Shown one piece after another: positions 1 to 60,658 of a stretch of DNA of 60,658 bases. Each line of letters opens with the position of its first letter. The stretch's first letter is position 1. The notes beneath the pieces were generated by a model. That model worked only from the letters and a program-made list of their open reading frames with translations, had not been told where the DNA came from and did no database searches. The position numbers were made by a program, and so were the translations under genes. Origin of the DNA: Zoogloea sp. (GTDB taxonomy: Bacteria; Pseudomonadota; Gammaproteobacteria; Burkholderiales; Rhodocyclaceae); the NCBI RefSeq assembly GCF_028689785.1, contig NZ_JAQVCN010000029.1:1-60658 (forward strand), given 5' to 3'.

Positions 1-1136
1 TGGCCTGGAACCTGCCGGTCGTTGCTACGGGTGGCGCGCCGGCTGCTCCGGTGCCGCAGTTGGCCGCTGTGGCCGAACGGAGCGCCGGGATCCTGTCCAC
101 CCCCCAGGGCTTCCTGCGCGCAGCCCTGGCCAGCAAGGCCCGCTCGCGGCCCCTGAAGGGAGGCGGCAGCGAGGTGGTCTTCACCGTCGGCGGCAAATAC
201 CGCTTCGTCGGGCACATCAATGAGCGCAACGAGGTAGCGCTGGTGCGCACCTGGGTGGACAACCCGGTGCTCGGCGACACCCTGGTGGAGACGCGCTTCT
301 CCGATTACCGCGACTTTGGGGGCGTTCCCTTCCCCGGTCACATCGAGCGCAGCCAGGGGGGCTACCCGGTGCTGGACCTGAAGGTGAATGAGGTGCGCAT
401 CAATGGTGCGGCGAGCATCGCCGTGCCGCCCGAGGTGGCCAGCGCCACCCCGACGGCGCCCGTGGTCAAGGCCGACAAGCTTGCCGACGGCGTCTACTAC
501 CTTACCGGCGGCACCCACCACAGCGTGCTGATCGAGCAGGCCGACCACCTGGTGGTGGTGGAGGCGCCCCTCAACGAAGAGCGCTCCCTGGCGGTGATTG
601 CCAAGGCCAAGGAGACCGTGCCGGGCAAGCCCATCAAGTACCTGATCAATACCCACGCCCACTTCGATCATTCCGGCGGTCTGCGTACCTTCGCCCGGGA
701 GGGGGCGGTGATCGTCACGCCCAAGGCCAATGTGCCCTACTACCGCAAGGTGTGGTCGGCGCCGCGCAGCCTCAACCCGGACAGCCTGGCGCGCTCGCGC
801 AAGGGCGCCGTGTTTGCCGAGGTGGATGGCAAGCGCGTGCTCAGTGATGGCAGGCGCAGCATCGAGGTGCACAGCATCGTTGGCAGCGGCCACAGCGACG
901 CCTTCGCCCTGGTCTATCTGCCGGGCGAGAAGATCCTCGTCGAGGGCGATGCCTATACCCCCGCCGCCGCCAACGCTCCGGCCCCGGCCCGCCCCAACCC
1001 CTACGCGGTGAATCTCCACGACAACATCCGCAGGCTGGGGCTGGACGTGGAGCAGATCGCCGCGCTGCACGGCCCCCGCGTGGTCACCCTGGCCGATCTG
1101 CGCAGTGCCATTGGCGAACAAAGCGCCGCCCGTTGA
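1..1136 (+). CDS. MBL-fold metallo-hydrolase (5' end outside the window)
   Basis: The reading frame is open from the first base, so the N-terminus lies upstream of the window; the GTG at 51 is probably internal. The C-terminal half carries the metallo-beta-lactamase signature THAHFDHSGG (about 651-680), which supplies the HxHxDH metal ligands. A later His (GSGHSDAF, about 886-909), an Asp (VEGDAYTP, about 945) and a final His (ALHGPR, about 1067) complete a two-metal site. The preceding roughly 130 residues look like a beta-rich domain with no signature I recognise. Quinoprotein relay/SoxH-like and lactonase-like MBL proteins are built this way, but the substrate cannot be told. It is followed by 154 bp of non-coding DNA and then sbp. 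Confidence 0.85.
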   Translation, partial: AWNLPVVATGGAPAAPVPQLAAVAERSAGILSTPQGFLRAALASKARSRPLKGGGSEVVFTVGGKYRFVGHINERNEVALVRTWVDNPVLGDTLVETRFSDYRDFGGVPFPGHIERSQGGYPVLDLKVNEVRINGAASIAVPPEVASATPTAPVVKADKLADGVYYLTGGTHHSVLIEQADHLVVVEAPLNEERSLAVIAKAKETVPGKPIKYLINTHAHFDHSGGLRTFAREGAVIVTPKANVPYYRKVWSAPRSLNPDSLARSRKGAVFAEVDGKRVLSDGRRSIEVHSIVGSGHSDAFALVYLPGEKILVEGDAYTPAAANAPAPARPNPYAVNLHDNIRRLGLDVEQIAALHGPRVVTLADLRSAIGEQSAAR

Positions 1137-1175
1137 GGCGCCTGCTGAATCTCGCGCCGGCCGTGCTTTTCGATC

Positions 1176-1232
1176 GTGCATAGATATTCATGCACTGGCG
1201 AATAAGCATAAAAGTTTTTCTTGGTTCGCCTG
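1176..1232. promoter_or_regulatory. Inverted repeat and AT-rich tract upstream of sbp
   Basis: GTGCAT (1176-1181) and ATGCAC (1190-1195) form a perfect 6-bp inverted repeat with an 8-nt spacer. It is followed by the only AT-rich tract in this neighbourhood (about 1200-1222). LysR-type regulators such as CysB bind AT-rich sites upstream of sulfate-uptake genes, so this is a candidate operator for sbp. I could not assign convincing -35/-10 hexamers. Confidence 0.25.
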
Positions 1233-1290
1233 GCCGGCGCCCCTCTCTAGACTCGGTTCCACTTACTTTTAGCCCATAGGAAGTCGTCTC

Positions 1291-2298
1291 ATGAAATCTC
1301 GCTTTGCCCGCCGCTCCGTCCTGTCCCTGGCGCTGGTGCTCGGCCTGTCCAGCCTGGCCCATGCCGACGTGACCCTGCTCAACGTCTCCTACGACCCGAC
1401 CCGTGAGCTGTATCAGGATTACAACGCCGCCTTCGCCAAGTACTGGAAGGCCAAGAACAACGAGGTCGTCACCGTCAAGCAGTCCCACGGCGGCTCCGGC
1501 AAGCAGGCCCGTTCGGTGATCGACGGCCTTGAGGCCGACGTGGTGACCCTGGCCCTGGCGGCCGACGTGGATGCCCTCCACGAGAACGGCAAGTTCATCC
1601 CGGCCGACTGGCAGAAGCGCCTGCCCCATAACGCCTCGCCCTACACCTCCACCATTGTGTTCCTGGTGCGCAAGGGCAACCCGAAGAAGATCAAGGACTG
1701 GAACGATCTGGCCAAGCCGGGTATCGAGGTCATCACCCCGAACCCCAAGACTTCCGGTGGCGCACGCTGGAACTATCTGGCGGCGTGGGGCTATTCCCTC
1801 AAGCAGCCGGGCGGTAACGACGCCACTGCCAAGGACTTCGTCAAGAAGATCTACGGCAACGTGAAGGTGCTCGATTCCGGCGCCCGCGGCTCCACCACCA
1901 CCTTTGCCGAGCGCGGCATCGGCGACGTGCTGATCGCCTGGGAGAACGAAGCCTACCTGGCCGTCAAGGAGCTGGGCCCGGAGAAGTTCGAAATCGTCAC
2001 CCCGTCCCTGTCCATCCTGGCCGAGCCCCCGGTGTCGGTGGTGGATAAGGTGGTGGACAAGCGCGGCACCCGCAAGGTCGCCGAGGAATATCTGAAGTAC
2101 CTGTACTCCCCGGAAGGTCAGGACATCGCCGGCAAGAACTACTACCGCCCGACTGATTCGAAGGTTGCCGCCAAGTACGCCAAGACCTTTGCCCCGGTCA
2201 AGCTGTTCACCATCGACGACGTGTTCGGCGGTTGGGCCAAGGCCCAGAAGGTGCACTTTGGTGACGGCGGCGTGTTCGACCAGATCAGCGTCAGATAA
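1291..2298 (+). CDS. sbp: Sulfate/thiosulfate-binding periplasmic protein
   Basis: This 335-residue exported solute-binding protein has a Sec signal peptide ([18 protein letters not shown], cleavage after LAHA, about residue 25). The mature protein opens with [20 protein letters not shown], the family signature of Sbp/CysP. Downstream it has the [39 protein letters not shown] and ENEAYLA blocks that form the sulfate-binding cleft. It delivers sulfate or thiosulfate to a CysTWA importer. No permease or ATPase genes are adjacent, so it is an orphan binding protein. The ATG at 1291 follows an AGGAAG ribosome site. A GC-rich hairpin after the stop suggests a monocistronic unit. The AT-rich upstream region could carry a sulfur-starvation operator. 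Confidence 0.95.
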
Positions 2299-2307
2299 GC
2301 CCTGGAG

Positions 2308-2334
2308 CCCCCGCCCTGCCGCGGGGGTGTTCTT
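2308..2334 (+). terminator. Rho-independent terminator of sbp
   Basis: CCCCCGC (2308-2314) and GCGGGGG (2321-2327) form a 7-bp stem with a 6-nt loop, followed by TGTTCTT. It lies 10 nt after the sbp stop codon. The T tract is short but the position is right. Confidence 0.6.
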
Positions 2335-2391
2335 CCCCGTGCGTCAGGCCACCGGTCTGGCGCATTTTCCATTTTGATCTGGAGCATTCAG

Positions 2392-3078
2392 GTGCTCGAA
2401 ACCACCTTGATCGTACCGGGGCTCAACGATAGTGGCCCCGGGCACTGGCAGAGCTGGCTTGAAGGGCAACTGCCCGATGTCCGCCGTGTCCGCCACATCG
2501 ACTGGGACGCTCCGGTGCTGGCGCGCTGGGCCACGGAGGTCCGCCGCGAGATCGACGAAGCGGTGGGGGTGGTGTGGCTGGTGGCCCACAGCTACGGCTG
2601 TCTGGCCTCGGTGGTGGCCGCTGCCGACCGCCCCGAGCGGGTTGCCGGCCTGCTGCTTGTGGCCCCGCCCGACCCCGACCGTTTCAGCGCCTTCGGCCTG
2701 CGCGAGGCCCGCCACGGTGCCGACCGGGAGGGGCTGGCGTCGTGGATTCCGTCGGCCCCCATTGGCGTGCCCAGCATGGTGGTGGCCAGTCGCGACGACC
2801 CCTGGGCACCCTTCGAGGTGAGTGCCCGCTGGGCCGACGCCTGGGGCAGCCTGCTGGTGGACCTGGGCCAGGCCGGGCACATCAACCTGGACTCGGGGCA
2901 CGGCCCCTGGCCTCAGGGCCTGGCCCTGCTGGCGGCGCTGAAGGATTCCTACACCGGCCTGCCCCTGGGCAGCATCGACGACGCCCGGCTGACCCACAAG
3001 GGCAAGCGCGGCGCCCTGGCACGCCTGCGCCACCGCACCCGCTTCAACTGGGAAGTGTTCACCGAACTGTCGCCCTGA
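2392..3078 (+). CDS. RBBP9/YdeN-family alpha/beta hydrolase
   Basis: This is a small cytoplasmic serine hydrolase of about 228 residues. It starts VLETTLIVPGLNDSGPGHWQ, the oxyanion-region signature of the RBBP9/YdeN family (PGxxxSGxxHWQ). The nucleophile elbow is VAHSYGC, and a late His lies in GQAGHINLDSG. The Asp of the triad is probably in SRDDPWAP. I prefer the GTG start at 2392, which has GGAG seven nt upstream, over the TTG at 2374. The last 40 residues (after LLAAL) are a basic tail beyond the usual family end. The physiological substrate is unknown for most bacterial members. It is transcribed alone, between the sbp terminator and a repeat-rich gap. Confidence 0.85.
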   Translation: MLETTLIVPGLNDSGPGHWQSWLEGQLPDVRRVRHIDWDAPVLARWATEVRREIDEAVGVVWLVAHSYGCLASVVAAADRPERVAGLLLVAPPDPDRFSAFGLREARHGADREGLASWIPSAPIGVPSMVVASRDDPWAPFEVSARWADAWGSLLVDLGQAGHINLDSGHGPWPQGLALLAALKDSYTGLPLGSIDDARLTHKGKRGALARLRHRTRFNWEVFTELSP

Positions 3079-3196
3079 GAGAGACGTAAACCCAGGCCCG
3101 ACACCGGTCAGGGTGAAGCGGAGGAGGCTTGCGGGGTGGAAGCGCCAGACTTCGCCCGAACGTCGTTGACTCATTCCGTTCGTTCGACCTCGAACC

Positions 3197-3297
3197 GGTG
3201 AGCGCTTACGGGACGGTTTTCCGTTCTCTTGCGTCACATTGGCCGGGGACTCGCCCCCGGCGGGCGACCTTCTTCTTTGTTGTACGACAAAGAAGAA
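3197..3297 (+). repeat. Dispersed intergenic repeat A (copy 1) with hairpin
   Basis: Bases 3197-3260 (starting GGTGAGCGCTTAC, ending GGCCGGGGACTCGCCCCC) recur in inverted orientation at 13541-13602, including TTGCGTCACATTGGCCGGGG. An 11-bp perfect hairpin follows here: TTCTTCTTTGT at 3270-3280 and ACAAAGAAGAA at 3287-3297. Together they occupy part of a 490-bp gene-free gap (3079-3568) before cysK. The hairpin is absent from copy 2. Short basic ORFs called in this repeat are translations of non-coding DNA. The rest of the gap holds nothing I can identify. Confidence 0.75.
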
Positions 3298-3568
3298 GGC
3301 AAGAAAACGTACCCCGCTGTCGCGCCCCCTTCGGGGGTTCCCTCTTTCCGGGCCCGTCAGGCGGGGTCTGCGCAAACTCGCCCTGCGGGCTCAGACATGC
3401 GCAGCCCTATTCCGGAATGCTGGATTGCTTATCTGGAACGGGCTGCAGATCTTTGGAATTTATGTTGGTTCGCGCGCCCGGGGGGCGCCGGTATCGTCTT
3501 TCCCTGACAGTCCCATCCCACCGTTTTCCGTCGGGCCCCCGGGCTTCGACAGCTTGAAGGAGATTTCC

Positions 3569-4546
3569 ATGTCCAAGTGGTTCGAGGACAACGCGTTTTC
3601 GATCGGTCATACCCCCCTGGTTCGGCTCAACCGCATTACCGACGGGGCCGAGGCCACCGTGCTGGCCAAGATCGAGGGGCGCAACCCGGCCTATTCGGTC
3701 AAGTGCCGCATCGGCTCCGCCCTGATCTGGGACGCCGAGCGCCGCGGCCTGCTGGGCCCGGGCAAGGAGCTGGTGGAGCCCACCAGCGGCAACACCGGCA
3801 TCGCCCTGGCCTTCGTGGCCGCGGCCCGGGGCATTCCCCTGACCCTGACCATGCCCGAAACCATGAGCATCGAGCGGCGCAAGCTGCTGCTGGCCTACGG
3901 GGCCAAGCTGGTGCTCACCGAGGGCGCCAAGGGCATGAGCGGCGCGGTGGCGAAGGCCGAGGAGATCGCCGCTTCCGACCCGGGCAAGTACGTGCTGCTG
4001 CAGCAGTTCAAGAACCCCGCCAACCCCTTGATCCACGAAACCACCACCGGCCCGGAGATCTGGGATGACACCGACGGCAAGGTGGATATCTTCGTCTCCG
4101 GCGTTGGCACCGGCGGCACCATCACCGGTGTGTCCCGTTATTTCAAGCAGGGCCGCAACAAGGCCATCCAGTCGGTGGCGGTGGAGCCTTCGGCCAGCCC
4201 GGTGCTGACCCAGACCCGGGCCGGTGAGCCCATCAAGCCCGGCCCTCACAAGATCCAGGGCATCGGTGCCGGTTTCGTGCCCGGTGTGCTCGACCTGTCC
4301 CTGGTGGATGCCATCGAGCAGGTCAGCAACGAGGAGGCCGTCGAGGTGGCCCGCCGCCTGGCCCGGGAGGAGGGCATCCTGTCCGGCATCTCCAGCGGTG
4401 CGGCGGCGGCGGTGGCGGTGCGCCTTGCCAAGCGCCCCGAGAATGCCGGCAAGACCATCGTGGTGGTGCTGCCCGATTCGGGCGAGCGCTACCTGAGCTC
4501 GGTGCTGTTCGAAGGGGTCTTCGATGCGGCAGGTCTGCCAGCATGA
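3569..4546 (+). CDS. cysK: Cysteine synthase A (O-acetylserine sulfhydrylase)
   Basis: CysK joins sulfide to O-acetylserine to give cysteine, the last step of assimilatory sulfur metabolism, in the cytoplasm with PLP. The 325-residue product is colinear with E. coli Cys[13 protein letters not shown] near the N-terminus, SVKCRIGS with the PLP lysine, [13 protein letters not shown] substrate loop, [27 protein letters not shown] phosphate loop, [14 protein letters not shown], and the C-terminal [11 protein letters not shown]. The ATG at 3569 follows GAAGGAGA. A longer in-frame extension to 3239 translates the upstream repeat and is not real. The stop overlaps the start of the serine acetyltransferase gene (ATGA), which implies translational coupling of the two cysteine-synthase subunits. 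Confidence 0.97.
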
Positions 4547-5559
4547 GTGCCCCCGGCGTGCTCCAGGAGGAGAGGCTGTCGGCCCCGCTCGCGGACATCG
4601 CCGGGAGAGGGGCCCCCGATGTCGCCGATCCGGGGGCCGAGCATTGGGATCTCCACGAGGTGGTGGCGGGCCTGCACGCGGTCCGTGATCGCTGGCGTCA
4701 GGCCCAGGGCCGCACCAAGGAGGCGGGCGGGCGTGAATTTCCGTCCCGGGAGGCTCTCGCCCGAGTGGTCGAGCAGCTCTGCGGCGCGCTCTTTCCGATG
4801 CGCCTGGGGCCCACCGACCTGCGCCAGGAGTGCGAGGATTTCTATGTCGGCCACACCCTCGATGCTGCCCTGAACCTGCTTGTCGAACAGGTGCGCCTGG
4901 AACTGGCCTACCAGGCACGCCATGCCGGCGAGGACGAAGCCCTGGCCCGGGGCCGGGCTGCCGGTCTGGTGCGGGCCTTTGCCGGGACTCTCCCGGAGAT
5001 CCGGGCCGTGCTCGACACCGACGTGGAAGCGGCCTTCCGGGGCGACCCGGCGGCCCGCAGCGTGGACGAGATCGTGCTGTGCTATCCCGGCATCCATGCC
5101 GTGATCCACTACCGCATCGCCCACCGCCTGTACGAGCTCGGCGTGCCGCTGCTGGCCCGCATCGTGGCAGAGCTGGCCCATTCGGCCACCGGTATCGACA
5201 TCCACCCGGGTGCCCAGATAGGCCACAGCTTCTTCATCGATCACGGTACCGGTGTGGTGATCGGCGAAACGGCGGTGATCGGCAACCGGGTGCGCCTCTA
5301 CCAGGCCGTGACCCTGGGGGCCAAGCGCTTCGAGGTAGGGGAGGACGGCGGGCTCGCCAAGGGGCTGCCGCGGCACCCCCGGCTGGAAGACGACGTGGTT
5401 GTGTACGCCGGTGCCACCATTCTCGGGCGAATCGTCATCGGCCAGGGGGCGAGCATCGGCGGCAACGTGTGGCTGACCCACAGCGTGCCGCCGGGCAGCC
5501 ACATTACCCAGGCTTCCCTGCAGCACGCCGAGTCGGGCAAACCGGGTCGGGCTCCATGA
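4543..5559 (+). CDS. cysE: Serine O-acetyltransferase, EpsC-type
   Basis: It acetylates serine with acetyl-CoA to give O-acetylserine, the CysK substrate. The 338-residue length and the N-terminal helical part (residues about 40-165) match the EpsC/SAT group rather than the shorter enteric CysE. The left-handed beta-helix follows. It has [18 protein letters not shown], then the active-site [36 protein letters not shown] with catalytic Asp and His, and continues to [15 protein letters not shown]. The C-terminus does not end in the Ile needed for classical CysK docking, so a stable cysteine synthase complex is uncertain. ATGA overlaps on both sides join it to cysK and to the XRE regulator. Confidence 0.95.
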
Positions 5560-5840
5560 CCCAGCTGCACAAACGCTTCGGTGAAGTCATCCGGCGGCGG
5601 CGTCTGGCGGCGGGCCTGTCCCAGGAGGAGTTTGCCGACCGGGCCGGCCTGAGCCGCTCCTACAGTGGCGAGGTGGAGCGGGGTTATTCCATCCCGTCCC
5701 TGGCCACCGCCCTGAAGATCGCCGCCGCCTTCGGCGTGCCCCTGTCGGAACTGGTGGAGGAAGCCGAGGAGCCCCCCGCACGGGCGGGCGCCCATCCGGC
5801 AGGCCCCGGGGGCTCCCCCGACTTTGGCGGGCACACCTGA
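5556..5840 (+). CDS. XRE-family HTH regulator coupled to cysKE
   Basis: This is a 94-residue DNA-binding protein. Residues about 6-66 form a Cro/C1-type helix-turn-helix: FGEVIRRRRLAAGLSQEEFA, then DRAGLSRSYSGEVERG and the fourth-helix region PSLATALKIAAAFGVPLSEL. The Pro/Gly-rich tail of about 25 residues has no domain. The ATG at 5556 overlaps the cysE stop by 4 bp (ATGA), so it is the third cistron of a coupled cysteine-biosynthesis operon. An autoregulatory or cysteine-responsive role is suggested by position only; no effector domain is present. Confidence 0.9.
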   Translation: MTQLHKRFGEVIRRRRLAAGLSQEEFADRAGLSRSYSGEVERGYSIPSLATALKIAAAFGVPLSELVEEAEEPPARAGAHPAGPGGSPDFGGHT

Positions 5841-5859
5841 GCCCGCAGGAAGAGAATCC

Positions 5860-7128
5860 ATGAAATTCCAGATTGCATCGTCCCGGGCCGGCTCCCTTGT
5901 CCTGCTCGGAGCTCTCGCTTGGCCAGGCCTGGCGTCGGCCACCAACGGCTACTTCTCCCATGGTTACGGCGTGCGTGCCCAGGGGGTGGCGGGGGTCTCC
6001 ATTGCCTTGCCCCAGGATGGCCTGGCCGCCGCGGCCAACCCGGCCGGCACGGCCCTGGTCGGCGACCGGCTTGACCTGGGCGTGTCCCTGTTCCGCCCCG
6101 ACCGGGGCGCGTCGATCCACGGCAATGCCTACGGCGCCGACGGGGACTATTCGGCCAACCAGACCCGCAATTTCGTCATCCCCGAGGCGGGCTATGTCCG
6201 CCGCGTGGCGCCGGATCTGGCCTGGGGGGTGGCGGTATATGGCAACGGCGGCATGAACACCGACTATGGGCGCAACCCCTTTGCGGCCTACGGCGGAAGC
6301 GGCTCGGCGGGCGTCGATCTGTCCCAGCTCTTCGTCACCCCCTCGGTGGCCTTCCGGCCCGTGGAGAACCACGCCTTCGGCGCCGCCCTGAGCTTTGCCT
6401 ATCAGCGCTTTGCCGCCGAGGGGCTGCAGGCCTTTGACAACCCGATGGTGTCGTCCAGCCCGGGGGCCGTCACCAACCGTGGGCACGATAGCGCCACCGG
6501 CTGGGGCCTCAAGCTCGGCTGGACCGGGCAGGTGCTGCCCAGCCTGAGGCTGGGGGCAAGCTGGTCGTCGCGCATCGAGATGGGGGAGCTGGGGCGTTAC
6601 CGGGGCCTGTTTGAAGGCGGCGGCGGCTTTGACATTCCCGCCAACTACGGCGTCGGTGTGGCCTGGCAGGCGCTTCCGGCGCTGACCCTGGCGGCTGACT
6701 GGCAGCGCATCGAATACAGCAGCGTGAAGGCCGTGGGCAACCCCTTGTCGGTGCTGCTGCAGGGCGGTCAGCTGGGTGCCGACAAGGGCGCCGGTTTCGG
6801 CTGGCGGGATGTGTCGGTTATCAAGCTGGGGGCGATCTATGCGGTGGATGAGCGGATCACCCTGCGCGCCGGCCTGAGCCGGACCCAGCAGCCCGTCCCG
6901 GCCAGCCAGACCTTCTTCAATGTGCTGGCCCCCGGCGTGGTGCGCAATCACTTCAGCCTCGGTGCCAGCTTCAAGACCGGCTCGGGGGAATGGAGTGCGG
7001 CCTACACCCGTGCGCCCCGCACCCGGGTGGCCGGGCAGGGCTCCATTCCGGCGAACTTCGGTGGTGGTGAGGCCGACGTCGACCTGCGGGAAGACGTGTT
7101 CACCCTCGGCTACAGCTGGGTGCTGTGA
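5860..7128 (+). CDS. FadL/TodX-family outer-membrane channel
   Basis: This 422-residue outer-membrane beta-barrel belongs to the hydrophobic-substrate transport family (OmpP1/FadL/TodX). A signal peptide ends at LASA (about residue 27). The mature N-terminus TNGYFSHGYG is the typical FadL plug start (cf. TNGYFxHGYG in hydrocarbon-transport homologues), followed by GVSIALPQDGLAAAANPAGT. The barrel ends with FTLGYSWVL, an aromatic C-terminal strand suited to Bam recognition. The ATG at 5860 has AGGAAGAGA upstream. It starts 19 bp after the XRE gene, and its stop overlaps the AraC regulator, so it could be expressed with either. A hydrophobic ligand (fatty acid, hydrocarbon or apolar organosulfur) is possible. 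Confidence 0.9.
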   Translation: MKFQIASSRAGSLVLLGALAWPGLASATNGYFSHGYGVRAQGVAGVSIALPQDGLAAAANPAGTALVGDRLDLGVSLFRPDRGASIHGNAYGADGDYSANQTRNFVIPEAGYVRRVAPDLAWGVAVYGNGGMNTDYGRNPFAAYGGSGSAGVDLSQLFVTPSVAFRPVENHAFGAALSFAYQRFAAEGLQAFDNPMVSSSPGAVTNRGHDSATGWGLKLGWTGQVLPSLRLGASWSSRIEMGELGRYRGLFEGGGGFDIPANYGVGVAWQALPALTLAADWQRIEYSSVKAVGNPLSVLLQGGQLGADKGAGFGWRDVSVIKLGAIYAVDERITLRAGLSRTQQPVPASQTFFNVLAPGVVRNHFSLGASFKTGSGEWSAAYTRAPRTRVAGQGSIPANFGGGEADVDLREDVFTLGYSWVL

Positions 7129-7130
7129 GC

Positions 7131-8102
7131 ATGAATGCCCCCTTGCCGGCGCAAGCCTGCAGCCATACCGCCGCCGATCACCTGGCCCACTGGCTGGTCA
7201 GCGGGCTGGAGCTGGACGCCAGCGTCTTTCATGTGGGGCAGTATTGCGGGCCCTGGCGGGCGTCCACCGCCGGCCGGGGGCGGGCCAGCTTTCACCTGGT
7301 GCTGCGTGGCGAGTCCTGGCTGCAGCGCCAGGGCCAGCCGCCCCTGCGCCTGCAGGCCGGGGAGGGGGTGTTCATCCTGCGTGACATCCCCCACAGCCTC
7401 ACCCCCGGGCCCCACGCTGGTGCCGAATGCCAGCCCTGCGCCATGCAGCCCATGCAGCCGGCCCTGCCCGGCGCCTGCGCCCTGGCCTGCGGCTTCTTTC
7501 AGTTCCGGGGGGCGTTTGGCGAGCTGCTGCTGGAGGCCTTCCCCGAGGTGGTGCCGATCCGCAGCGGGTCGCCGTCGGCAGGGGCCGTGGCGTCCCTGTT
7601 CGCGCTCATCCTGGCCGAAGCGGAACGTGACCAGACAGCGGCCTCGCCTTTGATCGAACGTCTCACCGAGCTGTTGTTCTTCTATGTGGCGCGGGACATG
7701 GCCCGGCGCGACGAGGTGGCCTCGGGCATGTTTGCCGTGGCCCGGCGGCCCGAGTTTGCACCGCTGCTGGACGATCTGCTGCGCGACCCGGGCCGGGCTT
7801 GGTCCATCGACGACATGGCGCGGGTGGCGTGCATGTCCCGGGCCAGTTTCTGCCGGCATTTCGTCGAGGCCTGCGGCCAGCCGCCGGCGCGTTTTCTGCT
7901 CCAGGTGCGCATGAAAATCGCTGCCCGTCGCCTGCAAGGGGGCGACAGCGTGCTGCGTGCCGCCGAGCACGTGGGCTATCACTCCCAGGCTGCCTTCACC
8001 CGGGCTTTCAAGAAAGTCATCGGCGAACAGCCCGGGGCCTTCCAGCGTGCCCATCGAGGCGGCTGGGACGAACGAACAAAAACCTGCGATGCCCGTGCGT
8101 AG
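7131..8102 (+). CDS. AraC-family transcriptional regulator with Cupin_6 sensor
   Basis: This regulator has about 323 residues. The N-terminal half (about 15-190) is a cupin of the Cupin_6 type: WRASTAGRGRASFHLVLRGE, GEGVFILRDIPHSL, and a Cys motif (ECQPC, then CALACGFFQF) typical of that family, which may sense a reactive or thiol-binding ligand. The C-terminal AraC domain (about 215-310) has two HTH motifs: WSIDDMARVACMSRASFCRH and RAAEHVGYHSQAAFTRAFKK. I take ATG 7131; GTG 7125 is an alternative only two codons earlier. It overlaps the end of the FadL gene and precedes the sulfur-type operon at 8164. It could control either neighbour. Confidence 0.9.
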   Translation: MNAPLPAQACSHTAADHLAHWLVSGLELDASVFHVGQYCGPWRASTAGRGRASFHLVLRGESWLQRQGQPPLRLQAGEGVFILRDIPHSLTPGPHAGAECQPCAMQPMQPALPGACALACGFFQFRGAFGELLLEAFPEVVPIRSGSPSAGAVASLFALILAEAERDQTAASPLIERLTELLFFYVARDMARRDEVASGMFAVARRPEFAPLLDDLLRDPGRAWSIDDMARVACMSRASFCRHFVEACGQPPARFLLQVRMKIAARRLQGGDSVLRAAEHVGYHSQAAFTRAFKKVIGEQPGAFQRAHRGGWDERTKTCDARA

Positions 8103-8163
8103 AGCGTGACGGGTGAGATGGGGAGAATGGGGTCCATCACGCAACGCATTCCGGAGCCGCTCC

Positions 8164-8724
8164 ATGACCCGCCTCACCGTCCATACCCCCGATACCGCCC
8201 CCGAGGGCAGCCGTGCCTTCATCGACACGGTGATCAACAACAACGGCTTTCTGCCCAACCTCATCGGCGTGCTGGCCAATGCGCCGGTGGCCCTGGAGAC
8301 CTACCTCACCGTGTCGGGCATCAATGCCCGTGCCAGCCTGAGCCTGGCCGAACGCGAGGTGGTGCAGATCACCGCCGCCAGCGTGCATGGCTGCGATTTC
8401 TGCGTCGCCGGCCACACCGCGATCGCCCTCAAGAAGGCCAGGCTCGACAAGGCCCTGGTGCGCGCCCTGCAGGCGCGGGCCGGCACCGGCCAGCCGCGGG
8501 TGGATGCACTGGTGGCCTTCACCCGGGCGGTGATCCTGACCCGAGGCAATGTGGCCCCGGGCGAGCTGGCCGATTTTGTGGCCGCCGGCTTCACCGAGCA
8601 GCAGGTGCTGGAGGTGCTGCTGGGGGTGAGCCTGGCCACCCTGTGCAACTTCGCCAACAATCTGGCCGGCACCGGGATCAACCCCGAACTGCAGGCCTAC
8701 CGGCCGGGAGCCCTGGAACAATGA
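8164..8724 (+). CDS. Carboxymuconolactone decarboxylase/AhpD-like protein
   Basis: This all-alpha protein of 186 residues has the AhpD-type redox motif CDFCVAGH (CxxCxxxH). The motif is preceded by LAEREVVQITAASVHG and followed by helices with LEVLLGVSLATLCNFANN. Family members are peroxidase-like or thiol-dependent redox proteins. CMD-domain proteins beside SfnB-like flavoproteins and importers are a known composition of sulfur-acquisition loci. The ATG at 8164 is the first gene of an operon in which every junction overlaps: it ends inside the ATGA that starts the flavoprotein. The leader is only 61 nt after the AraC gene. Confidence 0.88.
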   Translation: MTRLTVHTPDTAPEGSRAFIDTVINNNGFLPNLIGVLANAPVALETYLTVSGINARASLSLAEREVVQITAASVHGCDFCVAGHTAIALKKARLDKALVRALQARAGTGQPRVDALVAFTRAVILTRGNVAPGELADFVAAGFTEQQVLEVLLGVSLATLCNFANNLAGTGINPELQAYRPGALEQ

Positions 8725-9803
8725 CGACTCCGATCCGCAGTCAGGATGACGCCCTGGCCTGGGTGAGCGCCCACGCCGGGTCCCTCAACGCGGGGGCGAC
8801 CGATGCCGATGCGGTGATCCCCGTGCTGGGCGCCGCCGGCTTCTTTCGCATCGGCGTGCCCGAGGCCCAGGGGGGCAGCGGCGGCAGCACTGCCGACGCC
8901 ATCGAGGCCATTGCCCGGGTGGCCGAGCGCTCGCTCACTGCCGCCTTCGTTTTCTGGGGCCAGCGCACCTTCATCGAATATCTGCTGCACAGCCCCAACG
9001 CCACCCTGCGCGCGCACCGTCTGCCGGCGCTGCTGGCGGGCGAGCTGGCCGGGGCCACCGGGCTGTCCAATGCGATGAAGTTCCTGTCGGGCATCGAGAG
9101 CCTGTCCATCAGCGCCACCCCGGCGGGGCCGGGTTGGCGGCTGGACGGCCATCTGCCCTGGGTTACCAACCTGCGCCGGCCCGGCTTTGGCGTGGCTGCC
9201 GCGGTGCAGCCGACGGGCGGTGAGCCGCCGGCCATCGTCGCCTTCTTCGACGACACCCCGGGCATTCACCGCAGTGCCGACCTTGAGCTGCTGGCCCTGT
9301 GCGGCAGCAACACCGCCGCCATCGACATCCGTGGCGTGGCCTCCGGGCCCGAACACCTGATCCATGCCGATGCACGCAGCTTCATCCCCACGGTGCGGCC
9401 GGGCTTTCTGGGCCTGCAGTGCGGCATGGCCATCGGTCTGGCCCGGGCCAGCCTGGCGGCCTCCCGGGCCTCGGGCAGCGCGGCGCGCTCCGGCTTGCTG
9501 CCGCGCGTCGAGCGGGTCGACGCCGAGCTGGCCGAGGCGGTGGCCGAACTCAAGGCTGGCGTGCTCGACGGGCGTTTTGCACCCCAGGCCGCGCCCCTGT
9601 TCCACATCCGCATCCGCCTGGCCGCGCTGGTGCGCGAAGCGGTGGACCTGGAGCTGGACGCCACCGGTGGCCGGGCCTACCTGGTGGCCACTACCGGTGA
9701 CTTTGCCCGGCGCTGGCTGGAGGCGGCCTTTGTGCCGGTGGTCACTCCCAGCCTGACCCAGCTCCATGGCGAGCTGGCCCGCCAGGCGGCGCTGGCCGCA
9801 TGA
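8721..9803 (+). CDS. Acyl-CoA-dehydrogenase-like flavoprotein (SfnB/DszC type)
   Basis: This 360-residue protein has the acyl-CoA dehydrogenase fold. The N-terminal helical domain includes LGAAGFFRIGVPEAQGGSGG and ATGLSNAMKFLSG, the beta-domain runs about 130-210, and the C-terminal helices include RASLAASR and LELDATGGRAYLVATTGDFA. It lacks an obvious catalytic glutamate, which fits oxygen-using members such as DszC and SfnB rather than beta-oxidation enzymes. Its place between a CMD protein and an SsuABC-type importer makes oxidative release of sulfur from an organosulfur compound the likely role; this is inference from context. ATGA overlaps on both sides. Confidence 0.85.
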   Translation: MTTPIRSQDDALAWVSAHAGSLNAGATDADAVIPVLGAAGFFRIGVPEAQGGSGGSTADAIEAIARVAERSLTAAFVFWGQRTFIEYLLHSPNATLRAHRLPALLAGELAGATGLSNAMKFLSGIESLSISATPAGPGWRLDGHLPWVTNLRRPGFGVAAAVQPTGGEPPAIVAFFDDTPGIHRSADLELLALCGSNTAAIDIRGVASGPEHLIHADARSFIPTVRPGFLGLQCGMAIGLARASLAASRASGSAARSGLLPRVERVDAELAEAVAELKAGVLDGRFAPQAAPLFHIRIRLAALVREAVDLELDATGGRAYLVATTGDFARRWLEAAFVPVVTPSLTQLHGELARQAALAA

Positions 9804-10600
9804 ACGCCCCGGCCGTCGCCCCTTCGGCGCTGGCGCCAGCTCCGGCCAGCGAGGCCGTGCTGGCCGCCCGCGACCTGTCCTTCGCCCATCCGGGCATCGG
9901 CACGGTGTTCGAGGGGGTGTCCCTGCGCATCCGCCGGCGCGAGATCGTCGCCCTGCTGGGTAGCAGCGGCTGCGGCAAGTCCACCCTGCTGCGGGTGCTG
10001 GCCGGGCTGGCGCAGCCGGCCAGGGGCGAGGTGCGCTTTCTCGATGCGCCGCTGGCCGAGCCTCACCCCCGCAGTGCGCTGGTGTTCCAGCAGCCCAGCC
10101 TGCTGCCCTGGCTGACGCTGGCCGACAACGTGGGTTTCGGCCTCGACTTTGCCCATCAGCCCCGCAGCGATGGCGCTGCACGCCGGGCCCGGGTGGCCGC
10201 CGCCATCGAGGCGGTGGGGCTGGCCGGGCGGGAGGCGGCTTACCCCGCGCAGCTTTCGGGCGGCATGGCCCAGCGCGCCGCCCTGGCCCGGGCTCTGGCG
10301 CGGGAGCCCGAGCTGCTGTTTGCCGACGAACCCTTCTCGGCCCTCGATGCCATCACCCGCGCCGAAATGCAGGCCCTGCTGGTGGACGTGGTGCACCGCT
10401 GGCATTCGGCGGTGCTGCTGGTCACCCACGACATCGACGAGGCCCTGCTGGTGGCCGACCGCATCCTGCTGATGGGCGGCAGCCCCGGCCGGGTGCTGCG
10501 GGAATGGACCGTGGACATGCCCCATCCCCGTGACGAACACCCCGAGGCCCTGACCGCCCTGCGGCTGGCCATTCTCGGCGCCCTGCGCCATTCCAGTTGA
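9800..10600 (+). CDS. ABC importer ATPase, sulfonate/nitrate/taurine type
   Basis: This 266-residue nucleotide-binding subunit belongs to the SsuB/TauB/NrtD group. Walker A is GSSGCGKST. The Q-loop is ALVFQQPSLLPWLTLADNV, with the LLPW segment typical of this group. The signature is LSGGMAQRAALARALAREP, Walker B and D-loop are LLFADEPFSALDAITR, and the switch His lies in LLVTHDIDEALLVADR. It powers the permease at 11862. The ATG overlaps the flavoprotein stop, and its own stop precedes the binding-protein gene by only about 20 bp. Confidence 0.93.
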   Translation: MNAPAVAPSALAPAPASEAVLAARDLSFAHPGIGTVFEGVSLRIRRREIVALLGSSGCGKSTLLRVLAGLAQPARGEVRFLDAPLAEPHPRSALVFQQPSLLPWLTLADNVGFGLDFAHQPRSDGAARRARVAAAIEAVGLAGREAAYPAQLSGGMAQRAALARALAREPELLFADEPFSALDAITRAEMQALLVDVVHRWHSAVLLVTHDIDEALLVADRILLMGGSPGRVLREWTVDMPHPRDEHPEALTALRLAILGALRHSS

Positions 10601-10623
10601 ACGCATCCCCCGGGAGACTCCCC

Positions 10624-11862
10624 ATGCACGACGTCAAAGCGTCCCGCCCCATCCATATTTGTCAGTCGTCCGATTGCGACTGCGGCATGAGCCGCCGCGA
10701 CTTCCTGCGCCTGTCGGCCCTCACCGCAGCCAGCGTGGCCGCCCCCTTGCTGTCGGCCGGGGACGCCCGTGCTCAGGGCAGCGGCAGCGACGTGCCGGTG
10801 AAAATCGGCTACCTGCCCATCACCGACGCCACGCCTCTGCTGGTGGCCCATGGTCGCAAGCTCTTCGAGGCCGAGGGCCTTACGGTGGAGAAGCCGCGCC
10901 TGTTCCGCACCTGGGCGCAGATCGTCGAGGCCTTCGTGGCCGGGCAGGTGAATGTGATCCACCTGCTCTCGCCGGCCACCCTGTGGGTGCGCTACGGCAC
11001 CCGCTTCCCGGCCAAGGTGGTGGCCTGGAACCACGTCAATGGCTCGGCCCTCACCGTGGCGCCGACCATCAACAGCGTGGCCGATCTGGGCGGCAAGACC
11101 GTGGCCATCCCGTTCTGGTATTCGATCCACAACGTGATCCTGCAGCAGCTGCTGCAGGCCAACGGGCTCACCCCGGTGACCCGCGCCCGGGATGCCGGCG
11201 TGGCCCGCAACGAGGTGAACCTGGTGGTGCTGCCGCCGGCCGAGATGGTGTCGGCCCTGGCCGGCAAGTCCATCGCCGGTTTCATCGTGGCCGAGCCCTT
11301 CAACGCCGCCGCCGAGACCGCCGGCATCGGCAAGGTGCTGCGCCTGTCGGGCGACGTGTGGAAGAACCACGCCTGCTGCGTCACCTTCCTGGCCGAGCGG
11401 GACATCGCCGAGCGCCCCGAGTGGGCCCAGCGCGTCACCAACGCCATCGTCCGGGCCCAGCTGTGGACCCGCAGCAACCAGCTGGAGGCGGCCAAGCTGC
11501 TGTCCAGCAGCGACGACAGGCGCTACACCCCCCACAGCCCCCAGGTGCTGGCCAAGGTGCTGGCCACCACCGACTACGCCAGCTACGAGGCCAGCGGCGC
11601 CGCCCGCAACAAGGGCTGGTACCAGCGCCGTATCGACTTTCAGCCCTATCCCTTCGCCTCCTATACCGAGGAGCTGGTGAAGGTGCTGCAGAAGACGAAG
11701 CTGGAGGGGGACAACGCCTTCCTGCAGAAGCTCGACCCGCGCTTCGCCGCCCGCGATCTGGTGGATGAGCGCTTCGTGCGCAGGGCCATCAACGCGGTGG
11801 GCGGCCCGTCGGCCTTCGGGTTGCCGGCCGATCTGCTGCGCAAGGAAGTGCTGGCGGTGTGA
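10624..11862 (+). CDS. Tat-exported ABC substrate-binding protein (SsuA/NrtA-like)
   Basis: This periplasmic binding protein of about 412 residues has a twin-arginine signal (SRRDFLRLSALTAASVAAP, RR at 24-25). An unusual 22-residue N-terminal region precedes it with three Cys: C13, C18 and C20 (HICQSSDCDCG). The mature part has VKIGYLPITDATPLLVAHG, AFVAGQVNVIHLLSPATLWV and FIVAEPFNAAAETAG, typical of the nitrate/sulfonate/taurine binding family. ATG 10624 follows GGGAGA and is preferred over TTG 10597. Tat export suggests folding, or possibly cofactor or metal loading, before secretion. It is followed by the permease with a TGATG overlap. Confidence 0.9.
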   Translation: MHDVKASRPIHICQSSDCDCGMSRRDFLRLSALTAASVAAPLLSAGDARAQGSGSDVPVKIGYLPITDATPLLVAHGRKLFEAEGLTVEKPRLFRTWAQIVEAFVAGQVNVIHLLSPATLWVRYGTRFPAKVVAWNHVNGSALTVAPTINSVADLGGKTVAIPFWYSIHNVILQQLLQANGLTPVTRARDAGVARNEVNLVVLPPAEMVSALAGKSIAGFIVAEPFNAAAETAGIGKVLRLSGDVWKNHACCVTFLAERDIAERPEWAQRVTNAIVRAQLWTRSNQLEAAKLLSSSDDRRYTPHSPQVLAKVLATTDYASYEASGAARNKGWYQRRIDFQPYPFASYTEELVKVLQKTKLEGDNAFLQKLDPRFAARDLVDERFVRRAINAVGGPSAFGLPADLLRKEVLAV

Positions 11863-12608
11863 TGGTGCTGAATCTTGTATTGCCTCTGGCCGGCCTGCTG
11901 GCAGCGGCGCTACTGTGGGCGGCGGGTGCGGGCTGGCTGGCCGGTGTGACGCCGGTCGCCAGCGCCTTTGCACCCGTGCCCACTGGCGAGGCACTGCTGC
12001 AACTGGTGCAGGGCCGTGATCTCTGGGAGCACATATGGCTGAGCCTGCAGCGGGTGGCGGTGGGGCTGGTGATCGCCCTGGTGCTGGGCGTGCCTCTGGG
12101 GGTGCTCACCGGGCTGTCGGCGTGGTTCTCCAAGGCCACCACGCCCCTGTTCCAGTTTGCTCGCATGATCTCGCCCCTGTCGTGGATGCCCATCGCGGTG
12201 ATGGTGCTGGGGGTGGGGGACGCGCCGGTGTACTTTTTGCTGGCCTTTGCCGCGGTGTGGCCGATCCTGCTCAACACGGCGGCGGGGGTGGCCCAGCTCG
12301 ACCCCAACTGGTTGCTGCTGGCGCGCAGCCTGTCGGCAACCCGCCGGGAGACCATCCTGCGGGTGATCCTGCCGGGCATCACCGCCCACATCCTCACCGG
12401 GGTGCGTCTGGCCATCGGCATCATCTGGATCGTGCTGGTGCCGGCGGAGATGCTTGGGGTGTCGGCGGGCCTGGGCTACTTCATCCTCGATGCCCGCGAC
12501 CGGCTGGCCTATTCGGACCTGATGGCGGCGATCCTGGTGATTGGCGTGCTGGGCTATCTGCTCGATCACGCCGCCCGCAGCCTGCATCGGCGCTGGCTGC
12601 ACACCTGA
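11862..12608 (+). CDS. ABC importer permease (SsuC/TauC-like)
   Basis: This inner-membrane subunit of about 248 residues has six predicted hydrophobic segments, the first at residues 1-25 (LNLVLPLAGLLAAALLWAAG). It has the BPD_transp_1 coupling region LARSLSATRRETILRVILPG, which is the EAA-like loop that docks on the ATPase, and the conserved WIVLVPAEMLGVSAGLGYFI of sulfonate/taurine permeases. It is the last gene of the CMD-flavoprotein-ABC operon. GTG 11859 is an alternative start one codon upstream. It converges on the EAL gene with only 3 bp between stops, so there is no room for a separate terminator. Confidence 0.92.
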   Translation: MVLNLVLPLAGLLAAALLWAAGAGWLAGVTPVASAFAPVPTGEALLQLVQGRDLWEHIWLSLQRVAVGLVIALVLGVPLGVLTGLSAWFSKATTPLFQFARMISPLSWMPIAVMVLGVGDAPVYFLLAFAAVWPILLNTAAGVAQLDPNWLLLARSLSATRRETILRVILPGITAHILTGVRLAIGIIWIVLVPAEMLGVSAGLGYFILDARDRLAYSDLMAAILVIGVLGYLLDHAARSLHRRWLHT

Positions 12609-12611
12609 GGC

Positions 12612-13424
12612 TCAGCGCGACGGAACGCTTGAGCGCTGGGCGGGGGCCGCCGTTGGGCGGCCGAAGGCATAGCCCTGCTGCAGGGACTGCCCCACCTGAT
12701 AGTCGGTAGAGGCGTTTTCGATGTGGGTGACGATCAGGGTGGCGTCCTCGCGCAGCGCGCTGAGCCACTTCAGGCGCTCGTGCGCTTCGGGGCCACGGCC
12801 CAGCTTGCGGCTGTCGATCTTCACGAAGTGGGGATGGATGGCGCTGGCGATGTCCTGCCACTGGGCGGCGGAGGCCACGTTCACAGCCACCCGGAAGCCG
12901 TTGTTGCGGTAGTTGCGCAGCACGAAGGCCAGCAGATCGGGCTGAGCACTGGCCTCTACCGGCGTCTCGATCACGATGTGCTCCGGGCGCACCCCCAGCG
13001 CGTCCACTACACGCCGGAAAGCCCGGCCGTGGTCATCCCCCACGGCGGCCAGCAGACGCCCATGGACGTTGAGAAAGAGCGGCAGCGTGTTGCCGACCAC
13101 CAGCGCGTTGAGCAGATGCAGGGTGCGGGCCAGGCGGTCGAGAGCGATCAGGCGGGTGTCGTCGGTGGCGGTGGAGAACAGGGTCCATGGTGAAAGGCCC
13201 TGGTCGTCATCACTTGCGCTGCGCAGGAAGGCTTCGTGCCCGACAACGCGGCCCTCGGCATTGACGATGGGCTGGAAAGCGCTCGACAGCTCCAGGCCGA
13301 CCCAGTCCCCCACCACCCGTCCGTCGTCCCGACGGTGCAGTTGCTTGTCCGGAGCCTTCTGACGGGGCAGGCGTTCCAGGAAGGCGAGGGCCAGGGGATG
13401 GAGGGAAAGATCGGCGTCGGCCAT
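12612..13424 (-). CDS. Degenerate EAL-domain protein
   Basis: This 270-residue protein has an EAL-like fold over residues about 45-260. Recognisable stations are FQPIVNAEGRVVGHEAFLR (EAF in place of EAL), FLNVHGRLL, IVIETP, FVKID and a C-terminal YQVGQSLQQGYAFGRP. The catalytic DDFG region is replaced by VAVNVASAAQ, so both metal-binding Asp are missing, and the usual EGVE loop reads THIENA. A c-di-GMP phosphodiesterase role is therefore unlikely; a c-di-GMP effector or protein-interaction role is more plausible. ATG 13424 begins MADADLSLHP; the longer frame to 13601 runs into repeat DNA and is rejected. There is no GGDEF or membrane part. Confidence 0.85.
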   Translation of the reverse strand: MADADLSLHPLALAFLERLPRQKAPDKQLHRRDDGRVVGDWVGLELSSAFQPIVNAEGRVVGHEAFLRSASDDDQGLSPWTLFSTATDDTRLIALDRLARTLHLLNALVVGNTLPLFLNVHGRLLAAVGDDHGRAFRRVVDALGVRPEHIVIETPVEASAQPDLLAFVLRNYRNNGFRVAVNVASAAQWQDIASAIHPHFVKIDSRKLGRGPEAHERLKWLSALREDATLIVTHIENASTDYQVGQSLQQGYAFGRPTAAPAQRSSVPSR

Positions 13425-13540
13425 GGGGGCGCTCCTCGAAGGGGGTGAATACTCGCGAGCCGCCAATCTAGTGCCCCGGGCGGGGCGGGGGAACCAAGAA
13501 ATTGTGGAAACCTTATGCGCCGGGGCGGGGGCGCTCCGGT

Positions 13541-13602
13541 GGGGGCGAGTCCCCGGCCAATGTGACGCAATACACCGGAAAGCCGTCCTGTAAGGGCTCA
13601 CC
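13541..13602 (-). repeat. Dispersed intergenic repeat A (copy 2)
   Basis: On the minus strand this copy reads GGTGAGCCCTTACAGGACGG and ends GGGGACTCGCCCCC, matching 3197-3260. It lies upstream of the EAL gene. Copies share the TTGCGTCACATTGGCCGGGG core. It overlaps a tandem repeat at 13577-13660. Confidence 0.75.
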
Positions 13603-13660
13603 TAATTGAACTCGAAACGGAAAGCCGCCCCGCAAGACCCCACCCAATCGAATTCGACCC
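13577..13660. repeat. Diverged 42-bp tandem duplication
   Basis: Two adjacent 42-bp units (13577-13618 and 13619-13660) both begin GGAAAGCCG and share AAG, CACC, AAT and TCGA blocks in register. The second unit ends AATTCGACCC, part of the GTGGGGTCGAATT motif of repeat family B. It fills most of the gap between the EAL and redoxin genes. Confidence 0.6.
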
Positions 13661-13693
13661 CACAGCCCCTCCGGCCATGGGGCCGAGCGTCGC

Positions 13694-14314
13694 TCAGTCG
13701 GCGTACTTGATGGAGCAGCCGTAGGGCTTGGTGCTGGCGTGGCTCACCTTGCGGCCGGCGGCGAGGTCGGCGAAGGCCAGTTTCACGTAGTTGTCGGCCT
13801 TGGCGATGTCGGCTTTGTTGGCGGAGGGGATGCTGTCGATGCCGCCTTTGTACACCAGCTGCCCGGCCGGATCGACGATGTAGAGGTGGGGCGTGGTCTG
13901 GGCGCCGTAGGCCTTGCCGATCTTGCCGTCCGGGTCGAGCACCACGGCGGTGGGTACGGCGTTGCGGGCGCGGTTGATCTTGATGGCGGAGGGGCCATCC
14001 ACGTGGCCCTGCTTGTCCGGGGCGGAGGAGATGACCTGCAGCCAGACCACGCCTTTGGCGGTGAAGTCCTTCTGCAGTTGCGGGATGTTGCCGCTTTCGT
14101 AGTGCTTCACCACAAAGGGGCATTCATGGTTGGTCCATTCCAGGACCACCGTCTTGCCCTTGTAGGCGGCCAGGCTCACCGGCTTGCCGTCGGCGCCCTG
14201 GGCGGTGAAGGCGGGGGCGGGCTGGCCGATCTCGGCGGCGGCCAGGGCGGTGGTGGCGGTAAGGGCGATGCCGGTGGCGAGCAGGCTGCGGCGGAGGAGG
14301 GTGGGCAGGAACAT
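13694..14314 (-). CDS. Exported redoxin/thioredoxin-fold protein
   Basis: This 206-residue periplasmic protein has a signal peptide ending TTALAAA (about residue 27). The mature part IGQPAPAFTAQGADGKPVSL, then TVVLEWTNHECPFVVKHYES and TTPHLYIVDPAGQLVYKGGI, is an AhpC-TSA/redoxin thioredoxin fold. It has a single active-site Cys (NHECPFV, no CxxC) and a second Cys near the C-terminus (KPYGCSIKY), which may form a resolving pair. It starts 5 bp after the DsbD-like gene, so the transmembrane reductase probably supplies its electrons. A thiol peroxidase or disulfide-handling role is inferred. Confidence 0.9.
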   Translation of the reverse strand: MFLPTLLRRSLLATGIALTATTALAAAEIGQPAPAFTAQGADGKPVSLAAYKGKTVVLEWTNHECPFVVKHYESGNIPQLQKDFTAKGVVWLQVISSAPDKQGHVDGPSAIKINRARNAVPTAVVLDPDGKIGKAYGAQTTPHLYIVDPAGQLVYKGGIDSIPSANKADIAKADNYVKLAFADLAAGRKVSHASTKPYGCSIKYAD

Positions 14315-14319
14315 GGGGA

Positions 14320-16518
14320 TTACTCCTTGGCAAGGGAAAGAGAAAGGGATCTGACGGTGGCGGTGTCGATGGCCCCGAGCACGGTGGCCGGGGTCAGCAG
14401 CTGGGGCAGGACGGCCGGGGCCACGTCGCCCTTGCCGCCGGGGTAGAGCAGGTAGAGGGGTACGCCGGAGCGCCCGAAGCGTGCCAGATGGGCGGAGATC
14501 TCCGGGTCCTGATTGGTCCAGTCGCCCTTCAGGTAGGTGATGCCGGCCTGGCGAAAGGCGGCTTCCACCTGGGGGGCGGAGAGGGCCACTTTTTCGTTGG
14601 CCAGGCAGGTGATGCACCAGGCCGCGGTGAAGTTGATGAACACCGGCTTGCCCTCGGCGCGCAGGGCGTCGAAGCGGGCCTGGCTGTAGGGCTCCCAGAT
14701 CTTCCCGGCGGTCTGGGGGGCGCTCGCCGCCCGGGCGGTCTCGCCGCTGACCCCCAGGTAGCCGCCGGCCAGGGCCGCCAGCACGCTGAGCGCGGCCACC
14801 CCGCGGCCGCTGTGGCGGGCCAGGGGGCGGGCGCCGTGGCTGTGGCCGGCCAGCCAGGCGGCAAAGGCAATGGCCAGCATGCCGCCCAGGGCAATGGCGA
14901 TGGCGTTGGGGCCGGCCTGCTGGGCCAGCACCCACACCAGCCACACGGCGGCGCCATACATGGGGAAGGCCAGGGCTTCCTTGAGGCGCTCCATCCACGC
15001 GCCGGGGCGGGGTAGCAGGCGCTGCAGGGCCGGCCAGAAGGACAAGAGCAGGTAGGGCAGGGCGAGGCCCAGGCCCAGGCTGAGGAACACCGCCAGCAGC
15101 ACCGGGGCGGGCTGGCTCAGGGCAAAGCCCAGGGCGGCACCCATGAAGGGGGCTGTGCACGGGGTAGCCACCACGGTGGCCAGCACGCCGGTGAAGAAGC
15201 TGCCGGCGTAGCCCGGCTTGTCGGCCAGCCCGCCACCCAGACCGGCGGCGGAGGCGCCGAAATTGAGCACGCCCGACAGGCTCAGCCCGACCGCGAACAT
15301 CAGGTAGGCCACTGCCAGCACGAAGACCGGCGACTGGAACTGGAAGCCCCAGCCCACCTCGCTACCACCGGCCTTGAGGGCCAGTAGTACGCCGGCCAGC
15401 ACACCGAAGCTGGCCAGCACCCCGGCCGTGTAGGCCAGGCCCTGCAGGCGGGTGTGGCCGGGGGCCTGTCCGGCATGGCGCAGCAAGGACAGGGCCTTGA
15501 TGGACAGCACCGGGAAGACGCAGGGCATCAGGTTGAGGATGAGGCCGCCGAGGAGGGCGAAGAGGAGGGCCGCGCCGAGCTGCAGGCTGTCGTCGGCGCC
15601 CGGGGCCGTGCCCGCTGGCATTGCTGCCGCTGCGGCGGTGGGGGCTTCGTCCAGGCTGCCGGGGGCGGCGGCGATGGCCTGGGGGGCGATCTGGAAATCG
15701 TGGCGGCGGCCATCCGCGTCGGTGAGGCTGAGCACCCCTTCCACCTTCTCGCCGATGGCCGGGGGGGCTTCGCCGGCCTGGATCTCCAGGCTCAGGCGGT
15801 CGCCGTCGCGTTTCAGGGCCTGGGGGGCGCCGTGGTGGGTCTTGCCCCATTCCGCGGCGTAGAACCAGCCTTCTACGGGCTTGAGGGCGGCCAGGGCCGG
15901 ACCCTCGGCACCGAGACGCAGGCTGCGGGCGCCCTTTTCGAGGGTGACGGGAAGCGGGCTGGGCCGGGGCAGGGCGGCCCGGGTCTGTTCGATCAAGGGG
16001 CTGCCGGGCTGGCGCGGCACGCCAGCGGCGACCACCGGCAGGTCGAGGCTCAGCACCACCTGTTCGGGGATGCACACCTCGTTGCACACCAGCCAGTCCA
16101 CGCTGGCCTGCACCGTGAAGTGGCTGCCGGGTTTGAGGTCGGCAGGAACCTGGATGGGGGTCAGCAGGATGACCTGGTCGGCGTAGCCGTAGTTGCTCAC
16201 CGGGCCGGTGGCAAAGCGGCGGGGGGCTGGCCACTCGATGGGCCCGGCACTGGCACCGGCCGGCAGGGACCACTCTATGCGTGTCGGCAGGCCGGAGTCA
16301 CCGGGGTTGAGCCAGTAGGTGTGCCAGTGGGGAATGATGCGTTGCTGCAGCCCCAGGCGGATCGTCTCGCCGGGCTGCACGGCGCTGAACGGGGCCAGCA
16401 GGGCGGCCTTCACATGGGGCGTGTCGGCGCTGGCGCCGGCGGCCGAGGCGAGGCCCGGCAGGCTGGCGCAGAGGCCGGCCAGAAGGGCGGTGGAGAGGGC
16501 GCGATGGGGCTGGTTCAT
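14320..16518 (-). CDS. dsbD: DsbD/ScsB-like transmembrane thiol-disulfide reductase
   Basis: This 732-residue protein passes reducing equivalents from cytoplasmic thioredoxin to the periplasm. After a signal peptide (to about residue 26) comes an N-terminal alpha domain with the redox pair DWLVCNEVCIPE (C145/C149), a ScsB-type motif. An eight-helix membrane domain follows from about residue 313, with its two central Cys in LNLMPCVFPV (C333) and ATPCTAPFMG (C454). A C-terminal thioredoxin-like gamma domain has TAAWCITCLANEK (CxxC). All three redox centres of the relay are intact. Its partners are the redoxin downstream and possibly the Cys-rich secreted protein upstream. Confidence 0.93.
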   Translation of the reverse strand: MNQPHRALSTALLAGLCASLPGLASAAGASADTPHVKAALLAPFSAVQPGETIRLGLQQRIIPHWHTYWLNPGDSGLPTRIEWSLPAGASAGPIEWPAPRRFATGPVSNYGYADQVILLTPIQVPADLKPGSHFTVQASVDWLVCNEVCIPEQVVLSLDLPVVAAGVPRQPGSPLIEQTRAALPRPSPLPVTLEKGARSLRLGAEGPALAALKPVEGWFYAAEWGKTHHGAPQALKRDGDRLSLEIQAGEAPPAIGEKVEGVLSLTDADGRRHDFQIAPQAIAAAPGSLDEAPTAAAAAMPAGTAPGADDSLQLGAALLFALLGGLILNLMPCVFPVLSIKALSLLRHAGQAPGHTRLQGLAYTAGVLASFGVLAGVLLALKAGGSEVGWGFQFQSPVFVLAVAYLMFAVGLSLSGVLNFGASAAGLGGGLADKPGYAGSFFTGVLATVVATPCTAPFMGAALGFALSQPAPVLLAVFLSLGLGLALPYLLLSFWPALQRLLPRPGAWMERLKEALAFPMYGAAVWLVWVLAQQAGPNAIAIALGGMLAIAFAAWLAGHSHGARPLARHSGRGVAALSVLAALAGGYLGVSGETARAASAPQTAGKIWEPYSQARFDALRAEGKPVFINFTAAWCITCLANEKVALSAPQVEAAFRQAGITYLKGDWTNQDPEISAHLARFGRSGVPLYLLYPGGKGDVAPAVLPQLLTPATVLGAIDTATVRSLSLSLAKE

Positions 16519-16570
16519 GGGAAGGTCCTTGGTGCCGGCTCGTCAGAGCCGGCGGGGTGGTGCCGGGCCG

Positions 16571-17263
16571 TCAGTCGGCGGCGAAGCAGTAGAAGTAGCC
16601 CGCGCCGCCCGTGCTCACCAGGTTCTCCTGGCTGCAGCCGCGGCTGTCGTGGGTGGAGTTCCAGGATACGTTGCCGCCGGTCGCGCCCCGGTTGGTGCGA
16701 TCTGAGTGGCCGACGCGGACGGAGCCTTCGCCGCTGCTGGTGTAGTTGCGGCAGGTATGGTCGGCGGCGTCGGTGTAGGCGGTGCCGTCGGGCTTGGTGC
16801 CGGTGATGATGTCGTGTTCGTTGGGGGTTTCGCCAACGCCCTTGATGGGGGTTCCTTTCTCGGTCAGCGCGGTGGTGCGGTGCAGGTTGCTGCCCAGCTG
16901 CCCCAGCTCGACGGTGTCGCCGTGCAGGTGGGCGACGCTGTTGGCGATGATGGCGCCCTTGGCGTTGGCCCACGGGCCCTTGCCGATGCGGTCACGGGCG
17001 TTGACGGCGGGTTGGCCGCCGCTGGCCTGGGTGCTCAGGTAGGCGCGCCAGCTGCGATTGCCTGCACCAACGCTGGCAGCGAGCTTCTGGCAGTGAGCGT
17101 CGGCGCCGGCCAGGCCGCCCAGGTCGGCGCCCTTGCCCAGCCCGGTGCTGGTGACGAAGAAGCCGAGCGGGGCTTGGGGGGCGGCAGGCTGGGCAGCCTG
17201 TTGGGCGAAGGCGCCGGCGGAAGCGGCAAGCAGTACGCTGGCAAGAAACATACGGTTCATCAT
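16571..17263 (-). CDS. Secreted lectin/endostatin-like protein of unknown function
   Basis: This 230-residue exported protein has a signal peptide MMNRMFLASVLLAASAGAFA, then a short Gln/Ala/Pro linker and a compact domain. The domain (from LGFFVTSTGLGKGADLGGLA) has HCQKLAASVGAGNRSWRAYL, WANAKGAIIANS, and a C-terminal GGAGYFYCFAAD. This pattern occurs in bacterial C-type-lectin/endostatin-fold proteins. Four Cys of the mature domain could make two disulfides, which suits its co-transcription with the DsbD-like reductase 52 bp downstream. ATG 17263 is chosen because AAGGA lies 5 nt upstream. The ligand is unknown. Confidence 0.75.
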   Translation of the reverse strand: MMNRMFLASVLLAASAGAFAQQAAQPAAPQAPLGFFVTSTGLGKGADLGGLAGADAHCQKLAASVGAGNRSWRAYLSTQASGGQPAVNARDRIGKGPWANAKGAIIANSVAHLHGDTVELGQLGSNLHRTTALTEKGTPIKGVGETPNEHDIITGTKPDGTAYTDAADHTCRNYTSSGEGSVRVGHSDRTNRGATGGNVSWNSTHDSRGCSQENLVSTGGAGYFYCFAAD

Positions 17264-17319
17264 GGTTTTCCTTAGTGGGGTGTTGCGGTGAAAAGATCCT
17301 TCGGCCGGGGGCTCAGGGC

Positions 17320-18900
17320 TCAGGGGGTCTGGCCGTCCCGGGCCAGCCTGGGAGGTGCCGGCTCTGCCTTGGCGGGCCGGGCCGGAGCGGCCTTTCCCGG
17401 TTTGCCGGGCTGGAGGGTGCGGCGCAGGCGCTTCCAGCCCAGCACCGCGGCGCTGTAGCCGAGTACCAAGCCCAGCAGCACCCAGGTGAGCATCCAGGCG
17501 TCCCACACGGGGCGTTGGCGCAGGGTTTCCAGATCCCAGTGGTGCAGGGCCGACCACAGCCAGCGGTAGGCTCGGCGGCTGTCGTCCTGGCGCAGGATCA
17601 CCCGGCCGTCGCGGGGGTCGAGGTAGACGTGGGTGTGGCCCGGGTCGGCCAGCTCCACCTGGAGCACGGGCAGGGGGCGCTCCACGGCGCCCTGGTTGTG
17701 GCGGGCGTAGTAATAGTCGTCGTAGGTGTCGAGCAGGCCATGGGACAGGACGGGGGCGGCATCCACCAGCCGTGCGGTGGCGGCCACCAGGGCGGTGTCG
17801 CTGAAGCGGGTGGTGTTGCCGCTGCCGGGCAGCGGAGTGCTGAGGCCATCGCGATTTACGCCGAGTATCTGCACCTCTCTGCCGACCCGGCGCAGGGCGA
17901 TTTCGACGATGTCGCGGTTCTCGATTTCAGTGACGAAGGCTGAGGGACGCCAGTCGAGCAGCGGCACCGGCACCTCGGTGCCCAGGTAGCGGGCCAGTTC
18001 GGCGCGGTTCGGTGTGGCCGGCGAGAACAGGTTGAAGGGGTTGTTGTTGAGGTAGCCCGACAGGGCCCACAGCAGGGCAAAGCTGCCGCCGAGCAGGCCG
18101 CTCCAGAAGTGCCAGGTGTTCCACACGTCGCGGTAGGGGTGAACGCGGCCCTGGCTGTAGGTGGGGCGGCTGCCCCAACCCGGGCGCCAGCGCTGCCAGC
18201 CGATGATGAGCCCGGTGAGGCTGGCGGCGAAGGCCAGGAAGCCCAGCCAGGCGAGCACGCTGCGCCGCCCGTCGGCGGACAGGCCAGCGGTTTCGAGGGG
18301 GCGCATCAGGTGAATCCAGTTGCCACTCCAGTACAGGGCCCGGTCCAGGCGGGTGCTGTCGCGCACGACCTCGCCGCTGCGGGCCGAGACCAGCAGCTCG
18401 CGGCTGCCGCTGCCCACGGCAAAGCGGTGGAAGGGGCGCAGCGCTTCGTGGTTGCGCACGGCGCTGTCCTGGATGCCGGTATCCACGTAGAGGATGGCCG
18501 CCCCCGGCCCGGCCCACTGGCGGGCGATGGCCTGGGCGTCGTTCACCGAGATCCGGGCGAGCTGGCCGTCGGTGGCCGACAGGGCGAAGCGCCGGCCGAG
18601 GGTGTCATCCACCAGCCAGCGGGGTGTACCGCCCTGGCGGACCAGGCGGGCGTCGGCGATGGGCGCCTCCTTGCCTGCTTCGGCCGCCCGGCGCTGGGCA
18701 GCACTGCGCTGCCAGGCTTCGCCCAGGCTTAGCCATCCGTATTCGGGCTGGACGGGTTCGGCGCCAGCGAGCTGCGCGGCGCGGCCGAGGGCCGAGGGGC
18801 TCGCGTACATGATGACCAGCCCGGAGCTGAACCAGATGGCCATGAAGAGGGCCAGGGCGACGCCGACCCAGCGGTGAATCTGATACAGCAGACGTGTCAT
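17320..18900 (-). CDS. PepSY-associated transmembrane protein
   Basis: This is an inner-membrane protein of about 526 residues. It opens TRLLYQIHRWVGVALALFMA, the first helix of PepSY_TM proteins. Further hydrophobic segments follow at about 255-275 and 300-320 (WHFWSGLLGGSFALLWALSG), with a last one near 480 (MLTWVLLGLVLGYSAAVLGW). Large periplasmic loops contain the PepSY-like strands (ARISVNDAQAIARQWAG; HTHVYLDPRDGRVILRQDDS). Such proteins often accompany TonB receptors, and some reduce ferric siderophores. It lies 332 bp from the TonB receptor on the same strand, beyond a terminator, with its own sigma-54-like promoter. It probably heads the operon to the redoxin at 13694. Confidence 0.88.
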   Translation of the reverse strand: MTRLLYQIHRWVGVALALFMAIWFSSGLVIMYASPSALGRAAQLAGAEPVQPEYGWLSLGEAWQRSAAQRRAAEAGKEAPIADARLVRQGGTPRWLVDDTLGRRFALSATDGQLARISVNDAQAIARQWAGPGAAILYVDTGIQDSAVRNHEALRPFHRFAVGSGSRELLVSARSGEVVRDSTRLDRALYWSGNWIHLMRPLETAGLSADGRRSVLAWLGFLAFAASLTGLIIGWQRWRPGWGSRPTYSQGRVHPYRDVWNTWHFWSGLLGGSFALLWALSGYLNNNPFNLFSPATPNRAELARYLGTEVPVPLLDWRPSAFVTEIENRDIVEIALRRVGREVQILGVNRDGLSTPLPGSGNTTRFSDTALVAATARLVDAAPVLSHGLLDTYDDYYYARHNQGAVERPLPVLQVELADPGHTHVYLDPRDGRVILRQDDSRRAYRWLWSALHHWDLETLRQRPVWDAWMLTWVLLGLVLGYSAAVLGWKRLRRTLQPGKPGKAAPARPAKAEPAPPRLARDGQTP

Positions 18901-18967
18901 GAAGCGGACCTTTCCTGATCGAAGGAGCGGGGGGCGCCTGTGCCCCGGAGTGCAGGATTCCTGGCAA

Positions 18968-18983
18968 GGCAAGCTTGATGCCA
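18968..18983 (-). promoter_or_regulatory. Sigma-54-like promoter of the PepSY-DsbD operon
   Basis: On the minus strand the sequence is TGGCATCAAGCTTGCC. The -24 GG and -12 GC are 10 nt apart and the -12 block TTGC is perfect. The predicted start is near 18957, giving a 57-nt leader. This is a weaker match than the receptor promoters. Apart from this and the terminator at 19112-19140, the gap 18901-19232 shows nothing. Confidence 0.35.
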
Positions 18984-19111
18984 CTCCGGGTCGATGAAAA
19001 AATCCATGGATAACAAGTGCTTGGCGATGTGTTCAGGCGAGGTGCTGATTCCCGGGCAGATCCGGGGGTGGGGCGCTGCAGGGAAATGCGCAGCACTGTG
19101 TGCAATGCAGC

Positions 19112-19140
19112 AAAAAGGTCCCCGGGGAGAACCCCGGGGG
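19112..19140 (-). terminator. Rho-independent terminator of the first coiled-coil TonB receptor
   Basis: CCCCGGGG (19120-19127), loop AGAA, CCCCGGGG (19132-19139). On the minus strand the stem is followed by ACCTTTTTG, a usable U tract. It lies about 95 nt after the receptor stop codon and separates it from the PepSY operon. Confidence 0.75.
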
Positions 19141-19232
19141 AAAGTGCCGAGGATTGATGGCGACTCGGGCGAGGAGAACGGGGTGCGCCCGGCACACCAC
19201 GGCAGGCGTGGCACACCGGGCGCGGAGGAGAC

Positions 19233-22046
19233 TCAGAGCTTGCCGGTGAACATCAGCCCGACCCAGCGCTGGGTGGCCGGGGAGTAGCTGTTCCAGGTCT
19301 TGGACAGGGGGGTGCTGTCGGCAAAGGCGTTCTTCACCAGCAGGCTTACGTCGTAGGACTTGTCGGCCTTGCCCAGGCCGATGGCCAGGTCGGTGATGCT
19401 GTAGTCCGGAATCCAGCCGTAGCTCGACAGGGAGTTGTCGGAGTTGAAGCGGCTGTAGTACGCGGTGTTGAAGCTGGCGTGGAATTCCTTGTCGCCCAGC
19501 ACCGGCTTGCGGTAGTCGGCGCCGATGTTGAAGTTCCACTTGGAAGCGCCCGGCAGGGTCTTGCCAGTCAGGTCCTTGTAGGCGGGGGCGCCGGAGTAGT
19601 TGTCTTCGTTGGGCAGGGCGGCGTTGGTGAAGTCCTTGTACTTGGCGTCGTTGTAGGCGCCGGCGAAGCGGATGGTGACGTTGCGGATGCCCGCGTACAC
19701 GCCGTCCACCTCGACACCCTTGGCCTCCACCTTGGGCACGTTGCCGGTGGCGGCGGTGTAGTAGTTGGTGCCGTCGTTGGTGGCGTTGGTGGTGTATTGG
19801 TCAAGCACGCGGACCGACTGCTGGTAGTCGCGGATCTTGGTCAGGTACAGGGCGGTGTTGAGGATCAGGGTCTTGTCGAGCAGGGCAGACTTGAGGCCCG
19901 CTTCAAAGGAGTTGGTCTTTTCGGCCTTGACCAGGTTGGAGTAGCCGTTGGTGAGCTGGGAGATCCCGGCCTTCTCGCCGTACTGCCAGGAGAAGTAGGC
20001 GGTCTGGTTGGGGTTCAGCTTGTACGAGGGGCTGACCACGAAGGAAGGCTGGGTGTCGCGGAAGGATTCGGCCTTGGTCTGGTTGAACAGCACGCCCATC
20101 TGGGAGGCACGGATGGCCTTGGCGTCGGCCACCTGGCGCTTCTGGTCGGCGGTCAGGCTGTTGTAGGCGGCACCTGGGTTGTTCGGGTTGATGGCCGTGC
20201 CGAAATACTTGTTGGCCACCTTGTCGGCCACCGAGAGCTGGGCGGCGGAGTTGTTGGCGCCCAGCACGCCGCTGCTGTTCGAGGCAAACCCGCCCAGTTG
20301 CACGCCATTCACTGCGACCGGGTTCAGCTCGGCGCCGTTGCCGTTGTCGCGGATGAAGCTGGAGCCCACGTTGCTGCGATCCTCACGGGTCAGGCGGATG
20401 CCGGTGGTGAGGGTCAGGGGCTCGCTCAGGTGCCAGTTGGCCTGGGCGAAGAGCGCGGTGCTCTTGTTCTTGATGCTCTGCAGGCCAGTGGGGGAGTTGT
20501 AGGCCATGGTCAGGCGGTTGAGGGAGTTCTGCATCAGCAGCTGACCGCCAGAGCTGGCCGCGAGGCGGTTGTACTGGGCGGTGTTGGCAAACCACGCACC
20601 GGCATCGCTGCCCCACTCACGCTGGTATTCCGAGCTGTTGCTGACGTTGATCACGAACAGGCCGGCCTGGTAATCCACGAAGCCACCCGTCTTGGAGCTG
20701 ATGCGGAGCTCCTGGCTGCGCTGGGTGTAGTCGTTCCAGAAGCCGCCGGAGTTGCGGTAGATGTCGAAGGGGGTGCCTTCGTCATTGACCGCGTTGAAGT
20801 GGTAGTCCTTGTAGGCGGTGATGGAAGTCAGGGTGTGGTTGGCGACGTTCCAGTTGAGCTCCAAGGAGGCGCCCTTGCTGCCGGTCACCAGGGGGCGGGC
20901 CGAGTCGGCGTTGACCGCGTTGCGCCCACCGCCATAGAGGTAGTCATTGGCGTAGCTGTAATTGCTCTGCTGGGTGAACCAGCTGCGGCCGAGGCGGGTC
21001 GAGGCGTCGGTGCCCAGGGCGTTCACCGAGCCGTTGGAGTAGATGGCCGGCGTGGGGGTGTTGATGTTCCGGCCGTTGGTGTACTCGCCCGAGCGGGGCT
21101 GCAGTTCAAGGGCCAGGCGGGCATTGAAGTCGGTGGTCGGGGTGAGCAGGAACTGCACCCGGCCCGATACCCGGTCGATGTTCTGGTAGGACTGGTCCCG
21201 GTTGTCCAGGTTGGTGATGTCACCGCGGCCCTTGTCCACCACGAAGGCGCCACGCCAGGCCAGCAGGTCGTCCACAATGGGGCCGCCGGCGGCCAGCTTG
21301 CCGATCACCCGGTCGTTCTGGCCGAGGGTCAGGGAATAGTCGGCGCTGGGGGTGAAGGAGGGTTTGCGGGTGGTGATGTTGATGACGCCCAGGCTGGTGT
21401 TCTTGCCCAGCAGGGTGCCCTGGGGGCCGCGGGTGACTTCCACGGCCTCCACGTCGTGGTAGTTGAAGCTGGAGGTGAGGGCGTTGTAGGCGTAGTTAAC
21501 ACCGTCCACGATGACGCCGACGCTGGGGTCCTGGGCTTCGGTCTGGCCTTGTTTGCCGATGCCGCGGATGGACAGGCTGGAGGTGCGCTGGTTGCCCTGG
21601 TTCCAGGACACATTGCCGAGGCGCTGGGTGATGGATTTGATGTCGTCGGCGCCAGTGCGGTCGAGCTCGCGGCCAGTGACCACGGAGACCGACAGGGGCA
21701 CGTCCTGCAGTCGCTCGATGCGGTTGCGCGAACGGATCACCACCGAATCCAGGGCCACGGCCTCTTCGGGGGCGGCGGCGGGTTCGGCTGCGGCGGCGAC
21801 AGGCGTTGCGGCGGGGGCCGGCGTGCCCAGCTGGCGGGCCAGATCGGCCTGGGCCTTGTCGAGGGCCTGGCGCAGACGGGCGACTTCGGATTGCAGTTCG
21901 GCAGCGGATTTTTCCTGGGCCTGCACGCCGCCCGCAGCAAGGAGGGCAACGGTTGCCACGGCGGTGGCGAAGGGGCTCAGGCGAAACTGACGGCCTTCAT
22001 GGGTGCGGCGCTGGCGGGCCGCCCGATGGGTATTGTTTTGGCTCAT
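19233..22046 (-). CDS. TonB-dependent receptor with N-terminal coiled coil (paralogue 1)
   Basis: This is a 937-residue outer-membrane importer. A long basic n-region and signal peptide end at GGVQAQ (about residue 43). A coiled-coil helix follows (SAAELQSEVARLRQALDKAQ, about 47-70) and an Ala/Pro-rich linker. The TonB-box-like LDSVVIRSR precedes the plug, which has VPLSVSVVTGRELDRTGADD, SLSIRGIG and VEVTRGPQGTLLGKNT. The C-terminal strand ends WVGLMFTGKL. The coiled coil between signal and TonB box is not part of ordinary receptors and is shared with the paralogue at 22343. It is transcribed separately from it (terminator at 22159-22194, own promoter at 22085-22100). The ligand is unknown. 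Confidence 0.92.
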   Translation of the reverse strand: MSQNNTHRAARQRRTHEGRQFRLSPFATAVATVALLAAGGVQAQEKSAAELQSEVARLRQALDKAQADLARQLGTPAPAATPVAAAAEPAAAPEEAVALDSVVIRSRNRIERLQDVPLSVSVVTGRELDRTGADDIKSITQRLGNVSWNQGNQRTSSLSIRGIGKQGQTEAQDPSVGVIVDGVNYAYNALTSSFNYHDVEAVEVTRGPQGTLLGKNTSLGVINITTRKPSFTPSADYSLTLGQNDRVIGKLAAGGPIVDDLLAWRGAFVVDKGRGDITNLDNRDQSYQNIDRVSGRVQFLLTPTTDFNARLALELQPRSGEYTNGRNINTPTPAIYSNGSVNALGTDASTRLGRSWFTQQSNYSYANDYLYGGGRNAVNADSARPLVTGSKGASLELNWNVANHTLTSITAYKDYHFNAVNDEGTPFDIYRNSGGFWNDYTQRSQELRISSKTGGFVDYQAGLFVINVSNSSEYQREWGSDAGAWFANTAQYNRLAASSGGQLLMQNSLNRLTMAYNSPTGLQSIKNKSTALFAQANWHLSEPLTLTTGIRLTREDRSNVGSSFIRDNGNGAELNPVAVNGVQLGGFASNSSGVLGANNSAAQLSVADKVANKYFGTAINPNNPGAAYNSLTADQKRQVADAKAIRASQMGVLFNQTKAESFRDTQPSFVVSPSYKLNPNQTAYFSWQYGEKAGISQLTNGYSNLVKAEKTNSFEAGLKSALLDKTLILNTALYLTKIRDYQQSVRVLDQYTTNATNDGTNYYTAATGNVPKVEAKGVEVDGVYAGIRNVTIRFAGAYNDAKYKDFTNAALPNEDNYSGAPAYKDLTGKTLPGASKWNFNIGADYRKPVLGDKEFHASFNTAYYSRFNSDNSLSSYGWIPDYSITDLAIGLGKADKSYDVSLLVKNAFADSTPLSKTWNSYSPATQRWVGLMFTGKL

Positions 22047-22084
22047 GACGAGACTTTCCTGTTTGAAATTCCGTCACCTCCTTT

Positions 22085-22100
22085 GGCAATAGACATGCCA
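22085..22100 (-). promoter_or_regulatory. Sigma-54 promoter of coiled-coil TonB receptor 1
   Basis: The minus strand reads TGGCATGTCTATTGCC, against the consensus TGGCAYG-N4-TTGCW. The -24 block is intact and the -12 TTGC is perfect. The predicted transcription start is near 22074, 28 nt before the ATG, with AGGAAAG as ribosome site. Confidence 0.6.
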
Positions 22101-22158
22101 CGCGCCGGGAGCGGGATATATGGATTTCTGGATTTCTTATTCCCTTCGGGTTTCTTCT

Positions 22159-22194
22159 GAAAAAACAGCCGTTTCGGTGGTGTGCCCGGAAACG
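22159..22194 (-). terminator. Rho-independent terminator of coiled-coil TonB receptor 2
   Basis: CCGTTTCGG (22168-22176) pairs with CCGGAAACGG (22185-22194) with one bulge. On the minus strand the stem is followed by CTGTTTTTT. It sits about 150 nt beyond the receptor stop and upstream of the receptor 1 promoter, so the two paralogues are separate units. Confidence 0.7.
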
Positions 22195-22342
22195 GGAAAC
22201 GCGCCTGGCATAGGGGGCGCGCCCGGGGCCGTGGCGGGCTGTTCCAGGGTGGAATGCTGGGCAATCAACAGTTCCGGTGGCGGGCTGTTTGATGCGCCGC
22301 AGCGATCCGCCCATGGGGCAGGGCTGCGGCGCAGGGAGTGCA

Positions 22343-25189
22343 TCAGAGCTTGCCGCTGAAGACGATGCCGTACCAGCGGGGGTAGGGGTAGGGCGTGTAG
22401 CTGGCCCAGCCTTTCTCGTGGGCGGTATCGTTGAAGGCGTTCTTGGCCACGAAAGTCACGTCGTAATTGCCCTTGTGGTGACCAAGGCCGATGGCCAGGT
22501 CGGTGGTGGCGCGGTCGGGGATCCACGCGTAGTCGGAGAGCAATTCGTCGTTGTTGGTGGAGCCGAGGTAGGCCGTGGTGAAGCTGGCGTGGAAGACCTT
22601 GTCGCCCAGCACCGGCCGGCGGTATTCACCGCTGATGTTGGCTGTCCAGTAAGGGGCTTCGCCCAGGCGCTGGCCGCTGCGGTCGAGGAAGGGGCTGGAC
22701 AGGTAGGTCAGCTCGGAGGGCTTGCCGGCGTTCTGGAAGTCCTTGTAGCGGGCATCGTTGTAGGACGCCGCCACCCGGAAGGTGGTGAAGGGGATGCCGT
22801 TGTAGGCGGCGTCCACTTCGACCCCGGAAACCTGGACCTTGGCCACATTGCCCTGGATGCTGGCATAGGCGGTGGGGTTGGCGATGTTGTTGTTGATGTT
22901 GTCCTGGGTGGCGAACTGATCAATGGCGACCACCGTCTGCTGGTAATCCTTGATGTCCATCAGGAAGACGTCGGCATTGAGGGTCAGGGTCTTGTTGAGC
23001 AGGAAGGTCTTCACCCCCAGTTCATAAGCGTTGGTGCGCTCCGGCTTGACCGTGGTGGGCAGACCATTGACCACCAGGGCAGCGCCCGACTTTTCACCGT
23101 ACTGCCAGCTGGCGTAGGCGGTGATGTTGTCGTTGATCTTGTACTTGGGGCTGAGGACGGCCGAGTGGAGCTGGTCCTTGTAGTCGCTGCGCACATTGTT
23201 GATCAGCGCACCGATCTGCGAGGCGCGGATGGCCTTGGCGGCGGCCACCTGGGCTTTCTGGGCGGCGCTCAGGGCAGCATAGGTGGCCACCCCGAAATAC
23301 TGCTGGGCCACCGCATCGGCCTTGGCGATCTGCTCCGCGCTGTTGGCGCCAGCCAGGTTGCCGGCGGTGCCGTTGGCGACGCTGGCGGCGGAGTAGGCCA
23401 CCGAGTTGAAGCCGCCCTGGGAGGCTGTGCCGCCAACGCCGTTGGTGCGCGACGACACCGGGTTGAGGAAGGCGCCGTAGCCCTGGTTGTTGAGCTGGCT
23501 GAACTGGGTGGTGGAGCGCGACTCGGTGCCGATGCGCAGGCCGGCGGTGACGGTCAGGGCGTCGCTGAGGTGAATGTTGGCCTGGCCGTAGATGGCCTTG
23601 CTGAAGGTCTTGATGTACTGCTCGCTCCAGCGGTACAGCCCGTTCAGTGAATCGGATGCCAGGGAGCGGCCGGCACCGATGTTGGTGCCCGCGGTACCAA
23701 CCAGGGTGTTGTACTGGTTGTTGTTGGCAAACCAGGCGCCCGCGTCGGCGCCGTAGCTCGAACGGCTCTCCACCTCGTCCTCGGTGCGCAGCAGGAAGAT
23801 GCCGGTCTGGTAGTCGATGCGCTTGCTGGGCTTGCCGGTCAGGCGGAACTCCTGGCTGGCCTGGTTGTAGAAGACGCTGCCGCCCCCCAGCCGGCTGATG
23901 TCGAAAGGCGTGCCTTCGTCGTTGCGCGCCTGGAAGGTGTATTGGCGCACGCCGGTGATGGAGGTCAGGGTGTGGGTGTCGTTGAGGGTGTAGTTGAGCT
24001 CTGCCACCGCGCCGCTGCTGGAGGCGATCTGACCCTGGGTTTCGTTCTGATACATCTTTCCGATGCGAGTGGGAGCATTCAGAAAATCGGCATAGGTGAA
24101 GCTGCGGTTGCCGAACCAGCTGCGGGTCAGGCGGGAGCGGTTGCCGGTGCCGTTCGGGTCCACCAGGGTGCCGTTGGCATAGCGCAGGGGCACGTCCACG
24201 AAGTTGGTCAGGCCGTTCTGCACCTGGGTGGCGCGGGGCTGGATGTCGAGGCTGAGCTTGGCGTTGAAGTCTGCCGTGGGCGTCAGCAGAAACTGGGTGC
24301 GGGCGCTGACCCGGTTGCGGTTGAACATGGTGTCCAGATCCTTGCCGGTGTCGTCCGCCACCGTGTAGTAGCCGCGCTGGTTGTTCACCACGAAGGAACC
24401 ACGCCAGGCCAGCAGGTCATCGATGATGGGGCCGCCCAGTGCGCCCTTGAGCAGTACCGTTTCGCGGAGGCCGTAGGTCAGTTCCAGGTCGGAGCTGGGG
24501 GTGAAGGACGGGGCCTTGCTGTTGATGGTGATGGCGCCCGCACTGGCGCCCTTGCCCTGCAGGGTGCCTTGGGGGCCGCGGGCCACTTCCACTGATTGCA
24601 CGTCATAGAAGTCGAAGTTGCCGAGCTGGGCGAGGCCATAGGGCACGCCATCCACGATCAGGCCGACGCTGGGGTCCTGGGTTTCGGTGAAGCCCCGGCG
24701 GCCGAGGCCGCGGATCGACAGGGACGAGCCCCGGGTGTTGTTCTGATTGAAGGTGATGTTGCCGAGGCGCTTGGTGATGGCCTCGAAGTCGGAGGCTTGC
24801 TCCCTTGCCAGCTCGGCGCCGCTCACCACCGAGATGGATACCGGCACGTCGTGCAGTTTCTCGAGTTGCCGACGGCTGCGCACCACCACCGAATCGAGGG
24901 TCTGGGGGGCTGTGGTGGCGGGGGGCGTGTCGGCGGATACGTCAGCGGCTGTGGTTGCGGTGGCGGCTGGGGTGGTCTGATGCTGGCCGAGCTGGCGCCT
25001 GAGTTCCTGGATCTCGGCATTGGCTTTCTGCAGGCGGGCTTCCAGCTCGCTGGCGGAGGGCGGCTCGGCGGCATGCAGGGCACCGGAGGCACCCAAGGCC
25101 AGGCTGGCCACCCGCAGGGCAATCGGAGTCCGTCGGGACGGCAGAAAGGGGGCACGGGGGGCTCTGCTTGTTTCTTTTCTATGGCTCAT
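22343..25189 (-). CDS. TonB-dependent receptor with N-terminal coiled coil (paralogue 2)
   Basis: This 948-residue outer-membrane importer is paralogous to the receptor at 19233. The signal peptide ends GALHAA (about 42), then a coiled-coil helix ASELEARLQKANAEIQELRR (about 46-66) and a Thr/Ala/Pro linker. The TonB-box-like LDSVVVRSRRQ comes before the plug (VPVSISVVSGAELAREQASD, SLSIRGLGRRG, VEVARGPQGTLQGKGASAG). The barrel ends YGIVFSGKL. Both paralogues share the rare GTPFDI and DQFAT/DQYTT loop regions. It is divergent from the DUF1549 operon across a 645-bp regulatory gap that holds sigma-54-like promoters in both directions, which suggests joint control and a receptor for the substrate handled by that operon. 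Confidence 0.92.
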   Translation of the reverse strand: MSHRKETSRAPRAPFLPSRRTPIALRVASLALGASGALHAAEPPSASELEARLQKANAEIQELRRQLGQHQTTPAATATTAADVSADTPPATTAPQTLDSVVVRSRRQLEKLHDVPVSISVVSGAELAREQASDFEAITKRLGNITFNQNNTRGSSLSIRGLGRRGFTETQDPSVGLIVDGVPYGLAQLGNFDFYDVQSVEVARGPQGTLQGKGASAGAITINSKAPSFTPSSDLELTYGLRETVLLKGALGGPIIDDLLAWRGSFVVNNQRGYYTVADDTGKDLDTMFNRNRVSARTQFLLTPTADFNAKLSLDIQPRATQVQNGLTNFVDVPLRYANGTLVDPNGTGNRSRLTRSWFGNRSFTYADFLNAPTRIGKMYQNETQGQIASSSGAVAELNYTLNDTHTLTSITGVRQYTFQARNDEGTPFDISRLGGGSVFYNQASQEFRLTGKPSKRIDYQTGIFLLRTEDEVESRSSYGADAGAWFANNNQYNTLVGTAGTNIGAGRSLASDSLNGLYRWSEQYIKTFSKAIYGQANIHLSDALTVTAGLRIGTESRSTTQFSQLNNQGYGAFLNPVSSRTNGVGGTASQGGFNSVAYSAASVANGTAGNLAGANSAEQIAKADAVAQQYFGVATYAALSAAQKAQVAAAKAIRASQIGALINNVRSDYKDQLHSAVLSPKYKINDNITAYASWQYGEKSGAALVVNGLPTTVKPERTNAYELGVKTFLLNKTLTLNADVFLMDIKDYQQTVVAIDQFATQDNINNNIANPTAYASIQGNVAKVQVSGVEVDAAYNGIPFTTFRVAASYNDARYKDFQNAGKPSELTYLSSPFLDRSGQRLGEAPYWTANISGEYRRPVLGDKVFHASFTTAYLGSTNNDELLSDYAWIPDRATTDLAIGLGHHKGNYDVTFVAKNAFNDTAHEKGWASYTPYPYPRWYGIVFSGKL

Positions 25190-25230
25190 GGTCTTTCACT
25201 CAGGGAACACGAAATGGGTTCCGGTGAAAT

Positions 25231-25246
25231 AGCATTTGGCGTGCCA
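25231..25246 (-). promoter_or_regulatory. Sigma-54 promoter of coiled-coil TonB receptor 2
   Basis: The minus strand reads TGGCACGCCAAATGCT. The -24 block TGGCACG is perfect and only one -12 base differs (ATGCT for TTGCW). The predicted start is near 25220, a 31-nt leader. The AT-rich DNA further upstream (25260-25480) is the only such tract nearby and would suit activator binding. Confidence 0.65.
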
Positions 25247-25664
25247 TGGGTATTTGGGTGGCCTTTATCCATTTTCAGGGTGGAATTGAAGCCGGTGTCT
25301 GCATGTGTAAATGGAAAATGCCATTCAAATCATGATTTATATCTTTTGCGTTGAACCTTAATTGCCATTCAGTCTTTTGTTGCGCTGCAATCAAATATGG
25401 GCGGAATGGTGAACGGAATTGAACATGACGCCGGGGCGGACGATTTTCAATACGCTGGAAGCGGATTTTTCTGAAACTGTTGGCGGATGAGCAGGGGTGC
25501 GGGGTGGGCAGCAACTGCGTTCTGCTGGCTGTTTGCGGCGCAGCATGCTGTTTGCTGGCGTGCATCTCCGGTATGGCCTGGCGTTCTGCCGGGTATGTCG
25601 TCATGGTGTTGAATATTAAGGGGTTGTTGAGGCAGAGAAGGGGGCGGAGAGCGATCTGGAGGCT

Positions 25665-25680
25665 TGGCACGATAGCTGCA
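25665..25680 (+). promoter_or_regulatory. Sigma-54 promoter of the DUF1549-DUF1501 operon
   Basis: The plus strand reads TGGCACGATAGCTGCA: a perfect TGGCACG, correct spacing, and CTGCA for TTGCA. The predicted start is near 25691, giving a 144-nt leader to the ATG at 25835. With the opposite promoter at 25231-25246 it makes a divergent sigma-54 control region. No gene is credible in 25190-25834; short ORFs there lack ribosome sites and family features. Confidence 0.6.
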
Positions 25681-25834
25681 AAGGGAAGGGCGCTGGGCCC
25701 GTGGGCTGCGAGGCAGCTTCAGCGAGTCGGAATGTGTTTCGGGTTTTGCGGTGCATTCGTTGTGGCGATGTCCGGAATTGCCAGATAGGCAATCCGGGCG
25801 GCGCCTGATCAATCGTGTTTCAGGGAGTCTCTTG

Positions 25835-28171
25835 ATGCTTGTGAGAAAAGCTGTGTATGTGGCGGTCATGATGGCCGTGACGACGTCGGTCATTGGTGCG
25901 GAAACGGAAAAGAAGCCCGCGGTGGCGGCTAAATCCACTGTTCCCAATGGCTGGGCCTATCTGCCGGTGAAGTCCCCGGAGGTGCCGGCCGTCAAGCAGG
26001 CCAAATGGGCACGTACCCCCATCGACAATTTCGTGCTGGCGCGCCTGGAGGAAAAGGGCATCAAGCCGGCCGCCGAGTCTGATCGGGCCACTTTCATCCG
26101 CCGCGCCACGCTGGACGCCTGGGGCCTGTTGCCGACGCCGGAGGAGGTTCAGGCCTTCGTCAATGACAAGTCTCCCAACGCCTACGAGAAGCTCGTGGAC
26201 CGGCTGCTGGCGTCCCATCATTTTGGTGAGCGCCAGGCGCGGCGCTGGCTTGATCTGGCGCGCTATGCCGACAGCTCGGGCTTCCAGAACGACACGACCC
26301 GGCCTAACAACTGGCGTTATCGCGACTATGTGATCAGCGCCTTCAATGCCGACAAGCCCTTCGACCGCTTCATCAAGGAGCAGGTGGCCGGGGACGAGCT
26401 GTGGCCCGACAGTCAGGATGCCAAGGTAGCGACCGGCTTCCTGGGAGGCTACCCGGACAACCACAATTCCCGCGATCTGGTGCAACGCAAATACCAGATC
26501 ACCACCGACATCACCGACACCATCGGCGAAACCTTCCTGGCTTCCACCACGGGCTGCGCCCGTTGCCACAATCACAAGGCCGACAAGCTCAGCCAGAAGG
26601 AGTACTTCCAGCTCCAGGCCTTCTTTGCCAATACGGCCTTCGATTTGCGCACGCCGCTTGCCAAGGGCACCGAAACCGCCTGGGACAAGAAGTTTGCCGA
26701 ACAACAGGCCAGGTACAGGGAGGCCACCAAAGAGATCCGCGACAAGATGGCCGCCGTTGTGGCGCCCTATCGTGAAGCCGGCATCAAGTATCAGAAGGAG
26801 CGCTACCTGACCGACAGCCGGGAGTCCATCTTCAAGGCCGAGAAGGACTGGAACGCCCTTGATCGCTGGGTCAACTTCCGTCACAAGATGGTCTTCAATG
26901 CCGATACCGATCTGGCGGGCTACCTGAGGCTGACCGCCGAGACCAAGGATCACGCGGACCACTCGCCGGAGCGGATCACCGCCTGGAAGGAGTACCAGAA
27001 GCTCCAGGCGGAGCTGCGCAAGTTCGAGCATCTGCGCCCCATTGGCGGTTCGAACTTCATCACCGCGGCCACCGAGTTGGGCCAGACCGATTCGCCTCCG
27101 ACCTTCGTCCGTTTCGGCGGCATCCACGAGCGTCCCACTGAAGAAGTTCAGCCGGGCATTCCGGCTCTGTGGGGCGGCGACAAGATCGACATCAAGCCGA
27201 CGGCCAATTCGTCGGGGCGCCGCACCGCCCTGGCTGGCTGGCTGGCCAGCCCGAACAACCCTCTCACGGCACGGGTCTATGTGAATCGGGTGTGGAGCCA
27301 GTACTTCGACAAGGGCATCGTCAATACCCCTGCGGATTTCGGTCGTGCCGGCGAGAAGCCGACCCATCCGGAGCTGCTCGACTACCTGGCTTCGAATTTC
27401 GTCAAGAACGGCTGGAGTGTGAAGAAGCTGCAGCGGGAGATCCTGCTGTCCAGCGTCTATCGTCAGTCCTCTGCGCCGCGGGATGATGTGGCCAAGCTCG
27501 ATCCGAAGAACGAACTGCTGGCGGTCTATCCCCGCAAGCGCCTGGAGGCCGAGGAGATCCGCGATGCATTGTTGTATGCATCCGGTCAGCTGACCGACGT
27601 GGTTGGCGGTCCGTCCGTGTTCCCGCCCATCGCCAAGGTGCTGGAGAACGGCCGCGCCGATTTCGACGGCAACCGCCAATGGACGGTGTCCACCGACAAG
27701 GCCGACTGGAACCGTCGCAGCATCTACATCTTCAGCCGCCGCAGCCTGCCTTACCCGCTGCTGCAGAACTTCGATCCGGCCAATCCTTCCCAGGCCCACC
27801 ACAAGCGTGACGTGACCACCACACCACTGCAGGCCCTCACCCTGTTCAACAGCGACATCGTCGTGAATTGGTCTCAGGCGCTGGCTGGCCGGATCATCAA
27901 TGAAGTGGGCAAGGACGAGACGGCCCAGTTCAACCGCCTCTACCAGATCCTCTTCTCCCGGGAGCCGAACAAGGCCGAAGCTGTCGCGCTCAAGGCCTTC
28001 CTGGCGAAGGAAGAGGGCCTTGTCCAGAAGAAGGTGGCCGCCGGCAGGTTCGAAGCTGCAGTGCCCACTGGCTTGAAGGACCCGAGCCTCATCAATCCGG
28101 TGCGTGGTGCTGCCTTCGTGGATCTGGTGCATACCGTGGCCAACTCCAACGACTTCGCCTATCGCTTCTGA
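25835..28171 (+). CDS. DUF1549/DUF1553 haem-binding periplasmic protein
   Basis: This is an exported protein of about 778 residues of a type abundant in Planctomycetes and Verrucomicrobia. A signal peptide (LVRKAVYVAVMMAVTTSVIG) is followed by the DUF1549 domain: IDNFVLARLEEKGIKPA, ATFIRRATLDAWGLLPTPEE, RQARRWLDLARYADSSGF. The domain ends in a c-type haem motif TTGCARCHNHKAD (C241, C244, H245). The C-terminal DUF1553 domain has NPLTARVYVNRVWSQYFDKG, PTHPELLDYLASNF and RKRLEAEEIRDALLYASGQL. The N-terminal cytochrome (PSCyt1) of many planctomycete homologues is missing. ATG 25835 follows GGGAG. It is the first gene of an operon with DUF1501, peroxiredoxin and cytochrome c. No enzymatic activity has been established for the family as far as I know. 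Confidence 0.93.
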   Translation: MLVRKAVYVAVMMAVTTSVIGAETEKKPAVAAKSTVPNGWAYLPVKSPEVPAVKQAKWARTPIDNFVLARLEEKGIKPAAESDRATFIRRATLDAWGLLPTPEEVQAFVNDKSPNAYEKLVDRLLASHHFGERQARRWLDLARYADSSGFQNDTTRPNNWRYRDYVISAFNADKPFDRFIKEQVAGDELWPDSQDAKVATGFLGGYPDNHNSRDLVQRKYQITTDITDTIGETFLASTTGCARCHNHKADKLSQKEYFQLQAFFANTAFDLRTPLAKGTETAWDKKFAEQQARYREATKEIRDKMAAVVAPYREAGIKYQKERYLTDSRESIFKAEKDWNALDRWVNFRHKMVFNADTDLAGYLRLTAETKDHADHSPERITAWKEYQKLQAELRKFEHLRPIGGSNFITAATELGQTDSPPTFVRFGGIHERPTEEVQPGIPALWGGDKIDIKPTANSSGRRTALAGWLASPNNPLTARVYVNRVWSQYFDKGIVNTPADFGRAGEKPTHPELLDYLASNFVKNGWSVKKLQREILLSSVYRQSSAPRDDVAKLDPKNELLAVYPRKRLEAEEIRDALLYASGQLTDVVGGPSVFPPIAKVLENGRADFDGNRQWTVSTDKADWNRRSIYIFSRRSLPYPLLQNFDPANPSQAHHKRDVTTTPLQALTLFNSDIVVNWSQALAGRIINEVGKDETAQFNRLYQILFSREPNKAEAVALKAFLAKEEGLVQKKVAAGRFEAAVPTGLKDPSLINPVRGAAFVDLVHTVANSNDFAYRF

Positions 28172-28212
28172 GTAAGCCCCCAATAGCAGACAACAAGACT
28201 CCATAAGGAACA

Positions 28213-29670
28213 ATGACCATGAGTACCAACCGTCGAGACTTTCTCCTCAAGGCCGGGCTGGGTGTGGGCGGCATTGCCGCCAGCGGCTTCATCCCGGGCG
28301 TGGGCTTCATCAACGCGGCCACCGCCGCCGAGCTGATCGACCCGCTGGCCCCCAAGCAGCCGCACTTCCCGGGCAAGGTCAAGTCGGTGATCTGGCTCCA
28401 CCAGAACGGCGCGCCCTCGACTCTCGACCTGTACGACTACAAGCCCGAGCTGGTGAAGCTCGCCGGGCAGCCGGTGCCGGCTTCCTTCATGAAGGGCATC
28501 AAGACCTCCACCCAGGGGGGGGTGAACAAGCTGTTCTATTCCAATCAGCGCACGTTCAAGCAGTACGGCGAGAGCGGCGCCTGGTTCTCCGAGCTGCTGC
28601 CCAATCTGGCCCAGCACGCCGACAAGCTGGCCTTCATCAAATCCAGTGTCACGGTGGGCGCCACCCACGACATCTCCATCCTCAAGCTCAACACCGGCGA
28701 CCTCAATCCCGGCCGGCCGTCCCTGGGGGCGTGGGTCAACTACGCCCTGGGCTCCCTCAATCCCGACCTGCCGTCCTATGTGGTGCTCTACAACGGCGAG
28801 CAGGAGCCCAGCGCCGGCTCGGTCAATTGGAGCTCCGGCTTCCTGCCGGCCGTCTATCAGGGCACGGCCTTCCGGCCTGGGGATTCCCCCATCATCTATC
28901 TGGACCGCCCCGAACTGCGCTCCGCCGACCAGCAGCGCGCCTCCCTGGATCTGCTCAAGCACCTCAACCGTCTGGGCGGTGAGCGTCGCCCCAACGACAC
29001 CGAGCTGCGCGCCCGCCTGGAGTCCTACGAGCTGGCCGACCGCATGCAGAAGGCTGCGCCGGAGGCCGTCGATCTCTCCAAGGAGTCCGAGGCCACCCTC
29101 AAGCTCTACGGCATCGACGATCCGACCAGCGAAAGCTATGGTCGTGTGCTGTTGCGCGCCCGCCGGCTGGTCGAGCGGGGCGTGCGCTTTGTCCAGGTGG
29201 TGTCCGGCTACCCCAGCAACATCTCCGACCAGGAGCGCCGCAGCTGGGACGCCCACAGTGACCTGGACGGCAACCACGGTACCCAGGCGCGCATGGTGGA
29301 CAAGCCCATCGCCGGTCTGCTGCAGGATCTGAAGACCCTTGGCCTGCTCGACTCCACCCTGGTGGTGTGGGCGTCGGAGTTCTCCCGCACCCCGTGGGGC
29401 GAGAGCGGCACCGGCCGCGACCACAACCCCTGGGGCTACACCCAGTGGATTGCCGGTGGTGGCGTCAAGGCTGGCTTTACCTACGGCGAGACCGACGAGC
29501 TTGGTGTGCAGGTGGCGGACAAGGACAAGGGCGTGGACACCTACGACCTCCACGCCACCGTGCTGCACCTGCTGGGCCTGGATCACCTCAAGACCACCTT
29601 CGTCAACAATGGCCGCTCCGAGCGCCCGACGGTGGTTTATGGCAAGGTGGTCAAGGAGCTGCTGGCCTGA
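28213..29670 (+). CDS. DUF1501 protein (alkaline-phosphatase-like fold, Tat-exported)
   Basis: This protein of about 485 residues has a twin-arginine signal (NRRDFLLKAGLGVGGIAASG). DUF1501 belongs to the alkaline phosphatase/sulfatase superfamily. The stations here are SVIWLHQNGAPSTLDLYDYK, SWDAHSDLDGNHGTQARMVD, VVWASEFSRTPWGESGTGRD, HNPWGYTQWIAGGGVKAG and DLHATVLHLLGLDH, which could supply metal-binding Asp and His. It lies 41 bp after the DUF1549/1553 gene, the usual order in Planctomycetes. Genetic linkage of the two families is widespread but the reaction is unknown; hydrolysis of a phosphate or sulfate ester is the simplest guess from the fold. ATG 28219 is an alternative start with better ribosome-site spacing. 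Confidence 0.93.
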   Translation: MTMSTNRRDFLLKAGLGVGGIAASGFIPGVGFINAATAAELIDPLAPKQPHFPGKVKSVIWLHQNGAPSTLDLYDYKPELVKLAGQPVPASFMKGIKTSTQGGVNKLFYSNQRTFKQYGESGAWFSELLPNLAQHADKLAFIKSSVTVGATHDISILKLNTGDLNPGRPSLGAWVNYALGSLNPDLPSYVVLYNGEQEPSAGSVNWSSGFLPAVYQGTAFRPGDSPIIYLDRPELRSADQQRASLDLLKHLNRLGGERRPNDTELRARLESYELADRMQKAAPEAVDLSKESEATLKLYGIDDPTSESYGRVLLRARRLVERGVRFVQVVSGYPSNISDQERRSWDAHSDLDGNHGTQARMVDKPIAGLLQDLKTLGLLDSTLVVWASEFSRTPWGESGTGRDHNPWGYTQWIAGGGVKAGFTYGETDELGVQVADKDKGVDTYDLHATVLHLLGLDHLKTTFVNNGRSERPTVVYGKVVKELLA

Positions 29671-29754
29671 TGCCGGTCGGCTTCCGCTTCCTTCGATGAC
29701 AACAAGGAAGGCGGCCGGCATGAATGGCCGGCTGCCCTTCCGGGACAAACCCCA

Positions 29755-30354
29755 ATGAACAAGCAATTGATCAGAAATACCCTTCTGTCCGGCCTGCTGC
29801 TGTCGGCTGCCCTTGCCACCCCCGCCCTGGCCGATCTCAAGGAAGGGGACAAGGCCCCGGACTTCACTGCCCAGGCATCCCTGGCGGGCAAGGCCTTCAA
29901 CTACACCTTCAAGGACGCCCTGAAGAAGGGCCCCGTGGTGGTCTATTTCTATCCCTCGGCCTTTACCGGCGGCTGCAACCTGCAGGCCCACACCTTCGCC
30001 GAGAACATCGACAAGTTTGCTGCTGCCGGGGCCACCGTGATCGGCGTGTCCCTGGACAGCATCAAGCGCCTCAACGCCTTCTCGGCCGACCCCGAATACT
30101 GCGCCGGCAAGCTGGCCGTGGCCTCCGACCCGGAGGGCCGGATTGCGCGCTCCTTCGATCTGGCCGTGGCCGACATCCCGGCGGGCCGCAAGGACACCCG
30201 TGGGCAGGACATCGACCATGGCCGGGTGGATCGGGTGACCTTCGTCATCAAGCCCGATGGCAAGGTGGCAGCCACCATCGGCGGCGTGGCCCCTGTGGCC
30301 AACGTGGAGAAGGCCCTTGAGACCGTGAACCGTCTGGCCTTGGCACGACGCTGA
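29755..30354 (+). CDS. Exported peroxiredoxin (AhpC/TSA, Bcp-like)
   Basis: This 199-residue peroxiredoxin has a Sec signal peptide (LLSGLLLSAALATPALA). The peroxidatic site is YPSAFTGGCNLQAHTF (PxxxTxxC), and a probable resolving Cys lies in DPEYCAGKLAVASDPEGR, the arrangement of two-Cys Bcp/PrxQ proteins. Periplasmic location is unusual for PrxQ and implies a dedicated periplasmic reductant. It lies 84 bp after DUF1501; that gap contains an imperfect hairpin (CTTCCTT...AAGGAAG) that could tune distal expression. Co-expression suggests that the DUF1549/DUF1501 chemistry makes or meets peroxides. Confidence 0.92.
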   Translation: MNKQLIRNTLLSGLLLSAALATPALADLKEGDKAPDFTAQASLAGKAFNYTFKDALKKGPVVVYFYPSAFTGGCNLQAHTFAENIDKFAAAGATVIGVSLDSIKRLNAFSADPEYCAGKLAVASDPEGRIARSFDLAVADIPAGRKDTRGQDIDHGRVDRVTFVIKPDGKVAATIGGVAPVANVEKALETVNRLALARR

Positions 30355-30367
30355 GGGCCCGGTTTCG

Positions 30368-31123
30368 ATGACGGATTCGAGGGGGGCAAAGTGGGCCCCG
30401 CGGTGGCGCCCGGCCATGGCAATGGTGGGGGTGGTGTTGGCCGGATGCCTGCTGGCAGCGCCGGCCGGGGCGCAGTCGGCCAAGCCCCCGGCAGCCCGGG
30501 GGCAGGGCAAGGCTCCGGCTGCGGCAGTGGTATCGGCCCAGGTTCAGGGGCTCCGGGGTGATCCTGTCCGTGGTCTGAAGAAGTCCGATGACGAGCGCTG
30601 CCAGGAGTGCCACGGGGCGGATGGCAACGGGCTCGGGCACAGCGAGGGTTCTGAAGGGCGCCTGCCCAAGCTGGCCGGGCAGCCGGTGGAGTATCTGCTG
30701 AAACAGCTGGACAACTTCCGCAGCGGCGCCCGCAAGCACGATGTGATGAGCATGATGGCGCGGACAGTGACACCCGCCGATCTGGCCGATATCGCCGCCT
30801 ACTTCGCCAGCCAGCCGCCGATGAAGGGGGATGGCTCGGGGGACAACCCGGTGGGCCGGGGGCTGTACGAGAGGGGTGATGCAGGCCGTGGCATTGCCGC
30901 CTGCATCACCTGCCATGGGCCCGGCGGGAAGGGCCTCGCCGGGGCAGGGGCCGAGTCGCCGCGGCTCGGTGGCCAGGAGTGGCGTTACCTGGAAAAGCAG
31001 CTGCTCGACTGGCGCAGCGGGGACCGCAGCAACAGCCGGGATGGGGTGATGAACAGCCAGATCCGCCCCCTCAGCGATGAGGAGATCCGGGCCCTGAGCA
31101 GCTACCTTTCGGGCCTCCCCTGA
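30368..31123 (+). CDS. Dihaem cytochrome c (c4-like)
   Basis: This exported protein of about 251 residues has two class I cytochrome c domains. The first haem motif is DERCQECHGADGNGLG, with axial Met likely in the VMSMMARTVTP region. The second is AACITCHGPGGKGLAG, followed by SPRLGGQEWRYLEKQLLDWR and MNSQIRPLSDEEIRALSSYL, where the Met is the probable ligand. This duplicated layout is that of cytochrome c4/c553. The hydrophobic segment MAMVGVVLAGCLLAAPAGA is the signal, and the LAGC within it could make it a lipoprotein. It begins 13 bp after the peroxiredoxin and ends the operon, probably as electron carrier between the DUF1549 haem protein or peroxiredoxin and a terminal acceptor. Confidence 0.9.
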   Translation: MTDSRGAKWAPRWRPAMAMVGVVLAGCLLAAPAGAQSAKPPAARGQGKAPAAAVVSAQVQGLRGDPVRGLKKSDDERCQECHGADGNGLGHSEGSEGRLPKLAGQPVEYLLKQLDNFRSGARKHDVMSMMARTVTPADLADIAAYFASQPPMKGDGSGDNPVGRGLYERGDAGRGIAACITCHGPGGKGLAGAGAESPRLGGQEWRYLEKQLLDWRSGDRSNSRDGVMNSQIRPLSDEEIRALSSYLSGLP

Positions 31124-31345
31124 GCAGGGTGTCGGCCTGGCAGGCAGCCGCGTATTGGGGCGCCGAGGAAAAGCCGCTGTGCGGGTGCCGTCGAATCACC
31201 TTTTCAAGGGCATGAGCCCTTTCATCCAACTGCTTGCAAGAGTGCCCTGGTGGCCATGGCCTTTGGCGACCTGGTGAGCGCAGGCATTTCGTAAGACCCG
31301 ACCGGGGCGGCGCACGCCGTTCCCCGCATTCAATAAACCGGAACC

Positions 31346-31726
31346 ATGAAAACCAAGCTTGCCTATCTCGCCCTGACCGCCATCTTTGCCGGCAGTGCCT
31401 ATGCCGCCACCAGTGCCGTGGATGAAGACTTCATGCGCAACATCGAAGACACCTTCAAAAGCGCCGATTCGGCCATTGGCCTGAAGGATGCCAAGACCGC
31501 CACCGCCGACGCCAAGGAGCTGGAGAAGCTCTTTGCCGAGGTGGTCGACCACTACGTGAAGAAGGGGGATGCGGAAGAAGGGGTGAAACTCTCGGAAAAG
31601 AGTGTCGCGCTGTCGAAGCAGATCGTCGTCACCGTTGCCGCCAAGGATTTCGACTCGGCCGCCGCCGCATCCGCCGAACTGGGCCGCGCCTGCAAGAGCT
31701 GCCACAACGTGTACAAGCAGGATTGA
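31346..31726 (+). CDS. Small exported c-type cytochrome (c'/c556-like helical bundle)
   Basis: This is a 126-residue protein with a signal peptide MKTKLAYLALTAIFAGSAYA. The mature protein is all helical, and its single haem motif is near the C-terminus (ACKSCHNVYKQD), as in class II cytochromes c. It is shorter than typical cytochrome c'. A 222-bp gap separates it from the dihaem cytochrome; the gap holds an AAGGGC/GCCCTT hairpin without a T tract. It may belong functionally to the preceding operon, but no promoter of the sigma-54 type is visible in front of it. Confidence 0.85.
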   Translation: MKTKLAYLALTAIFAGSAYAATSAVDEDFMRNIEDTFKSADSAIGLKDAKTATADAKELEKLFAEVVDHYVKKGDAEEGVKLSEKSVALSKQIVVTVAAKDFDSAAAASAELGRACKSCHNVYKQD

Positions 31727-31776
31727 GGGTGCCGCTACCCCCGGCCGCTGGTGGCCTCCCCGAAAGGAGTCCGTGC

Positions 31777-31965
31777 ATGCGCAACATCACTCTCTTCGTC
31801 TGGCTCTCGGTGCTTGGCGCGATCGTCGCCGGGCTGGGCCTGGCCGCAGCGGAAGAGGATTCACGCCAGATCGAGGCAAGCGACGCCCCCGAACTCTCGT
31901 TTATCGAGATCCTGATCGGCCGAGTCTGCGTCTGTTACGAAAAAGACCGGACTAGCCCGGCGTAG
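31777..31965 (+). CDS. Small membrane or exported protein, possibly 3'-truncated
   Basis: This is a 62-residue ORF with a good ribosome site (AAAGGAG) eight nt before ATG 31777. It has an N-terminal hydrophobic segment (ITLFVWLSVLGAIVAGLGLA), then an acidic stretch and SFIEILIGRVCVCYEKDR. The last 31 bp overlap the convergent ABC exporter gene, whose sequence character differs. The natural C-terminus may therefore have been replaced when that block arrived. Not recognised. Confidence 0.5.
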   Translation: MRNITLFVWLSVLGAIVAGLGLAAAEEDSRQIEASDAPELSFIEILIGRVCVCYEKDRTSPA

Positions 31966-33731
31966 ACGCCACCCTGCGCCAGCAGTTCGTCATGGTTACC
32001 GCGCTCCACGATCCGCCCCCGCTGCAGCACGACGATAAGATCGGCGCGGCGGATGGTGGACAGTCGATGCGCGATAGTGATGGTTGTGCGGTCTTTCGAC
32101 AGAGCCTCCAGCGCCTTGGTCAAGGCTTGTTCGGTGCGGACATCGAGCGCACTGGTGGCTTCATCGAGCAATAGCACTGGTGGATTGCGCAGGATGGTGC
32201 GAGCCAGCGCCAGGCGCTGTTTCTCTCCGCCTGAGAAACGCTGGCCGCGTTCACCGACCAGCGTCTCGTACCCGTCGGGCAGCGCCTCGATGACGGCATC
32301 GAGTTGCGCGGCCCTGGCGGCGGCCAACAGTTCGTCATCGGTCGCATCCGGCTTGGCGAAACGCAGGTTGTCCGCCACCGAGGCATGTAACAGGTACGGC
32401 TCCTGGGAAACCACACCGAGCATGTCGGTCAATGACTGGAAGCTGAGATCGCACACGTCGACACCGTCGTAGCGGATCGAGCCGCCATCCACGTCGTACA
32501 GCCGGGCCAGCAGGTGGGCGAGCGTGGTCTTGCCCGATCCGGTGGCGCCGACGATGGCGACGTGGGTGCCTGCCGCAATGTCGATACTGATGTCCTCCAG
32601 TACCGGCGCACTGTGCGGGTCATAGCGGAAGCTGACGCCATCGACCGTCACCTGGCCGCGCATCTGCGCGCGCTCTAGGCTCACCGCAGCGGCACGCTCG
32701 GTGATCTCGACGGGAGTGTCCAGGTACTCGAAGATGCGCGCGAACAGCGCGCGGGTGGTACGCAGGTCACGCCCCAACTGAAGCAACTGCTCGAAAGGCC
32801 AGAGCAACTGCTCCTGCAGGGCGATCATGGCCACCAGCGTGCCGATGGTCAGCGGTGTGCTGCCGCCCATCAACCAGCCACCGAGCAGCAGCGTCAGCGC
32901 AGGCAGGATCGAGAGCGTCAAACCGATCAGTGCCCACTGCCATTCGCCGGCGGTACGCGAGCGCACCTCCAGTGCCGCGACCTCCCGCGAAGTTCGCGAG
33001 AACCGGCGAACCAGAAAGCCACTGCGGCCCATGGTGCGGGCGAGGATGATGCCGGAAAGCGACAAGGACTCCTGCACCGCCGCGGACAGATCCGCCTGCC
33101 TGGCCTGCTGCTCGAAAGTAATGGCCTCGCGCAATTTGGCGACCCATTGGCTGATCACGACCGTCAGCGGAACGACCAGCAGCGAAAACAGCGCCAGCCG
33201 CCAGTCAAGCAGCCACATGGCGAGCGCCGTCATCAGCACCGTGCTGAGGCTGCGCGCCAGCTCGTTGCCGGCATCAGTCACCAGCGATTGCAGGCCGCCG
33301 ATGTCATTGGCGATGCGCGACTGGATCTCGCCGGTACGGTTGCCCGCGAAGAATCGCAGCGACAGCGACTGCAGGTGTGCGTACACACGCACCCGCAAGT
33401 CGTGCAGGATCGCCTGACCGATACGGGCCGACAGAATGGTCTGCACCGTACTGATCGCAGCCCCCAGCACCGCCACCGCAACCAGCCCGCCGACCAGCCA
33501 GAGCAACAGGGGAAAATTGTCGCCAGGCAATGCATCGTCGATGATGGCCCGCAGCAAAAAGGGCGCGGCCATGCCGATCATGGAGCCAACTATCAACAGC
33601 ACCACGACCGCTAGAACTTTCAGCCGGTAGGGCATGAACAAGGCGAACACCCGCTTCATGGAAACGTGTGCGGCGGCGAGTTCCTCGTAGTCCTGCCGCG
33701 AGTTTGCGGACGGTTCTGCTGGTGCCTGCAT
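31935..33731 (-). CDS. ABC exporter, fused permease-ATPase (MsbA/LmrA type)
   Basis: This 598-residue half-transporter has a six-helix ABC_membrane domain over about 25-315 (KVLAVVVLLIVGSMIGMAAP is helix 1) and the nucleotide-binding domain over 355-590. Walker A is GATGSGKTTLAHLL, the Q-loop LGVVSQEPYLLHASVADNL, the signature FSGGEKQRLALARTILR, Walker B LLLDEATSALD, and the switch His is in TIAHRLSTIRRAD. It exports a lipid, peptide or drug as a dimer; the substrate is undetermined. Base and codon use look less GC-extreme than in the neighbours, consistent with transfer. It converges on and overlaps the small ORF at 31777. Confidence 0.93.
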   Translation of the reverse strand: MQAPAEPSANSRQDYEELAAAHVSMKRVFALFMPYRLKVLAVVVLLIVGSMIGMAAPFLLRAIIDDALPGDNFPLLLWLVGGLVAVAVLGAAISTVQTILSARIGQAILHDLRVRVYAHLQSLSLRFFAGNRTGEIQSRIANDIGGLQSLVTDAGNELARSLSTVLMTALAMWLLDWRLALFSLLVVPLTVVISQWVAKLREAITFEQQARQADLSAAVQESLSLSGIILARTMGRSGFLVRRFSRTSREVAALEVRSRTAGEWQWALIGLTLSILPALTLLLGGWLMGGSTPLTIGTLVAMIALQEQLLWPFEQLLQLGRDLRTTRALFARIFEYLDTPVEITERAAAVSLERAQMRGQVTVDGVSFRYDPHSAPVLEDISIDIAAGTHVAIVGATGSGKTTLAHLLARLYDVDGGSIRYDGVDVCDLSFQSLTDMLGVVSQEPYLLHASVADNLRFAKPDATDDELLAAARAAQLDAVIEALPDGYETLVGERGQRFSGGEKQRLALARTILRNPPVLLLDEATSALDVRTEQALTKALEALSKDRTTITIAHRLSTIRRADLIVVLQRGRIVERGNHDELLAQGGVYAGLVRSFS

Positions 33732-33926
33732 CTCTCTCTATCATCCAAAGACGGCGATCCGGCTCGCCAAGGTGTGGCCAGTAAGGTCGTCTGAACCCAT
33801 CATTCGGGCGCCCACCGATGCACACACGCCGCAGGCGCCATGGAGATTGCGTGGACACGACAGGGCATCATGAAGTGAAGCGGTGGTACCGATGGTCGAG
33901 GTCGGATAGCCCCGGGGCAGCCCGTT

Positions 33927-34517
33927 TCACCCTGCTTTTGAACAGGGCAACATACGGGTCAATACGTCGTCGCGGCGTACCCGGTGATGAAACAAAGCCG
34001 CGGCCACGTGCAGTGCGACGACGCCCCAGGCCACCCACTTGCCCAGGAAGTGATGCACCACGTCGATGGGCATCTCGAATGCCTTCCAGGTAACGTCGAA
34101 GGTTCGGCTGATCCAGGAAAACAGCGCGGTTTCATTGAATCCCGTAACAGAGAACAGCCCGAAGTCGGTCGAAGCGTGCGTGCCCAAGTAGCCCGTCAGC
34201 GGCATCAAAATCAACAGGCCGTACAGTCCCACGTGCGCGACATGGGCAAGCCAGTGCTCCAGCTTCGATCCCGGAGGCTCTTCGGGTTGCACATCCAGCA
34301 GACGCCAAAGCAGCCGGGGCAACACCAGAAAACCGACCAGCAAGCCAAGTATCCAATGGATGTTGAGCACGAGCAGGGATTCGGGCTGGGTATCGTAGTC
34401 CATGAACCAGATGACGTAATAGACGACGATGTAAGCGCCGATGAAGGCCGCCGCGCTCGTCCAGTGGAAGAGCTTTGCCAAAGCACCAAATCGGGTCTTG
34501 TTATTGCGCCATTGCAT
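33927..34517 (-). CDS. Cytochrome b561 family inner-membrane protein
   Basis: This 196-residue four-helix protein binds two b haems. It starts KTRFGALAKLFHWTSAAAF, with the first haem His in the FHW motif. A second is in LVLNIHWILGLLVGFLVLPR and further ones are in VVHHFLGKWVAWGVVALHVA and ALFHHRVRRDD, the expected four-His arrangement. Such proteins carry electrons between quinol and periplasmic acceptors. It lies upstream of the ABC exporter on the same strand with a 195-bp gap. It is unlike the b561 at 58672 in length and sequence, so it is not a recent duplicate. It belongs to the lower-GC block. Confidence 0.88.
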   Translation of the reverse strand: MQWRNNKTRFGALAKLFHWTSAAAFIGAYIVVYYVIWFMDYDTQPESLLVLNIHWILGLLVGFLVLPRLLWRLLDVQPEEPPGSKLEHWLAHVAHVGLYGLLILMPLTGYLGTHASTDFGLFSVTGFNETALFSWISRTFDVTWKAFEMPIDVVHHFLGKWVAWGVVALHVAAALFHHRVRRDDVLTRMLPCSKAG

Positions 34518-34613
34518 CGGGAATGTCCTTCTGGGTGAATAGGCTACGCGTGCTACAGGTGTGAATCGCCCGAAGCCGTGATTTTGCCAACCGCCGATTG
34601 AGCCACGATGTAG

Positions 34614-34937
34614 CTATCTTGGAGAACGTGTGGAGAAGGCGTAGACGTCGCGACCCAAGCTCAGGTCGACCAATCCTTTGCCGCCACCAACCTGGGCGGC
34701 GTGCGCGACGCGGTGGCGGTCGATGATTCCATCCAGCTGATCCAGAACTACTTCAGGAAGTGGTACCGGGTCCGCCTGTTTGCGCCGTCACGGTATCTCC
34801 CGCATGCCGCAGGCCTGGGCTTTGTCACCGGGCCCGGCGGCACTCTCGACCGGACGGGCGCCATCGTCATCCGCAGGCAGAAGTACCCCATCGGCTCGGT
34901 CATCGCCAGCGAAGGCCCGAAACGCCAGCGACGCTGA
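34614..34937 (+). pseudogene. 5'-truncated gene remnant
   Basis: The frame is open from 34614 but has no ATG; a GTG at 34701 is the first possible start and lacks a ribosome site. The coding character (VDVATQAQVDQSFAATNLGG, then SIQLIQNYFRKWYRVRLFAP) looks like the C-terminal end of a longer protein I do not recognise. It lies at the right edge of the ABC exporter-b561 block, so it probably marks a recombination junction. Confidence 0.45.
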
Positions 34938-35024
34938 ATCGCGGCTGGGAGTACTCCCTCGCCGGGAGTGGCCGCGGCACGGTTCCGGGTTAAGCTCGGG
35001 CCATCCTCCGATTCCTCGCATCCC

Positions 35025-35354
35025 ATGCACTACCTCTACCTGGCCCTGGCCATCGTCTTCGAGATCTTCGCCACCTCGGCCCTGAAGGCCGCCGACGGCT
35101 TCACCCGCCTGATGCCCAGCCTGCTGGTGGTGGTGGGCTATGGCGCGGCCTTCTTCTTCCTGTCCCTGGCCCTGCGCCACCTGTCCATCGGCATCGCCTA
35201 CGCCATCTGGTCGGGGGCCGGCATCGTGCTGATCAGCGTGGCGGCCTATTTCGTCTACGGCCAGAAGCTCGACACCGCGGCTCTCATCGGCATGGGGCTG
35301 ATCGTCGCCGGAGTGGTGATCATCCAGGTCTTTTCCAAGTCACAGGCGCACTGA
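35025..35354 (+). CDS. emrE: Small multidrug resistance exporter
   Basis: This 109-residue, four-helix proton antiporter is colinear with EmrE. The essential membrane glutamate lies in helix 1 (IVFEIFATSALK). GFTRLMPSLLVVVGYGAAFF covers helix 2, and LSIGIAYAIWSGAGIVLISV is the family signature. FVYGQKLDTAALIGMGLIVAGVVIIQV follows as loop and helix 4. It pumps quaternary ammonium or other cations, or guanidinium in the Gdx subgroup. The GIAYAIWSGxG signature and length fit EmrE/SugE-like proteins; the subgroup cannot be fixed by eye. ATG 35025 is chosen by homology; the extension to 34968 is non-coding. Confidence 0.93.
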   Translation: MHYLYLALAIVFEIFATSALKAADGFTRLMPSLLVVVGYGAAFFFLSLALRHLSIGIAYAIWSGAGIVLISVAAYFVYGQKLDTAALIGMGLIVAGVVIIQVFSKSQAH

Positions 35355-35387
35355 GGGTCAGGGCAGGGGCAGGCTGGAGCTTCCCTT

Positions 35388-35413
35388 GTGGGGTCGAATG
35401 AACTCGATCCCAC
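35388..35413. repeat. Repeat family B, short palindromic remnant
   Basis: GTGGGGTCGAAT, then GA, then ACTCGATCCCAC form an imperfect palindrome. The GTGGGGTCGAA core and the flanking CCCACGGAAGC recur near 39352, and the core recurs at 39103 and 52715. It lies just after emrE. No further structure was found in 35414-35678. Confidence 0.6.
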
Positions 35414-35678
35414 GGAAGCCCACCGGCCGTCCTTGGGGCGAGTTCTGCGCCGGCATGTAATCACCCCGCCAGGCTTTGAGAGCCTGATGAGGCCCGGTCC
35501 GGCCTTGTAAAAAGCTTATCGCCTGAAGTGATGATGATCCCGGCGCAGGAATGTGCTGCAGCTGTTGCTCAGGCAACAGCCAGGGCCAAGCCGGGGGGGC
35601 TGGCTGAGGCTGCTGGGCGGCCACATTTGTCTTTGGAATGAAGGCCTTCGGTGCGCATCGCCGCGCCCGGCCGCCCCA

Positions 35679-35694
35679 TGGCGCACAAGTTGCA
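35679..35694 (+). promoter_or_regulatory. Sigma-54-like promoter of the third TonB receptor
   Basis: The plus strand reads TGGCGCACAAGTTGCA. The -12 TTGCA is perfect, GG and GC are 10 nt apart, and two bases of TGGCACG differ. The predicted start is near 35705, a 30-nt leader, closely matching the leaders of the coiled-coil receptors. Confidence 0.5.
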
Positions 35695-35734
35695 AACGGA
35701 AGCCTGACCGTCCAATAACAACAAGGCCTCCATC

Positions 35735-38098
35735 ATGTTGCGTCCTCGCCCTCTTCGTCCCAGCCTGCTGGCCCTCAGCCTCGCCGCCGCCTTCTCCGGG
35801 GGTGCCCACGCCCAGCAGGCCGCCGGCAACGGTGTTGATCTGGATACGGTGATCGTCACCGGCACCCGTACCAAGGCCCGCACCGTCACCTCGTCCCTGT
35901 CACCCATCGACCAGATCTCCGCGAAGGAACTGGAAAGCAGTGGCGCCACCGAGCTGGCCACGGTGCTGGCGCGGCTGCTGCCCTCCCTCAACTTTCCGCG
36001 GCCCTCGGTGACCGACGCCACCGACGCGGTGCGCCCGGCCCAGCTGCGCGGCCTGTCTCCCGACCACACCCTGGTGCTGGTCAATGGCAAGCGCCGCCAC
36101 ACCACGTCCATCCTCAACTCCAGCGGCACCCAGGGGCGGGGCTCGGCGCCGGTGGATCTCAACGCCATTCCCCTGGCGGCGGTGGAGCGCATCGAGGTGC
36201 TTCGCGACGGTGCGGCGGCCCAGTACGGCTCCGATGCCATCGCCGGGGTGATCAACATCGTTCTCAAGAAGGGCGCCGAGGGCGGCGAGGTAGAGGCCAG
36301 CTTCGGCCAGTACAGCGAGGGTGACGGCACCCAGCACAAGCAGAGCGCCCATTTCGGCCTGCCCCTGTCGGACAGCGGCTGGCTGCGGGTGGCGGTGGAG
36401 AAGCGCGAGCAGAATTCCACCAACCGTGCCCTGCCGGACTTCCGCAACCCGGCCGAGCCCCTTTACGGCAAGGTCAGCCAGCGCTTCGGCGACCCGGACA
36501 GCGATCAGGAATCGGTCTTCCTCAATGGCCAGTTCGCCTTCAATGCAGATGTGGAGGCCTACTTTTTCGGCAACTACACCAATCGCAACACCCGCGCGGC
36601 GGGCTTCTACCGCCCGGCCCTGGACAGCCGCAACATCCGCGCCATCTACCCTAACGGCTACCTGCCCATCGAGGCCAGCAACAGCATCGACCAGGCCTTC
36701 GTGGCCGGTGTGCGTGGCGTCACCGACGGGGGCTGGCGCTGGGATCTGAGCGCCAACTACGGCGTCAATCGCTACCGCCTCAACATCGAGAACAGCCTCA
36801 ACACCAGCCTGGGGGCAAGCAGCCCGACGCGCTTCTATGACGGCGAGCTGGAGAACGTGCAGACGGTGATCAATGCCGACTTCGCCCGGGAGTTCACCGT
36901 CGGCGCCCTGGCCGGCCCGCTGACCCTGGCCTGGGGTCTGGAGACCCGCAACGAGAAGTACGCCATCTCGGCGGGCGAGCCCAACTCCTACTTCGGCACC
37001 GGCGCCCAGGTGTTTGCCGGCTTCCGGCCCACCGACGCAGGCACCAACAGCCGCAACAGCAAGGCCGTCTATGCCAGCCTGGAGGCCGACATCACCAAGA
37101 AGCTGAGTGGCTCGGTGGCCCTGCGCGCCGAGAACTACAGCGACTTCGGCGACGCCACCTCGGCCAAGCTGGCCGGGCGCTATGCGGTGTCGCCGGCGGT
37201 GGCCCTGCGCGGCACGGCGTCCACCGGCTTCCGGGCACCTTCCCTGGTGCAGCAGTATTACTCGACCACCACCACCAGCTTCATCAGCAGCGTGCCCTAC
37301 GACGTGCGCACCTTCGCGGTGTCCGACCCGGTGGCCCGCCAGCTTGGCGCCGAAGACCTGAAGGCCGAGAAATCCACCAACTTCAGCCTGGGCGTGGTGC
37401 TGCAGCCAGTGCGCAACCTCACCACCTCCATCGACGCCTACCAGGTGGACATCCGCGACCGCATCGTGCTGTCCGAAAACCTCACCGGTACGGCGGTGCG
37501 CAACTTTCTTACCGCCAACGGCTACCCCAACACCGATGGCGGGCGCTACTTCACCAACGGCATCGACACCCGCACCCGCGGTATCGACCTGGTCAGCACC
37601 TATCGCCTCGATCTGGGCAGCCGGGGCAGGGTGGATCTGAGCCTGGGCTTCAACTACAACACCACCGACATCACCCACGTGGCGTCCAACCCGGCCATCC
37701 TGGCCCAGAACGGCCTGGCGGTGACGCGCATCGGCCGGGCCGAAACCGGGCGCATCACCAAGGGCGTGCCTTCGGACAAGCTGACCCTCGGCGCCGACTA
37801 TGGCTTTGGCGCCTGGAACCTGCGCGGGCTGCTCACCCGTTACGGCGAGTTCACCGCCTTCCACGCCAGCAACCCGGCCCTGGACCAGACCTTCAACGCC
37901 GCCTGGGTGCTGGACCTGGCCACCAGTTACAAGCTGCGCAAGTGGACTTTCACGGCCGGGGTGGACAACCTCACCGACCGCTATCCCAACCGCCTCACCG
38001 CGGCCACCACGCCCAATACCGTGCTGCCCTACAGTCAGAGCTCGCCCTTTGGCTTCAACGGCCGCTTTGCCTACCTGAAGGCCGGGTATAGCTGGTAA
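35735..38098 (+). CDS. TonB-dependent receptor
   Basis: This is a 787-residue outer-membrane importer. The signal peptide ends GGAHAQ (about residue 27), followed by the TonB box DLDTVIVTGTRTK. The plug has LSPIDQISAKELESSGATEL, AQLRGLSPDHTLVLVNGKRR, VERIEVLRDGAAAQYGSDAI and AGVINIVLKK. The barrel ends GRFAYLKAGYSW with a terminal aromatic. The LVNGKRRH and GAAAQYGSDAIAGVINI motifs place it in a receptor subfamily common in Proteobacteria with organic, non-siderophore ligands. Unlike the other two receptors it has no coiled coil. It is transcribed alone; a strong hairpin follows. A sigma-54-like promoter ties it to the other receptor genes. Confidence 0.93.
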   Translation: MLRPRPLRPSLLALSLAAAFSGGAHAQQAAGNGVDLDTVIVTGTRTKARTVTSSLSPIDQISAKELESSGATELATVLARLLPSLNFPRPSVTDATDAVRPAQLRGLSPDHTLVLVNGKRRHTTSILNSSGTQGRGSAPVDLNAIPLAAVERIEVLRDGAAAQYGSDAIAGVINIVLKKGAEGGEVEASFGQYSEGDGTQHKQSAHFGLPLSDSGWLRVAVEKREQNSTNRALPDFRNPAEPLYGKVSQRFGDPDSDQESVFLNGQFAFNADVEAYFFGNYTNRNTRAAGFYRPALDSRNIRAIYPNGYLPIEASNSIDQAFVAGVRGVTDGGWRWDLSANYGVNRYRLNIENSLNTSLGASSPTRFYDGELENVQTVINADFAREFTVGALAGPLTLAWGLETRNEKYAISAGEPNSYFGTGAQVFAGFRPTDAGTNSRNSKAVYASLEADITKKLSGSVALRAENYSDFGDATSAKLAGRYAVSPAVALRGTASTGFRAPSLVQQYYSTTTTSFISSVPYDVRTFAVSDPVARQLGAEDLKAEKSTNFSLGVVLQPVRNLTTSIDAYQVDIRDRIVLSENLTGTAVRNFLTANGYPNTDGGRYFTNGIDTRTRGIDLVSTYRLDLGSRGRVDLSLGFNYNTTDITHVASNPAILAQNGLAVTRIGRAETGRITKGVPSDKLTLGADYGFGAWNLRGLLTRYGEFTAFHASNPALDQTFNAAWVLDLATSYKLRKWTFTAGVDNLTDRYPNRLTAATTPNTVLPYSQSSPFGFNGRFAYLKAGYSW

Positions 38099-38107
38099 GG
38101 CGGTAAC

Positions 38108-38131
38108 GGCCCGTGACCCACATCACGGGCC
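38108..38131 (+). terminator. Hairpin after the third TonB receptor
   Basis: GGCCCGTGA (38108-38116) and TCACGGGCC (38123-38131) form a perfect 9-bp stem with a 6-nt loop, 10 nt after the stop codon. There is no T tract, so termination efficiency is uncertain. Confidence 0.45.
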
Positions 38132-38240
38132 GGCAGCCGGATTTCCGAAGCCGGTCCACCTGGCGCCGGCTTCGCGCGTTCTCAACCCTACAGGCCCCGG
38201 CACCGTCCGGCCCACCGACTTTTTTCCGATTCCGGCGACC

Positions 38241-39059
38241 ATGTGCCAGCTCCTCGGGCTCAACAGCAATTTGCCCACAGACATCTGCTTCTCCTTCAAG
38301 GGCTTCAAGGCCCGGGGCGGCGGCACGGACGTGCATGGGGACGGCTGGGGCATCGCCTTCTTCGACGGCCCCGGGCTGCACATCGTCAATGAGCCGCAGC
38401 CCTCCTGCCGCTCGGCCCTGGCAGAGATGATCAGCCACCACCCCTTTCCGGCCAGCAACGTGGTGGCCCACATCCGCAAGGCCACCGTGGGCGCCGTGCG
38501 CCTGGAAAACACCCACCCCTTCGCCCGGGAGCAATGGGGCAGCAACTGGGCCTTTGCCCACAACGGCACGCTGCTCGACTTCACCCCGGACTTCGACGGG
38601 AGCTTCCGCCCCGTCGGCACCACCGACAGCGAGCGGGCCTTCTGCTGGCTGATGCAGGAGATGCGCCGCCACTTCGGCCAGGTCCGCCCGTCCCTCGACC
38701 GGCTCTTCGGGTGGCTCGGCGAGGCCGCCATCACCCTGACCCGCCACGGGGTCATCAACTTCCTGCTCTCCGACGGTGACGTGATGCTGGCCCATTGCTC
38801 GACCCGCCTGCACTACGTGATCCGGCAGGCGCCCTTCGGTGAAGTGCATCTGCAGGACGCCAACCTGGGCCTGGACCTCACCACCAGCCTTGACCCGGGC
38901 ATGCGTACCGTACTGCTGGCCACCGTGCCCCTGACCCGCAACGAACACTGGGTGGCCATGCCGGCCGGCACCCTGTGGGCTTTCCGCGACGGTGCAGTGC
39001 TGGCCACCGCCAGCACCCTCGCCGGCCGCATCCCCGAGGGCGCCCAGGCCTGCTCGTGA
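38241..39059 (+). CDS. Class II glutamine amidotransferase (YafJ-like)
   Basis: This cytoplasmic protein of 272 residues has an N-terminal nucleophile hydrolase fold. Cys2 (MCQLLGLNSNLPTDICFSF) is the catalytic nucleophile after Met removal. GGGTDVHGDGWGIAFFDG, VVAHIRKATVGAVRLENTHP and NWAFAHNGTLLDF are the glutaminase loops that bind glutamine and form the oxyanion hole. It is a stand-alone glutaminase domain, as in YafJ, without a synthase domain. The ammonia acceptor is unknown. Its start is set by the required Cys2. It is not obviously linked to its neighbours. Confidence 0.92.
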   Translation: MCQLLGLNSNLPTDICFSFKGFKARGGGTDVHGDGWGIAFFDGPGLHIVNEPQPSCRSALAEMISHHPFPASNVVAHIRKATVGAVRLENTHPFAREQWGSNWAFAHNGTLLDFTPDFDGSFRPVGTTDSERAFCWLMQEMRRHFGQVRPSLDRLFGWLGEAAITLTRHGVINFLLSDGDVMLAHCSTRLHYVIRQAPFGEVHLQDANLGLDLTTSLDPGMRTVLLATVPLTRNEHWVAMPAGTLWAFRDGAVLATASTLAGRIPEGAQACS

Positions 39060-39102
39060 GGTGGCTGGGAGGTGTTGAGCCGGGGGCTCCGTGGCTTTCC
39101 CC

Positions 39103-39177
39103 GTGGGGTCGAAGTTATTCGACCTGCTCACGCAATGACCGGCAAGCCGATGATCAAAGTCCGCGGTCGAATGAACC
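39103..39177. repeat. Repeat family B (copy 1)
   Basis: It begins GTGGGGTCGAAGTTATTCGA and contains TGATCAAAGTCCGCGG, ending GTCGAATGAACC. It aligns over most of its length with 52715-52799 and with 52594-52675. Its right end runs into the MITE-like element. Confidence 0.65.
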
Positions 39178-39352
39178 TAAAAACCTCAGTTGAAAGGCCT
39201 TGGCAGGCTGAAATCCTTTGTCAGCGCGGGTTTCGGCGAGTCTGTGCTATCTGCAGAGCAGTTGGACAGAAATTGCCGAAACCCTTGTCCCATAAGGCTT
39301 TCAGCCGGAAATGCACGGTCAACTGAGTTTTCTAGGATGAATTCGACCCCAC
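39162..39352. mobile_element. MITE-like element with long imperfect terminal inverted repeats
   Basis: The left arm (CGGTCGAATGAACCTA, then CTCAGTTGA, GGCTGAAA, GGGTTTCGGC) is matched in reverse complement by the right arm (GTGGGGTCGAATTCATCC, CTCAGTTGA, GGCTGAAA, GGGTTTCGGC) in the same order. The arms are about 75 bp each around a centre of about 40 bp. It has no transposase and no clear target-site duplication. It could be an IS remnant with both ends retained. It abuts a broken hydrolase gene. Confidence 0.6.
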
Positions 39353-39382
39353 GGAAGCACCACTCGGCCTGCTGTCTTCCAC

Positions 39383-39963
39383 TTAGCGCTCCGCCCGTGG
39401 CAGCCTGAACAGCTCGGCCAGGGCCGGCGCGTACTTGGCGGCGTCGCCGTGCAGGACGAGTTGGCGATGGCGCCACCCAGGGAGTGGCCGTAGACGTACC
39501 GGGCCCGCTGGGGATGGTGCCGGGCCAGCCATGCCCAGGCGGCGCGGGCGTCCTCGTAGGCCAGGGTCTCGGTGGGCCGGTCGGGGCTGCTCTTGCCGAA
39601 GCCCCGGTAGTCGATGCCGAGCACCGCGAAACCCAGGTCCCGTAGCCGCCGGAAGCGGTAGGACGAGCTGGTCACGTCCCAGCGGGCGCCGTGCAGGAAC
39701 AGGATGATCGGTGCATCGGTCGCCCCGCTGGTGGCCTCCTGCCAGAGACCATGCAGGCGTACGGGCTTGCCCGATGCTTCCGAAGTGAAATCGATCCACC
39801 GTTCCTGCATTTCCGTCAGGGCGGGGGTGTCGATGGTCAGCTTCGTATCGGTGGGCCGGAAGATCAGGCTGCTCTGCAGGCCTTCGAAGCTCGCGCAGCC
39901 AGTCAGGCCGACCAGCGCGAGCAGACCGGTGAAGGCCATCTTCGCCGGGAGGCGAGGCGTCAT
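39383..39963 (-). pseudogene. Broken lipoprotein alpha/beta hydrolase
   Basis: The N-terminal part is intact: ATG 39963, a lipobox in LLALVGLTGCASF, the oxyanion region IILFLHGARWD, GFAVLGIDYRGFGKSS and the nucleophile elbow YVYGHSLGGAIAN. Just after the elbow (about 39462) the frame breaks. The next frame continues QLVLHGDAAKYAPALAELFR and stops at 39383, looking like the last residues of the same family. About 100 residues carrying the catalytic Asp and His are missing, so an internal deletion with a frameshift has inactivated it. The adjacent MITE-like element may have been involved. Confidence 0.75.
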
Positions 39964-39976
39964 TGCTGCGCGAGGC

Positions 39977-40135
39977 TCAGCCTGCGTCCTGCCGCCGGGG
40001 CAGGCGCCGGACCCAGAATGCCATCTCGAAGGCCACGCCAGCGATGACGAAGCCGGCACTGCCGCTGTCGGCGCCGGCGGCGTAGAGGGCCAGGGCGGCG
40101 AGCACCAGGCCAGCGGTGGTCAGTTTGTGCGTCAT
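39977..40135 (-). CDS. Small membrane protein (52 aa)
   Basis: ATG 40135 opens a frame of 52 codons: MTHKLTTAGLVLAALALYAA, then GFVIAGVAFEMAFWVRRLPR and RQDAG. Two hydrophobic segments and a basic C-terminus suggest an inner-membrane hairpin. It sits 33 bp after the gene at 40169 and 13 bp before the broken hydrolase, on the same strand, as expected for an operon member. Not recognised. Confidence 0.55.
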   Translation of the reverse strand: MTHKLTTAGLVLAALALYAAGADSGSAGFVIAGVAFEMAFWVRRLPRRQDAG

Positions 40136-40168
40136 GGGGGCGCCGATGTGTTCGTCAAAGGGGCAGGC

Positions 40169-40528
40169 TCACTTCCCGCCGCCGAACTTGCTGTCCGCCG
40201 CCTTTGCGTCGGCGGCGATCTTTTCGTTGGCTTCCCGAGCGGCCTGGGCTTCGCTGTTGATGGTCTGGCTGATCAGGTCACTGGTGGCCTTGATGTCGGC
40301 GTTGCCTTCCTTCTGAAGGCAGTCGAGCCAGGCGCGCTGGGCCTGGCGGTAGGCATTGACCGTGCCGACGCTTTTGTTGAAGGCGTCGGCGTTCTTCAGG
40401 TCGAGGCTCACGGCCGCGGGGCGGGGGCCGCAGGCGTGGGTCCAGGCTCCGTTGTCGATGGGGCCGGCCAGGGCCGGCGCGGCGGTGCCGGTGGTGGCAA
40501 TGAGGGCAATGGCGTAAAGGGCTTTCAT
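40169..40528 (-). CDS. Small periplasmic helical protein of unknown function
   Basis: This is a 119-residue exported protein. The signal peptide ends APALA (about residue 21), and the mature N-terminus GPIDNGAWTHACGPRP has one Cys. A second is in RAWLDCLQKEG, so one disulfide is possible. The C-terminal half is a long charged helix with coiled-coil character (LISQTINSEAQAAREANEKI), ending in a Gly-rich tail. It starts 21 bp after the RND adaptor gene, so it is probably co-transcribed with the efflux pump. No family recognised. Confidence 0.75.
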   Translation of the reverse strand: MKALYAIALIATTGTAAPALAGPIDNGAWTHACGPRPAAVSLDLKNADAFNKSVGTVNAYRQAQRAWLDCLQKEGNADIKATSDLISQTINSEAQAAREANEKIAADAKAADSKFGGGK

Positions 40529-40549
40529 GGGGCGGTTCTCCGGTGGGGC

Positions 40550-41806
40550 TCAGCCCCTGGGGGCTTTCGGGGTGTCGGGGGTGGCGTCGTTGGCGGCGGC
40601 CTTTGTGGCGGGGGGCGTGTTGGCGCCGCCCTTGCCCTTCTTGTCGGGCAGGGCGCGGGGATTGACCGTCTCGCCCTCGGCGAGCAGGTCGGAGGGGCTG
40701 CTGACCAGCACCTCGCCAGCCTTCAGGCCCGACAGGATCTCGATGTCCCGGCCCAGGTCGCGGCCCAGGGTGACCTTGCGGAAGGCCACCTTGTTGTCTC
40801 CGTCCACCACCAGCACCTGGTTGCCGTGCTGGCCGGTGACAAGCACGTTGGTGGGTACGAGAAGGGCCTTGCTGCTGGCAGAGAGCTTGAAGCTGACTTC
40901 GCCGTAGGTGCCGGGCAGCAAGCTGCCGTCGGGGTTGGGCAGTTCCAGTTCGACCTGGCGGGTGCGGGTGGTGGGGTCGAGGGCTCCGGCGGCGTGGGCC
41001 ACCCGGGCGGTGAAGGTCTTGCCGGGGAGCTCCGGAATGCCCAGGCTCACCTCCTGGCCGGTGCTGATCTCGCTGGCATATACCTGGGGAATCCACAGGC
41101 TCAGGCGCAGGGGGTCGGTCTGGGCGAGGGCGAAGAGTTCCTTGCCGTTGGCTGCCACCAGGTCGCCTACTTCGACGCTGCGCCGGGTGATGACGCCGGC
41201 GAAGGGGGCCACGATGCGGCGGAAGCCTTTGAGCTGCTCCAGGCGGCGCACGTTGGCTTCGACGGCAGCCAGGTCGGCCCGGGCCTGGGCGGCGGCGCTG
41301 CGTTTTTCGTCCAGGTCCTGCCGGGCCACGCTGTCCAGGCTGGAGAGGTGCTCCCAGCGCTTGAGGGTGTCGCGGGTGAGGTCCACGCGGACCCGCACCT
41401 GGTCACGGGCGGCCCGGGCCTGGGCCAGTTCCTGGTCCTGCTCGGGGGCTTCGATGGTGGCCAGCAGCTCGCCCTTGCCCACCCTGTCACCGATGGTCTT
41501 GTGCCAGGCGGCCAGGTAGCCGCCGCTGCGGGCCAGGATGGTGGTTTCGCTGCGCCCCCGGAGGGTGGCGGGCAGGGTCACGCTGCGCTGGCCATTGCCG
41601 GGGCGGGCTACCACGGTGGATACGTTGCGGGTCAGGCTGTCGGCGGTGCGCTGTTCCAGGGCGCGGGCTTCCTGGTGTTCCAGGGCCAGGCGCAGGCCGC
41701 CGCCGGCCAGCAGCAGGCCGAGCAGGCTGACCCCGGCGAAGCGGGCGTAGCGCAGGGTCTTGCCGTTGGTGTGGGCGGCGAGGGGAGAGGCGGGGGTGTC
41801 GGACAT
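40550..41806 (-). CDS. RND efflux periplasmic adaptor (membrane fusion protein)
   Basis: This 418-residue adaptor is anchored by one N-terminal helix (FAGVSLLGLLLAGGGLRLAL). Its layers follow in order: a lipoyl half-motif ILARSGGYLAAWHKTIGDRV, a helical hairpin rich in Ala/Arg/Leu/Glu (about 100-180), and the second lipoyl half FRRIVAPFAGVITRRSVEVG. Then come the beta-barrel (DPLRLSLWIPQVYASEISTG) and a membrane-proximal domain. It bridges the RND pump encoded immediately upstream (20 bp) to an outer-membrane factor. No such factor is in this operon; the one at 59499 is a candidate. ATG 41806 is preferred. The C-terminal 40 residues are a low-complexity tail. Confidence 0.93.
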   Translation of the reverse strand: MSDTPASPLAAHTNGKTLRYARFAGVSLLGLLLAGGGLRLALEHQEARALEQRTADSLTRNVSTVVARPGNGQRSVTLPATLRGRSETTILARSGGYLAAWHKTIGDRVGKGELLATIEAPEQDQELAQARAARDQVRVRVDLTRDTLKRWEHLSSLDSVARQDLDEKRSAAAQARADLAAVEANVRRLEQLKGFRRIVAPFAGVITRRSVEVGDLVAANGKELFALAQTDPLRLSLWIPQVYASEISTGQEVSLGIPELPGKTFTARVAHAAGALDPTTRTRQVELELPNPDGSLLPGTYGEVSFKLSASSKALLVPTNVLVTGQHGNQVLVVDGDNKVAFRKVTLGRDLGRDIEILSGLKAGEVLVSSPSDLLAEGETVNPRALPDKKGKGGANTPPATKAAANDATPDTPKAPRG

Positions 41807-41826
41807 GGTGGGGCTTCCGGTGACGG

Positions 41827-44800
41827 TCAGGCGTGGGCCAGGCTGGCGCGGGGGGCGCGGCCTTCCAGCCACAGGTGGACCGCGGCAAAGACGAGGGGGA
41901 CGAAGAGCAGGGTGGAGGTGGTGGCAAAAGCCAGCCCGCCAATCACGGCGCGGCCGAGGGGGGCGTTCTGCTCGGCCCCTTCACCCACCCCGAGGGCCAT
42001 GGGCAGCATGCCGGCGATCATGGCGAAGGCGGTCATCAGCACCGGGCGCAGGCGGGTGGCGCCGGCCTCCAGGGCCGCGGTGACGGGGGGTACGCCTTCG
42101 GCGAGGCGGGTCCGGGCAAAGGACACCAGCAGGATGGCGTTGGCGGTGGCCACCCCCATGGTCATGATGGTGCCGGTCAGGGCCGGCACGCTCAGGGGCG
42201 TGCCGCTCAGGAAGAGCAGCCAGGCGATGCCGGCCAGGGCCGCGGGCAGGGCGCTGATGATGATCAGGGGGTCCAGCCAGGACTGGAAGTTGACCACCAG
42301 CAGCAGGTACACCAGCACGATGGCCACGGCCAGCCCAAGGGCCAGGCCGGCGTAGGCGTCGTGCAGGGTTTCAACCTGGCCGCGCAGGGTCAGCTCGGCG
42401 CCCCGGGGCAAGCGCGGGCGGATCTCGTCGAGGATGGCGCCGATCTCCCGGCTCACGCTGCCCAGGTCGCGCCCTTCCACGTTGGCGTACACGTTGAAGG
42501 TCTGCACCGTGTTGTAGGTGGTGACCACCGGGGCCATGGCCTGGCGGCTCAGGGACACCACGTTGCCCAGCAGCTGGGCGCCGTCGGCGTTGCTGCCCAC
42601 GGGGGTACGCAGCAGGGCGTCGAGGGTTTCCATGGCGGTCTCCGGCGTGCGCACGCCGATGGTGTAGGTGTTGCCGTTGGCGGGGTTGAGCCAGTAGGCC
42701 GGGGAGGCCTGCATGCTGCCCGACAGGGAGATCATCACGTTCTGGGCCACATCGCGGGCGGCCAGGCCGAGCTGCTGCAGGCGCACCCGGTCCATGTCCA
42801 GGGCCAGGGCAGGTTTGCTCCAGCGCTGATAGACGTGGGCGTCCACGACGCCCGGCACGGCGCGCAGGCGGTTGTTGAGCTCGACCGCCAGAGGGGCGAT
42901 GTCGGCGGGCTTGCCCCCCGTGAACTGGATGTCGATGGGCGCCGGGGTGCCGAAGTTGAGGGTCTGGCTGACCTGGTCGGCGGGCTGGAAGTAGAACTCG
43001 ATGCCTGGGAAGCGCTCGGGCAGCAGGGCGCGCAGGCGGGTGATGTAGTCGCCGCTGGGGGCGTGCCCGCGCTTGAGGGATACCATGATCTCGGTGTCGG
43101 CGGTCTCGGCCGTGCCGGAGTTGCCGAACAGGGTGTTGCGGGTGGAGTAGGGGCCGCCGACGATGTCCAGGATGTCCTCCAGCTCGGCGGCGGGCACGGT
43201 CTCGCGGATCGTCGCCTCCACTTGATCCACCAGCCGGGGCATCTCCTCCAGGCGGATGCCCGAGGCGGCCCGCAGGTGCAGGCGGATCTGGCCTGCATCC
43301 ACTGCCGGAAAGAGGTCCTGCCCGAGCAGGGGCACCAGCCCCAGGGACAGCAGGCACAGCCCCAGGAAGGCGCTGCCGAAGCGTCGGCGCTGGCGCAGCA
43401 GGGCTGCCAGCAGCACCGTGTAGTGGGCCCTGAAGCGGCCGAAGCCGGCCTCGAAGCCCAGGTGGATGCCATGCAGGCGCGCCGCCAGCCCGCTGGCCGG
43501 GGCCGGGGCGTGGCCGCCGGGGTGGCGGCGCATCATGTACATCACCAGGGTGGGCACCAGGGTCCGCGACAGCAGGTAGGAGGCCAGCATGGCAAAGATC
43601 ACCGCCTCGGCCAGGGGCACGAAGAGGGAGCGGGCCACCCCGGTGAGGAAGAACATCGGCACGAAGACGATGCAGATGCACAGGGTGGACACGAAGGCCG
43701 GGGCGGCGATCTCCTGGGCGCCGTCGAGGATGGCCTGGTGGGGGGGCTTGCCCAGGGCCATCTGACGCTCGATGTTCTCGATCTCCACGGTGGCGTCATC
43801 CACCAGAATGCCCACGGCCAGGGCCAGGCCGCCCAGGGTCATCAGGTTGAGGGTTTCGCCGAGCAGGTAGAGGACGATCAGGGAGACGCAGATGGACAGG
43901 GGGATGGACACGGCGATGATGCCGGTGGTGCGCCAGTTGCCCAGAAACAGCAGGATCATCGCGGCGGTCAGGGAGGCGGCGATGAGGGCTTCGTGGAGCA
44001 CGTTGCCGATGGCCGCCCGCACGAACAGGGACTGGTCGAACATCAGCTTGACCGTCATGTCCTCGGGCAGCTTCTCCATGATGCGGGGAATCTCCCGGCG
44101 CACCTGGTCCACCACCTCCAGGGTGGACACGCCACCCACCTTGAACACCGAGGTCAGGATGCCGCGCTCGCCGTTCTGCCGCACGATGGTCTGTAGCGGC
44201 CCGGCGCCGTCCCGCACGCTGGCCACGTCACGCACATGGATGGTCCGGCCGTCCACGCTGCGGATGGGGATGTCGCCGATGCGGGCAATGGTGGCCACCG
44301 AGCCGTTGAGGGCCACGTCGTACTCCTGGCTACCGATCTTGATGATGCCGGTGGGCAGGGTCAGGGTCTGGTTGCCGATGGCATTGGTCACGTCGGCGGG
44401 GGTGAGGCCGCGGGCCAGCAGGGAGGGGGTGTCGATGTCCACCGAAATCTGGCGGTTGCGGGCGCCGAAGGGGGCGGTCAGCTCCACCCCACGCTTGGTG
44501 CGCAGGGTGTTGCGCACCACGTCATTGGTCAGCTCGCCCACCTCGGTCTCGGGCACCGTGGCGCTGGACACGCCCAGCTGCAGCAGGGGCAGGTCGGTGG
44601 CCGAGTACTGCACCACCTGGGGCGGGGCGATGCCCACCGGCAGCGACCGGTAGGCGGCGTTGGCCCCCGACTGCACCTGGGCCAGGGCGGTGCCGATGTC
44701 GGTGCCGGGCTGGAAGAACACCTTGATGATGGCTCCGCCGGCCACCGAGATGGACTCGGTGTGCTCGATGTTGTCCACCGACTGGGTCATGGCCCGCTCG

Positions 44801-45000
44801 GCCGAGCGGGTGATGCGGCTGTAGATCTCCGGCGCCGGCAGCCCGTTGTAGTTGTAGAGCATCGCCACCACCGGGATGTCGATGGACGGAAAGATGTCCA
44901 CGGACATCTTCCGCAGCACATAGGGCATGGACAGCAGGATGAGCAGCGCCATCACCAGGAAGGTGTAGGGGCGCCGCAGGGCGATGTTGACGATCCACAT
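41827..45000 (-). CDS. RND efflux inner-membrane pump (AcrB/HAE1-like)
   Basis: This 1057-residue proton-driven pump has the full RND duplication. The N-terminus is WIVNIALRRPYTFLVMALLI, and the porter domain contains FPSIDIPVVAMLYNYNGLPA and SVDNIEHTESISVAGGA. Helix 4 carries the proton-relay Asp pair in GGLALAVGILVDDATVEIEN. The second half repeats the layout, with GIAWLLFLSGTPLSVPALTG and LRPVLMTAFAMIAGMLPMAL. The spectrum cannot be predicted. ATG 45000 is the family start. The longer frame to 45378 covers the intergenic region shared with the divergent sulfatase gene and is rejected. Confidence 0.94.
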   Translation of the reverse strand: MWIVNIALRRPYTFLVMALLILLSMPYVLRKMSVDIFPSIDIPVVAMLYNYNGLPAPEIYSRITRSAERAMTQSVDNIEHTESISVAGGAIIKVFFQPGTDIGTALAQVQSGANAAYRSLPVGIAPPQVVQYSATDLPLLQLGVSSATVPETEVGELTNDVVRNTLRTKRGVELTAPFGARNRQISVDIDTPSLLARGLTPADVTNAIGNQTLTLPTGIIKIGSQEYDVALNGSVATIARIGDIPIRSVDGRTIHVRDVASVRDGAGPLQTIVRQNGERGILTSVFKVGGVSTLEVVDQVRREIPRIMEKLPEDMTVKLMFDQSLFVRAAIGNVLHEALIAASLTAAMILLFLGNWRTTGIIAVSIPLSICVSLIVLYLLGETLNLMTLGGLALAVGILVDDATVEIENIERQMALGKPPHQAILDGAQEIAAPAFVSTLCICIVFVPMFFLTGVARSLFVPLAEAVIFAMLASYLLSRTLVPTLVMYMMRRHPGGHAPAPASGLAARLHGIHLGFEAGFGRFRAHYTVLLAALLRQRRRFGSAFLGLCLLSLGLVPLLGQDLFPAVDAGQIRLHLRAASGIRLEEMPRLVDQVEATIRETVPAAELEDILDIVGGPYSTRNTLFGNSGTAETADTEIMVSLKRGHAPSGDYITRLRALLPERFPGIEFYFQPADQVSQTLNFGTPAPIDIQFTGGKPADIAPLAVELNNRLRAVPGVVDAHVYQRWSKPALALDMDRVRLQQLGLAARDVAQNVMISLSGSMQASPAYWLNPANGNTYTIGVRTPETAMETLDALLRTPVGSNADGAQLLGNVVSLSRQAMAPVVTTYNTVQTFNVYANVEGRDLGSVSREIGAILDEIRPRLPRGAELTLRGQVETLHDAYAGLALGLAVAIVLVYLLLVVNFQSWLDPLIIISALPAALAGIAWLLFLSGTPLSVPALTGTIMTMGVATANAILLVSFARTRLAEGVPPVTAALEAGATRLRPVLMTAFAMIAGMLPMALGVGEGAEQNAPLGRAVIGGLAFATTSTLLFVPLVFAAVHLWLEGRAPRASLAHA

Positions 45001-45214
45001 GGGGGCAGGGGCTGGCGCGCCGGGAGCAAGCAAACCCTTTCCCTGGGCAATATCCGTTCCACGGCCGCCGGGGCCCGCCGGATGCGGCTTTGGGGCTGAG
45101 GGGTCGGCGGGGCCTGTGTTGGCTGGGCAACAGCTTTGCTGCACTGCGGTTGGCTGGCCAGCAGCCGCGGTGGCCCGCAGGCGGTGGCGGGCGGGCTGCG
45201 GGGCGGGTTTTGCC

Positions 45215-45230
45215 TGGTACGGTCCGTGCT
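45215..45230 (+). promoter_or_regulatory. Sigma-54-like promoter of the sulfatase-octahaem operon
   Basis: The plus strand reads TGGTACGGTCCGTGCT: GG and GC are 10 nt apart, with two differences from TGGCACG-N4-TTGCW. The predicted start is near 45241, a 34-nt leader before ATG 45275. The rest of the 274-bp gap to the divergent RND gene has GC-rich imperfect repeats (GGTTGGCTGGCCAGCAGCC and similar) but no recognised site. Confidence 0.4.
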
Positions 45231-45274
45231 GAGGCTCGTCCCGTCCCTTCGTCACCGGAAACGCCTTTTTGTCC

Positions 45275-47605
45275 ATGAGACCCAAGACCCTTCCCCTTGC
45301 CGTGGGCCTCGCCCTGGTGTCCCAGGTCGTGCTCGCCCAGGATCTGCCCCGCCCGCCTGAGCCCTTTGCCGGCCGCATTGATCAGGACAAGACCCGGTCC
45401 ACCCCCGCCTGGCCCAAACAGGTGAAGGCGGCCCCCGGCGCCCCCAACGTGGTGGTGGTGCTCCTCGACGATGTGGGCTTCGGTCAGGCCTCGACCTTTG
45501 GTGGTGTGGCCGAAACCCCGGCCCTGGAGGAGCTGGCCCGCAGTGGCCTGTCCTACAACCAGTTCCACGTGGCCAGCCTGTGCTCGCCGACCCGCGCCGC
45601 GCTCCTTACCGGGCGCAACCACCACGAGGTCGGTTTCGGCAATGTGGCCAACGCCTCCGCGGGCTTTCCGGGCTACAACTCGGTGTGGGCCAAGGACACC
45701 GTATCCCTGGCCGAGGTGCTGCGCCAGAACGGCTACAGCACGGCGGCCTTCGGCAAATGGCACAACACGCCGGAGTGGGAGATCACCCCGGTAGGCCCCT
45801 TCGATCACTGGCCCACCAGCCTGGGCTTCGAGTTCTTCTATGGCTTTCATGGCGGCGCCGACAACCAGTGGGAGCCGCGCCTGTTCCGCAACACCAGCGC
45901 CGTGGAGCCCAGGGCCACCCCGGCCCAGGGCTACCACCTGACCGCCGACATGACCGACGAGGCCACCCGTTGGCTGCGTAATGTGGACGCGGTGTACCCC
46001 GACAAGCCCTTCTTCGTGTGGTTTGCCCCTGGCGGCACCCACTGGCCCCACCACGTGCCCAAGGACTGGATCGAGCGCTACAAGGGCAAGTTCGACAAGG
46101 GCTGGGACAGCCTGCGGGAGGAGATCTTTGCGCGCCAGAAAGCCAAGGGTGTGATCCCCGCCAACGCCGTGCTGACCCCGCGTCCGCCCGAGCTGCCGGC
46201 CTGGGATTCCCTGCCCGCCGAGCAGCGCCGCCTGCTCGCCCGGGAGGCCGAGGTCACCGCCGCTTTCCTGGCCTACACCGACTATCAAGTGGGCCGCCTG
46301 CTGGCCGAGATCCGTGCCCAGGGCAAGGGGGACAACACCATCGTCTTCTACATCGTCGGCGACAACGGCGCCGAGGCCAACACCGCTCTGCTGGGCCGCG
46401 ACCTGGTGGCGCCGGACGGCACCCCGGCCACGGTGGCCGAGCGGGTCCGGCGCATCGAGGAGCTGGGCGGCCCGGCCTTCGACAACCAGGTGGGCTCCGC
46501 CTGGGCATGGACCGACAACACCTCCTTCCAGTACGGCAAGGGCATCCCGGCCTACCTGGGCGGCACCCGCAACCCCCTGGTGGTGTCCTGGCCCAAGGGC
46601 ATCAAGGACAGGGGCACGGTGCGCAGTCAGTTCAGCCACGCCACCGACATCGCGCCGACCATCTACGAGCTCGCCGGCATCCCGTTTCCCCACAAGGTGG
46701 AGGGCGTGGACCAGGTGCCCCTGGCGGGCAGGAGCCTCCGTTACAGCTTCGATCAGCCCGGCGCCGCCAGCCCGCGCGGGGTGCAGTATTTCGAGATCCG
46801 CGGCAGCCGGGGCATCTACAAGGATGGCTGGTGGGCCGGGTCGCGGCAGGTCAATCCGGGGGCCAATTCGGCCCTCAACCAGGCGCCCTTCGGCACCCGC
46901 CAGTGGGAGCTCTACAACCTGCAGGAAGACTTCACCCAGTCCCGCAACCTGGCTGCCACCCACCCCGAGAAGCTGGCCGAGCTGGTGGCCGCCTTCGACA
47001 AGGAAGCCTGGGCCAACGACGTATACCCCCTGCAGCCCGACGTGGGCGTGGGCCGGCCCAGCCTGACCGCCGGCCGCACCCTGTTCACCTATCGCGCCGG
47101 GGTGGGGCGGATTCCGTCCCGTAACGGCCCGGACGTCACCCGCCGGGCCCACCGCATCAGCGCCGAGCTGGATTTGTCGGGCAAGGGCGGCGACGGGGTC
47201 ATCATTGCCAACGGTGGGCGCTGGGGCGGCTTCAGCCTGTTCGTCAAGGACGGGCGGCTGGTGTACGAATCCAACGCCCACGGCCACCGCAGCAGCCACA
47301 TCGTGGCCGACGGGCGCCTGCCCCGGGGCCCGGTGAAGGTGGAGTTCCGCTTCACCCCCGAGGGCACCCCGCCGGCCGCCGTCACCAATCCGGCGCCCGG
47401 TCAGCCCCAGCCGGCGGTGCCCGGCGTCGGGCGGCTGTTCGTCGATGGGCGCCAGGTGGGCGAGGGGCGCATCAGCAAGATCGCCTATGGCAGCTACGAC
47501 ACCCTCGACGTGGGCGCCGACCTGGGCACCCCGGTGAGCCGGGATTACGCCGTGCCCTTCAGCTTTACCGGCCGCCTGGACAAGGTCGAGGTGGAGCTGC
47601 TCTGA
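45275..47605 (+). CDS. Arylsulfatase (FGly-type sulfate ester hydrolase)
   Basis: This 776-residue periplasmic enzyme releases sulfate from organic sulfate esters. A signal peptide ends at VVLAQ. The metal-binding N-terminus is APNVVVVLLDDVGFGQAST. The formylglycine motif CSPTR (Cys103, in SLCSPTRAALLTGR) must be oxidised by a maturase that is not encoded here. Further active-site blocks are AAFGKWHNTPEWE, FFVWFAPGGTHWPHH and VFYIVGDNGAEANTALLGRD. SFQYGKGIPAYLGGTRNPLV is the typical late block of long bacterial arylsulfatases. Residues after about 570 form a beta-rich C-terminal domain. The TTG two codons upstream is less likely. The octahaem gene follows within 24 bp, an unusual partner. Confidence 0.95.
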   Translation: MRPKTLPLAVGLALVSQVVLAQDLPRPPEPFAGRIDQDKTRSTPAWPKQVKAAPGAPNVVVVLLDDVGFGQASTFGGVAETPALEELARSGLSYNQFHVASLCSPTRAALLTGRNHHEVGFGNVANASAGFPGYNSVWAKDTVSLAEVLRQNGYSTAAFGKWHNTPEWEITPVGPFDHWPTSLGFEFFYGFHGGADNQWEPRLFRNTSAVEPRATPAQGYHLTADMTDEATRWLRNVDAVYPDKPFFVWFAPGGTHWPHHVPKDWIERYKGKFDKGWDSLREEIFARQKAKGVIPANAVLTPRPPELPAWDSLPAEQRRLLAREAEVTAAFLAYTDYQVGRLLAEIRAQGKGDNTIVFYIVGDNGAEANTALLGRDLVAPDGTPATVAERVRRIEELGGPAFDNQVGSAWAWTDNTSFQYGKGIPAYLGGTRNPLVVSWPKGIKDRGTVRSQFSHATDIAPTIYELAGIPFPHKVEGVDQVPLAGRSLRYSFDQPGAASPRGVQYFEIRGSRGIYKDGWWAGSRQVNPGANSALNQAPFGTRQWELYNLQEDFTQSRNLAATHPEKLAELVAAFDKEAWANDVYPLQPDVGVGRPSLTAGRTLFTYRAGVGRIPSRNGPDVTRRAHRISAELDLSGKGGDGVIIANGGRWGGFSLFVKDGRLVYESNAHGHRSSHIVADGRLPRGPVKVEFRFTPEGTPPAAVTNPAPGQPQPAVPGVGRLFVDGRQVGEGRISKIAYGSYDTLDVGADLGTPVSRDYAVPFSFTGRLDKVEVELL

Positions 47606-47628
47606 GCCGCGCCGCCTACCTGGCGTGG

Positions 47629-49821
47629 GTGGCTCTCCTGGGCCTGCTGCTGGTATGCCCCGGCCTGCTCCGGGCCGAGGCCGGGCGGCCGGCCCACGCC
47701 GGCAGTGCTGCCTGCATCAGCTGCCACGCGGAGGAGGGACGGCGCTGGCAGGCTTCCCACCATGCCCTGGCCATGCAGGTGGCCAGCCCGCAGCGCGTGC
47801 TGGGGGATTTTGCCGGTGTGGATTTCGTCGATGGCCAACGCCGGGTGCGCTTCTTTCGGCGGGGCGACGGCTTTTTCATCCGCACTGAAGGGCCCGACGG
47901 CCGGCCCGGGGATTTCCGGGTCAGCCACACCATCGGCGTGTATCCCCTGCAGCAATACCTGCTGCCCCTGCCCGGCGGCCGCCTGCAGGCCTTTGATGTT
48001 GCCTGGGATGCGCGGCCCCGCGAGGAGGGCGGGCAGCGCTGGTTTGCCCTGGCCGCCCATGCCGGGGCCCGGCCCGGCGAGGCCCTGCACTGGACCGGGC
48101 GAGAGCTGGAGTGGAACTTCATGTGCGCCGCCTGCCACACCACCGGGCGGGTGCAGGCGGCCGACCCGGGCAGCGGCCGCCCGGCAGGCCACCAGGCCGA
48201 GATCGGGGTGGGCTGCGAGGCCTGCCACGGCGCTGGCGCCGATCATGCCCGGGCGCCCCGGGCCGGCGCAGGGCTGCCGGTGCTCACTGCCCGGCTGCGG
48301 CGCCAGGTGTTTGCCTTCGACGGCACCGCCCCCATCGCCCGCTTGCGCGGCGAGGCTGGCGCCGGCCAGCGCACGACCGAGGTTTGTGCCCCCTGCCATG
48401 CCCGGCGCCAGCAGCTGGTGGCGGCGCCCCGGCCGGAGGCGCCCTTTCTCGACGGCTACACCCCCGCGCTGGTGGAGCCCGGCCTGTATTTCTCCGACGG
48501 GCAGATCGACGACGAGGTGTTTGAATACGGCTCTTTTGCCCAGAGCGCCATGCACCGGGCCGGGGTGAGCTGCACCCACTGCCACGACCCCCACGACGGC
48601 CGGCCCCGGGCCCCGGGCAATGCCCTGTGCGCCCAGTGCCACCTGCCGGCCCGTTATGACGTTGCCGCCCACCACGGCCACCGGGCCGGCTCACCCGGCG
48701 CGGCTTGCACAGCCTGCCACATGCCCACCCGCACCTACATGGGCGTGCATGTGCGCCACGACCACCGCTTCTCCGTACCCCGGCCGGCCCAGTCCGGGCG
48801 GCTCGGGACGCCCGACGCCTGCCGTGCCTGCCATACCGACAAGGGGCCGGCCTGGGCCGCCGCCGCGCTGGCCCGCCGGGGCCGGGGCGAAGGCCGAGAG
48901 CCACCCCTGGCCGGCGCCCTGGCCGCCCAGTGGCGGGGCGGCTGGCTGGGGCCCCTTTCCCTTGGCCAGGCCCTGGAACTGAGCTATCCGGGCATTCAGC
49001 GCGCCAGCCTGCTCGCCGGCCTGACGGCGGGGCGCCCCCTGCCGTCCCCCGATGTGCTCAGCCAGGCGGCGGCAGACAGGGACGGCCTGCTGCGCCTGGG
49101 CCTGGCCCGGGCCCTGGTGGCGCTGCCGCCCCCTCAGGCGCTGGCCATCGGCACGCCCCTGCTGGACGACCCCCTGCGGGCGGTGCGCATCGAGGCCGCC
49201 CGCAGCCTGGCCGGGCGCAGCAGCGACCCGTTGCCCCAGCCACTCCGCGCCCGCCTTGAGGCTGGTATGGCGGAGGCCCTGCAAGCCGAAGGCGTGGCTG
49301 CCGACCGGCCCGAAGCCCACGTCAACCGGGCCCGCCTGCTCCAGGCCCGGGGCGATGGCGCGGCAGCCGGGCAGGCCCTGACGATGGCCCTCAGGCTCGA
49401 CCCCGCCTTCGTGCCAGCCCTGATCAACCTGGCCGACCTGCACCGGGCGGCGGGGCGCGACGGGGAGGCGGAGGGCCTGCTGCTGCGGGCCGTCGCCGCA
49501 GCGCCCCGTTCTGCCGAGGCGTGCCATGCCCTGGGTCTGCTGCGGGTGCGCCAGGGGCGGCGGGCCGAGGCTTTGCCGCTGCTCCAGGAGGCCGCATCCC
49601 TGGCCCCGGACGAGGGCCGCTACGCCCTGGTGGTGGCGGTGGCGCTGATGGAGGCCGGGCGCCTGGATACCGCCGCAGGTGTGCTCGAAAACAGCCGCCA
49701 GCGCCGGCCCGACGATCCGTCCCTGCTGCGTCTGCTGGCACAGGTGGAGAGCCGGCGTGGCCGAAGTGCCGAGGCCGCCGCCTTGAGCGAGGCCCTGGCG
49801 CGGCTCACCCGCCAGCCCTGA
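47629..49821 (+). CDS. Octahaem cytochrome c with HEAT-like and TPR repeats
   Basis: This exported protein of about 730 residues has eight CxxCH motifs between residues 28 and 400: CISCH, CAACH, CEACH, CAPCH, CTHCH, CAQCH, CTACH and CRACH. Blocks such as GVGCEACHGAGADHA and SCTHCHDPHDGRPRAPGN resemble the cytochrome c554/NrfB-like multihaem group. A HEAT-like stretch (about 480-540, RLGLARALVALPPPQALAIG) and at least three TPR units (about 560-725) follow. The signal peptide is GLLLVCPGLLRAEA. The GTG start at 47629 lacks a ribosome site; CTG 47602, overlapping the sulfatase stop, is an alternative, so translation is probably coupled. The role is electron transfer or reduction in the periplasm; the acceptor is unknown. 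Confidence 0.92.
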   Translation: MALLGLLLVCPGLLRAEAGRPAHAGSAACISCHAEEGRRWQASHHALAMQVASPQRVLGDFAGVDFVDGQRRVRFFRRGDGFFIRTEGPDGRPGDFRVSHTIGVYPLQQYLLPLPGGRLQAFDVAWDARPREEGGQRWFALAAHAGARPGEALHWTGRELEWNFMCAACHTTGRVQAADPGSGRPAGHQAEIGVGCEACHGAGADHARAPRAGAGLPVLTARLRRQVFAFDGTAPIARLRGEAGAGQRTTEVCAPCHARRQQLVAAPRPEAPFLDGYTPALVEPGLYFSDGQIDDEVFEYGSFAQSAMHRAGVSCTHCHDPHDGRPRAPGNALCAQCHLPARYDVAAHHGHRAGSPGAACTACHMPTRTYMGVHVRHDHRFSVPRPAQSGRLGTPDACRACHTDKGPAWAAAALARRGRGEGREPPLAGALAAQWRGGWLGPLSLGQALELSYPGIQRASLLAGLTAGRPLPSPDVLSQAAADRDGLLRLGLARALVALPPPQALAIGTPLLDDPLRAVRIEAARSLAGRSSDPLPQPLRARLEAGMAEALQAEGVAADRPEAHVNRARLLQARGDGAAAGQALTMALRLDPAFVPALINLADLHRAAGRDGEAEGLLLRAVAAAPRSAEACHALGLLRVRQGRRAEALPLLQEAASLAPDEGRYALVVAVALMEAGRLDTAAGVLENSRQRRPDDPSLLRLLAQVESRRGRSAEAAALSEALARLTRQP

Positions 49822-49868
49822 GTGCACGCAGTGCAGCAACGCCGTTGAATTTCGAGCAGGTCGGCCGG

Positions 49869-49886
49869 GCCGGGTGCGCGCCCGGC
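49869..49886 (+). terminator. Hairpin after the octahaem gene
   Basis: GCCGGG, loop TGCGCG, CCCGGC, about 48 nt after the stop. There is no T tract; low-confidence terminator. Confidence 0.3.
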
Positions 49887-50014
49887 AACAGTCCGTAGTG
49901 CAGCATGGAGCGGGCGGCCGGGGCCCATAACCCTTCCGCCTGGTCGGATTTGTCCTGATGAATCAAGTGAATGGGGCCACCCGGGGGCGGTTATGGGGGC
50001 GCTTGCCGGCGGGC

Positions 50015-50030
50015 TGGCACGCCCCGTGCA
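50015..50030 (+). promoter_or_regulatory. Sigma-54 promoter of the SMP-30 operon
   Basis: The plus strand reads TGGCACGCCCCGTGCA: a perfect TGGCACG, exact spacing, and GTGCA for TTGCA. The predicted start is near 50041, a 44-nt leader to ATG 50085. Nothing else is recognisable in 49887-50014. Confidence 0.6.
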
Positions 50031-50084
50031 AAGTGGGGACGTGGGCCAAGGCCCGTGTTGCCCGTGTTTTTGCCGATTCCTGCC

Positions 50085-51083
50085 ATGAAAGTGACTGCCA
50101 CCGTGAATGCTCCCGTCAAGGCCGTGCTGGCCACCCTGCTGACCCTGACCACCTTCCAGGCCGCCCAGGCCCAGGAAGCCCTGACCCCCGCCATCGCCGG
50201 GGTCGTCAATGCCGGCACCCGGATCGAGCTGATCAAGGACGGCTTCAAGGGCACCGAAGGCCCCATCGCCGCGCCCGATGGCAGCGTGCTGTTCACCGAG
50301 AACCAGAACGCCCGGGTCATCCGCATCGCGCCGGATGGCAGCACCTCGGTGTTTCTCGACAACACCAACGGCGTCAATGCCCTGGCCTACGCCCCCAACG
50401 GCGATCTGGTGGCCGTGCAGACCCTCGACCCGAAGGTCGGGGTGATCCTGCCCGTCGGCAATATCCGCACCCTGGCCGCCAAGGTGGACGGTGGCTTGGG
50501 CTTTGGGCGGCCCAACGATCTGGTGGTGGACCGCAAGGGCTTTGTGTATTTCACCGATTCGGGCGTGAATGCCAATGCCAACCCCAAGCCCGACACCAGC
50601 AAGATCGCCAAGCCGGCGGTGTATCGCATCTCGCCGGAGTTCGCCATCGAGCGCCTGGCCAACGATATCGAACGCCCCAACGGCATCCAGCTCAGCCCCG
50701 ACGAGAAGACCCTCTACGTGGCCAACACCGCCGGCGAGCACGTGCTGGCCTATGACATCGCCGCCAACGGCAAGCTCGGCGCGAAGCGCGAGTTTGCCAG
50801 GCTGGAGGGCTTCCGCCAGGCCGATAGTGGTACTGGCAGCGGCCCCACCAGTGGCGCCGACGGCCTGGCCGTGGATGCGGAGGGGCGTCTTTACGTGGCT
50901 TCCAATGCTGGTGTCCAGGTGTTCAGCCCCAAGGGTGAGGCCCTGGGCGTGATCGCCCTGCCCAAGCGCCCCCAGAACCTGGCGTTTGCCGGCCCGGGCA
51001 AGAAGACCCTCTACGTCGTGGGCAGCGGCTCGGCCTGGCGCATTCCGGTGCTGACCGCCGGCTACGCCGGTCGCGTCAAGTAA
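50085..51083 (+). CDS. Exported SMP-30/gluconolactonase-like beta-propeller
   Basis: This 332-residue periplasmic six-bladed propeller has a signal peptide that ends AAQAQ (about residue 30). Family positions are visible: FKGTEGPIAAPDGSVLFTEN (metal-binding Glu), GFGRPNDLVVDRKGFVYFTD (Asn and Asp ligands), IERPNGIQLSPDEKTLYVAN and GADGLAVDAEGRLYVASNAG (Asp ligand). These indicate a divalent-metal lactonase or esterase. It begins an operon with a dienelactone-hydrolase-like enzyme and cytochrome c', under a strong sigma-54-like promoter. ATG 50085 is taken from the signal peptide; the upstream extension crosses the promoter. Confidence 0.92.
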   Translation: MKVTATVNAPVKAVLATLLTLTTFQAAQAQEALTPAIAGVVNAGTRIELIKDGFKGTEGPIAAPDGSVLFTENQNARVIRIAPDGSTSVFLDNTNGVNALAYAPNGDLVAVQTLDPKVGVILPVGNIRTLAAKVDGGLGFGRPNDLVVDRKGFVYFTDSGVNANANPKPDTSKIAKPAVYRISPEFAIERLANDIERPNGIQLSPDEKTLYVANTAGEHVLAYDIAANGKLGAKREFARLEGFRQADSGTGSGPTSGADGLAVDAEGRLYVASNAGVQVFSPKGEALGVIALPKRPQNLAFAGPGKKTLYVVGSGSAWRIPVLTAGYAGRVK

Positions 51084-51108
51084 GTTTCCCGTTTTTCCGG
51101 AGTCCGCC

Positions 51109-51999
51109 ATGAGCCTTAAAACCGCCGCCGATTTCAAGCCCGAAGTGCTCCAGCTCTTCGACAAGTACGTCCATGGCCTCATCCCGCGCCGGGAGTTTCT
51201 GGCCCGCGCCGGCCAGTACGCCGTGGCCGGCGTGACCGCCGAGGGGCTGCTCAACGCCCTCAGCCCGCGCTTTGCCGACGCCCAGGAAGTGCAGCACAGC
51301 GACCCGCGCATCCAGGCCCGCTACGTGGAATACCCCTCGCCCAAGGGCTACGGCACCCTGCGCGGCTACCTGGTGCAGCCTGCTGGTGCCAAAGGCAGGC
51401 TGCCCACCGTGCTGGTGGTGCACGAGAACCGCGGCCTCAACCCGCACATCGAGGACATCGCCCGGCGCCTGGCCCTGGACGGTTTCATCGCCTTTGCCCC
51501 GGATGCCCTGTTTCCCCTCGGCGGCTACCCCGGCGACGAGGACAAGGCCCGGGAGCTTTTTCCCAAGCTCGACCAGACCAAGAGCCGGGAAGACTTCATC
51601 GCCGCCGTCGCCATCCTCAAGGGCCTGCCCCAGGGCAACGGCAAGGTGGGGGTTACCGGCTTCTGCTACGGCGGCGGCATCTCCAACTTCCTGGCCACCC
51701 GAATCCCCGACCTGGCCGCGGCCGTGCCTTTTTACGGCGGCCAGCCGCCGCTGGAGGACGTGGCGAAGATCAAGGCGCCGCTGCTGGTTCATTACGCCTC
51801 CGACGACGAACGCATCAACGCCGGATGGCCGAAGTTCGAGGCCGCCCTCACCGCCGCCGGGGTGAAGCACCAGATCTACTTCTATCCCGACACCCTGCAC
51901 GGCTTCAACAACAACACCACGCCCCGCTACCAGCCGGCCGCCGCCAAGCTCGCCTGGCAGCGCACGGTGGATTTCTTCAGGACACACCTCAAGGCCTGA
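51109..51999 (+). CDS. Dienelactone-hydrolase-family enzyme with Tat-like N-terminus
   Basis: This is a 296-residue alpha/beta hydrolase. It begins with a 60-residue extension containing IPRREFLARAGQYAVAGVTA, a twin-arginine-like motif inside the protein, typical of exported YghX-type members. The hydrolase core has LPTVLVVHENRGLNPHIEDI, FAPDALFPLGGYPGDEDKAR, the nucleophile GVTGFCYGGGISN (Cys in place of Ser, as in dienelactone hydrolases), DDERINAGW (Asp) and TLHGFNNN (His). The complete Cys-Asp-His triad is present. It lies 25 bp after the SMP-30 gene, so a lactone or ester intermediate may pass between them; this is inference. Confidence 0.92.
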   Translation: MSLKTAADFKPEVLQLFDKYVHGLIPRREFLARAGQYAVAGVTAEGLLNALSPRFADAQEVQHSDPRIQARYVEYPSPKGYGTLRGYLVQPAGAKGRLPTVLVVHENRGLNPHIEDIARRLALDGFIAFAPDALFPLGGYPGDEDKARELFPKLDQTKSREDFIAAVAILKGLPQGNGKVGVTGFCYGGGISNFLATRIPDLAAAVPFYGGQPPLEDVAKIKAPLLVHYASDDERINAGWPKFEAALTAAGVKHQIYFYPDTLHGFNNNTTPRYQPAAAKLAWQRTVDFFRTHLKA

Positions 52000-52062
52000 G
52001 TTCCGCACGGGGCAATCCCTTCCTCCCACCTTCAATCCAAACCTCATCCATCCGGAGCTTCA

Positions 52063-52530
52063 ATGAAACAACTCGTCAAACCTCTGCTCGCCGTCCTCGC
52101 CCTCACCGCCGCCTCGGCCGCCTTCGCCCAGCAGGCGCCCAAACCCGAACAGGTCATCAAGTGGCGTCAGTCGGTCTACCAGGTGCTGGCCTGGAACAAT
52201 GGCCGCATCAAGGCCAGTGTGGACGGCACTTACAACAAGGATGAAGTGATCCGCGCCGCCAACGCCATCGCCGCCATCGCCAACTCCGGCCTCGGCGCCC
52301 TCTACCCGGCCGGCACCGAAACCGGCAAGGGCTGGCGTGAAACCACGGTCAAGCCCGAGCTGTTCACCGACACCGCCAAGGCCGGTGAGGCCGCACGCAA
52401 GTTCGTCACCGAATCCAACGAACTCGCCAAGGTCGCCGCCACCGGCGACGCCGCCGCCGTCAAGGTGGCCTTCGGCAAGCTCGGTGCCACTTGCAAGGGC
52501 TGCCACGACGACTTCCGCAAGAAGGACTGA
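52063..52530 (+). CDS. cycP: Cytochrome c'
   Basis: This is a 155-residue periplasmic class II cytochrome. A signal peptide ends SAAFAQ (about residue 23). A four-helix bundle follows with PEQVIKWRQSVYQVLAWNNG in helix A, where Arg and aromatic residues pack the distal haem face. The C-terminal haem motif is GATCKGCHDDFRKKD (CxxCH and the typical following DDFR). These proteins bind NO and CO and act in nitrosative-stress defence. It is the third gene of the SMP-30 operon (63-bp gap). A GGGCGG/CCGCCC hairpin (52539-52552) follows. A cytochrome b561, often paired with c', is encoded 6 kb downstream. Confidence 0.95.
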   Translation: MKQLVKPLLAVLALTAASAAFAQQAPKPEQVIKWRQSVYQVLAWNNGRIKASVDGTYNKDEVIRAANAIAAIANSGLGALYPAGTETGKGWRETTVKPELFTDTAKAGEAARKFVTESNELAKVAATGDAAAVKVAFGKLGATCKGCHDDFRKKD

Positions 52531-52593
52531 GCCCGACAGGGCGGTGCCGCCCCTGACTGACGCGTCGTCTGACGGTCGACGCGGTCTCTCCGC

Positions 52594-52675
52594 AGGGGCG
52601 ACTTCAGCCGCCCATCCGCGTGTTGATTGCCGTCATGCCCTTGATCGAAGTCCGCGGGCGACTGAAGTCGCCCCT
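52594..52675. repeat. Repeat family B (copy 2) with 14-bp perfect inverted ends
   Basis: AGGGGCGACTTCAG (52594-52607) and CTGAAGTCGCCCCT (52662-52675) are exact reverse complements flanking 54 bp. The interior contains TTGATCGAAGTCCGCGGGCG, which matches copy 1 at 39103-39177. It lies in the gap between cycP and the convergent protease gene. Confidence 0.75.
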
Positions 52676-52714
52676 ATCGTCCCTCCAGCCGCCCCCGGTG
52701 CATCCGGATCGCCC

Positions 52715-52799
52715 GTGGGGTCGAATTTACTCGACCTGTTCACGCCAGTGACCAGCATGCCGTCGATCCGGCGTCCGAGGCGGGATGAAGCCGCCCCCG
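52715..52799. repeat. Repeat family B (copy 3)
   Basis: It begins GTGGGGTCGAATTTACTCGA and continues CCTGTTCACGCCAGTGACC, aligning with 39103 onwards. It ends against the stop codon of the protease gene. With copy 2 it makes an adjacent pair that fills most of 52531-52800; no gene is present there. Confidence 0.7.
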
Positions 52800-52800
52800 C

Positions 52801-54777
52801 TCATCGGCCCCCGGCCTGCTGACCGGGGCGCTCCAGCTCGATCCGATCCACGACGATATGGGCCGCTTCCACCTGGAGCAGGTCCGGGCCGTCGGCAGGC
52901 GTTGCCCGTGCCGGCAGGGGTGCGGGATCGGCCCGCCGGGTGGGCTCGTGCAGGGAAATCTCGGTGCGGGCCTGGAGGGCCTTGCGGCGGGCGATCTCGC
53001 CGAGCAGGCGGCCGAACTCGGGGTTGGCCGCGATCCGGGCGCGGTGGCGTTCCTCCAGGTGCGGCAGGGTTTCGTCCAGCCCGGCCAGGGTGTCGTAATT
53101 GGCGGCGCGGATGCGCATGAAGGGCAGGGCGTTGTCGAAGCCGGTCTCGCCCGCGGCGTCGTGGGTCGGCAGCATGGGCAGGGCGATGTCGGGCTTCACG
53201 CCGCGCAGTTGGGTGGTGGCGCCGTTGATGCGGAAAAACTGGGCGATGGTGAGCCTGAGCTCGCCGAGCCCCGGAGCAGCTTGGGCGCCCAGGCGTTCGA
53301 GCTTGACCATGCTTTGCACGCTGCCCTTGCCAAAGCTGTTTTCGCCGAGCACGACGCCGCGCCGGTAGTCCTGGATGGCGGCGGCGAAGATCTCCGAGGC
53401 TGAGGCGGAGTGGCGGTCGATGAGCACGGCCAGGGGGCCGCTCCAGGCCATCGCCGGGTCGTGGTCGCCGTTCACCTGAACCCGCCCGTGGCCGTCCCGC
53501 TGCTGTACCACGGGGCCAGTCTCGATGAACAGGCCAGTCAGTTCGATGGCTTCGTCGAGGGCGCCGCCACCGTTGTTGCGCAGGTCCATCACCACCGCGT
53601 CCACGCCCTCGCTGCGTAGCTCGCCAAGCAGGCGCGCCACGTCTCGGGTGGCGCTGCGATAGCCCTTCTCGCCCCGGTTGCGGGCTGTGAAGTCCTGGTA
53701 GAAGGTGGGTAGGGTGATGATGCCGACGCGTCGCCCGTCAGTGATATTGACGACACCTTTGCGTGCGGCCTGGTCTTCCAGCCCGACCGTCTTGCGCACC
53801 AGGGCCACGGTGCGCTGGGTGCCGCCCAGGGTGGCGTCACCGGGCAGCACGTCGAGCCGTACCACCGAGTCGGGGCCACCGCGAACCTTGGCGACGACCT
53901 CGTCAAGGCGCCAGCCCTGCACGTCCTCGATGCGGCCGCGCTCGCCCTGGCCGACCCCGACGATGCGGTCACCCACCTGCAGGCGGCCGGAGCGGGCCGC
54001 CGGGCCGCCCGGGGTCAGCTCGCGGATGGTGGCAAAGTCGTCCTTCTCTTCCAGCATGGCGCCGATGCCCACCAGCGACAGGCGCATGGAGATGTCGAAC
54101 TCGCCGGCGGCGCGGGGGCCCAAGTAGCCGGTATGCGGATCGACGCTGCCGGTGTAGGCCCCCATGAAGATCTGGAATACATCATCGCTCTGCATGCGCG
54201 CCAGGCGCCGTCGGGCGGCAAGGTAGCGGCGCTCCAGGGCGGCGGCAACCCGGGTGTCGTCCTGCCCGGCCAGGCGCAGTTGCAGCCATTCGTGCTTGAG
54301 GCGCTTGCGCCACAGTTCGGCCAGTTCGTCCGGAGAGGTGGCCCAGGGGGCATCCTTGCGGCTCAGCCGGTAGCTCTCGTCCACCTGGAAGTCGAAGCCG
54401 CGACGCAGCAGTGTCAGGGCCCGGGCGAAGGTGGCATCGGCCCGTTCGGCCTGGCGCCGGTAAAGCGCGAAGGGCAGTGCCAGGTCGCGGGACAGGATGG
54501 CGTCGTCGAGGCGGGTGCGGGCTTCTTTCCAGCCATCGATGTCGCTCTGCAGCAGGAACATCCGCTCCGGGTCCAGGGCCCGGATGTAGCGCTCGAAGAT
54601 CTGCTCGGAGCGGGCGTCGTCGAGGGCGGTGGGCAGGTAGTGGGCGTGCCCCAGAAGCTGGGCGGTGTAGCGCGCGGCGTCGGCCTGGCGGGCTTCGGGT
54701 TTGAGGGCCGGCAGGCCGGCTGCGCCGACGCTGCCGAAGGCTGCCACGGCACACAGGCCGCCGACGAGGCGCTTCAT
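52801..54777 (-). CDS. prc: Tail-specific protease Prc/Tsp (paralogue 1)
   Basis: This 658-residue periplasmic serine protease degrades proteins from unstructured C-termini. A short signal peptide is followed by the N-terminal helical domain (FERYIRALDPERMFLLQSDI), a PDZ domain (about 245-330, ELTPGGPAARSGRLQVGDRI) and the S41 core. In the core, VDAVVMDLRNNGGGALDEAI leads to the catalytic Ser in DRHSASASEIFAAAIQDYRR and Lys in GENSFGKGSVQSM, so the Ser-Lys dyad is intact. The C-terminal domain follows from ITLRGVKPDIALP-like sequence. It is a paralogue of the protease at 56554; the two share the order of all domains but differ in the tail. Confidence 0.93.
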   Translation of the reverse strand: MKRLVGGLCAVAAFGSVGAAGLPALKPEARQADAARYTAQLLGHAHYLPTALDDARSEQIFERYIRALDPERMFLLQSDIDGWKEARTRLDDAILSRDLALPFALYRRQAERADATFARALTLLRRGFDFQVDESYRLSRKDAPWATSPDELAELWRKRLKHEWLQLRLAGQDDTRVAAALERRYLAARRRLARMQSDDVFQIFMGAYTGSVDPHTGYLGPRAAGEFDISMRLSLVGIGAMLEEKDDFATIRELTPGGPAARSGRLQVGDRIVGVGQGERGRIEDVQGWRLDEVVAKVRGGPDSVVRLDVLPGDATLGGTQRTVALVRKTVGLEDQAARKGVVNITDGRRVGIITLPTFYQDFTARNRGEKGYRSATRDVARLLGELRSEGVDAVVMDLRNNGGGALDEAIELTGLFIETGPVVQQRDGHGRVQVNGDHDPAMAWSGPLAVLIDRHSASASEIFAAAIQDYRRGVVLGENSFGKGSVQSMVKLERLGAQAAPGLGELRLTIAQFFRINGATTQLRGVKPDIALPMLPTHDAAGETGFDNALPFMRIRAANYDTLAGLDETLPHLEERHRARIAANPEFGRLLGEIARRKALQARTEISLHEPTRRADPAPLPARATPADGPDLLQVEAAHIVVDRIELERPGQQAGGR

Positions 54778-54873
54778 GGAGTCTCCTGCCCGCGGCGGGG
54801 CGCTGGGATGGTGTGCGGTCAGGCTGCCGGCCTCCGGTGCCGTCAGGAGGTTGCAGCCTTGATGGCGGCGGGC

Positions 54874-55347
54874 TCAGTTGGCCGCGGCGCGGGGGGGCGG
54901 GGCGGTGATGCGGGCAACCTTGCCGCCCTGGTCTTCGTAGTCGAGGGAGCCGGCGGCGCCCGCGATCTTGTAGCCCTTGGCGCTGAGCTTGTCGCCGATG
55001 TCCCCGGCCCGGTGGGCGCGGTTGGAGACGGTGATGATGTTGCGGTCCTTGGGGATGTAGGCCAGGTACTTCTCGACTTCGTTGAACTGGACGCTCAGGA
55101 AGATCGGAAAGCTGCCGCGGGTGATGAGTTCGTCGGGGCGGCGCACGTCGAGCACCAGCACTTCGCCGGGCTTGGCCAGCAGGGCGTCGATCTCGGCGCG
55201 GCTGAGCTGTTTGGTCTTGTAGGTCCAGGGCGGGGCGACGTAGGGCTTGGCTGCAGCCGCAGCAGGTTGGGCGGGGGCGGCCTGTTGGGCAAAGACGCTG
55301 GTGGTGCCGGCGGCCAGCAGGGCGGCGAGGAGGAAAGCGGTTTTCAT
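54874..55347 (-). CDS. Exported rhodanese-like protein lacking the catalytic Cys
   Basis: This 157-residue periplasmic protein has a signal peptide (KTAFLLAALLAAGTTSVFAQ), an Ala/Pro linker and a rhodanese domain. LSRAEIDALLAKPGEVLVLD, VRRPDELITRGSFP and a loop IITVSNRAHRAGDIGDKL are in order. The loop position normally held by the active-site Cys (YCRSGxRS) is a Ser here, so sulfur transfer by a persulfide is not expected. A binding or structural role is likelier. ATG 55347 is set by the signal peptide. A sigma-54-like element lies 56 nt upstream of the ATG. The downstream protease is 96 bp away. Confidence 0.88.
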   Translation of the reverse strand: MKTAFLLAALLAAGTTSVFAQQAAPAQPAAAAAKPYVAPPWTYKTKQLSRAEIDALLAKPGEVLVLDVRRPDELITRGSFPIFLSVQFNEVEKYLAYIPKDRNIITVSNRAHRAGDIGDKLSAKGYKIAGAAGSLDYEDQGGKVARITAPPPRAAAN

Positions 55348-55413
55348 GATGTCTTTCTTGGCTGAATATGAAATGTCGGGAGGCGCCTGGCGACGCATCC
55401 TCCGGTCGTGAGT

Positions 55414-55429
55414 TGCAACATTCGCGCCG
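55414..55429 (-). promoter_or_regulatory. Sigma-54-like element upstream of the rhodanese-like gene
   Basis: The minus strand reads CGGCGCGAATGTTGCA: GG-N10-GC with a perfect TTGCA and two differences in the -24 block. The predicted start is near 55403, a 56-nt leader. Moderate support only, since GC-rich DNA produces partial matches. Confidence 0.35.
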
Positions 55430-55525
55430 GCTTGGCGAAGACGAGGCAGTCGGGCAAGGTCTTGATCCGTAGGGGGGCTTCCTGTTCGGCGCGGAGGGCG
55501 GCCGAGCCTGGCTGTTGCCTGCTCA

Positions 55526-55699
55526 TCAGGCCTGTGCGGCGGGCTGTTGCGCCCCGTGCATGGGGGCGAGACGGGCTTGCACCGGGATGGGGGGCGGTTT
55601 GCGCCGCCCGCGGTGGGGCCGGCTGGGCAGAAGCACCTCCATGAAGGCATGCCAGAAGGCAAACCACGGTGGTGTGGGGTGTGTGTTGGTGGGTTTCAT
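55526..55699 (-). CDS. Possible small protein (57 aa)
   Basis: ATG 55699, with GAGGAG ten nt upstream, opens a 57-residue frame: MKPTNTHPTPPWFAFWHAFM, then EVLLPSRPHRGRRKP and a Pro/Ala-rich tail. The WFAFWHAFMEVLLP helix is strongly amphipathic, which would suit a membrane-associated microprotein. There is no homology I can name, and the region 55348-56005 is otherwise promoter DNA, so this may be spurious. Confidence 0.3.
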   Translation of the reverse strand: MKPTNTHPTPPWFAFWHAFMEVLLPSRPHRGRRKPPPIPVQARLAPMHGAQQPAAQA

Positions 55700-55949
55700 G
55701 TTGCGTAGGCTCCTCGCTGGATTGCCTCCCTTTTGCAAGTCCGGGGCCAGCTTTCATCCGGCACCGGCAAAGCATGTGCGGGCCCGGGATGAGCGCGGTT
55801 TGCGTGGCATCGGCAGATGCCGGAGGGGCTTGGGGGACGAGGCTTGAGCTGCTGCGTGCCGAACACCCGGGCAACGGAATGTCTGCGATCGCAGCAGCCG
55901 GGGGTGTGGTGACCACCGGCGGAAGGCCGGTCGGCGGGCTTGCGCAGAC

Positions 55950-55965
55950 CGGCCCGATCCTTGCA
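55950..55965 (+). promoter_or_regulatory. Sigma-54-like element upstream of the SnoaL-like gene
   Basis: The plus strand reads CGGCCCGATCCTTGCA: GG-N10-GC with a perfect TTGCA and two mismatches in the -24 block. The predicted start is near 55976, a 30-nt leader before ATG 56006. It faces the element at 55414-55429, which points the other way. Confidence 0.35.
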
Positions 55966-56005
55966 CGCTGTCCGGGCTTTCCCTTTTCCTTCAGGTAATC
56001 GTCCG

Positions 56006-56494
56006 ATGAAAATCCGTTTTGTGTTCTTGCTGCTCGTGGGTGGCCTGCTTTTGGGGGGCCGTGTCGCGGCTCAGGTGCCGGTCCAGGGCGAAGCCGACCA
56101 CGCCCGCCTGCTCGCCAGCCCCGACCCCCGCCTCGCCGCCAACAAGCGGCTGGTGTATGACTTCTGGCGGGAGGTTTTCGAGGGCGGCCATCTGGACCGG
56201 GCCGAGCACTACCTGGCCGAGTCCTACATTCAGCACAACCCGCGGGTTCCGACGGGCCGTGCGGCCTTCGTGGAGTTCTTCGGCAAGCGCGTCAAAGCGG
56301 TGCCGATCGAGGCCCGGGTGCGTACGCCCCTCGTCAGCATCGTGGCGGAGGGTGATCTGGTCAGCCTCGCTTTCGTGCGGGAGTACCCGGACCCGAGGGC
56401 TCCCGGCAAGACCTATACCTCCACCTGGTTCGACCTCTTCCGCATCCAGGACGGCAGGATCGTCGAACACTGGGACGCCGCGACCCTGCCCTGA
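56006..56494 (+). CDS. Exported SnoaL-like (NTF2-fold) protein
   Basis: This 162-residue protein has a signal peptide that ends RVAAQ (about residue 23) and an alpha+beta-barrel domain. NKRLVYDFWREVFEGGHLDR, YLAESYIQHNPRVPTGRAAF and FDLFRIQDGRIVEHWDAAT are the SnoaL-like signature, including QHNP and the final EHWD. Family members are cyclases, isomerases or hydrolases, or simply ligand-binding proteins. The secreted form is common in Proteobacteria and has no assigned reaction. It is a single gene between divergent and convergent neighbours. ATG 56006 fits the signal peptide. Confidence 0.9.
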   Translation: MKIRFVFLLLVGGLLLGGRVAAQVPVQGEADHARLLASPDPRLAANKRLVYDFWREVFEGGHLDRAEHYLAESYIQHNPRVPTGRAAFVEFFGKRVKAVPIEARVRTPLVSIVAEGDLVSLAFVREYPDPRAPGKTYTSTWFDLFRIQDGRIVEHWDAATLP

Positions 56495-56553
56495 GCATCG
56501 CCAGCCCTCGGGGGGAGCGGATGAACGCGACCCCGCGAACAGGCCCGGGCGGG

Positions 56554-58632
56554 CTACCGGCTGGCCTGTTTTGCGGTCTGCAGGGTGGCGGCGTCGGCGA
56601 CGATGTGGACGGCTTCGTCGAGAGGGGTGTCCTTGCGGCCCTTCAGTGCTTTCTCGGAGTCGATTTCGGCCTTCAGGCTGCGTTCTCCGGACTGCAGGCC
56701 GTCGTCGCGGAGGGCGGCGGCGTCCTGGGTGTTGCGGCTGCGGAGGCGGGCTTCGCGGGCGTCCTTCTCCTTGCGGCGCTCGGCTTCGACCAGGGACAGG
56801 CTGCGCAGGGCCTTGAGGCGGAGGGCCTCGGCGACATCTTCCTGTAGTTCCTTGAAGGCCTTGTCATTGCGGATGCGGGCGTCGTGGCGGCGCTGGAGTT
56901 CGGGCAGGATCGGGCCCAGGGTGCCGGCGGGGGTGAAGCGGGCGGCAGGGATCTGGCGCCAGGGCAGGGCGTTGTCGAAGGCGGCCTCGCCAAACTCCGC
57001 GTCGTCGAAGGCCGAGGGGAAACGGATGTCGGGGGTCACGCCCCTGAGTTGGGTGGTGCCGCCATTGACCCGGAAGAACTGGGCGATGGTCATCTTCAGC
57101 TCGCCGTAGCGGGGCGTGTCGTTGCGGGCGATCTGGTCGAGGTTGATGAGGGACTGGACGGTGCCCTTGCCGAAGCTGGTCTCGCCGACGATGACGGCGC
57201 GCCCGTAGTCCTGCAGGGCGGCGGCAAGGATCTCGGAGGCCGAGGCGGAGCCCCGGTTGATCATCACCGCCATGGGGCCGTCCCAGGCGGTGCCGGCCTT
57301 CTCGTCGCTCTCCACCTCGATCTTGCCGTCGGCCCGGCGCTGCTGCACGACGGGGCCGGTGTCGATGAACAGGCCGGTCAGCTCGACGGCTTCGCGCAGG
57401 GAGCCGCCGCCATTGTTGCGCAGGTCGAGGATCAGGCCGTCCACCTTCTCTGCTTTCAGTTCGTCGATCAGGCGGGCCACGTCGCGGCTGGCGCTGCGGT
57501 AGTCCTTGTCGCCGCTGCGGCGGCCCTGGAAGTCTTCGTAGAAGCCGGGCAAGGTGATGACGCCGATGCGCGGGCCGCTGTCGCCGGGGCCGGCGTTGAG
57601 CACCTTCTTCTTCGCCGCCTGCTCTTCGAGGCGGATGGTGTCGCGGACCAGGGTGATCTGCCGGTGGGCGCCGTCGGGGCCGGCGTCGGCGGGCAGGATG
57701 TCGAGCACCACCTGGGTGTCCTTGGTGCCGCGGATCAGTTTGACCACTTCATCCACCCGGTTGCCGACCACGTCGGTGAGGGGGGTGCCGGGCCCCTGGC
57801 CCACGCCGACGATGCGGTCGCCCACGGCCAGCTTGCCGGAGCGCGCCGCCGGGCCGCCGGGGGACAGCTCGCGGACGGTGATGTACTCGTCCCGCTCCTG
57901 CAGCACCGCGCCGATGCCTACCAGGGACAGGCGCATGGTGATGTCGAAGGAATCCGCCGAGCCCCGGCCCAGGTAGCTGGTGTGGGGCTCGATGGTGCCG
58001 GTGTAGGCGTTCATGAAGATCTGGAAGACGTCGTCACCGCGCACCCGACGGCTGCGGGCAAGGGCGTTGTCGTAGCGCTTGCCCAGGGTTTCGCGGATGG
58101 TCTTGTCGTCCTGGCCGGCGAGCTTGAGGCGCAGCCAGTCGTTCTTGACGCGCTTGCGCCACAGGTCGCGGGCCTCGGCGTCGTCGGCTGGCCAGGGGGC
58201 TTTGCTGCGGTCGAGGGCGATGCTTTCCGGGGTGGTGAAGTCGAAGCCGGCATCGAGGAGGCTGCGGGCATAGACGAGGCGTTCGGCGTTGCGCGCGGCG
58301 AGGCGTTCGTGGATGGCGAAGGGGGCGTCGAGGCGTCCCAGCAGGATGGCGTCGTCGAGGGTGGTGCGCCAGGGGGCGAAGGCTTCGATGTCGGCCCGGG
58401 TGAAGTAGAGATGCTCCGGATCGAGGTCTTTCAGGTAGCGCTCGAAGATGCGCGCCGACAGGGCGTCGTCGAGGGGCTGAATGGCGTAGTGGTAGCGGCT
58501 CAGGAACATCGACCCCAGGTAGGCGGCCTGGGCCTGCTCCGGCGTGGGCAGGAGGCGTGGCGGGGCGTCGTCGGCATGGAGCGGGGCGGCGAAGGCGAGG
58601 GCCAGCAGGGTGCCGAGCAGGAGGCGTTTCAT
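56554..58632 (-). CDS. prc: Tail-specific protease Prc/Tsp (paralogue 2)
   Basis: This 692-residue periplasmic S41 protease has the same plan as the one at 52801. After the signal peptide (LLLGTLLALAFAAPLHA) come FERYLKDLDPEHLYFTRADI, the PDZ domain (ELSPGGPAARSGKLAVGDRI) and VDGLILDLRNNGGGSLREAV. The catalytic Ser is in NRGSASASEILAAALQDYGR and the Lys in GETSFGKGTVQSL. The C-terminal domain has a long charged helix (about 595-650, LRLKALRSLSLVEAERRKEK). Of the two it is closer to canonical Tsp. A cytochrome b561 gene lies 39 bp upstream on the same strand and is probably co-transcribed. Confidence 0.95.
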   Translation of the reverse strand: MKRLLLGTLLALAFAAPLHADDAPPRLLPTPEQAQAAYLGSMFLSRYHYAIQPLDDALSARIFERYLKDLDPEHLYFTRADIEAFAPWRTTLDDAILLGRLDAPFAIHERLAARNAERLVYARSLLDAGFDFTTPESIALDRSKAPWPADDAEARDLWRKRVKNDWLRLKLAGQDDKTIRETLGKRYDNALARSRRVRGDDVFQIFMNAYTGTIEPHTSYLGRGSADSFDITMRLSLVGIGAVLQERDEYITVRELSPGGPAARSGKLAVGDRIVGVGQGPGTPLTDVVGNRVDEVVKLIRGTKDTQVVLDILPADAGPDGAHRQITLVRDTIRLEEQAAKKKVLNAGPGDSGPRIGVITLPGFYEDFQGRRSGDKDYRSASRDVARLIDELKAEKVDGLILDLRNNGGGSLREAVELTGLFIDTGPVVQQRRADGKIEVESDEKAGTAWDGPMAVMINRGSASASEILAAALQDYGRAVIVGETSFGKGTVQSLINLDQIARNDTPRYGELKMTIAQFFRVNGGTTQLRGVTPDIRFPSAFDDAEFGEAAFDNALPWRQIPAARFTPAGTLGPILPELQRRHDARIRNDKAFKELQEDVAEALRLKALRSLSLVEAERRKEKDAREARLRSRNTQDAAALRDDGLQSGERSLKAEIDSEKALKGRKDTPLDEAVHIVADAATLQTAKQASR

Positions 58633-58671
58633 GGGGTGGATGTCCTGAACGTGGGGCGGGGGAGGGGCAGC

Positions 58672-59379
58672 TTACCAGGCGGGGGCCGCCGAGGTGGCCG
58701 GGGCTGGCGCGGGGGCGGGCAGCAGGGCGCCGGCCGCGGACAGGCCCGCAGCGCTGGCGATGAGGGCCGCCACCAGGAAGGCCACCAGTCCGCCGCCCCG
58801 CCGCGTGCCGGGGGCGGGGCTGTGGCGCTGGGTCGGGTTGCTGGGGGTCCAGCCGGTGAGCATGGGCTTCACGAGGTTCTCTTTTTTGACGTGCAGGTAG
58901 AACACGATGGCCCCCACATGCAGCGCGATCAGGGCCAGGAGCCCATTCTGCAGCCATGCGTGCCAGGTGTGGAAGCGGTCGGAGAGGTCTTTGCCTACCC
59001 AGTCGGCGAAGGGGCCCTGATAGGCGATGTCGTCATTGGTGAACAGGCCGGTGGCGGCCTGGGCGCCGATGAGGCCGAGCAGAGCCAGCACCGACAGGGC
59101 GCCAATGGGGTTGTGGCCGATACCGCGCCATTCGCCTCGCAGATAGGCGCGAATGGCGCCGGGCCCGCGCACGAAGCTGGTGAAGCGCGCGGTGGCGGTG
59201 CCGATGAAGCCCCACACGATGCGGAACACCACCAGCCCGACAATGAAGAAGCCGGCCCGACCATGCCAGTCGATGAGGTTGCCGCCGAGGGTGCCGGACA
59301 CGTAGGCGAAGGCGATGCTGGCGACGAGCAGCCAGTGGAAGAGGCGGATGGGCAGATCCCAGACACGTTGGCGATGCAT
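58672..59379 (-). CDS. Cytochrome b561 (Ni/Fe-hydrogenase b-subunit type)
   Basis: This 235-residue inner-membrane dihaem protein begins QRVWDLPIRLFHWLLVASIA, the typical VWDxxxRxxHW first helix with a haem His. The second helix has DWHGRAGFFIVGLVVFRIVW. The pair FHTWHAWLQNGLLALIALHV and AIVFYLHVKKENLVKPMLTG supplies the remaining His ligands. A poorly conserved fifth helix and Ala/Pro tail end the protein. Genes for this type are often next to cytochrome c' genes. Here cycP is about 6 kb away, with the protease paralogues between, which suggests that an insertion or duplication split the pair. Confidence 0.93.
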   Translation of the reverse strand: MHRQRVWDLPIRLFHWLLVASIAFAYVSGTLGGNLIDWHGRAGFFIVGLVVFRIVWGFIGTATARFTSFVRGPGAIRAYLRGEWRGIGHNPIGALSVLALLGLIGAQAATGLFTNDDIAYQGPFADWVGKDLSDRFHTWHAWLQNGLLALIALHVGAIVFYLHVKKENLVKPMLTGWTPSNPTQRHSPAPGTRRGGGLVAFLVAALIASAAGLSAAGALLPAPAPAPATSAAPAW

Positions 59380-59498
59380 GTGATGACTCCGGAAAGGGGA
59401 AGAGGGAAGGGCTCAGAGGGTGTTACTGAGCGGAAGCGCCTGTGGAAAGGCGGCGCCGGCCAGGGTGGGCAACGGAAAGCGGATTCATCTGCATCCTC

Positions 59499-60658
59499 TC
59501 AGGGCTGGCCGCCGCCGGTGGCCTTGAACAGGGCCACGCTGCCGGTGAGGCGGCGGACCAGGATGTCCAGGCGGGCGCGTTCGGCGTTGAGGGCGACGGT
59601 CTGGGCGCTGGTGACGTTGAGGTAGCTCACGGTGCCGGCCAGGTATTGGTTATTGACCAGCGTCAGGGATTCGGTGGCGGCGGCCAGGGCGTCGGCCTGG
59701 GCCTGGGCTTCGGCTTCCAGGATGCGCAGGGCGGCGAGGTTGTCCTCCACCTCCTGGAAGGCGGTGAGAACGGTCTGGCGGTAGCTGGCCACGCTTTCGT
59801 CCCAGCTGGCGATGGCCTGGGCCTTGCGCGCCGAGCGGGCGCCGGCGTCGAACACGCTGAGGGCAAGGTTGGGGCCGAGGGACCAGAACTGGTTGGGCAG
59901 GGACAGCACCCGGGCCAGGGCCGCGCTCTGGGTGCCGACGGTGGCGCCCAGGGTGAGGGTCGGGAAGAAGGCGGCCTGGGCTACGCCGATCTGGGCGTTG
60001 GCGGCGGCCACCCGGCGTTCGGCGGCGGCGATGTCGGGGCGGCGTTCGAGCAAGGTGGAGGGCAGCAGGCCCGGCACGGGCGGCAGGTCGGGCAGGCGGG
60101 TGGTGGGCGGCAGGGCCAGATCAGCCGGCGGGCGCCCGGTGAGCACGGCCAGGGCGTGCTCCAGCTGGCGGCGCTGGATGCCCAGGTCGATGAGCTGGGC
60201 CTGGGCCGTCTTCAGCTGGGCCTGGGCCTGGGTGACGTCGGCCCGGGCGGCGACGCCAGCGTCGAAACGGTTGCGGGTGATCTCGCCGGAGCGGGTGTAG
60301 GCGGCCACCGTGCGTTCGAGCAGGGCGTGCTGGGCGTCGTTGATGCGCAGTTGCAGGTAGGCCTGGGTGACGGCGGCCTGGGTGCTCAGGCGGGCGGCCT
60401 GCAGGTCGGCGGCACTGGCGGCAGCGCTGGCCTGGGCGGCCTCGCCGCTGCGGGCGATGCGGCCCCACAGGTCGGGCTCCCAGCTGGCGGCGAGGCTCAG
60501 GCGGCTGGTGTTGCGGATGGGGGCGCCGGCGCTGGCCGTGGTGCCGCCGGTAGTGGTGGTGCTCACGCCCTGGCTGCGGGTCACGCCGGCGCTGGCGTTG
60601 AGGGTGGGAAACTGTGCCGCCTGGGCGGCGTCGAGCAGGGCGCTGGCCTGGCGGTAGC
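59499..60658 (-). CDS. RND outer-membrane efflux factor, NodT/OprM type (5' end outside window)
   Basis: The frame stays open to the right edge of the window, so the N-terminal signal and lipobox are missing. The visible part is the TolC-like fold with repeated features: ASWEPDLWGRIARSGEAAQA (the family's DLWG motif), AYLQLRINDAQHALLERTVA and RNRFDAGVAARADVTQAQAQ in the first half. RPDIAAAERRVAAANAQIGV, VFDAGARSARKAQAIASWDE and NNQYLAGTVSYLNVTSAQTV follow in the second. It forms the outer-membrane exit duct of tripartite pumps. Adaptor and pump genes may follow beyond the window; it could also serve the RND pair at 40550-45000, which lacks its own outer-membrane factor. Confidence 0.93.
   Translation of the reverse strand, partial: YRQASALLDAAQAAQFPTLNASAGVTRSQGVSTTTTGGTTASAGAPIRNTSRLSLAASWEPDLWGRIARSGEAAQASAAASAADLQAARLSTQAAVTQAYLQLRINDAQHALLERTVAAYTRSGEITRNRFDAGVAARADVTQAQAQLKTAQAQLIDLGIQRRQLEHALAVLTGRPPADLALPPTTRLPDLPPVPGLLPSTLLERRPDIAAAERRVAAANAQIGVAQAAFFPTLTLGATVGTQSAALARVLSLPNQFWSLGPNLALSVFDAGARSARKAQAIASWDESVASYRQTVLTAFQEVEDNLAALRILEAEAQAQADALAAATESLTLVNNQYLAGTVSYLNVTSAQTVALNAERARLDILVRRLTGSVALFKATGGGQP

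Follow-up and report, generated by a model that had tools for sequence, protein, structure and literature searches.

The locus described here, in which two paralogous TonB-dependent receptors stand opposite an operon encoding a PSCyt2-PSD1 (DUF1549/DUF1553) haem protein and a DUF1501 protein, seems on balance to be the core of a sulfur-starvation regulon that would import an organosulfur compound and process it in the periplasm by means of these two proteins. Control of the locus by sulfur is, taken by itself, likely, and a sulfate ester or a sulfonate would be the most likely kind of substrate. The locus lies in a 60,658-nt stretch of DNA from Zoogloea sp., hereafter the window (Table 1). An earlier note on this DNA had listed the two receptors and the genes for DUF1549/DUF1553, DUF1501, peroxiredoxin and dihaem cytochrome, and all of them are found at the positions it gave. 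The unit that it delimited, 19233-31123, is correct as a core, yet the set is larger and takes in a cytochrome c' gene on one side and the PepSY and DUF1554-like genes leftward. Its proposal of an uptake, periplasmic and redox unit is supported by recurrence in most of 26 other loci, the cleavage that it added being a candidate function of DUF1501; as for the substrate, which it had left wholly undefined, the genomic context, the promoters and a linked activator point to sulfur scavenging.

PSCyt2 is present in a single copy in the 5.08-Mb genome and the gene set recurs in other genera, so that a chance grouping is unlikely. Both domains of the PSCyt2-PSD1 protein score far above the Pfam cut-offs (PF07583/PF07587; PSCyt2 273 bits against 29.8, PSD1 304 bits against 28.5), with a CxxCH motif inside PSCyt2, and its gene may start at 25751 (GTG), 25832 (TTG) or 25835 (ATG). 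The protein has a single c-type haem motif (CARCH); residues C242, C245 and H246 are invariant among 58 aligned proteins. Both cysteines of the peroxiredoxin are conserved in all 28 aligned homologues, and the DsbD/ScsB-type transporter is a possible source of its reductant.

Table 1. Genes and predicted regulatory sites in the window (palindrome mismatches are counted against GCTGYTG-N6-CARCAGC).
Feature	Position	Strand	Basis
Sulfate-binding protein	1291-2298	+	NCBIfam
Cysteine synthase	3554-4546	+	NCBIfam
Serine acetyltransferase	4543-5559	+	NCBIfam
Sulfonate/nitrate-family ABC transporter	9800-12608	+	NCBIfam; SsuA-family match 98 bits, below cut-off 163.5
DsbD/ScsB-type membrane thiol electron transporter	14320..16518	-	NCBIfam DsbD-family matches below cut-off
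DUF1554-like exported protein	16571..17263	-	PF07588 19.4 bits, below cut-off 27.5
PepSY_TM membrane protein	17320..18900	-	Pfam
TonB-dependent receptor 1, paralogue of receptor 2	19233..22046	-	Pfam Plug and barrel above cut-offs
Sigma-54-like site before receptor 1	22085..22100	-	2 mismatches; coordinates derived from distance
Palindromic enhancer-like site before receptor 1	22284..22303	.	2 mismatches
TonB-dependent receptor 2	22343..25189	-	Pfam Plug and TonB barrel above cut-offs
Sigma-54 -24/-12-like site before receptor 2	25231..25246	-	1 mismatch
Palindromic enhancer-like site between divergent promoters	25476..25495	.	3 mismatches, weak
Sigma-54 -24/-12-like site before haem operon	25665..25680	+	1 mismatch
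PSCyt2-PSD1 (DUF1549/DUF1553) protein, c-type haem motif CARCH	25835..28171 (25751-28171 as longest frame)	+	Pfam
DUF1501 protein	28213..29670	+	Pfam PF07394 444.4 bits, cut-off 27
Exported peroxiredoxin (AhpC/TSA), two cysteines	29755..30354	+	Pfam
Dihaem cytochrome c, two CxxCH	30368..31123	+	Pfam, motif count
Cytochrome c'-like protein, beyond the earlier note's coordinates	31346..31726	+	PF01322 26.7 bits, cut-off 26.5
Enhancer palindrome before third TonB receptor	35561..35580	.	0 mismatches, perfect
Sigma-54-like site before third TonB receptor	35679-35694		1 mismatch
Third TonB receptor	35735-38098	+	Pfam
RND-type pump	41827-45000	-	By eye
Enhancer palindrome between RND-type pump and formylglycine-type sulfatase	45146..45165	.	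1 mismatch
Formylglycine-type sulfatase, CSPTR motif	45269..47605	+	PF00884 214.9 bits
TPR protein, eight CxxCH motifs, 3' of sulfatase	47629-49821		Haem motif count
SMP-30 lactonase-like, dienelactone-hydrolase-like and cytochrome c' genes (wider set)	50055..52530	+	Pfam
Exported pseudo-rhodanese	54874..55398	-	PF00581 14.6 bits, below cut-off 22.2
Cytochrome b561	58672..59379	-	Pfam

The 26 betaproteobacterial loci are counted to the exclusion of the window itself, of L023, L024 and L025 (Zoogloea) and of the short loci L003-L020. The earlier note had made its proposal depend on such homologous loci carrying receptor and redox genes, and most of them do: the peroxiredoxin occurs in 24, cytochrome c' in 23, the dihaem cytochrome in 22 and the receptor in 21 (searched over about 10 kb on each side at L026, L027 and L110), while 20 control segments, at positions picked blind but not at random, contain none of the four. 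A second cytochrome c' (wider set) is found in 15/26 loci, a DUF1554-like gene in 14/26, SMP-30 in 12/26, cytochrome b561 in 9/26, a PepSY_TM homologue in 7/26, a dienelactone-hydrolase-like gene in 3/26 and a DsbD/ScsB-type transporter in 2/26 by a strict test, with partial matches where further Zoogloea loci end. In four of the five receptor-less loci, and in none of the 21 with a receptor, a porin and an adjoining sulfonate-family ABC transporter take its place. The gene caller retrieved the haem gene from 27 of 28 sources, and the remaining one, L115 (47% GC), has it too. Planctomycetes, verrucomicrobia and others likewise possess the PSCyt2-PSD1 and DUF1501 pair, DUF1501 lying directly 3' in 32 of 58 eligible genes. 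By contrast, receptor, peroxiredoxin, cytochrome and pseudo-rhodanese are all absent from the 63 planctomycete-type and other loci searched (914 kb, many of them short). The betaproteobacterial sequences form one clade beside those of planctomycetes, and a group of bacteria from water and soil appears to have acquired both families from planctomycete-like bacteria.

Sigma-54-like promoters, together with a palindromic enhancer, are predicted to be common to receptor, haem operon and pseudo-rhodanese. Sigma-54-like sites, as consensus matches of the kind expected for an SfnR-type regulon, lie upstream of the receptor (24/28), the haem gene (24/29), the pseudo-rhodanese (12/13), PepSY (8/8) and the porin (4/4), compared with 3 of 57 other genes that stand first in an operon of these loci and 13 of 122 control genes. 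The palindrome, with at most two mismatches, accompanies 43 of 61 promoters with a sigma-54-like site versus 0 of 122 controls, a proportion conditional on that site and on the discovery of the motif there, since motif finding used only such promoters (L022, L024, L050 and L109 having been removed beforehand as near-duplicates). Outside the motif-finding set, it recurs intact before TonB receptor 3 and with one mismatch before the formylglycine-type sulfatase, where sigma-54-like sites (2 mismatches each) flank it on both sides; in this genome, the copy between the haem operon and receptor 2 is degenerate (3 mismatches). Searched genome-wide, the palindrome is near background (24 sites versus 17 with the reversed pattern). 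Of these sites, 22 lie beyond the window; the 20 stretches inspected around them contain four intergenic places, two of which precede a pump gene next to the activator and an MBL-fold gene, respectively. None of the 22 has a sigma-54-like site within 260 bases. The window's sulfate-binding and ABC genes and the encapsulin gene may be under other control, because no palindrome with at most one mismatch precedes them.

Of the 19 genomes with the cluster, 18 encode a matching sigma-54 activator, as do 4 of 33 without it, the latter coming from the listed genomes and not from a random draw. The protein (P0001, by eye) is about 350 residues long, lacks a sensing domain at its N-terminus and may bind the GCTGYTG-N6-CARCAGC palindrome. 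Its gene lies within 6 kb of a family-2A (sulfur) encapsulin in 11 of the 22 activator-bearing genomes, at about 4 kb in this one, and the encapsulin itself is present in 17/19 genomes with the cluster versus 10/33 without. A Synechococcus relative of this encapsulin is described as up-regulated in sulfate starvation, and the encapsulin knockouts in the same account had no growth defect (PMC8049743). The pseudo-rhodanese follows the cluster closely (19/19 genomes versus 2/33). In the 14 proteins listed, aligned by eye, Ser replaces its catalytic Cys; they thus provide no evidence of sulfur transfer, and we dropped that function for the ‘rhodanese’.

Sulfate, sulfonate and cysteine genes surround the loci of several genera, with a borderline enrichment over controls by hand-counted tallies. 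At least two kinds of sulfur gene occur in 13/44 segments versus 0/20 controls (p 0.004) when the activator and the rhodanese-like gene are counted, in 8/44 versus 0/20 (p 0.04) when they are left out, and in 7/42 (p 0.055) when two G275 segments, picked with knowledge of their neighbours, are removed as well; at least one kind occurs in 17/44 versus 3/20 (p 0.05), all these p-values being overstated because some loci are related to each other (several from Zoogloea, two from Rugamonas, and two genomes from a single genus) and so do not count as independent. Sulfur genes of the query set are absent from the stretches searched at L021, L022, L028, L030, L033, L034, L050, L106, L107, G212, G287 and G320. 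An ABC transporter of the sulfonate/sulfate-ester family, a family that also transports nitrate and other anions, adjoins the core in 4/26 loci, lies 13 kb away in the window and occurs in the flanks of G275 and G204, with family scores, including those for SsuA, below the NCBIfam cut-offs.

We propose that, upon sulfate shortage, the activator, SfnR-like in build, would act at the palindrome and switch on the TonB receptors and the PSCyt2-PSD1/DUF1501 operon. The receptor would draw the organosulfur compound across the outer membrane; in some genera, it would instead pass through a porin and then a sulfonate-family ABC transporter. In the periplasm, DUF1501 and its haem partner would process the compound, in what we guess to be an electron-coupled reaction. 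Cytochrome c', the dihaem cytochrome c and cytochrome b561 would presumably carry the electrons away, and peroxide by-products would be cleared by the peroxiredoxin.

The predicted model of PSCyt2-PSD1 is mostly helical (pLDDT 88, pTM 0.89). It found no PDB structure at E <= 0.001 (best E 0.3, probability 0.06), its sequence gave chance-level PDB matches only, and assignment to a known fold was therefore dropped; the model suggests a haem protein whose fold has no PDB match. For DUF1501, the alkaline phosphatase/sulfatase fold that had been suggested gains support from the predicted model (best Foldseek E 4e-8, probability 1.00), with TM-scores of just 0.29-0.42 among the 50 matches listed. 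The best structural matches are family S1 sulfatases (PF00884), the phosphate-transferring LtaS being matched too. Sequence comparison with the PDB yielded only weak matches (E 0.03-1), the majority of them to sulfatases and others to an LtaS-type enzyme and to lysozymes. As in family S1 sulfatases, an acidic residue, Glu389, aligns with 90% probability to the Asp of the DNG motif, which we take to be a metal ligand. By contrast, the formylglycine Cys position of these sulfatases is occupied, by eye and residue conservation, by the invariant His152. Because it has no cysteine at all, and hence no CxPxR formylglycine motif, the DUF1501 protein of the window was ruled out as an ordinary formylglycine sulfatase. 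A twin-arginine signal, NRRDFL, is visible by eye in its sequence. We regard it as possible, though rather doubtful, that PSCyt2-PSD1 and DUF1501 constitute a new kind of periplasmic enzyme that frees sulfur from organic compounds in a redox-coupled reaction, with His at the formylglycine position.

Among other explanations, a glycan system, as proposed for Verrucomicrobia, would import a sulfated or plain oligosaccharide on whose sugar PSCyt2-PSD1 and DUF1501 act. Verrucomicrobial PSCyt genes are described near sulfatases, some with carbohydrate-binding modules (PMC5615132), and SMP-30 lactonase-like and MBL hydrolases belong to the wider set here, but no glycoside hydrolase was recognised by eye in the betaproteobacterial loci, and we find this reading unlikely. 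Uptake of iron as a siderophore or haem complex, reduced by PepSY, b561 and the cytochromes, would agree with the best NCBIfam matches of both receptors, which are siderophore/haem receptor families, and with PepSY_TM in several loci. The receptors, however, reach only 90.3 and 93.9 bits against the TIGR01783 curated cut-off of 223.5, short of a siderophore assignment, and replacement of the receptor by a porin and a sulfonate-family transporter speaks against it. Sigma-54-like promoters are not expected under Fur control, nor is an activator whose gene occurs close to that of a sulfur encapsulin, making iron uptake quite unlikely. It is also improbable that the genes form an antioxidant and envelope set of sulfur starvation with no scavenging reaction of its own: few genes of the set are better conserved than those for the peroxiredoxin and the cytochromes, and the peroxiredoxin LsfA is reported among the most induced antioxidant genes of sulfur-starved Pseudomonas aeruginosa, AhpC-type genes being slightly down (PMC12581299), but nutrient uptake is favoured by the conservation of the receptors, by the porin/ABC alternative and by a sulfatase that has these regulatory sites as well. 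Scavenging of phosphorus or another anion, in which DUF1501, as a member of the alkaline-phosphatase superfamily, would hydrolyse phosphate esters, would suit the LtaS match, but the window, which does contain sulfur genes, showed no phosphate gene on inspection by eye, and we consider it most improbable.

The proposed organosulfur scavenging under sigma-54 control would have a counterpart in the regulon of SfnR, which in Pseudomonas is reported to have a role in dimethyl sulfone use. The likeness is one of build only, in the short activator without sensing domain and the -24/-12-like promoters; the target genes differ, and no sfn/msu-type monooxygenase was noticed in the regulon described here. 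As described, the Pseudomonas atsACBR-sftR-atsK-sftP cluster unites an arylsulfatase, a sulfonate-family ABC transporter and a TonB receptor for sulfur supply (PMC3596284). The locus studied here shares the TonB receptor, whereas its core consists of the haem protein and DUF1501, with peroxiredoxin, cytochromes and sigma-54-like promoters, and a formylglycine sulfatase accompanies it in the window and in none of the 26 other loci. Protein families that had lacked an explanation are thus found inside an apparent regulated nutrient system, in betaproteobacteria with isolates among them (Duganella, Rugamonas, Roseateles, Zoogloea). The prediction that sulfur starvation induces the set, and that use of an organosulfur compound needs it, turns an open protein-family question into a growth assay. 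If the new-enzyme reading were true, the many planctomycete and verrucomicrobial PSCyt genes would encode enzymes for organosulfur compounds or sulfated polymers.

Two minor observations concern other genes of the window. The flavoprotein at 8721-9803 carried SfnB as a working label only, which was abandoned (no NCBIfam match at 1e-10; Pfam Acyl-CoA_dh_N only). Receptor 2 has, by eye, a coiled-coil-like stretch N-terminal to its plug.

The genes that the earlier note had named, planctomycete-type DUF1549/DUF1553 and DUF1501 genes with a peroxiredoxin, a dihaem cytochrome and two TonB receptors, are all present, and their coordinates were right. An intergenic region at about 25.2-25.8 kb separates two divergent gene sets: leftward run the two paralogous receptors, and rightward PSCyt2-PSD1 (the DUF1549/DUF1553 haem protein), DUF1501, peroxiredoxin, dihaem cytochrome c and cytochrome c'. 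CARCH is the only haem motif of PSCyt2-PSD1; DUF1501 contains no cysteine, and the peroxiredoxin contains two. This cluster is very probably an uptake-and-redox unit. The window belongs to contig C35 of an assembly of 128 contigs (5.08 Mb), and the genome's nearest named relatives are Zoogloea (90% identity to Z. dura).

Features of the window and of one homologous locus
Feature	Position	Strand
MBL-fold gene, first of the window	51-1136	
Sulfur genes left of the cluster	1291-12608	
Two TonB receptors	19233-25189	
PSCyt2-PSD1	25835-28171	+
DUF1501	28213-29670	+
Peroxiredoxin	29755-30354	+
Dihaem cytochrome c	30368-31123	+
Cytochrome c'	31346-31726	
Perfect palindrome	35561-35580	
RND-type efflux pair (by eye)	40550-45000	
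One-mismatch palindrome	45146-45165	
Formylglycine-type sulfatase, then TPR protein	45269-49821	
Processing protease-like protein (by eye)	52801-54777	
Pseudo-rhodanese	54874-55398	-
Processing protease-like protein (by eye)	56554-58632	
Porin-like protein, locus L026	7989-9482	

The haem gene is rare, occurring in 14 of 297 genomes sampled from the family, 7 of 399 from the order and 2 of 369 from the class; these samples overlap, and the two class carriers are the window's own genome and one partial match. Its partners are well conserved: by tblastn, 26 betaproteobacterial loci contain DUF1501 (26/26), peroxiredoxin (24), cytochrome c' (23), dihaem cytochrome (22), a second cytochrome c' (15), pseudo-rhodanese (an exported rhodanese-like protein; 14), a DUF1554-like protein (14), SMP-30 (12), cytochrome b561 (9) and PepSY (7). 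As controls, 20 segments of 20 kb were taken from seven of the genomes that carry these loci, and none of the counted cluster genes occurs in any of them. A further 914 kb, covering 63 loci of planctomycetes, verrucomicrobia and others, yielded no partner protein. The partners therefore seem to have been assembled by betaproteobacteria around an acquired gene pair.

A TonB receptor was found by tblastn in 19 of the 26 loci, and in 21 once the stretches adjoining L115 and L116 were included. Four of the five loci lacking it (L026, L027, L110 and L114, the fifth being L113) have a porin-like protein with an adjoining sulfonate-family ABC transporter, against none of the 21 receptor-bearing loci (p = 3e-4); the receptor-bearing genomes of the window, G275 and G204 have a different transporter of the same broad family, farther away. 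By eye, a coiled-coil-like region follows the signal peptide in both receptors and in the porin of L026 that replaces them.

In a tree of 58 PSCyt2-PSD1 proteins (quick method, midpoint root), the 16 betaproteobacterial entries fall into a single clade (SH-aLRT 100), which has a long stem and neighbours a Gemmataceae clade. This fits a single gain from a planctomycete-like donor and a later duplication. Two tandem pairs occur in several sister Zoogloea, and one pair in the window. Sister Zoogloea at L021, L022 and L029 carry, in the region that corresponds to 30368-31726 of the window, a second DUF1553-DUF1501 pair with a further peroxiredoxin and cytochromes, which were either lost from the window or never present there. 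Two other genomes of the genus (G164, G248) have the activator, encapsulin and pseudo-rhodanese described below and lack the haem gene.

The cluster is likely to be under sulfur control. The proposed regulator, P0001, is a 351-residue sigma-54 activator that lacks an N-terminal domain. At a threshold of E 1e-90, it is present in 18 of the 19 genomes that have the cluster (the exception being G111) and in 4 of the 33 that do not (p = 3e-9, the genomes not being independent). It adjoins the haem operon or lies within about 25 kb of it in L026, L032, L113, L114, G026, G086 and G595. In 11 of 22 activator genomes, two of these 11 being without the cluster, it lies no more than 6 kb from a family-2A encapsulin gene, which is itself present in 17 of 19 genomes with the cluster versus 10 of 33 without. 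In the window's genome, genes labelled by eye as cysteine-desulfurase-like, rhodanese-like and TonB/ExbBD-like stand between or beside the two. A study of an encapsulin relative describes induction by sulfate starvation, a cysteine desulfurase cargo and no growth defect upon knockout (PMC8049743). The pseudo-rhodanese, with serine for cysteine, occurs in each of the 19 genomes that have the cluster, sometimes on a different contig.

Sigma-54-like sites number seven in the window versus 2.7 in shuffles (none of 100 reaches seven), three of the seven lying within genes or far from any start. Within 300 bases upstream of operon-first genes, such sites with at most two mismatches (at most one in brackets) precede 24/28 receptor (15/28), 24/29 haem (10/29), 12/13 pseudo-rhodanese (7/13), 8/8 PepSY (2/8) and 4/4 porin (1/4) genes, versus 3/57 other genes of the loci (3/57) and 13/122 control genes (2/122). 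When the sequence upstream of 61 promoters with such sites was searched for gapped words, an enhancer-like palindrome emerged, GCTGYTG-N6-CARCAGC; with at most two mismatches it marks 43 of these same 61 promoters and none of 122 controls. As the motif was discovered on those promoters, its fair tests are sites outside them: a perfect copy upstream of a third TonB receptor in the window and a one-mismatch copy between a pump gene and the formylglycine-type sulfatase, both with sigma-54-like sites. Genome-wide, the pattern alone occurs at about background level.

Left of the cluster, one stretch encodes a sulfate-binding protein, cysteine synthase, serine acetyltransferase and a sulfonate/nitrate-family ABC transporter. 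A single 112-kb contig of G275 unites encapsulin, desulfurase, activator, pseudo-rhodanese and haem operon with a sulfonate-family ABC transporter, serine acetyltransferase, cysteine synthase, sulfate-binding protein and a relative of O-acetylhomoserine sulfhydrylase. The enrichment of sulfur genes is only borderline: at least two kinds occur in 8 of 44 cluster segments of 20 kb versus 0 of 20 controls (p = 0.04; 7 of 42, p = 0.055, minus two segments picked with foreknowledge), and at least one kind in 17 of 44 versus 3 of 20 (p = 0.05). If the activator and a rhodanese-like gene are also counted, the figure for at least two kinds rises to 13 of 44 versus 0 of 20 (p = 0.004). The sulfur reading therefore stands on several partial lines jointly and on no single one. 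Among the open-literature matches listed, none reports these families in sulfur starvation, which does not prove novelty.

The confident PSCyt2-PSD1 model (pLDDT 88, pTM 0.89) has no match in the PDB, the best hit reaching only E 0.3. As modelled (pLDDT 86), DUF1501 is a distant protein of the same superfamily fold as sulfatases and LtaS enzymes, its best structural matches (first E 4e-8; 199 with E up to 0.001); the TM-scores among the matches listed are low, at 0.29-0.42. Across 58 sequences, Ser69, Asp72, His152, Asp346, His348, Asp363, Glu389, Arg392, Arg402 and His404 show no or almost no variation. Profile comparison puts Glu389 opposite the Asp of the sulfatase DNG motif, and His152 falls by eye at the formylglycine place, counting back from a shared TG pair and a predicted helix start.

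In the proposed mechanism, the activator would turn on uptake through the receptor under sulfur shortage; the imported compound would be processed in the periplasm by the haem/DUF1501 pair, electrons passing to the cytochromes, and peroxide would be cleared by the peroxiredoxin, perhaps with reductant from an ScsB-type protein adjoining in Zoogloea. A precedent for such a supply reportedly appeared in mBio in 2012. That the pair itself carries out a sulfur-releasing reaction is a tentative and rather doubtful assignment.

Several other genes accompany the cluster. In Duganella and Rugamonas (L030, L031, L050), GroEL-like and cytochrome c maturation genes lie by eye on one side and TonB/ExbBD on the other. 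The RND-type efflux pair recurs nearby in L050, L107, L110, L112, L115 and L116; in the window it shares an enhancer region with the sulfatase, which was found in none of the 26 other loci and precedes the gene of a TPR protein containing eight CxxCH motifs. The two processing protease-like proteins resemble paralogous C-terminal processing proteases, and relatives of the second occur close to the cluster at L026 and L108. Contig C22 of the same genome ends within a gene (L197) that is MBL-like by eye and is preceded by an enhancer-like palindrome; C22 may adjoin the window's contig, which begins with an MBL-fold gene. On C22 this gene adjoins one that is MetX-like by eye.
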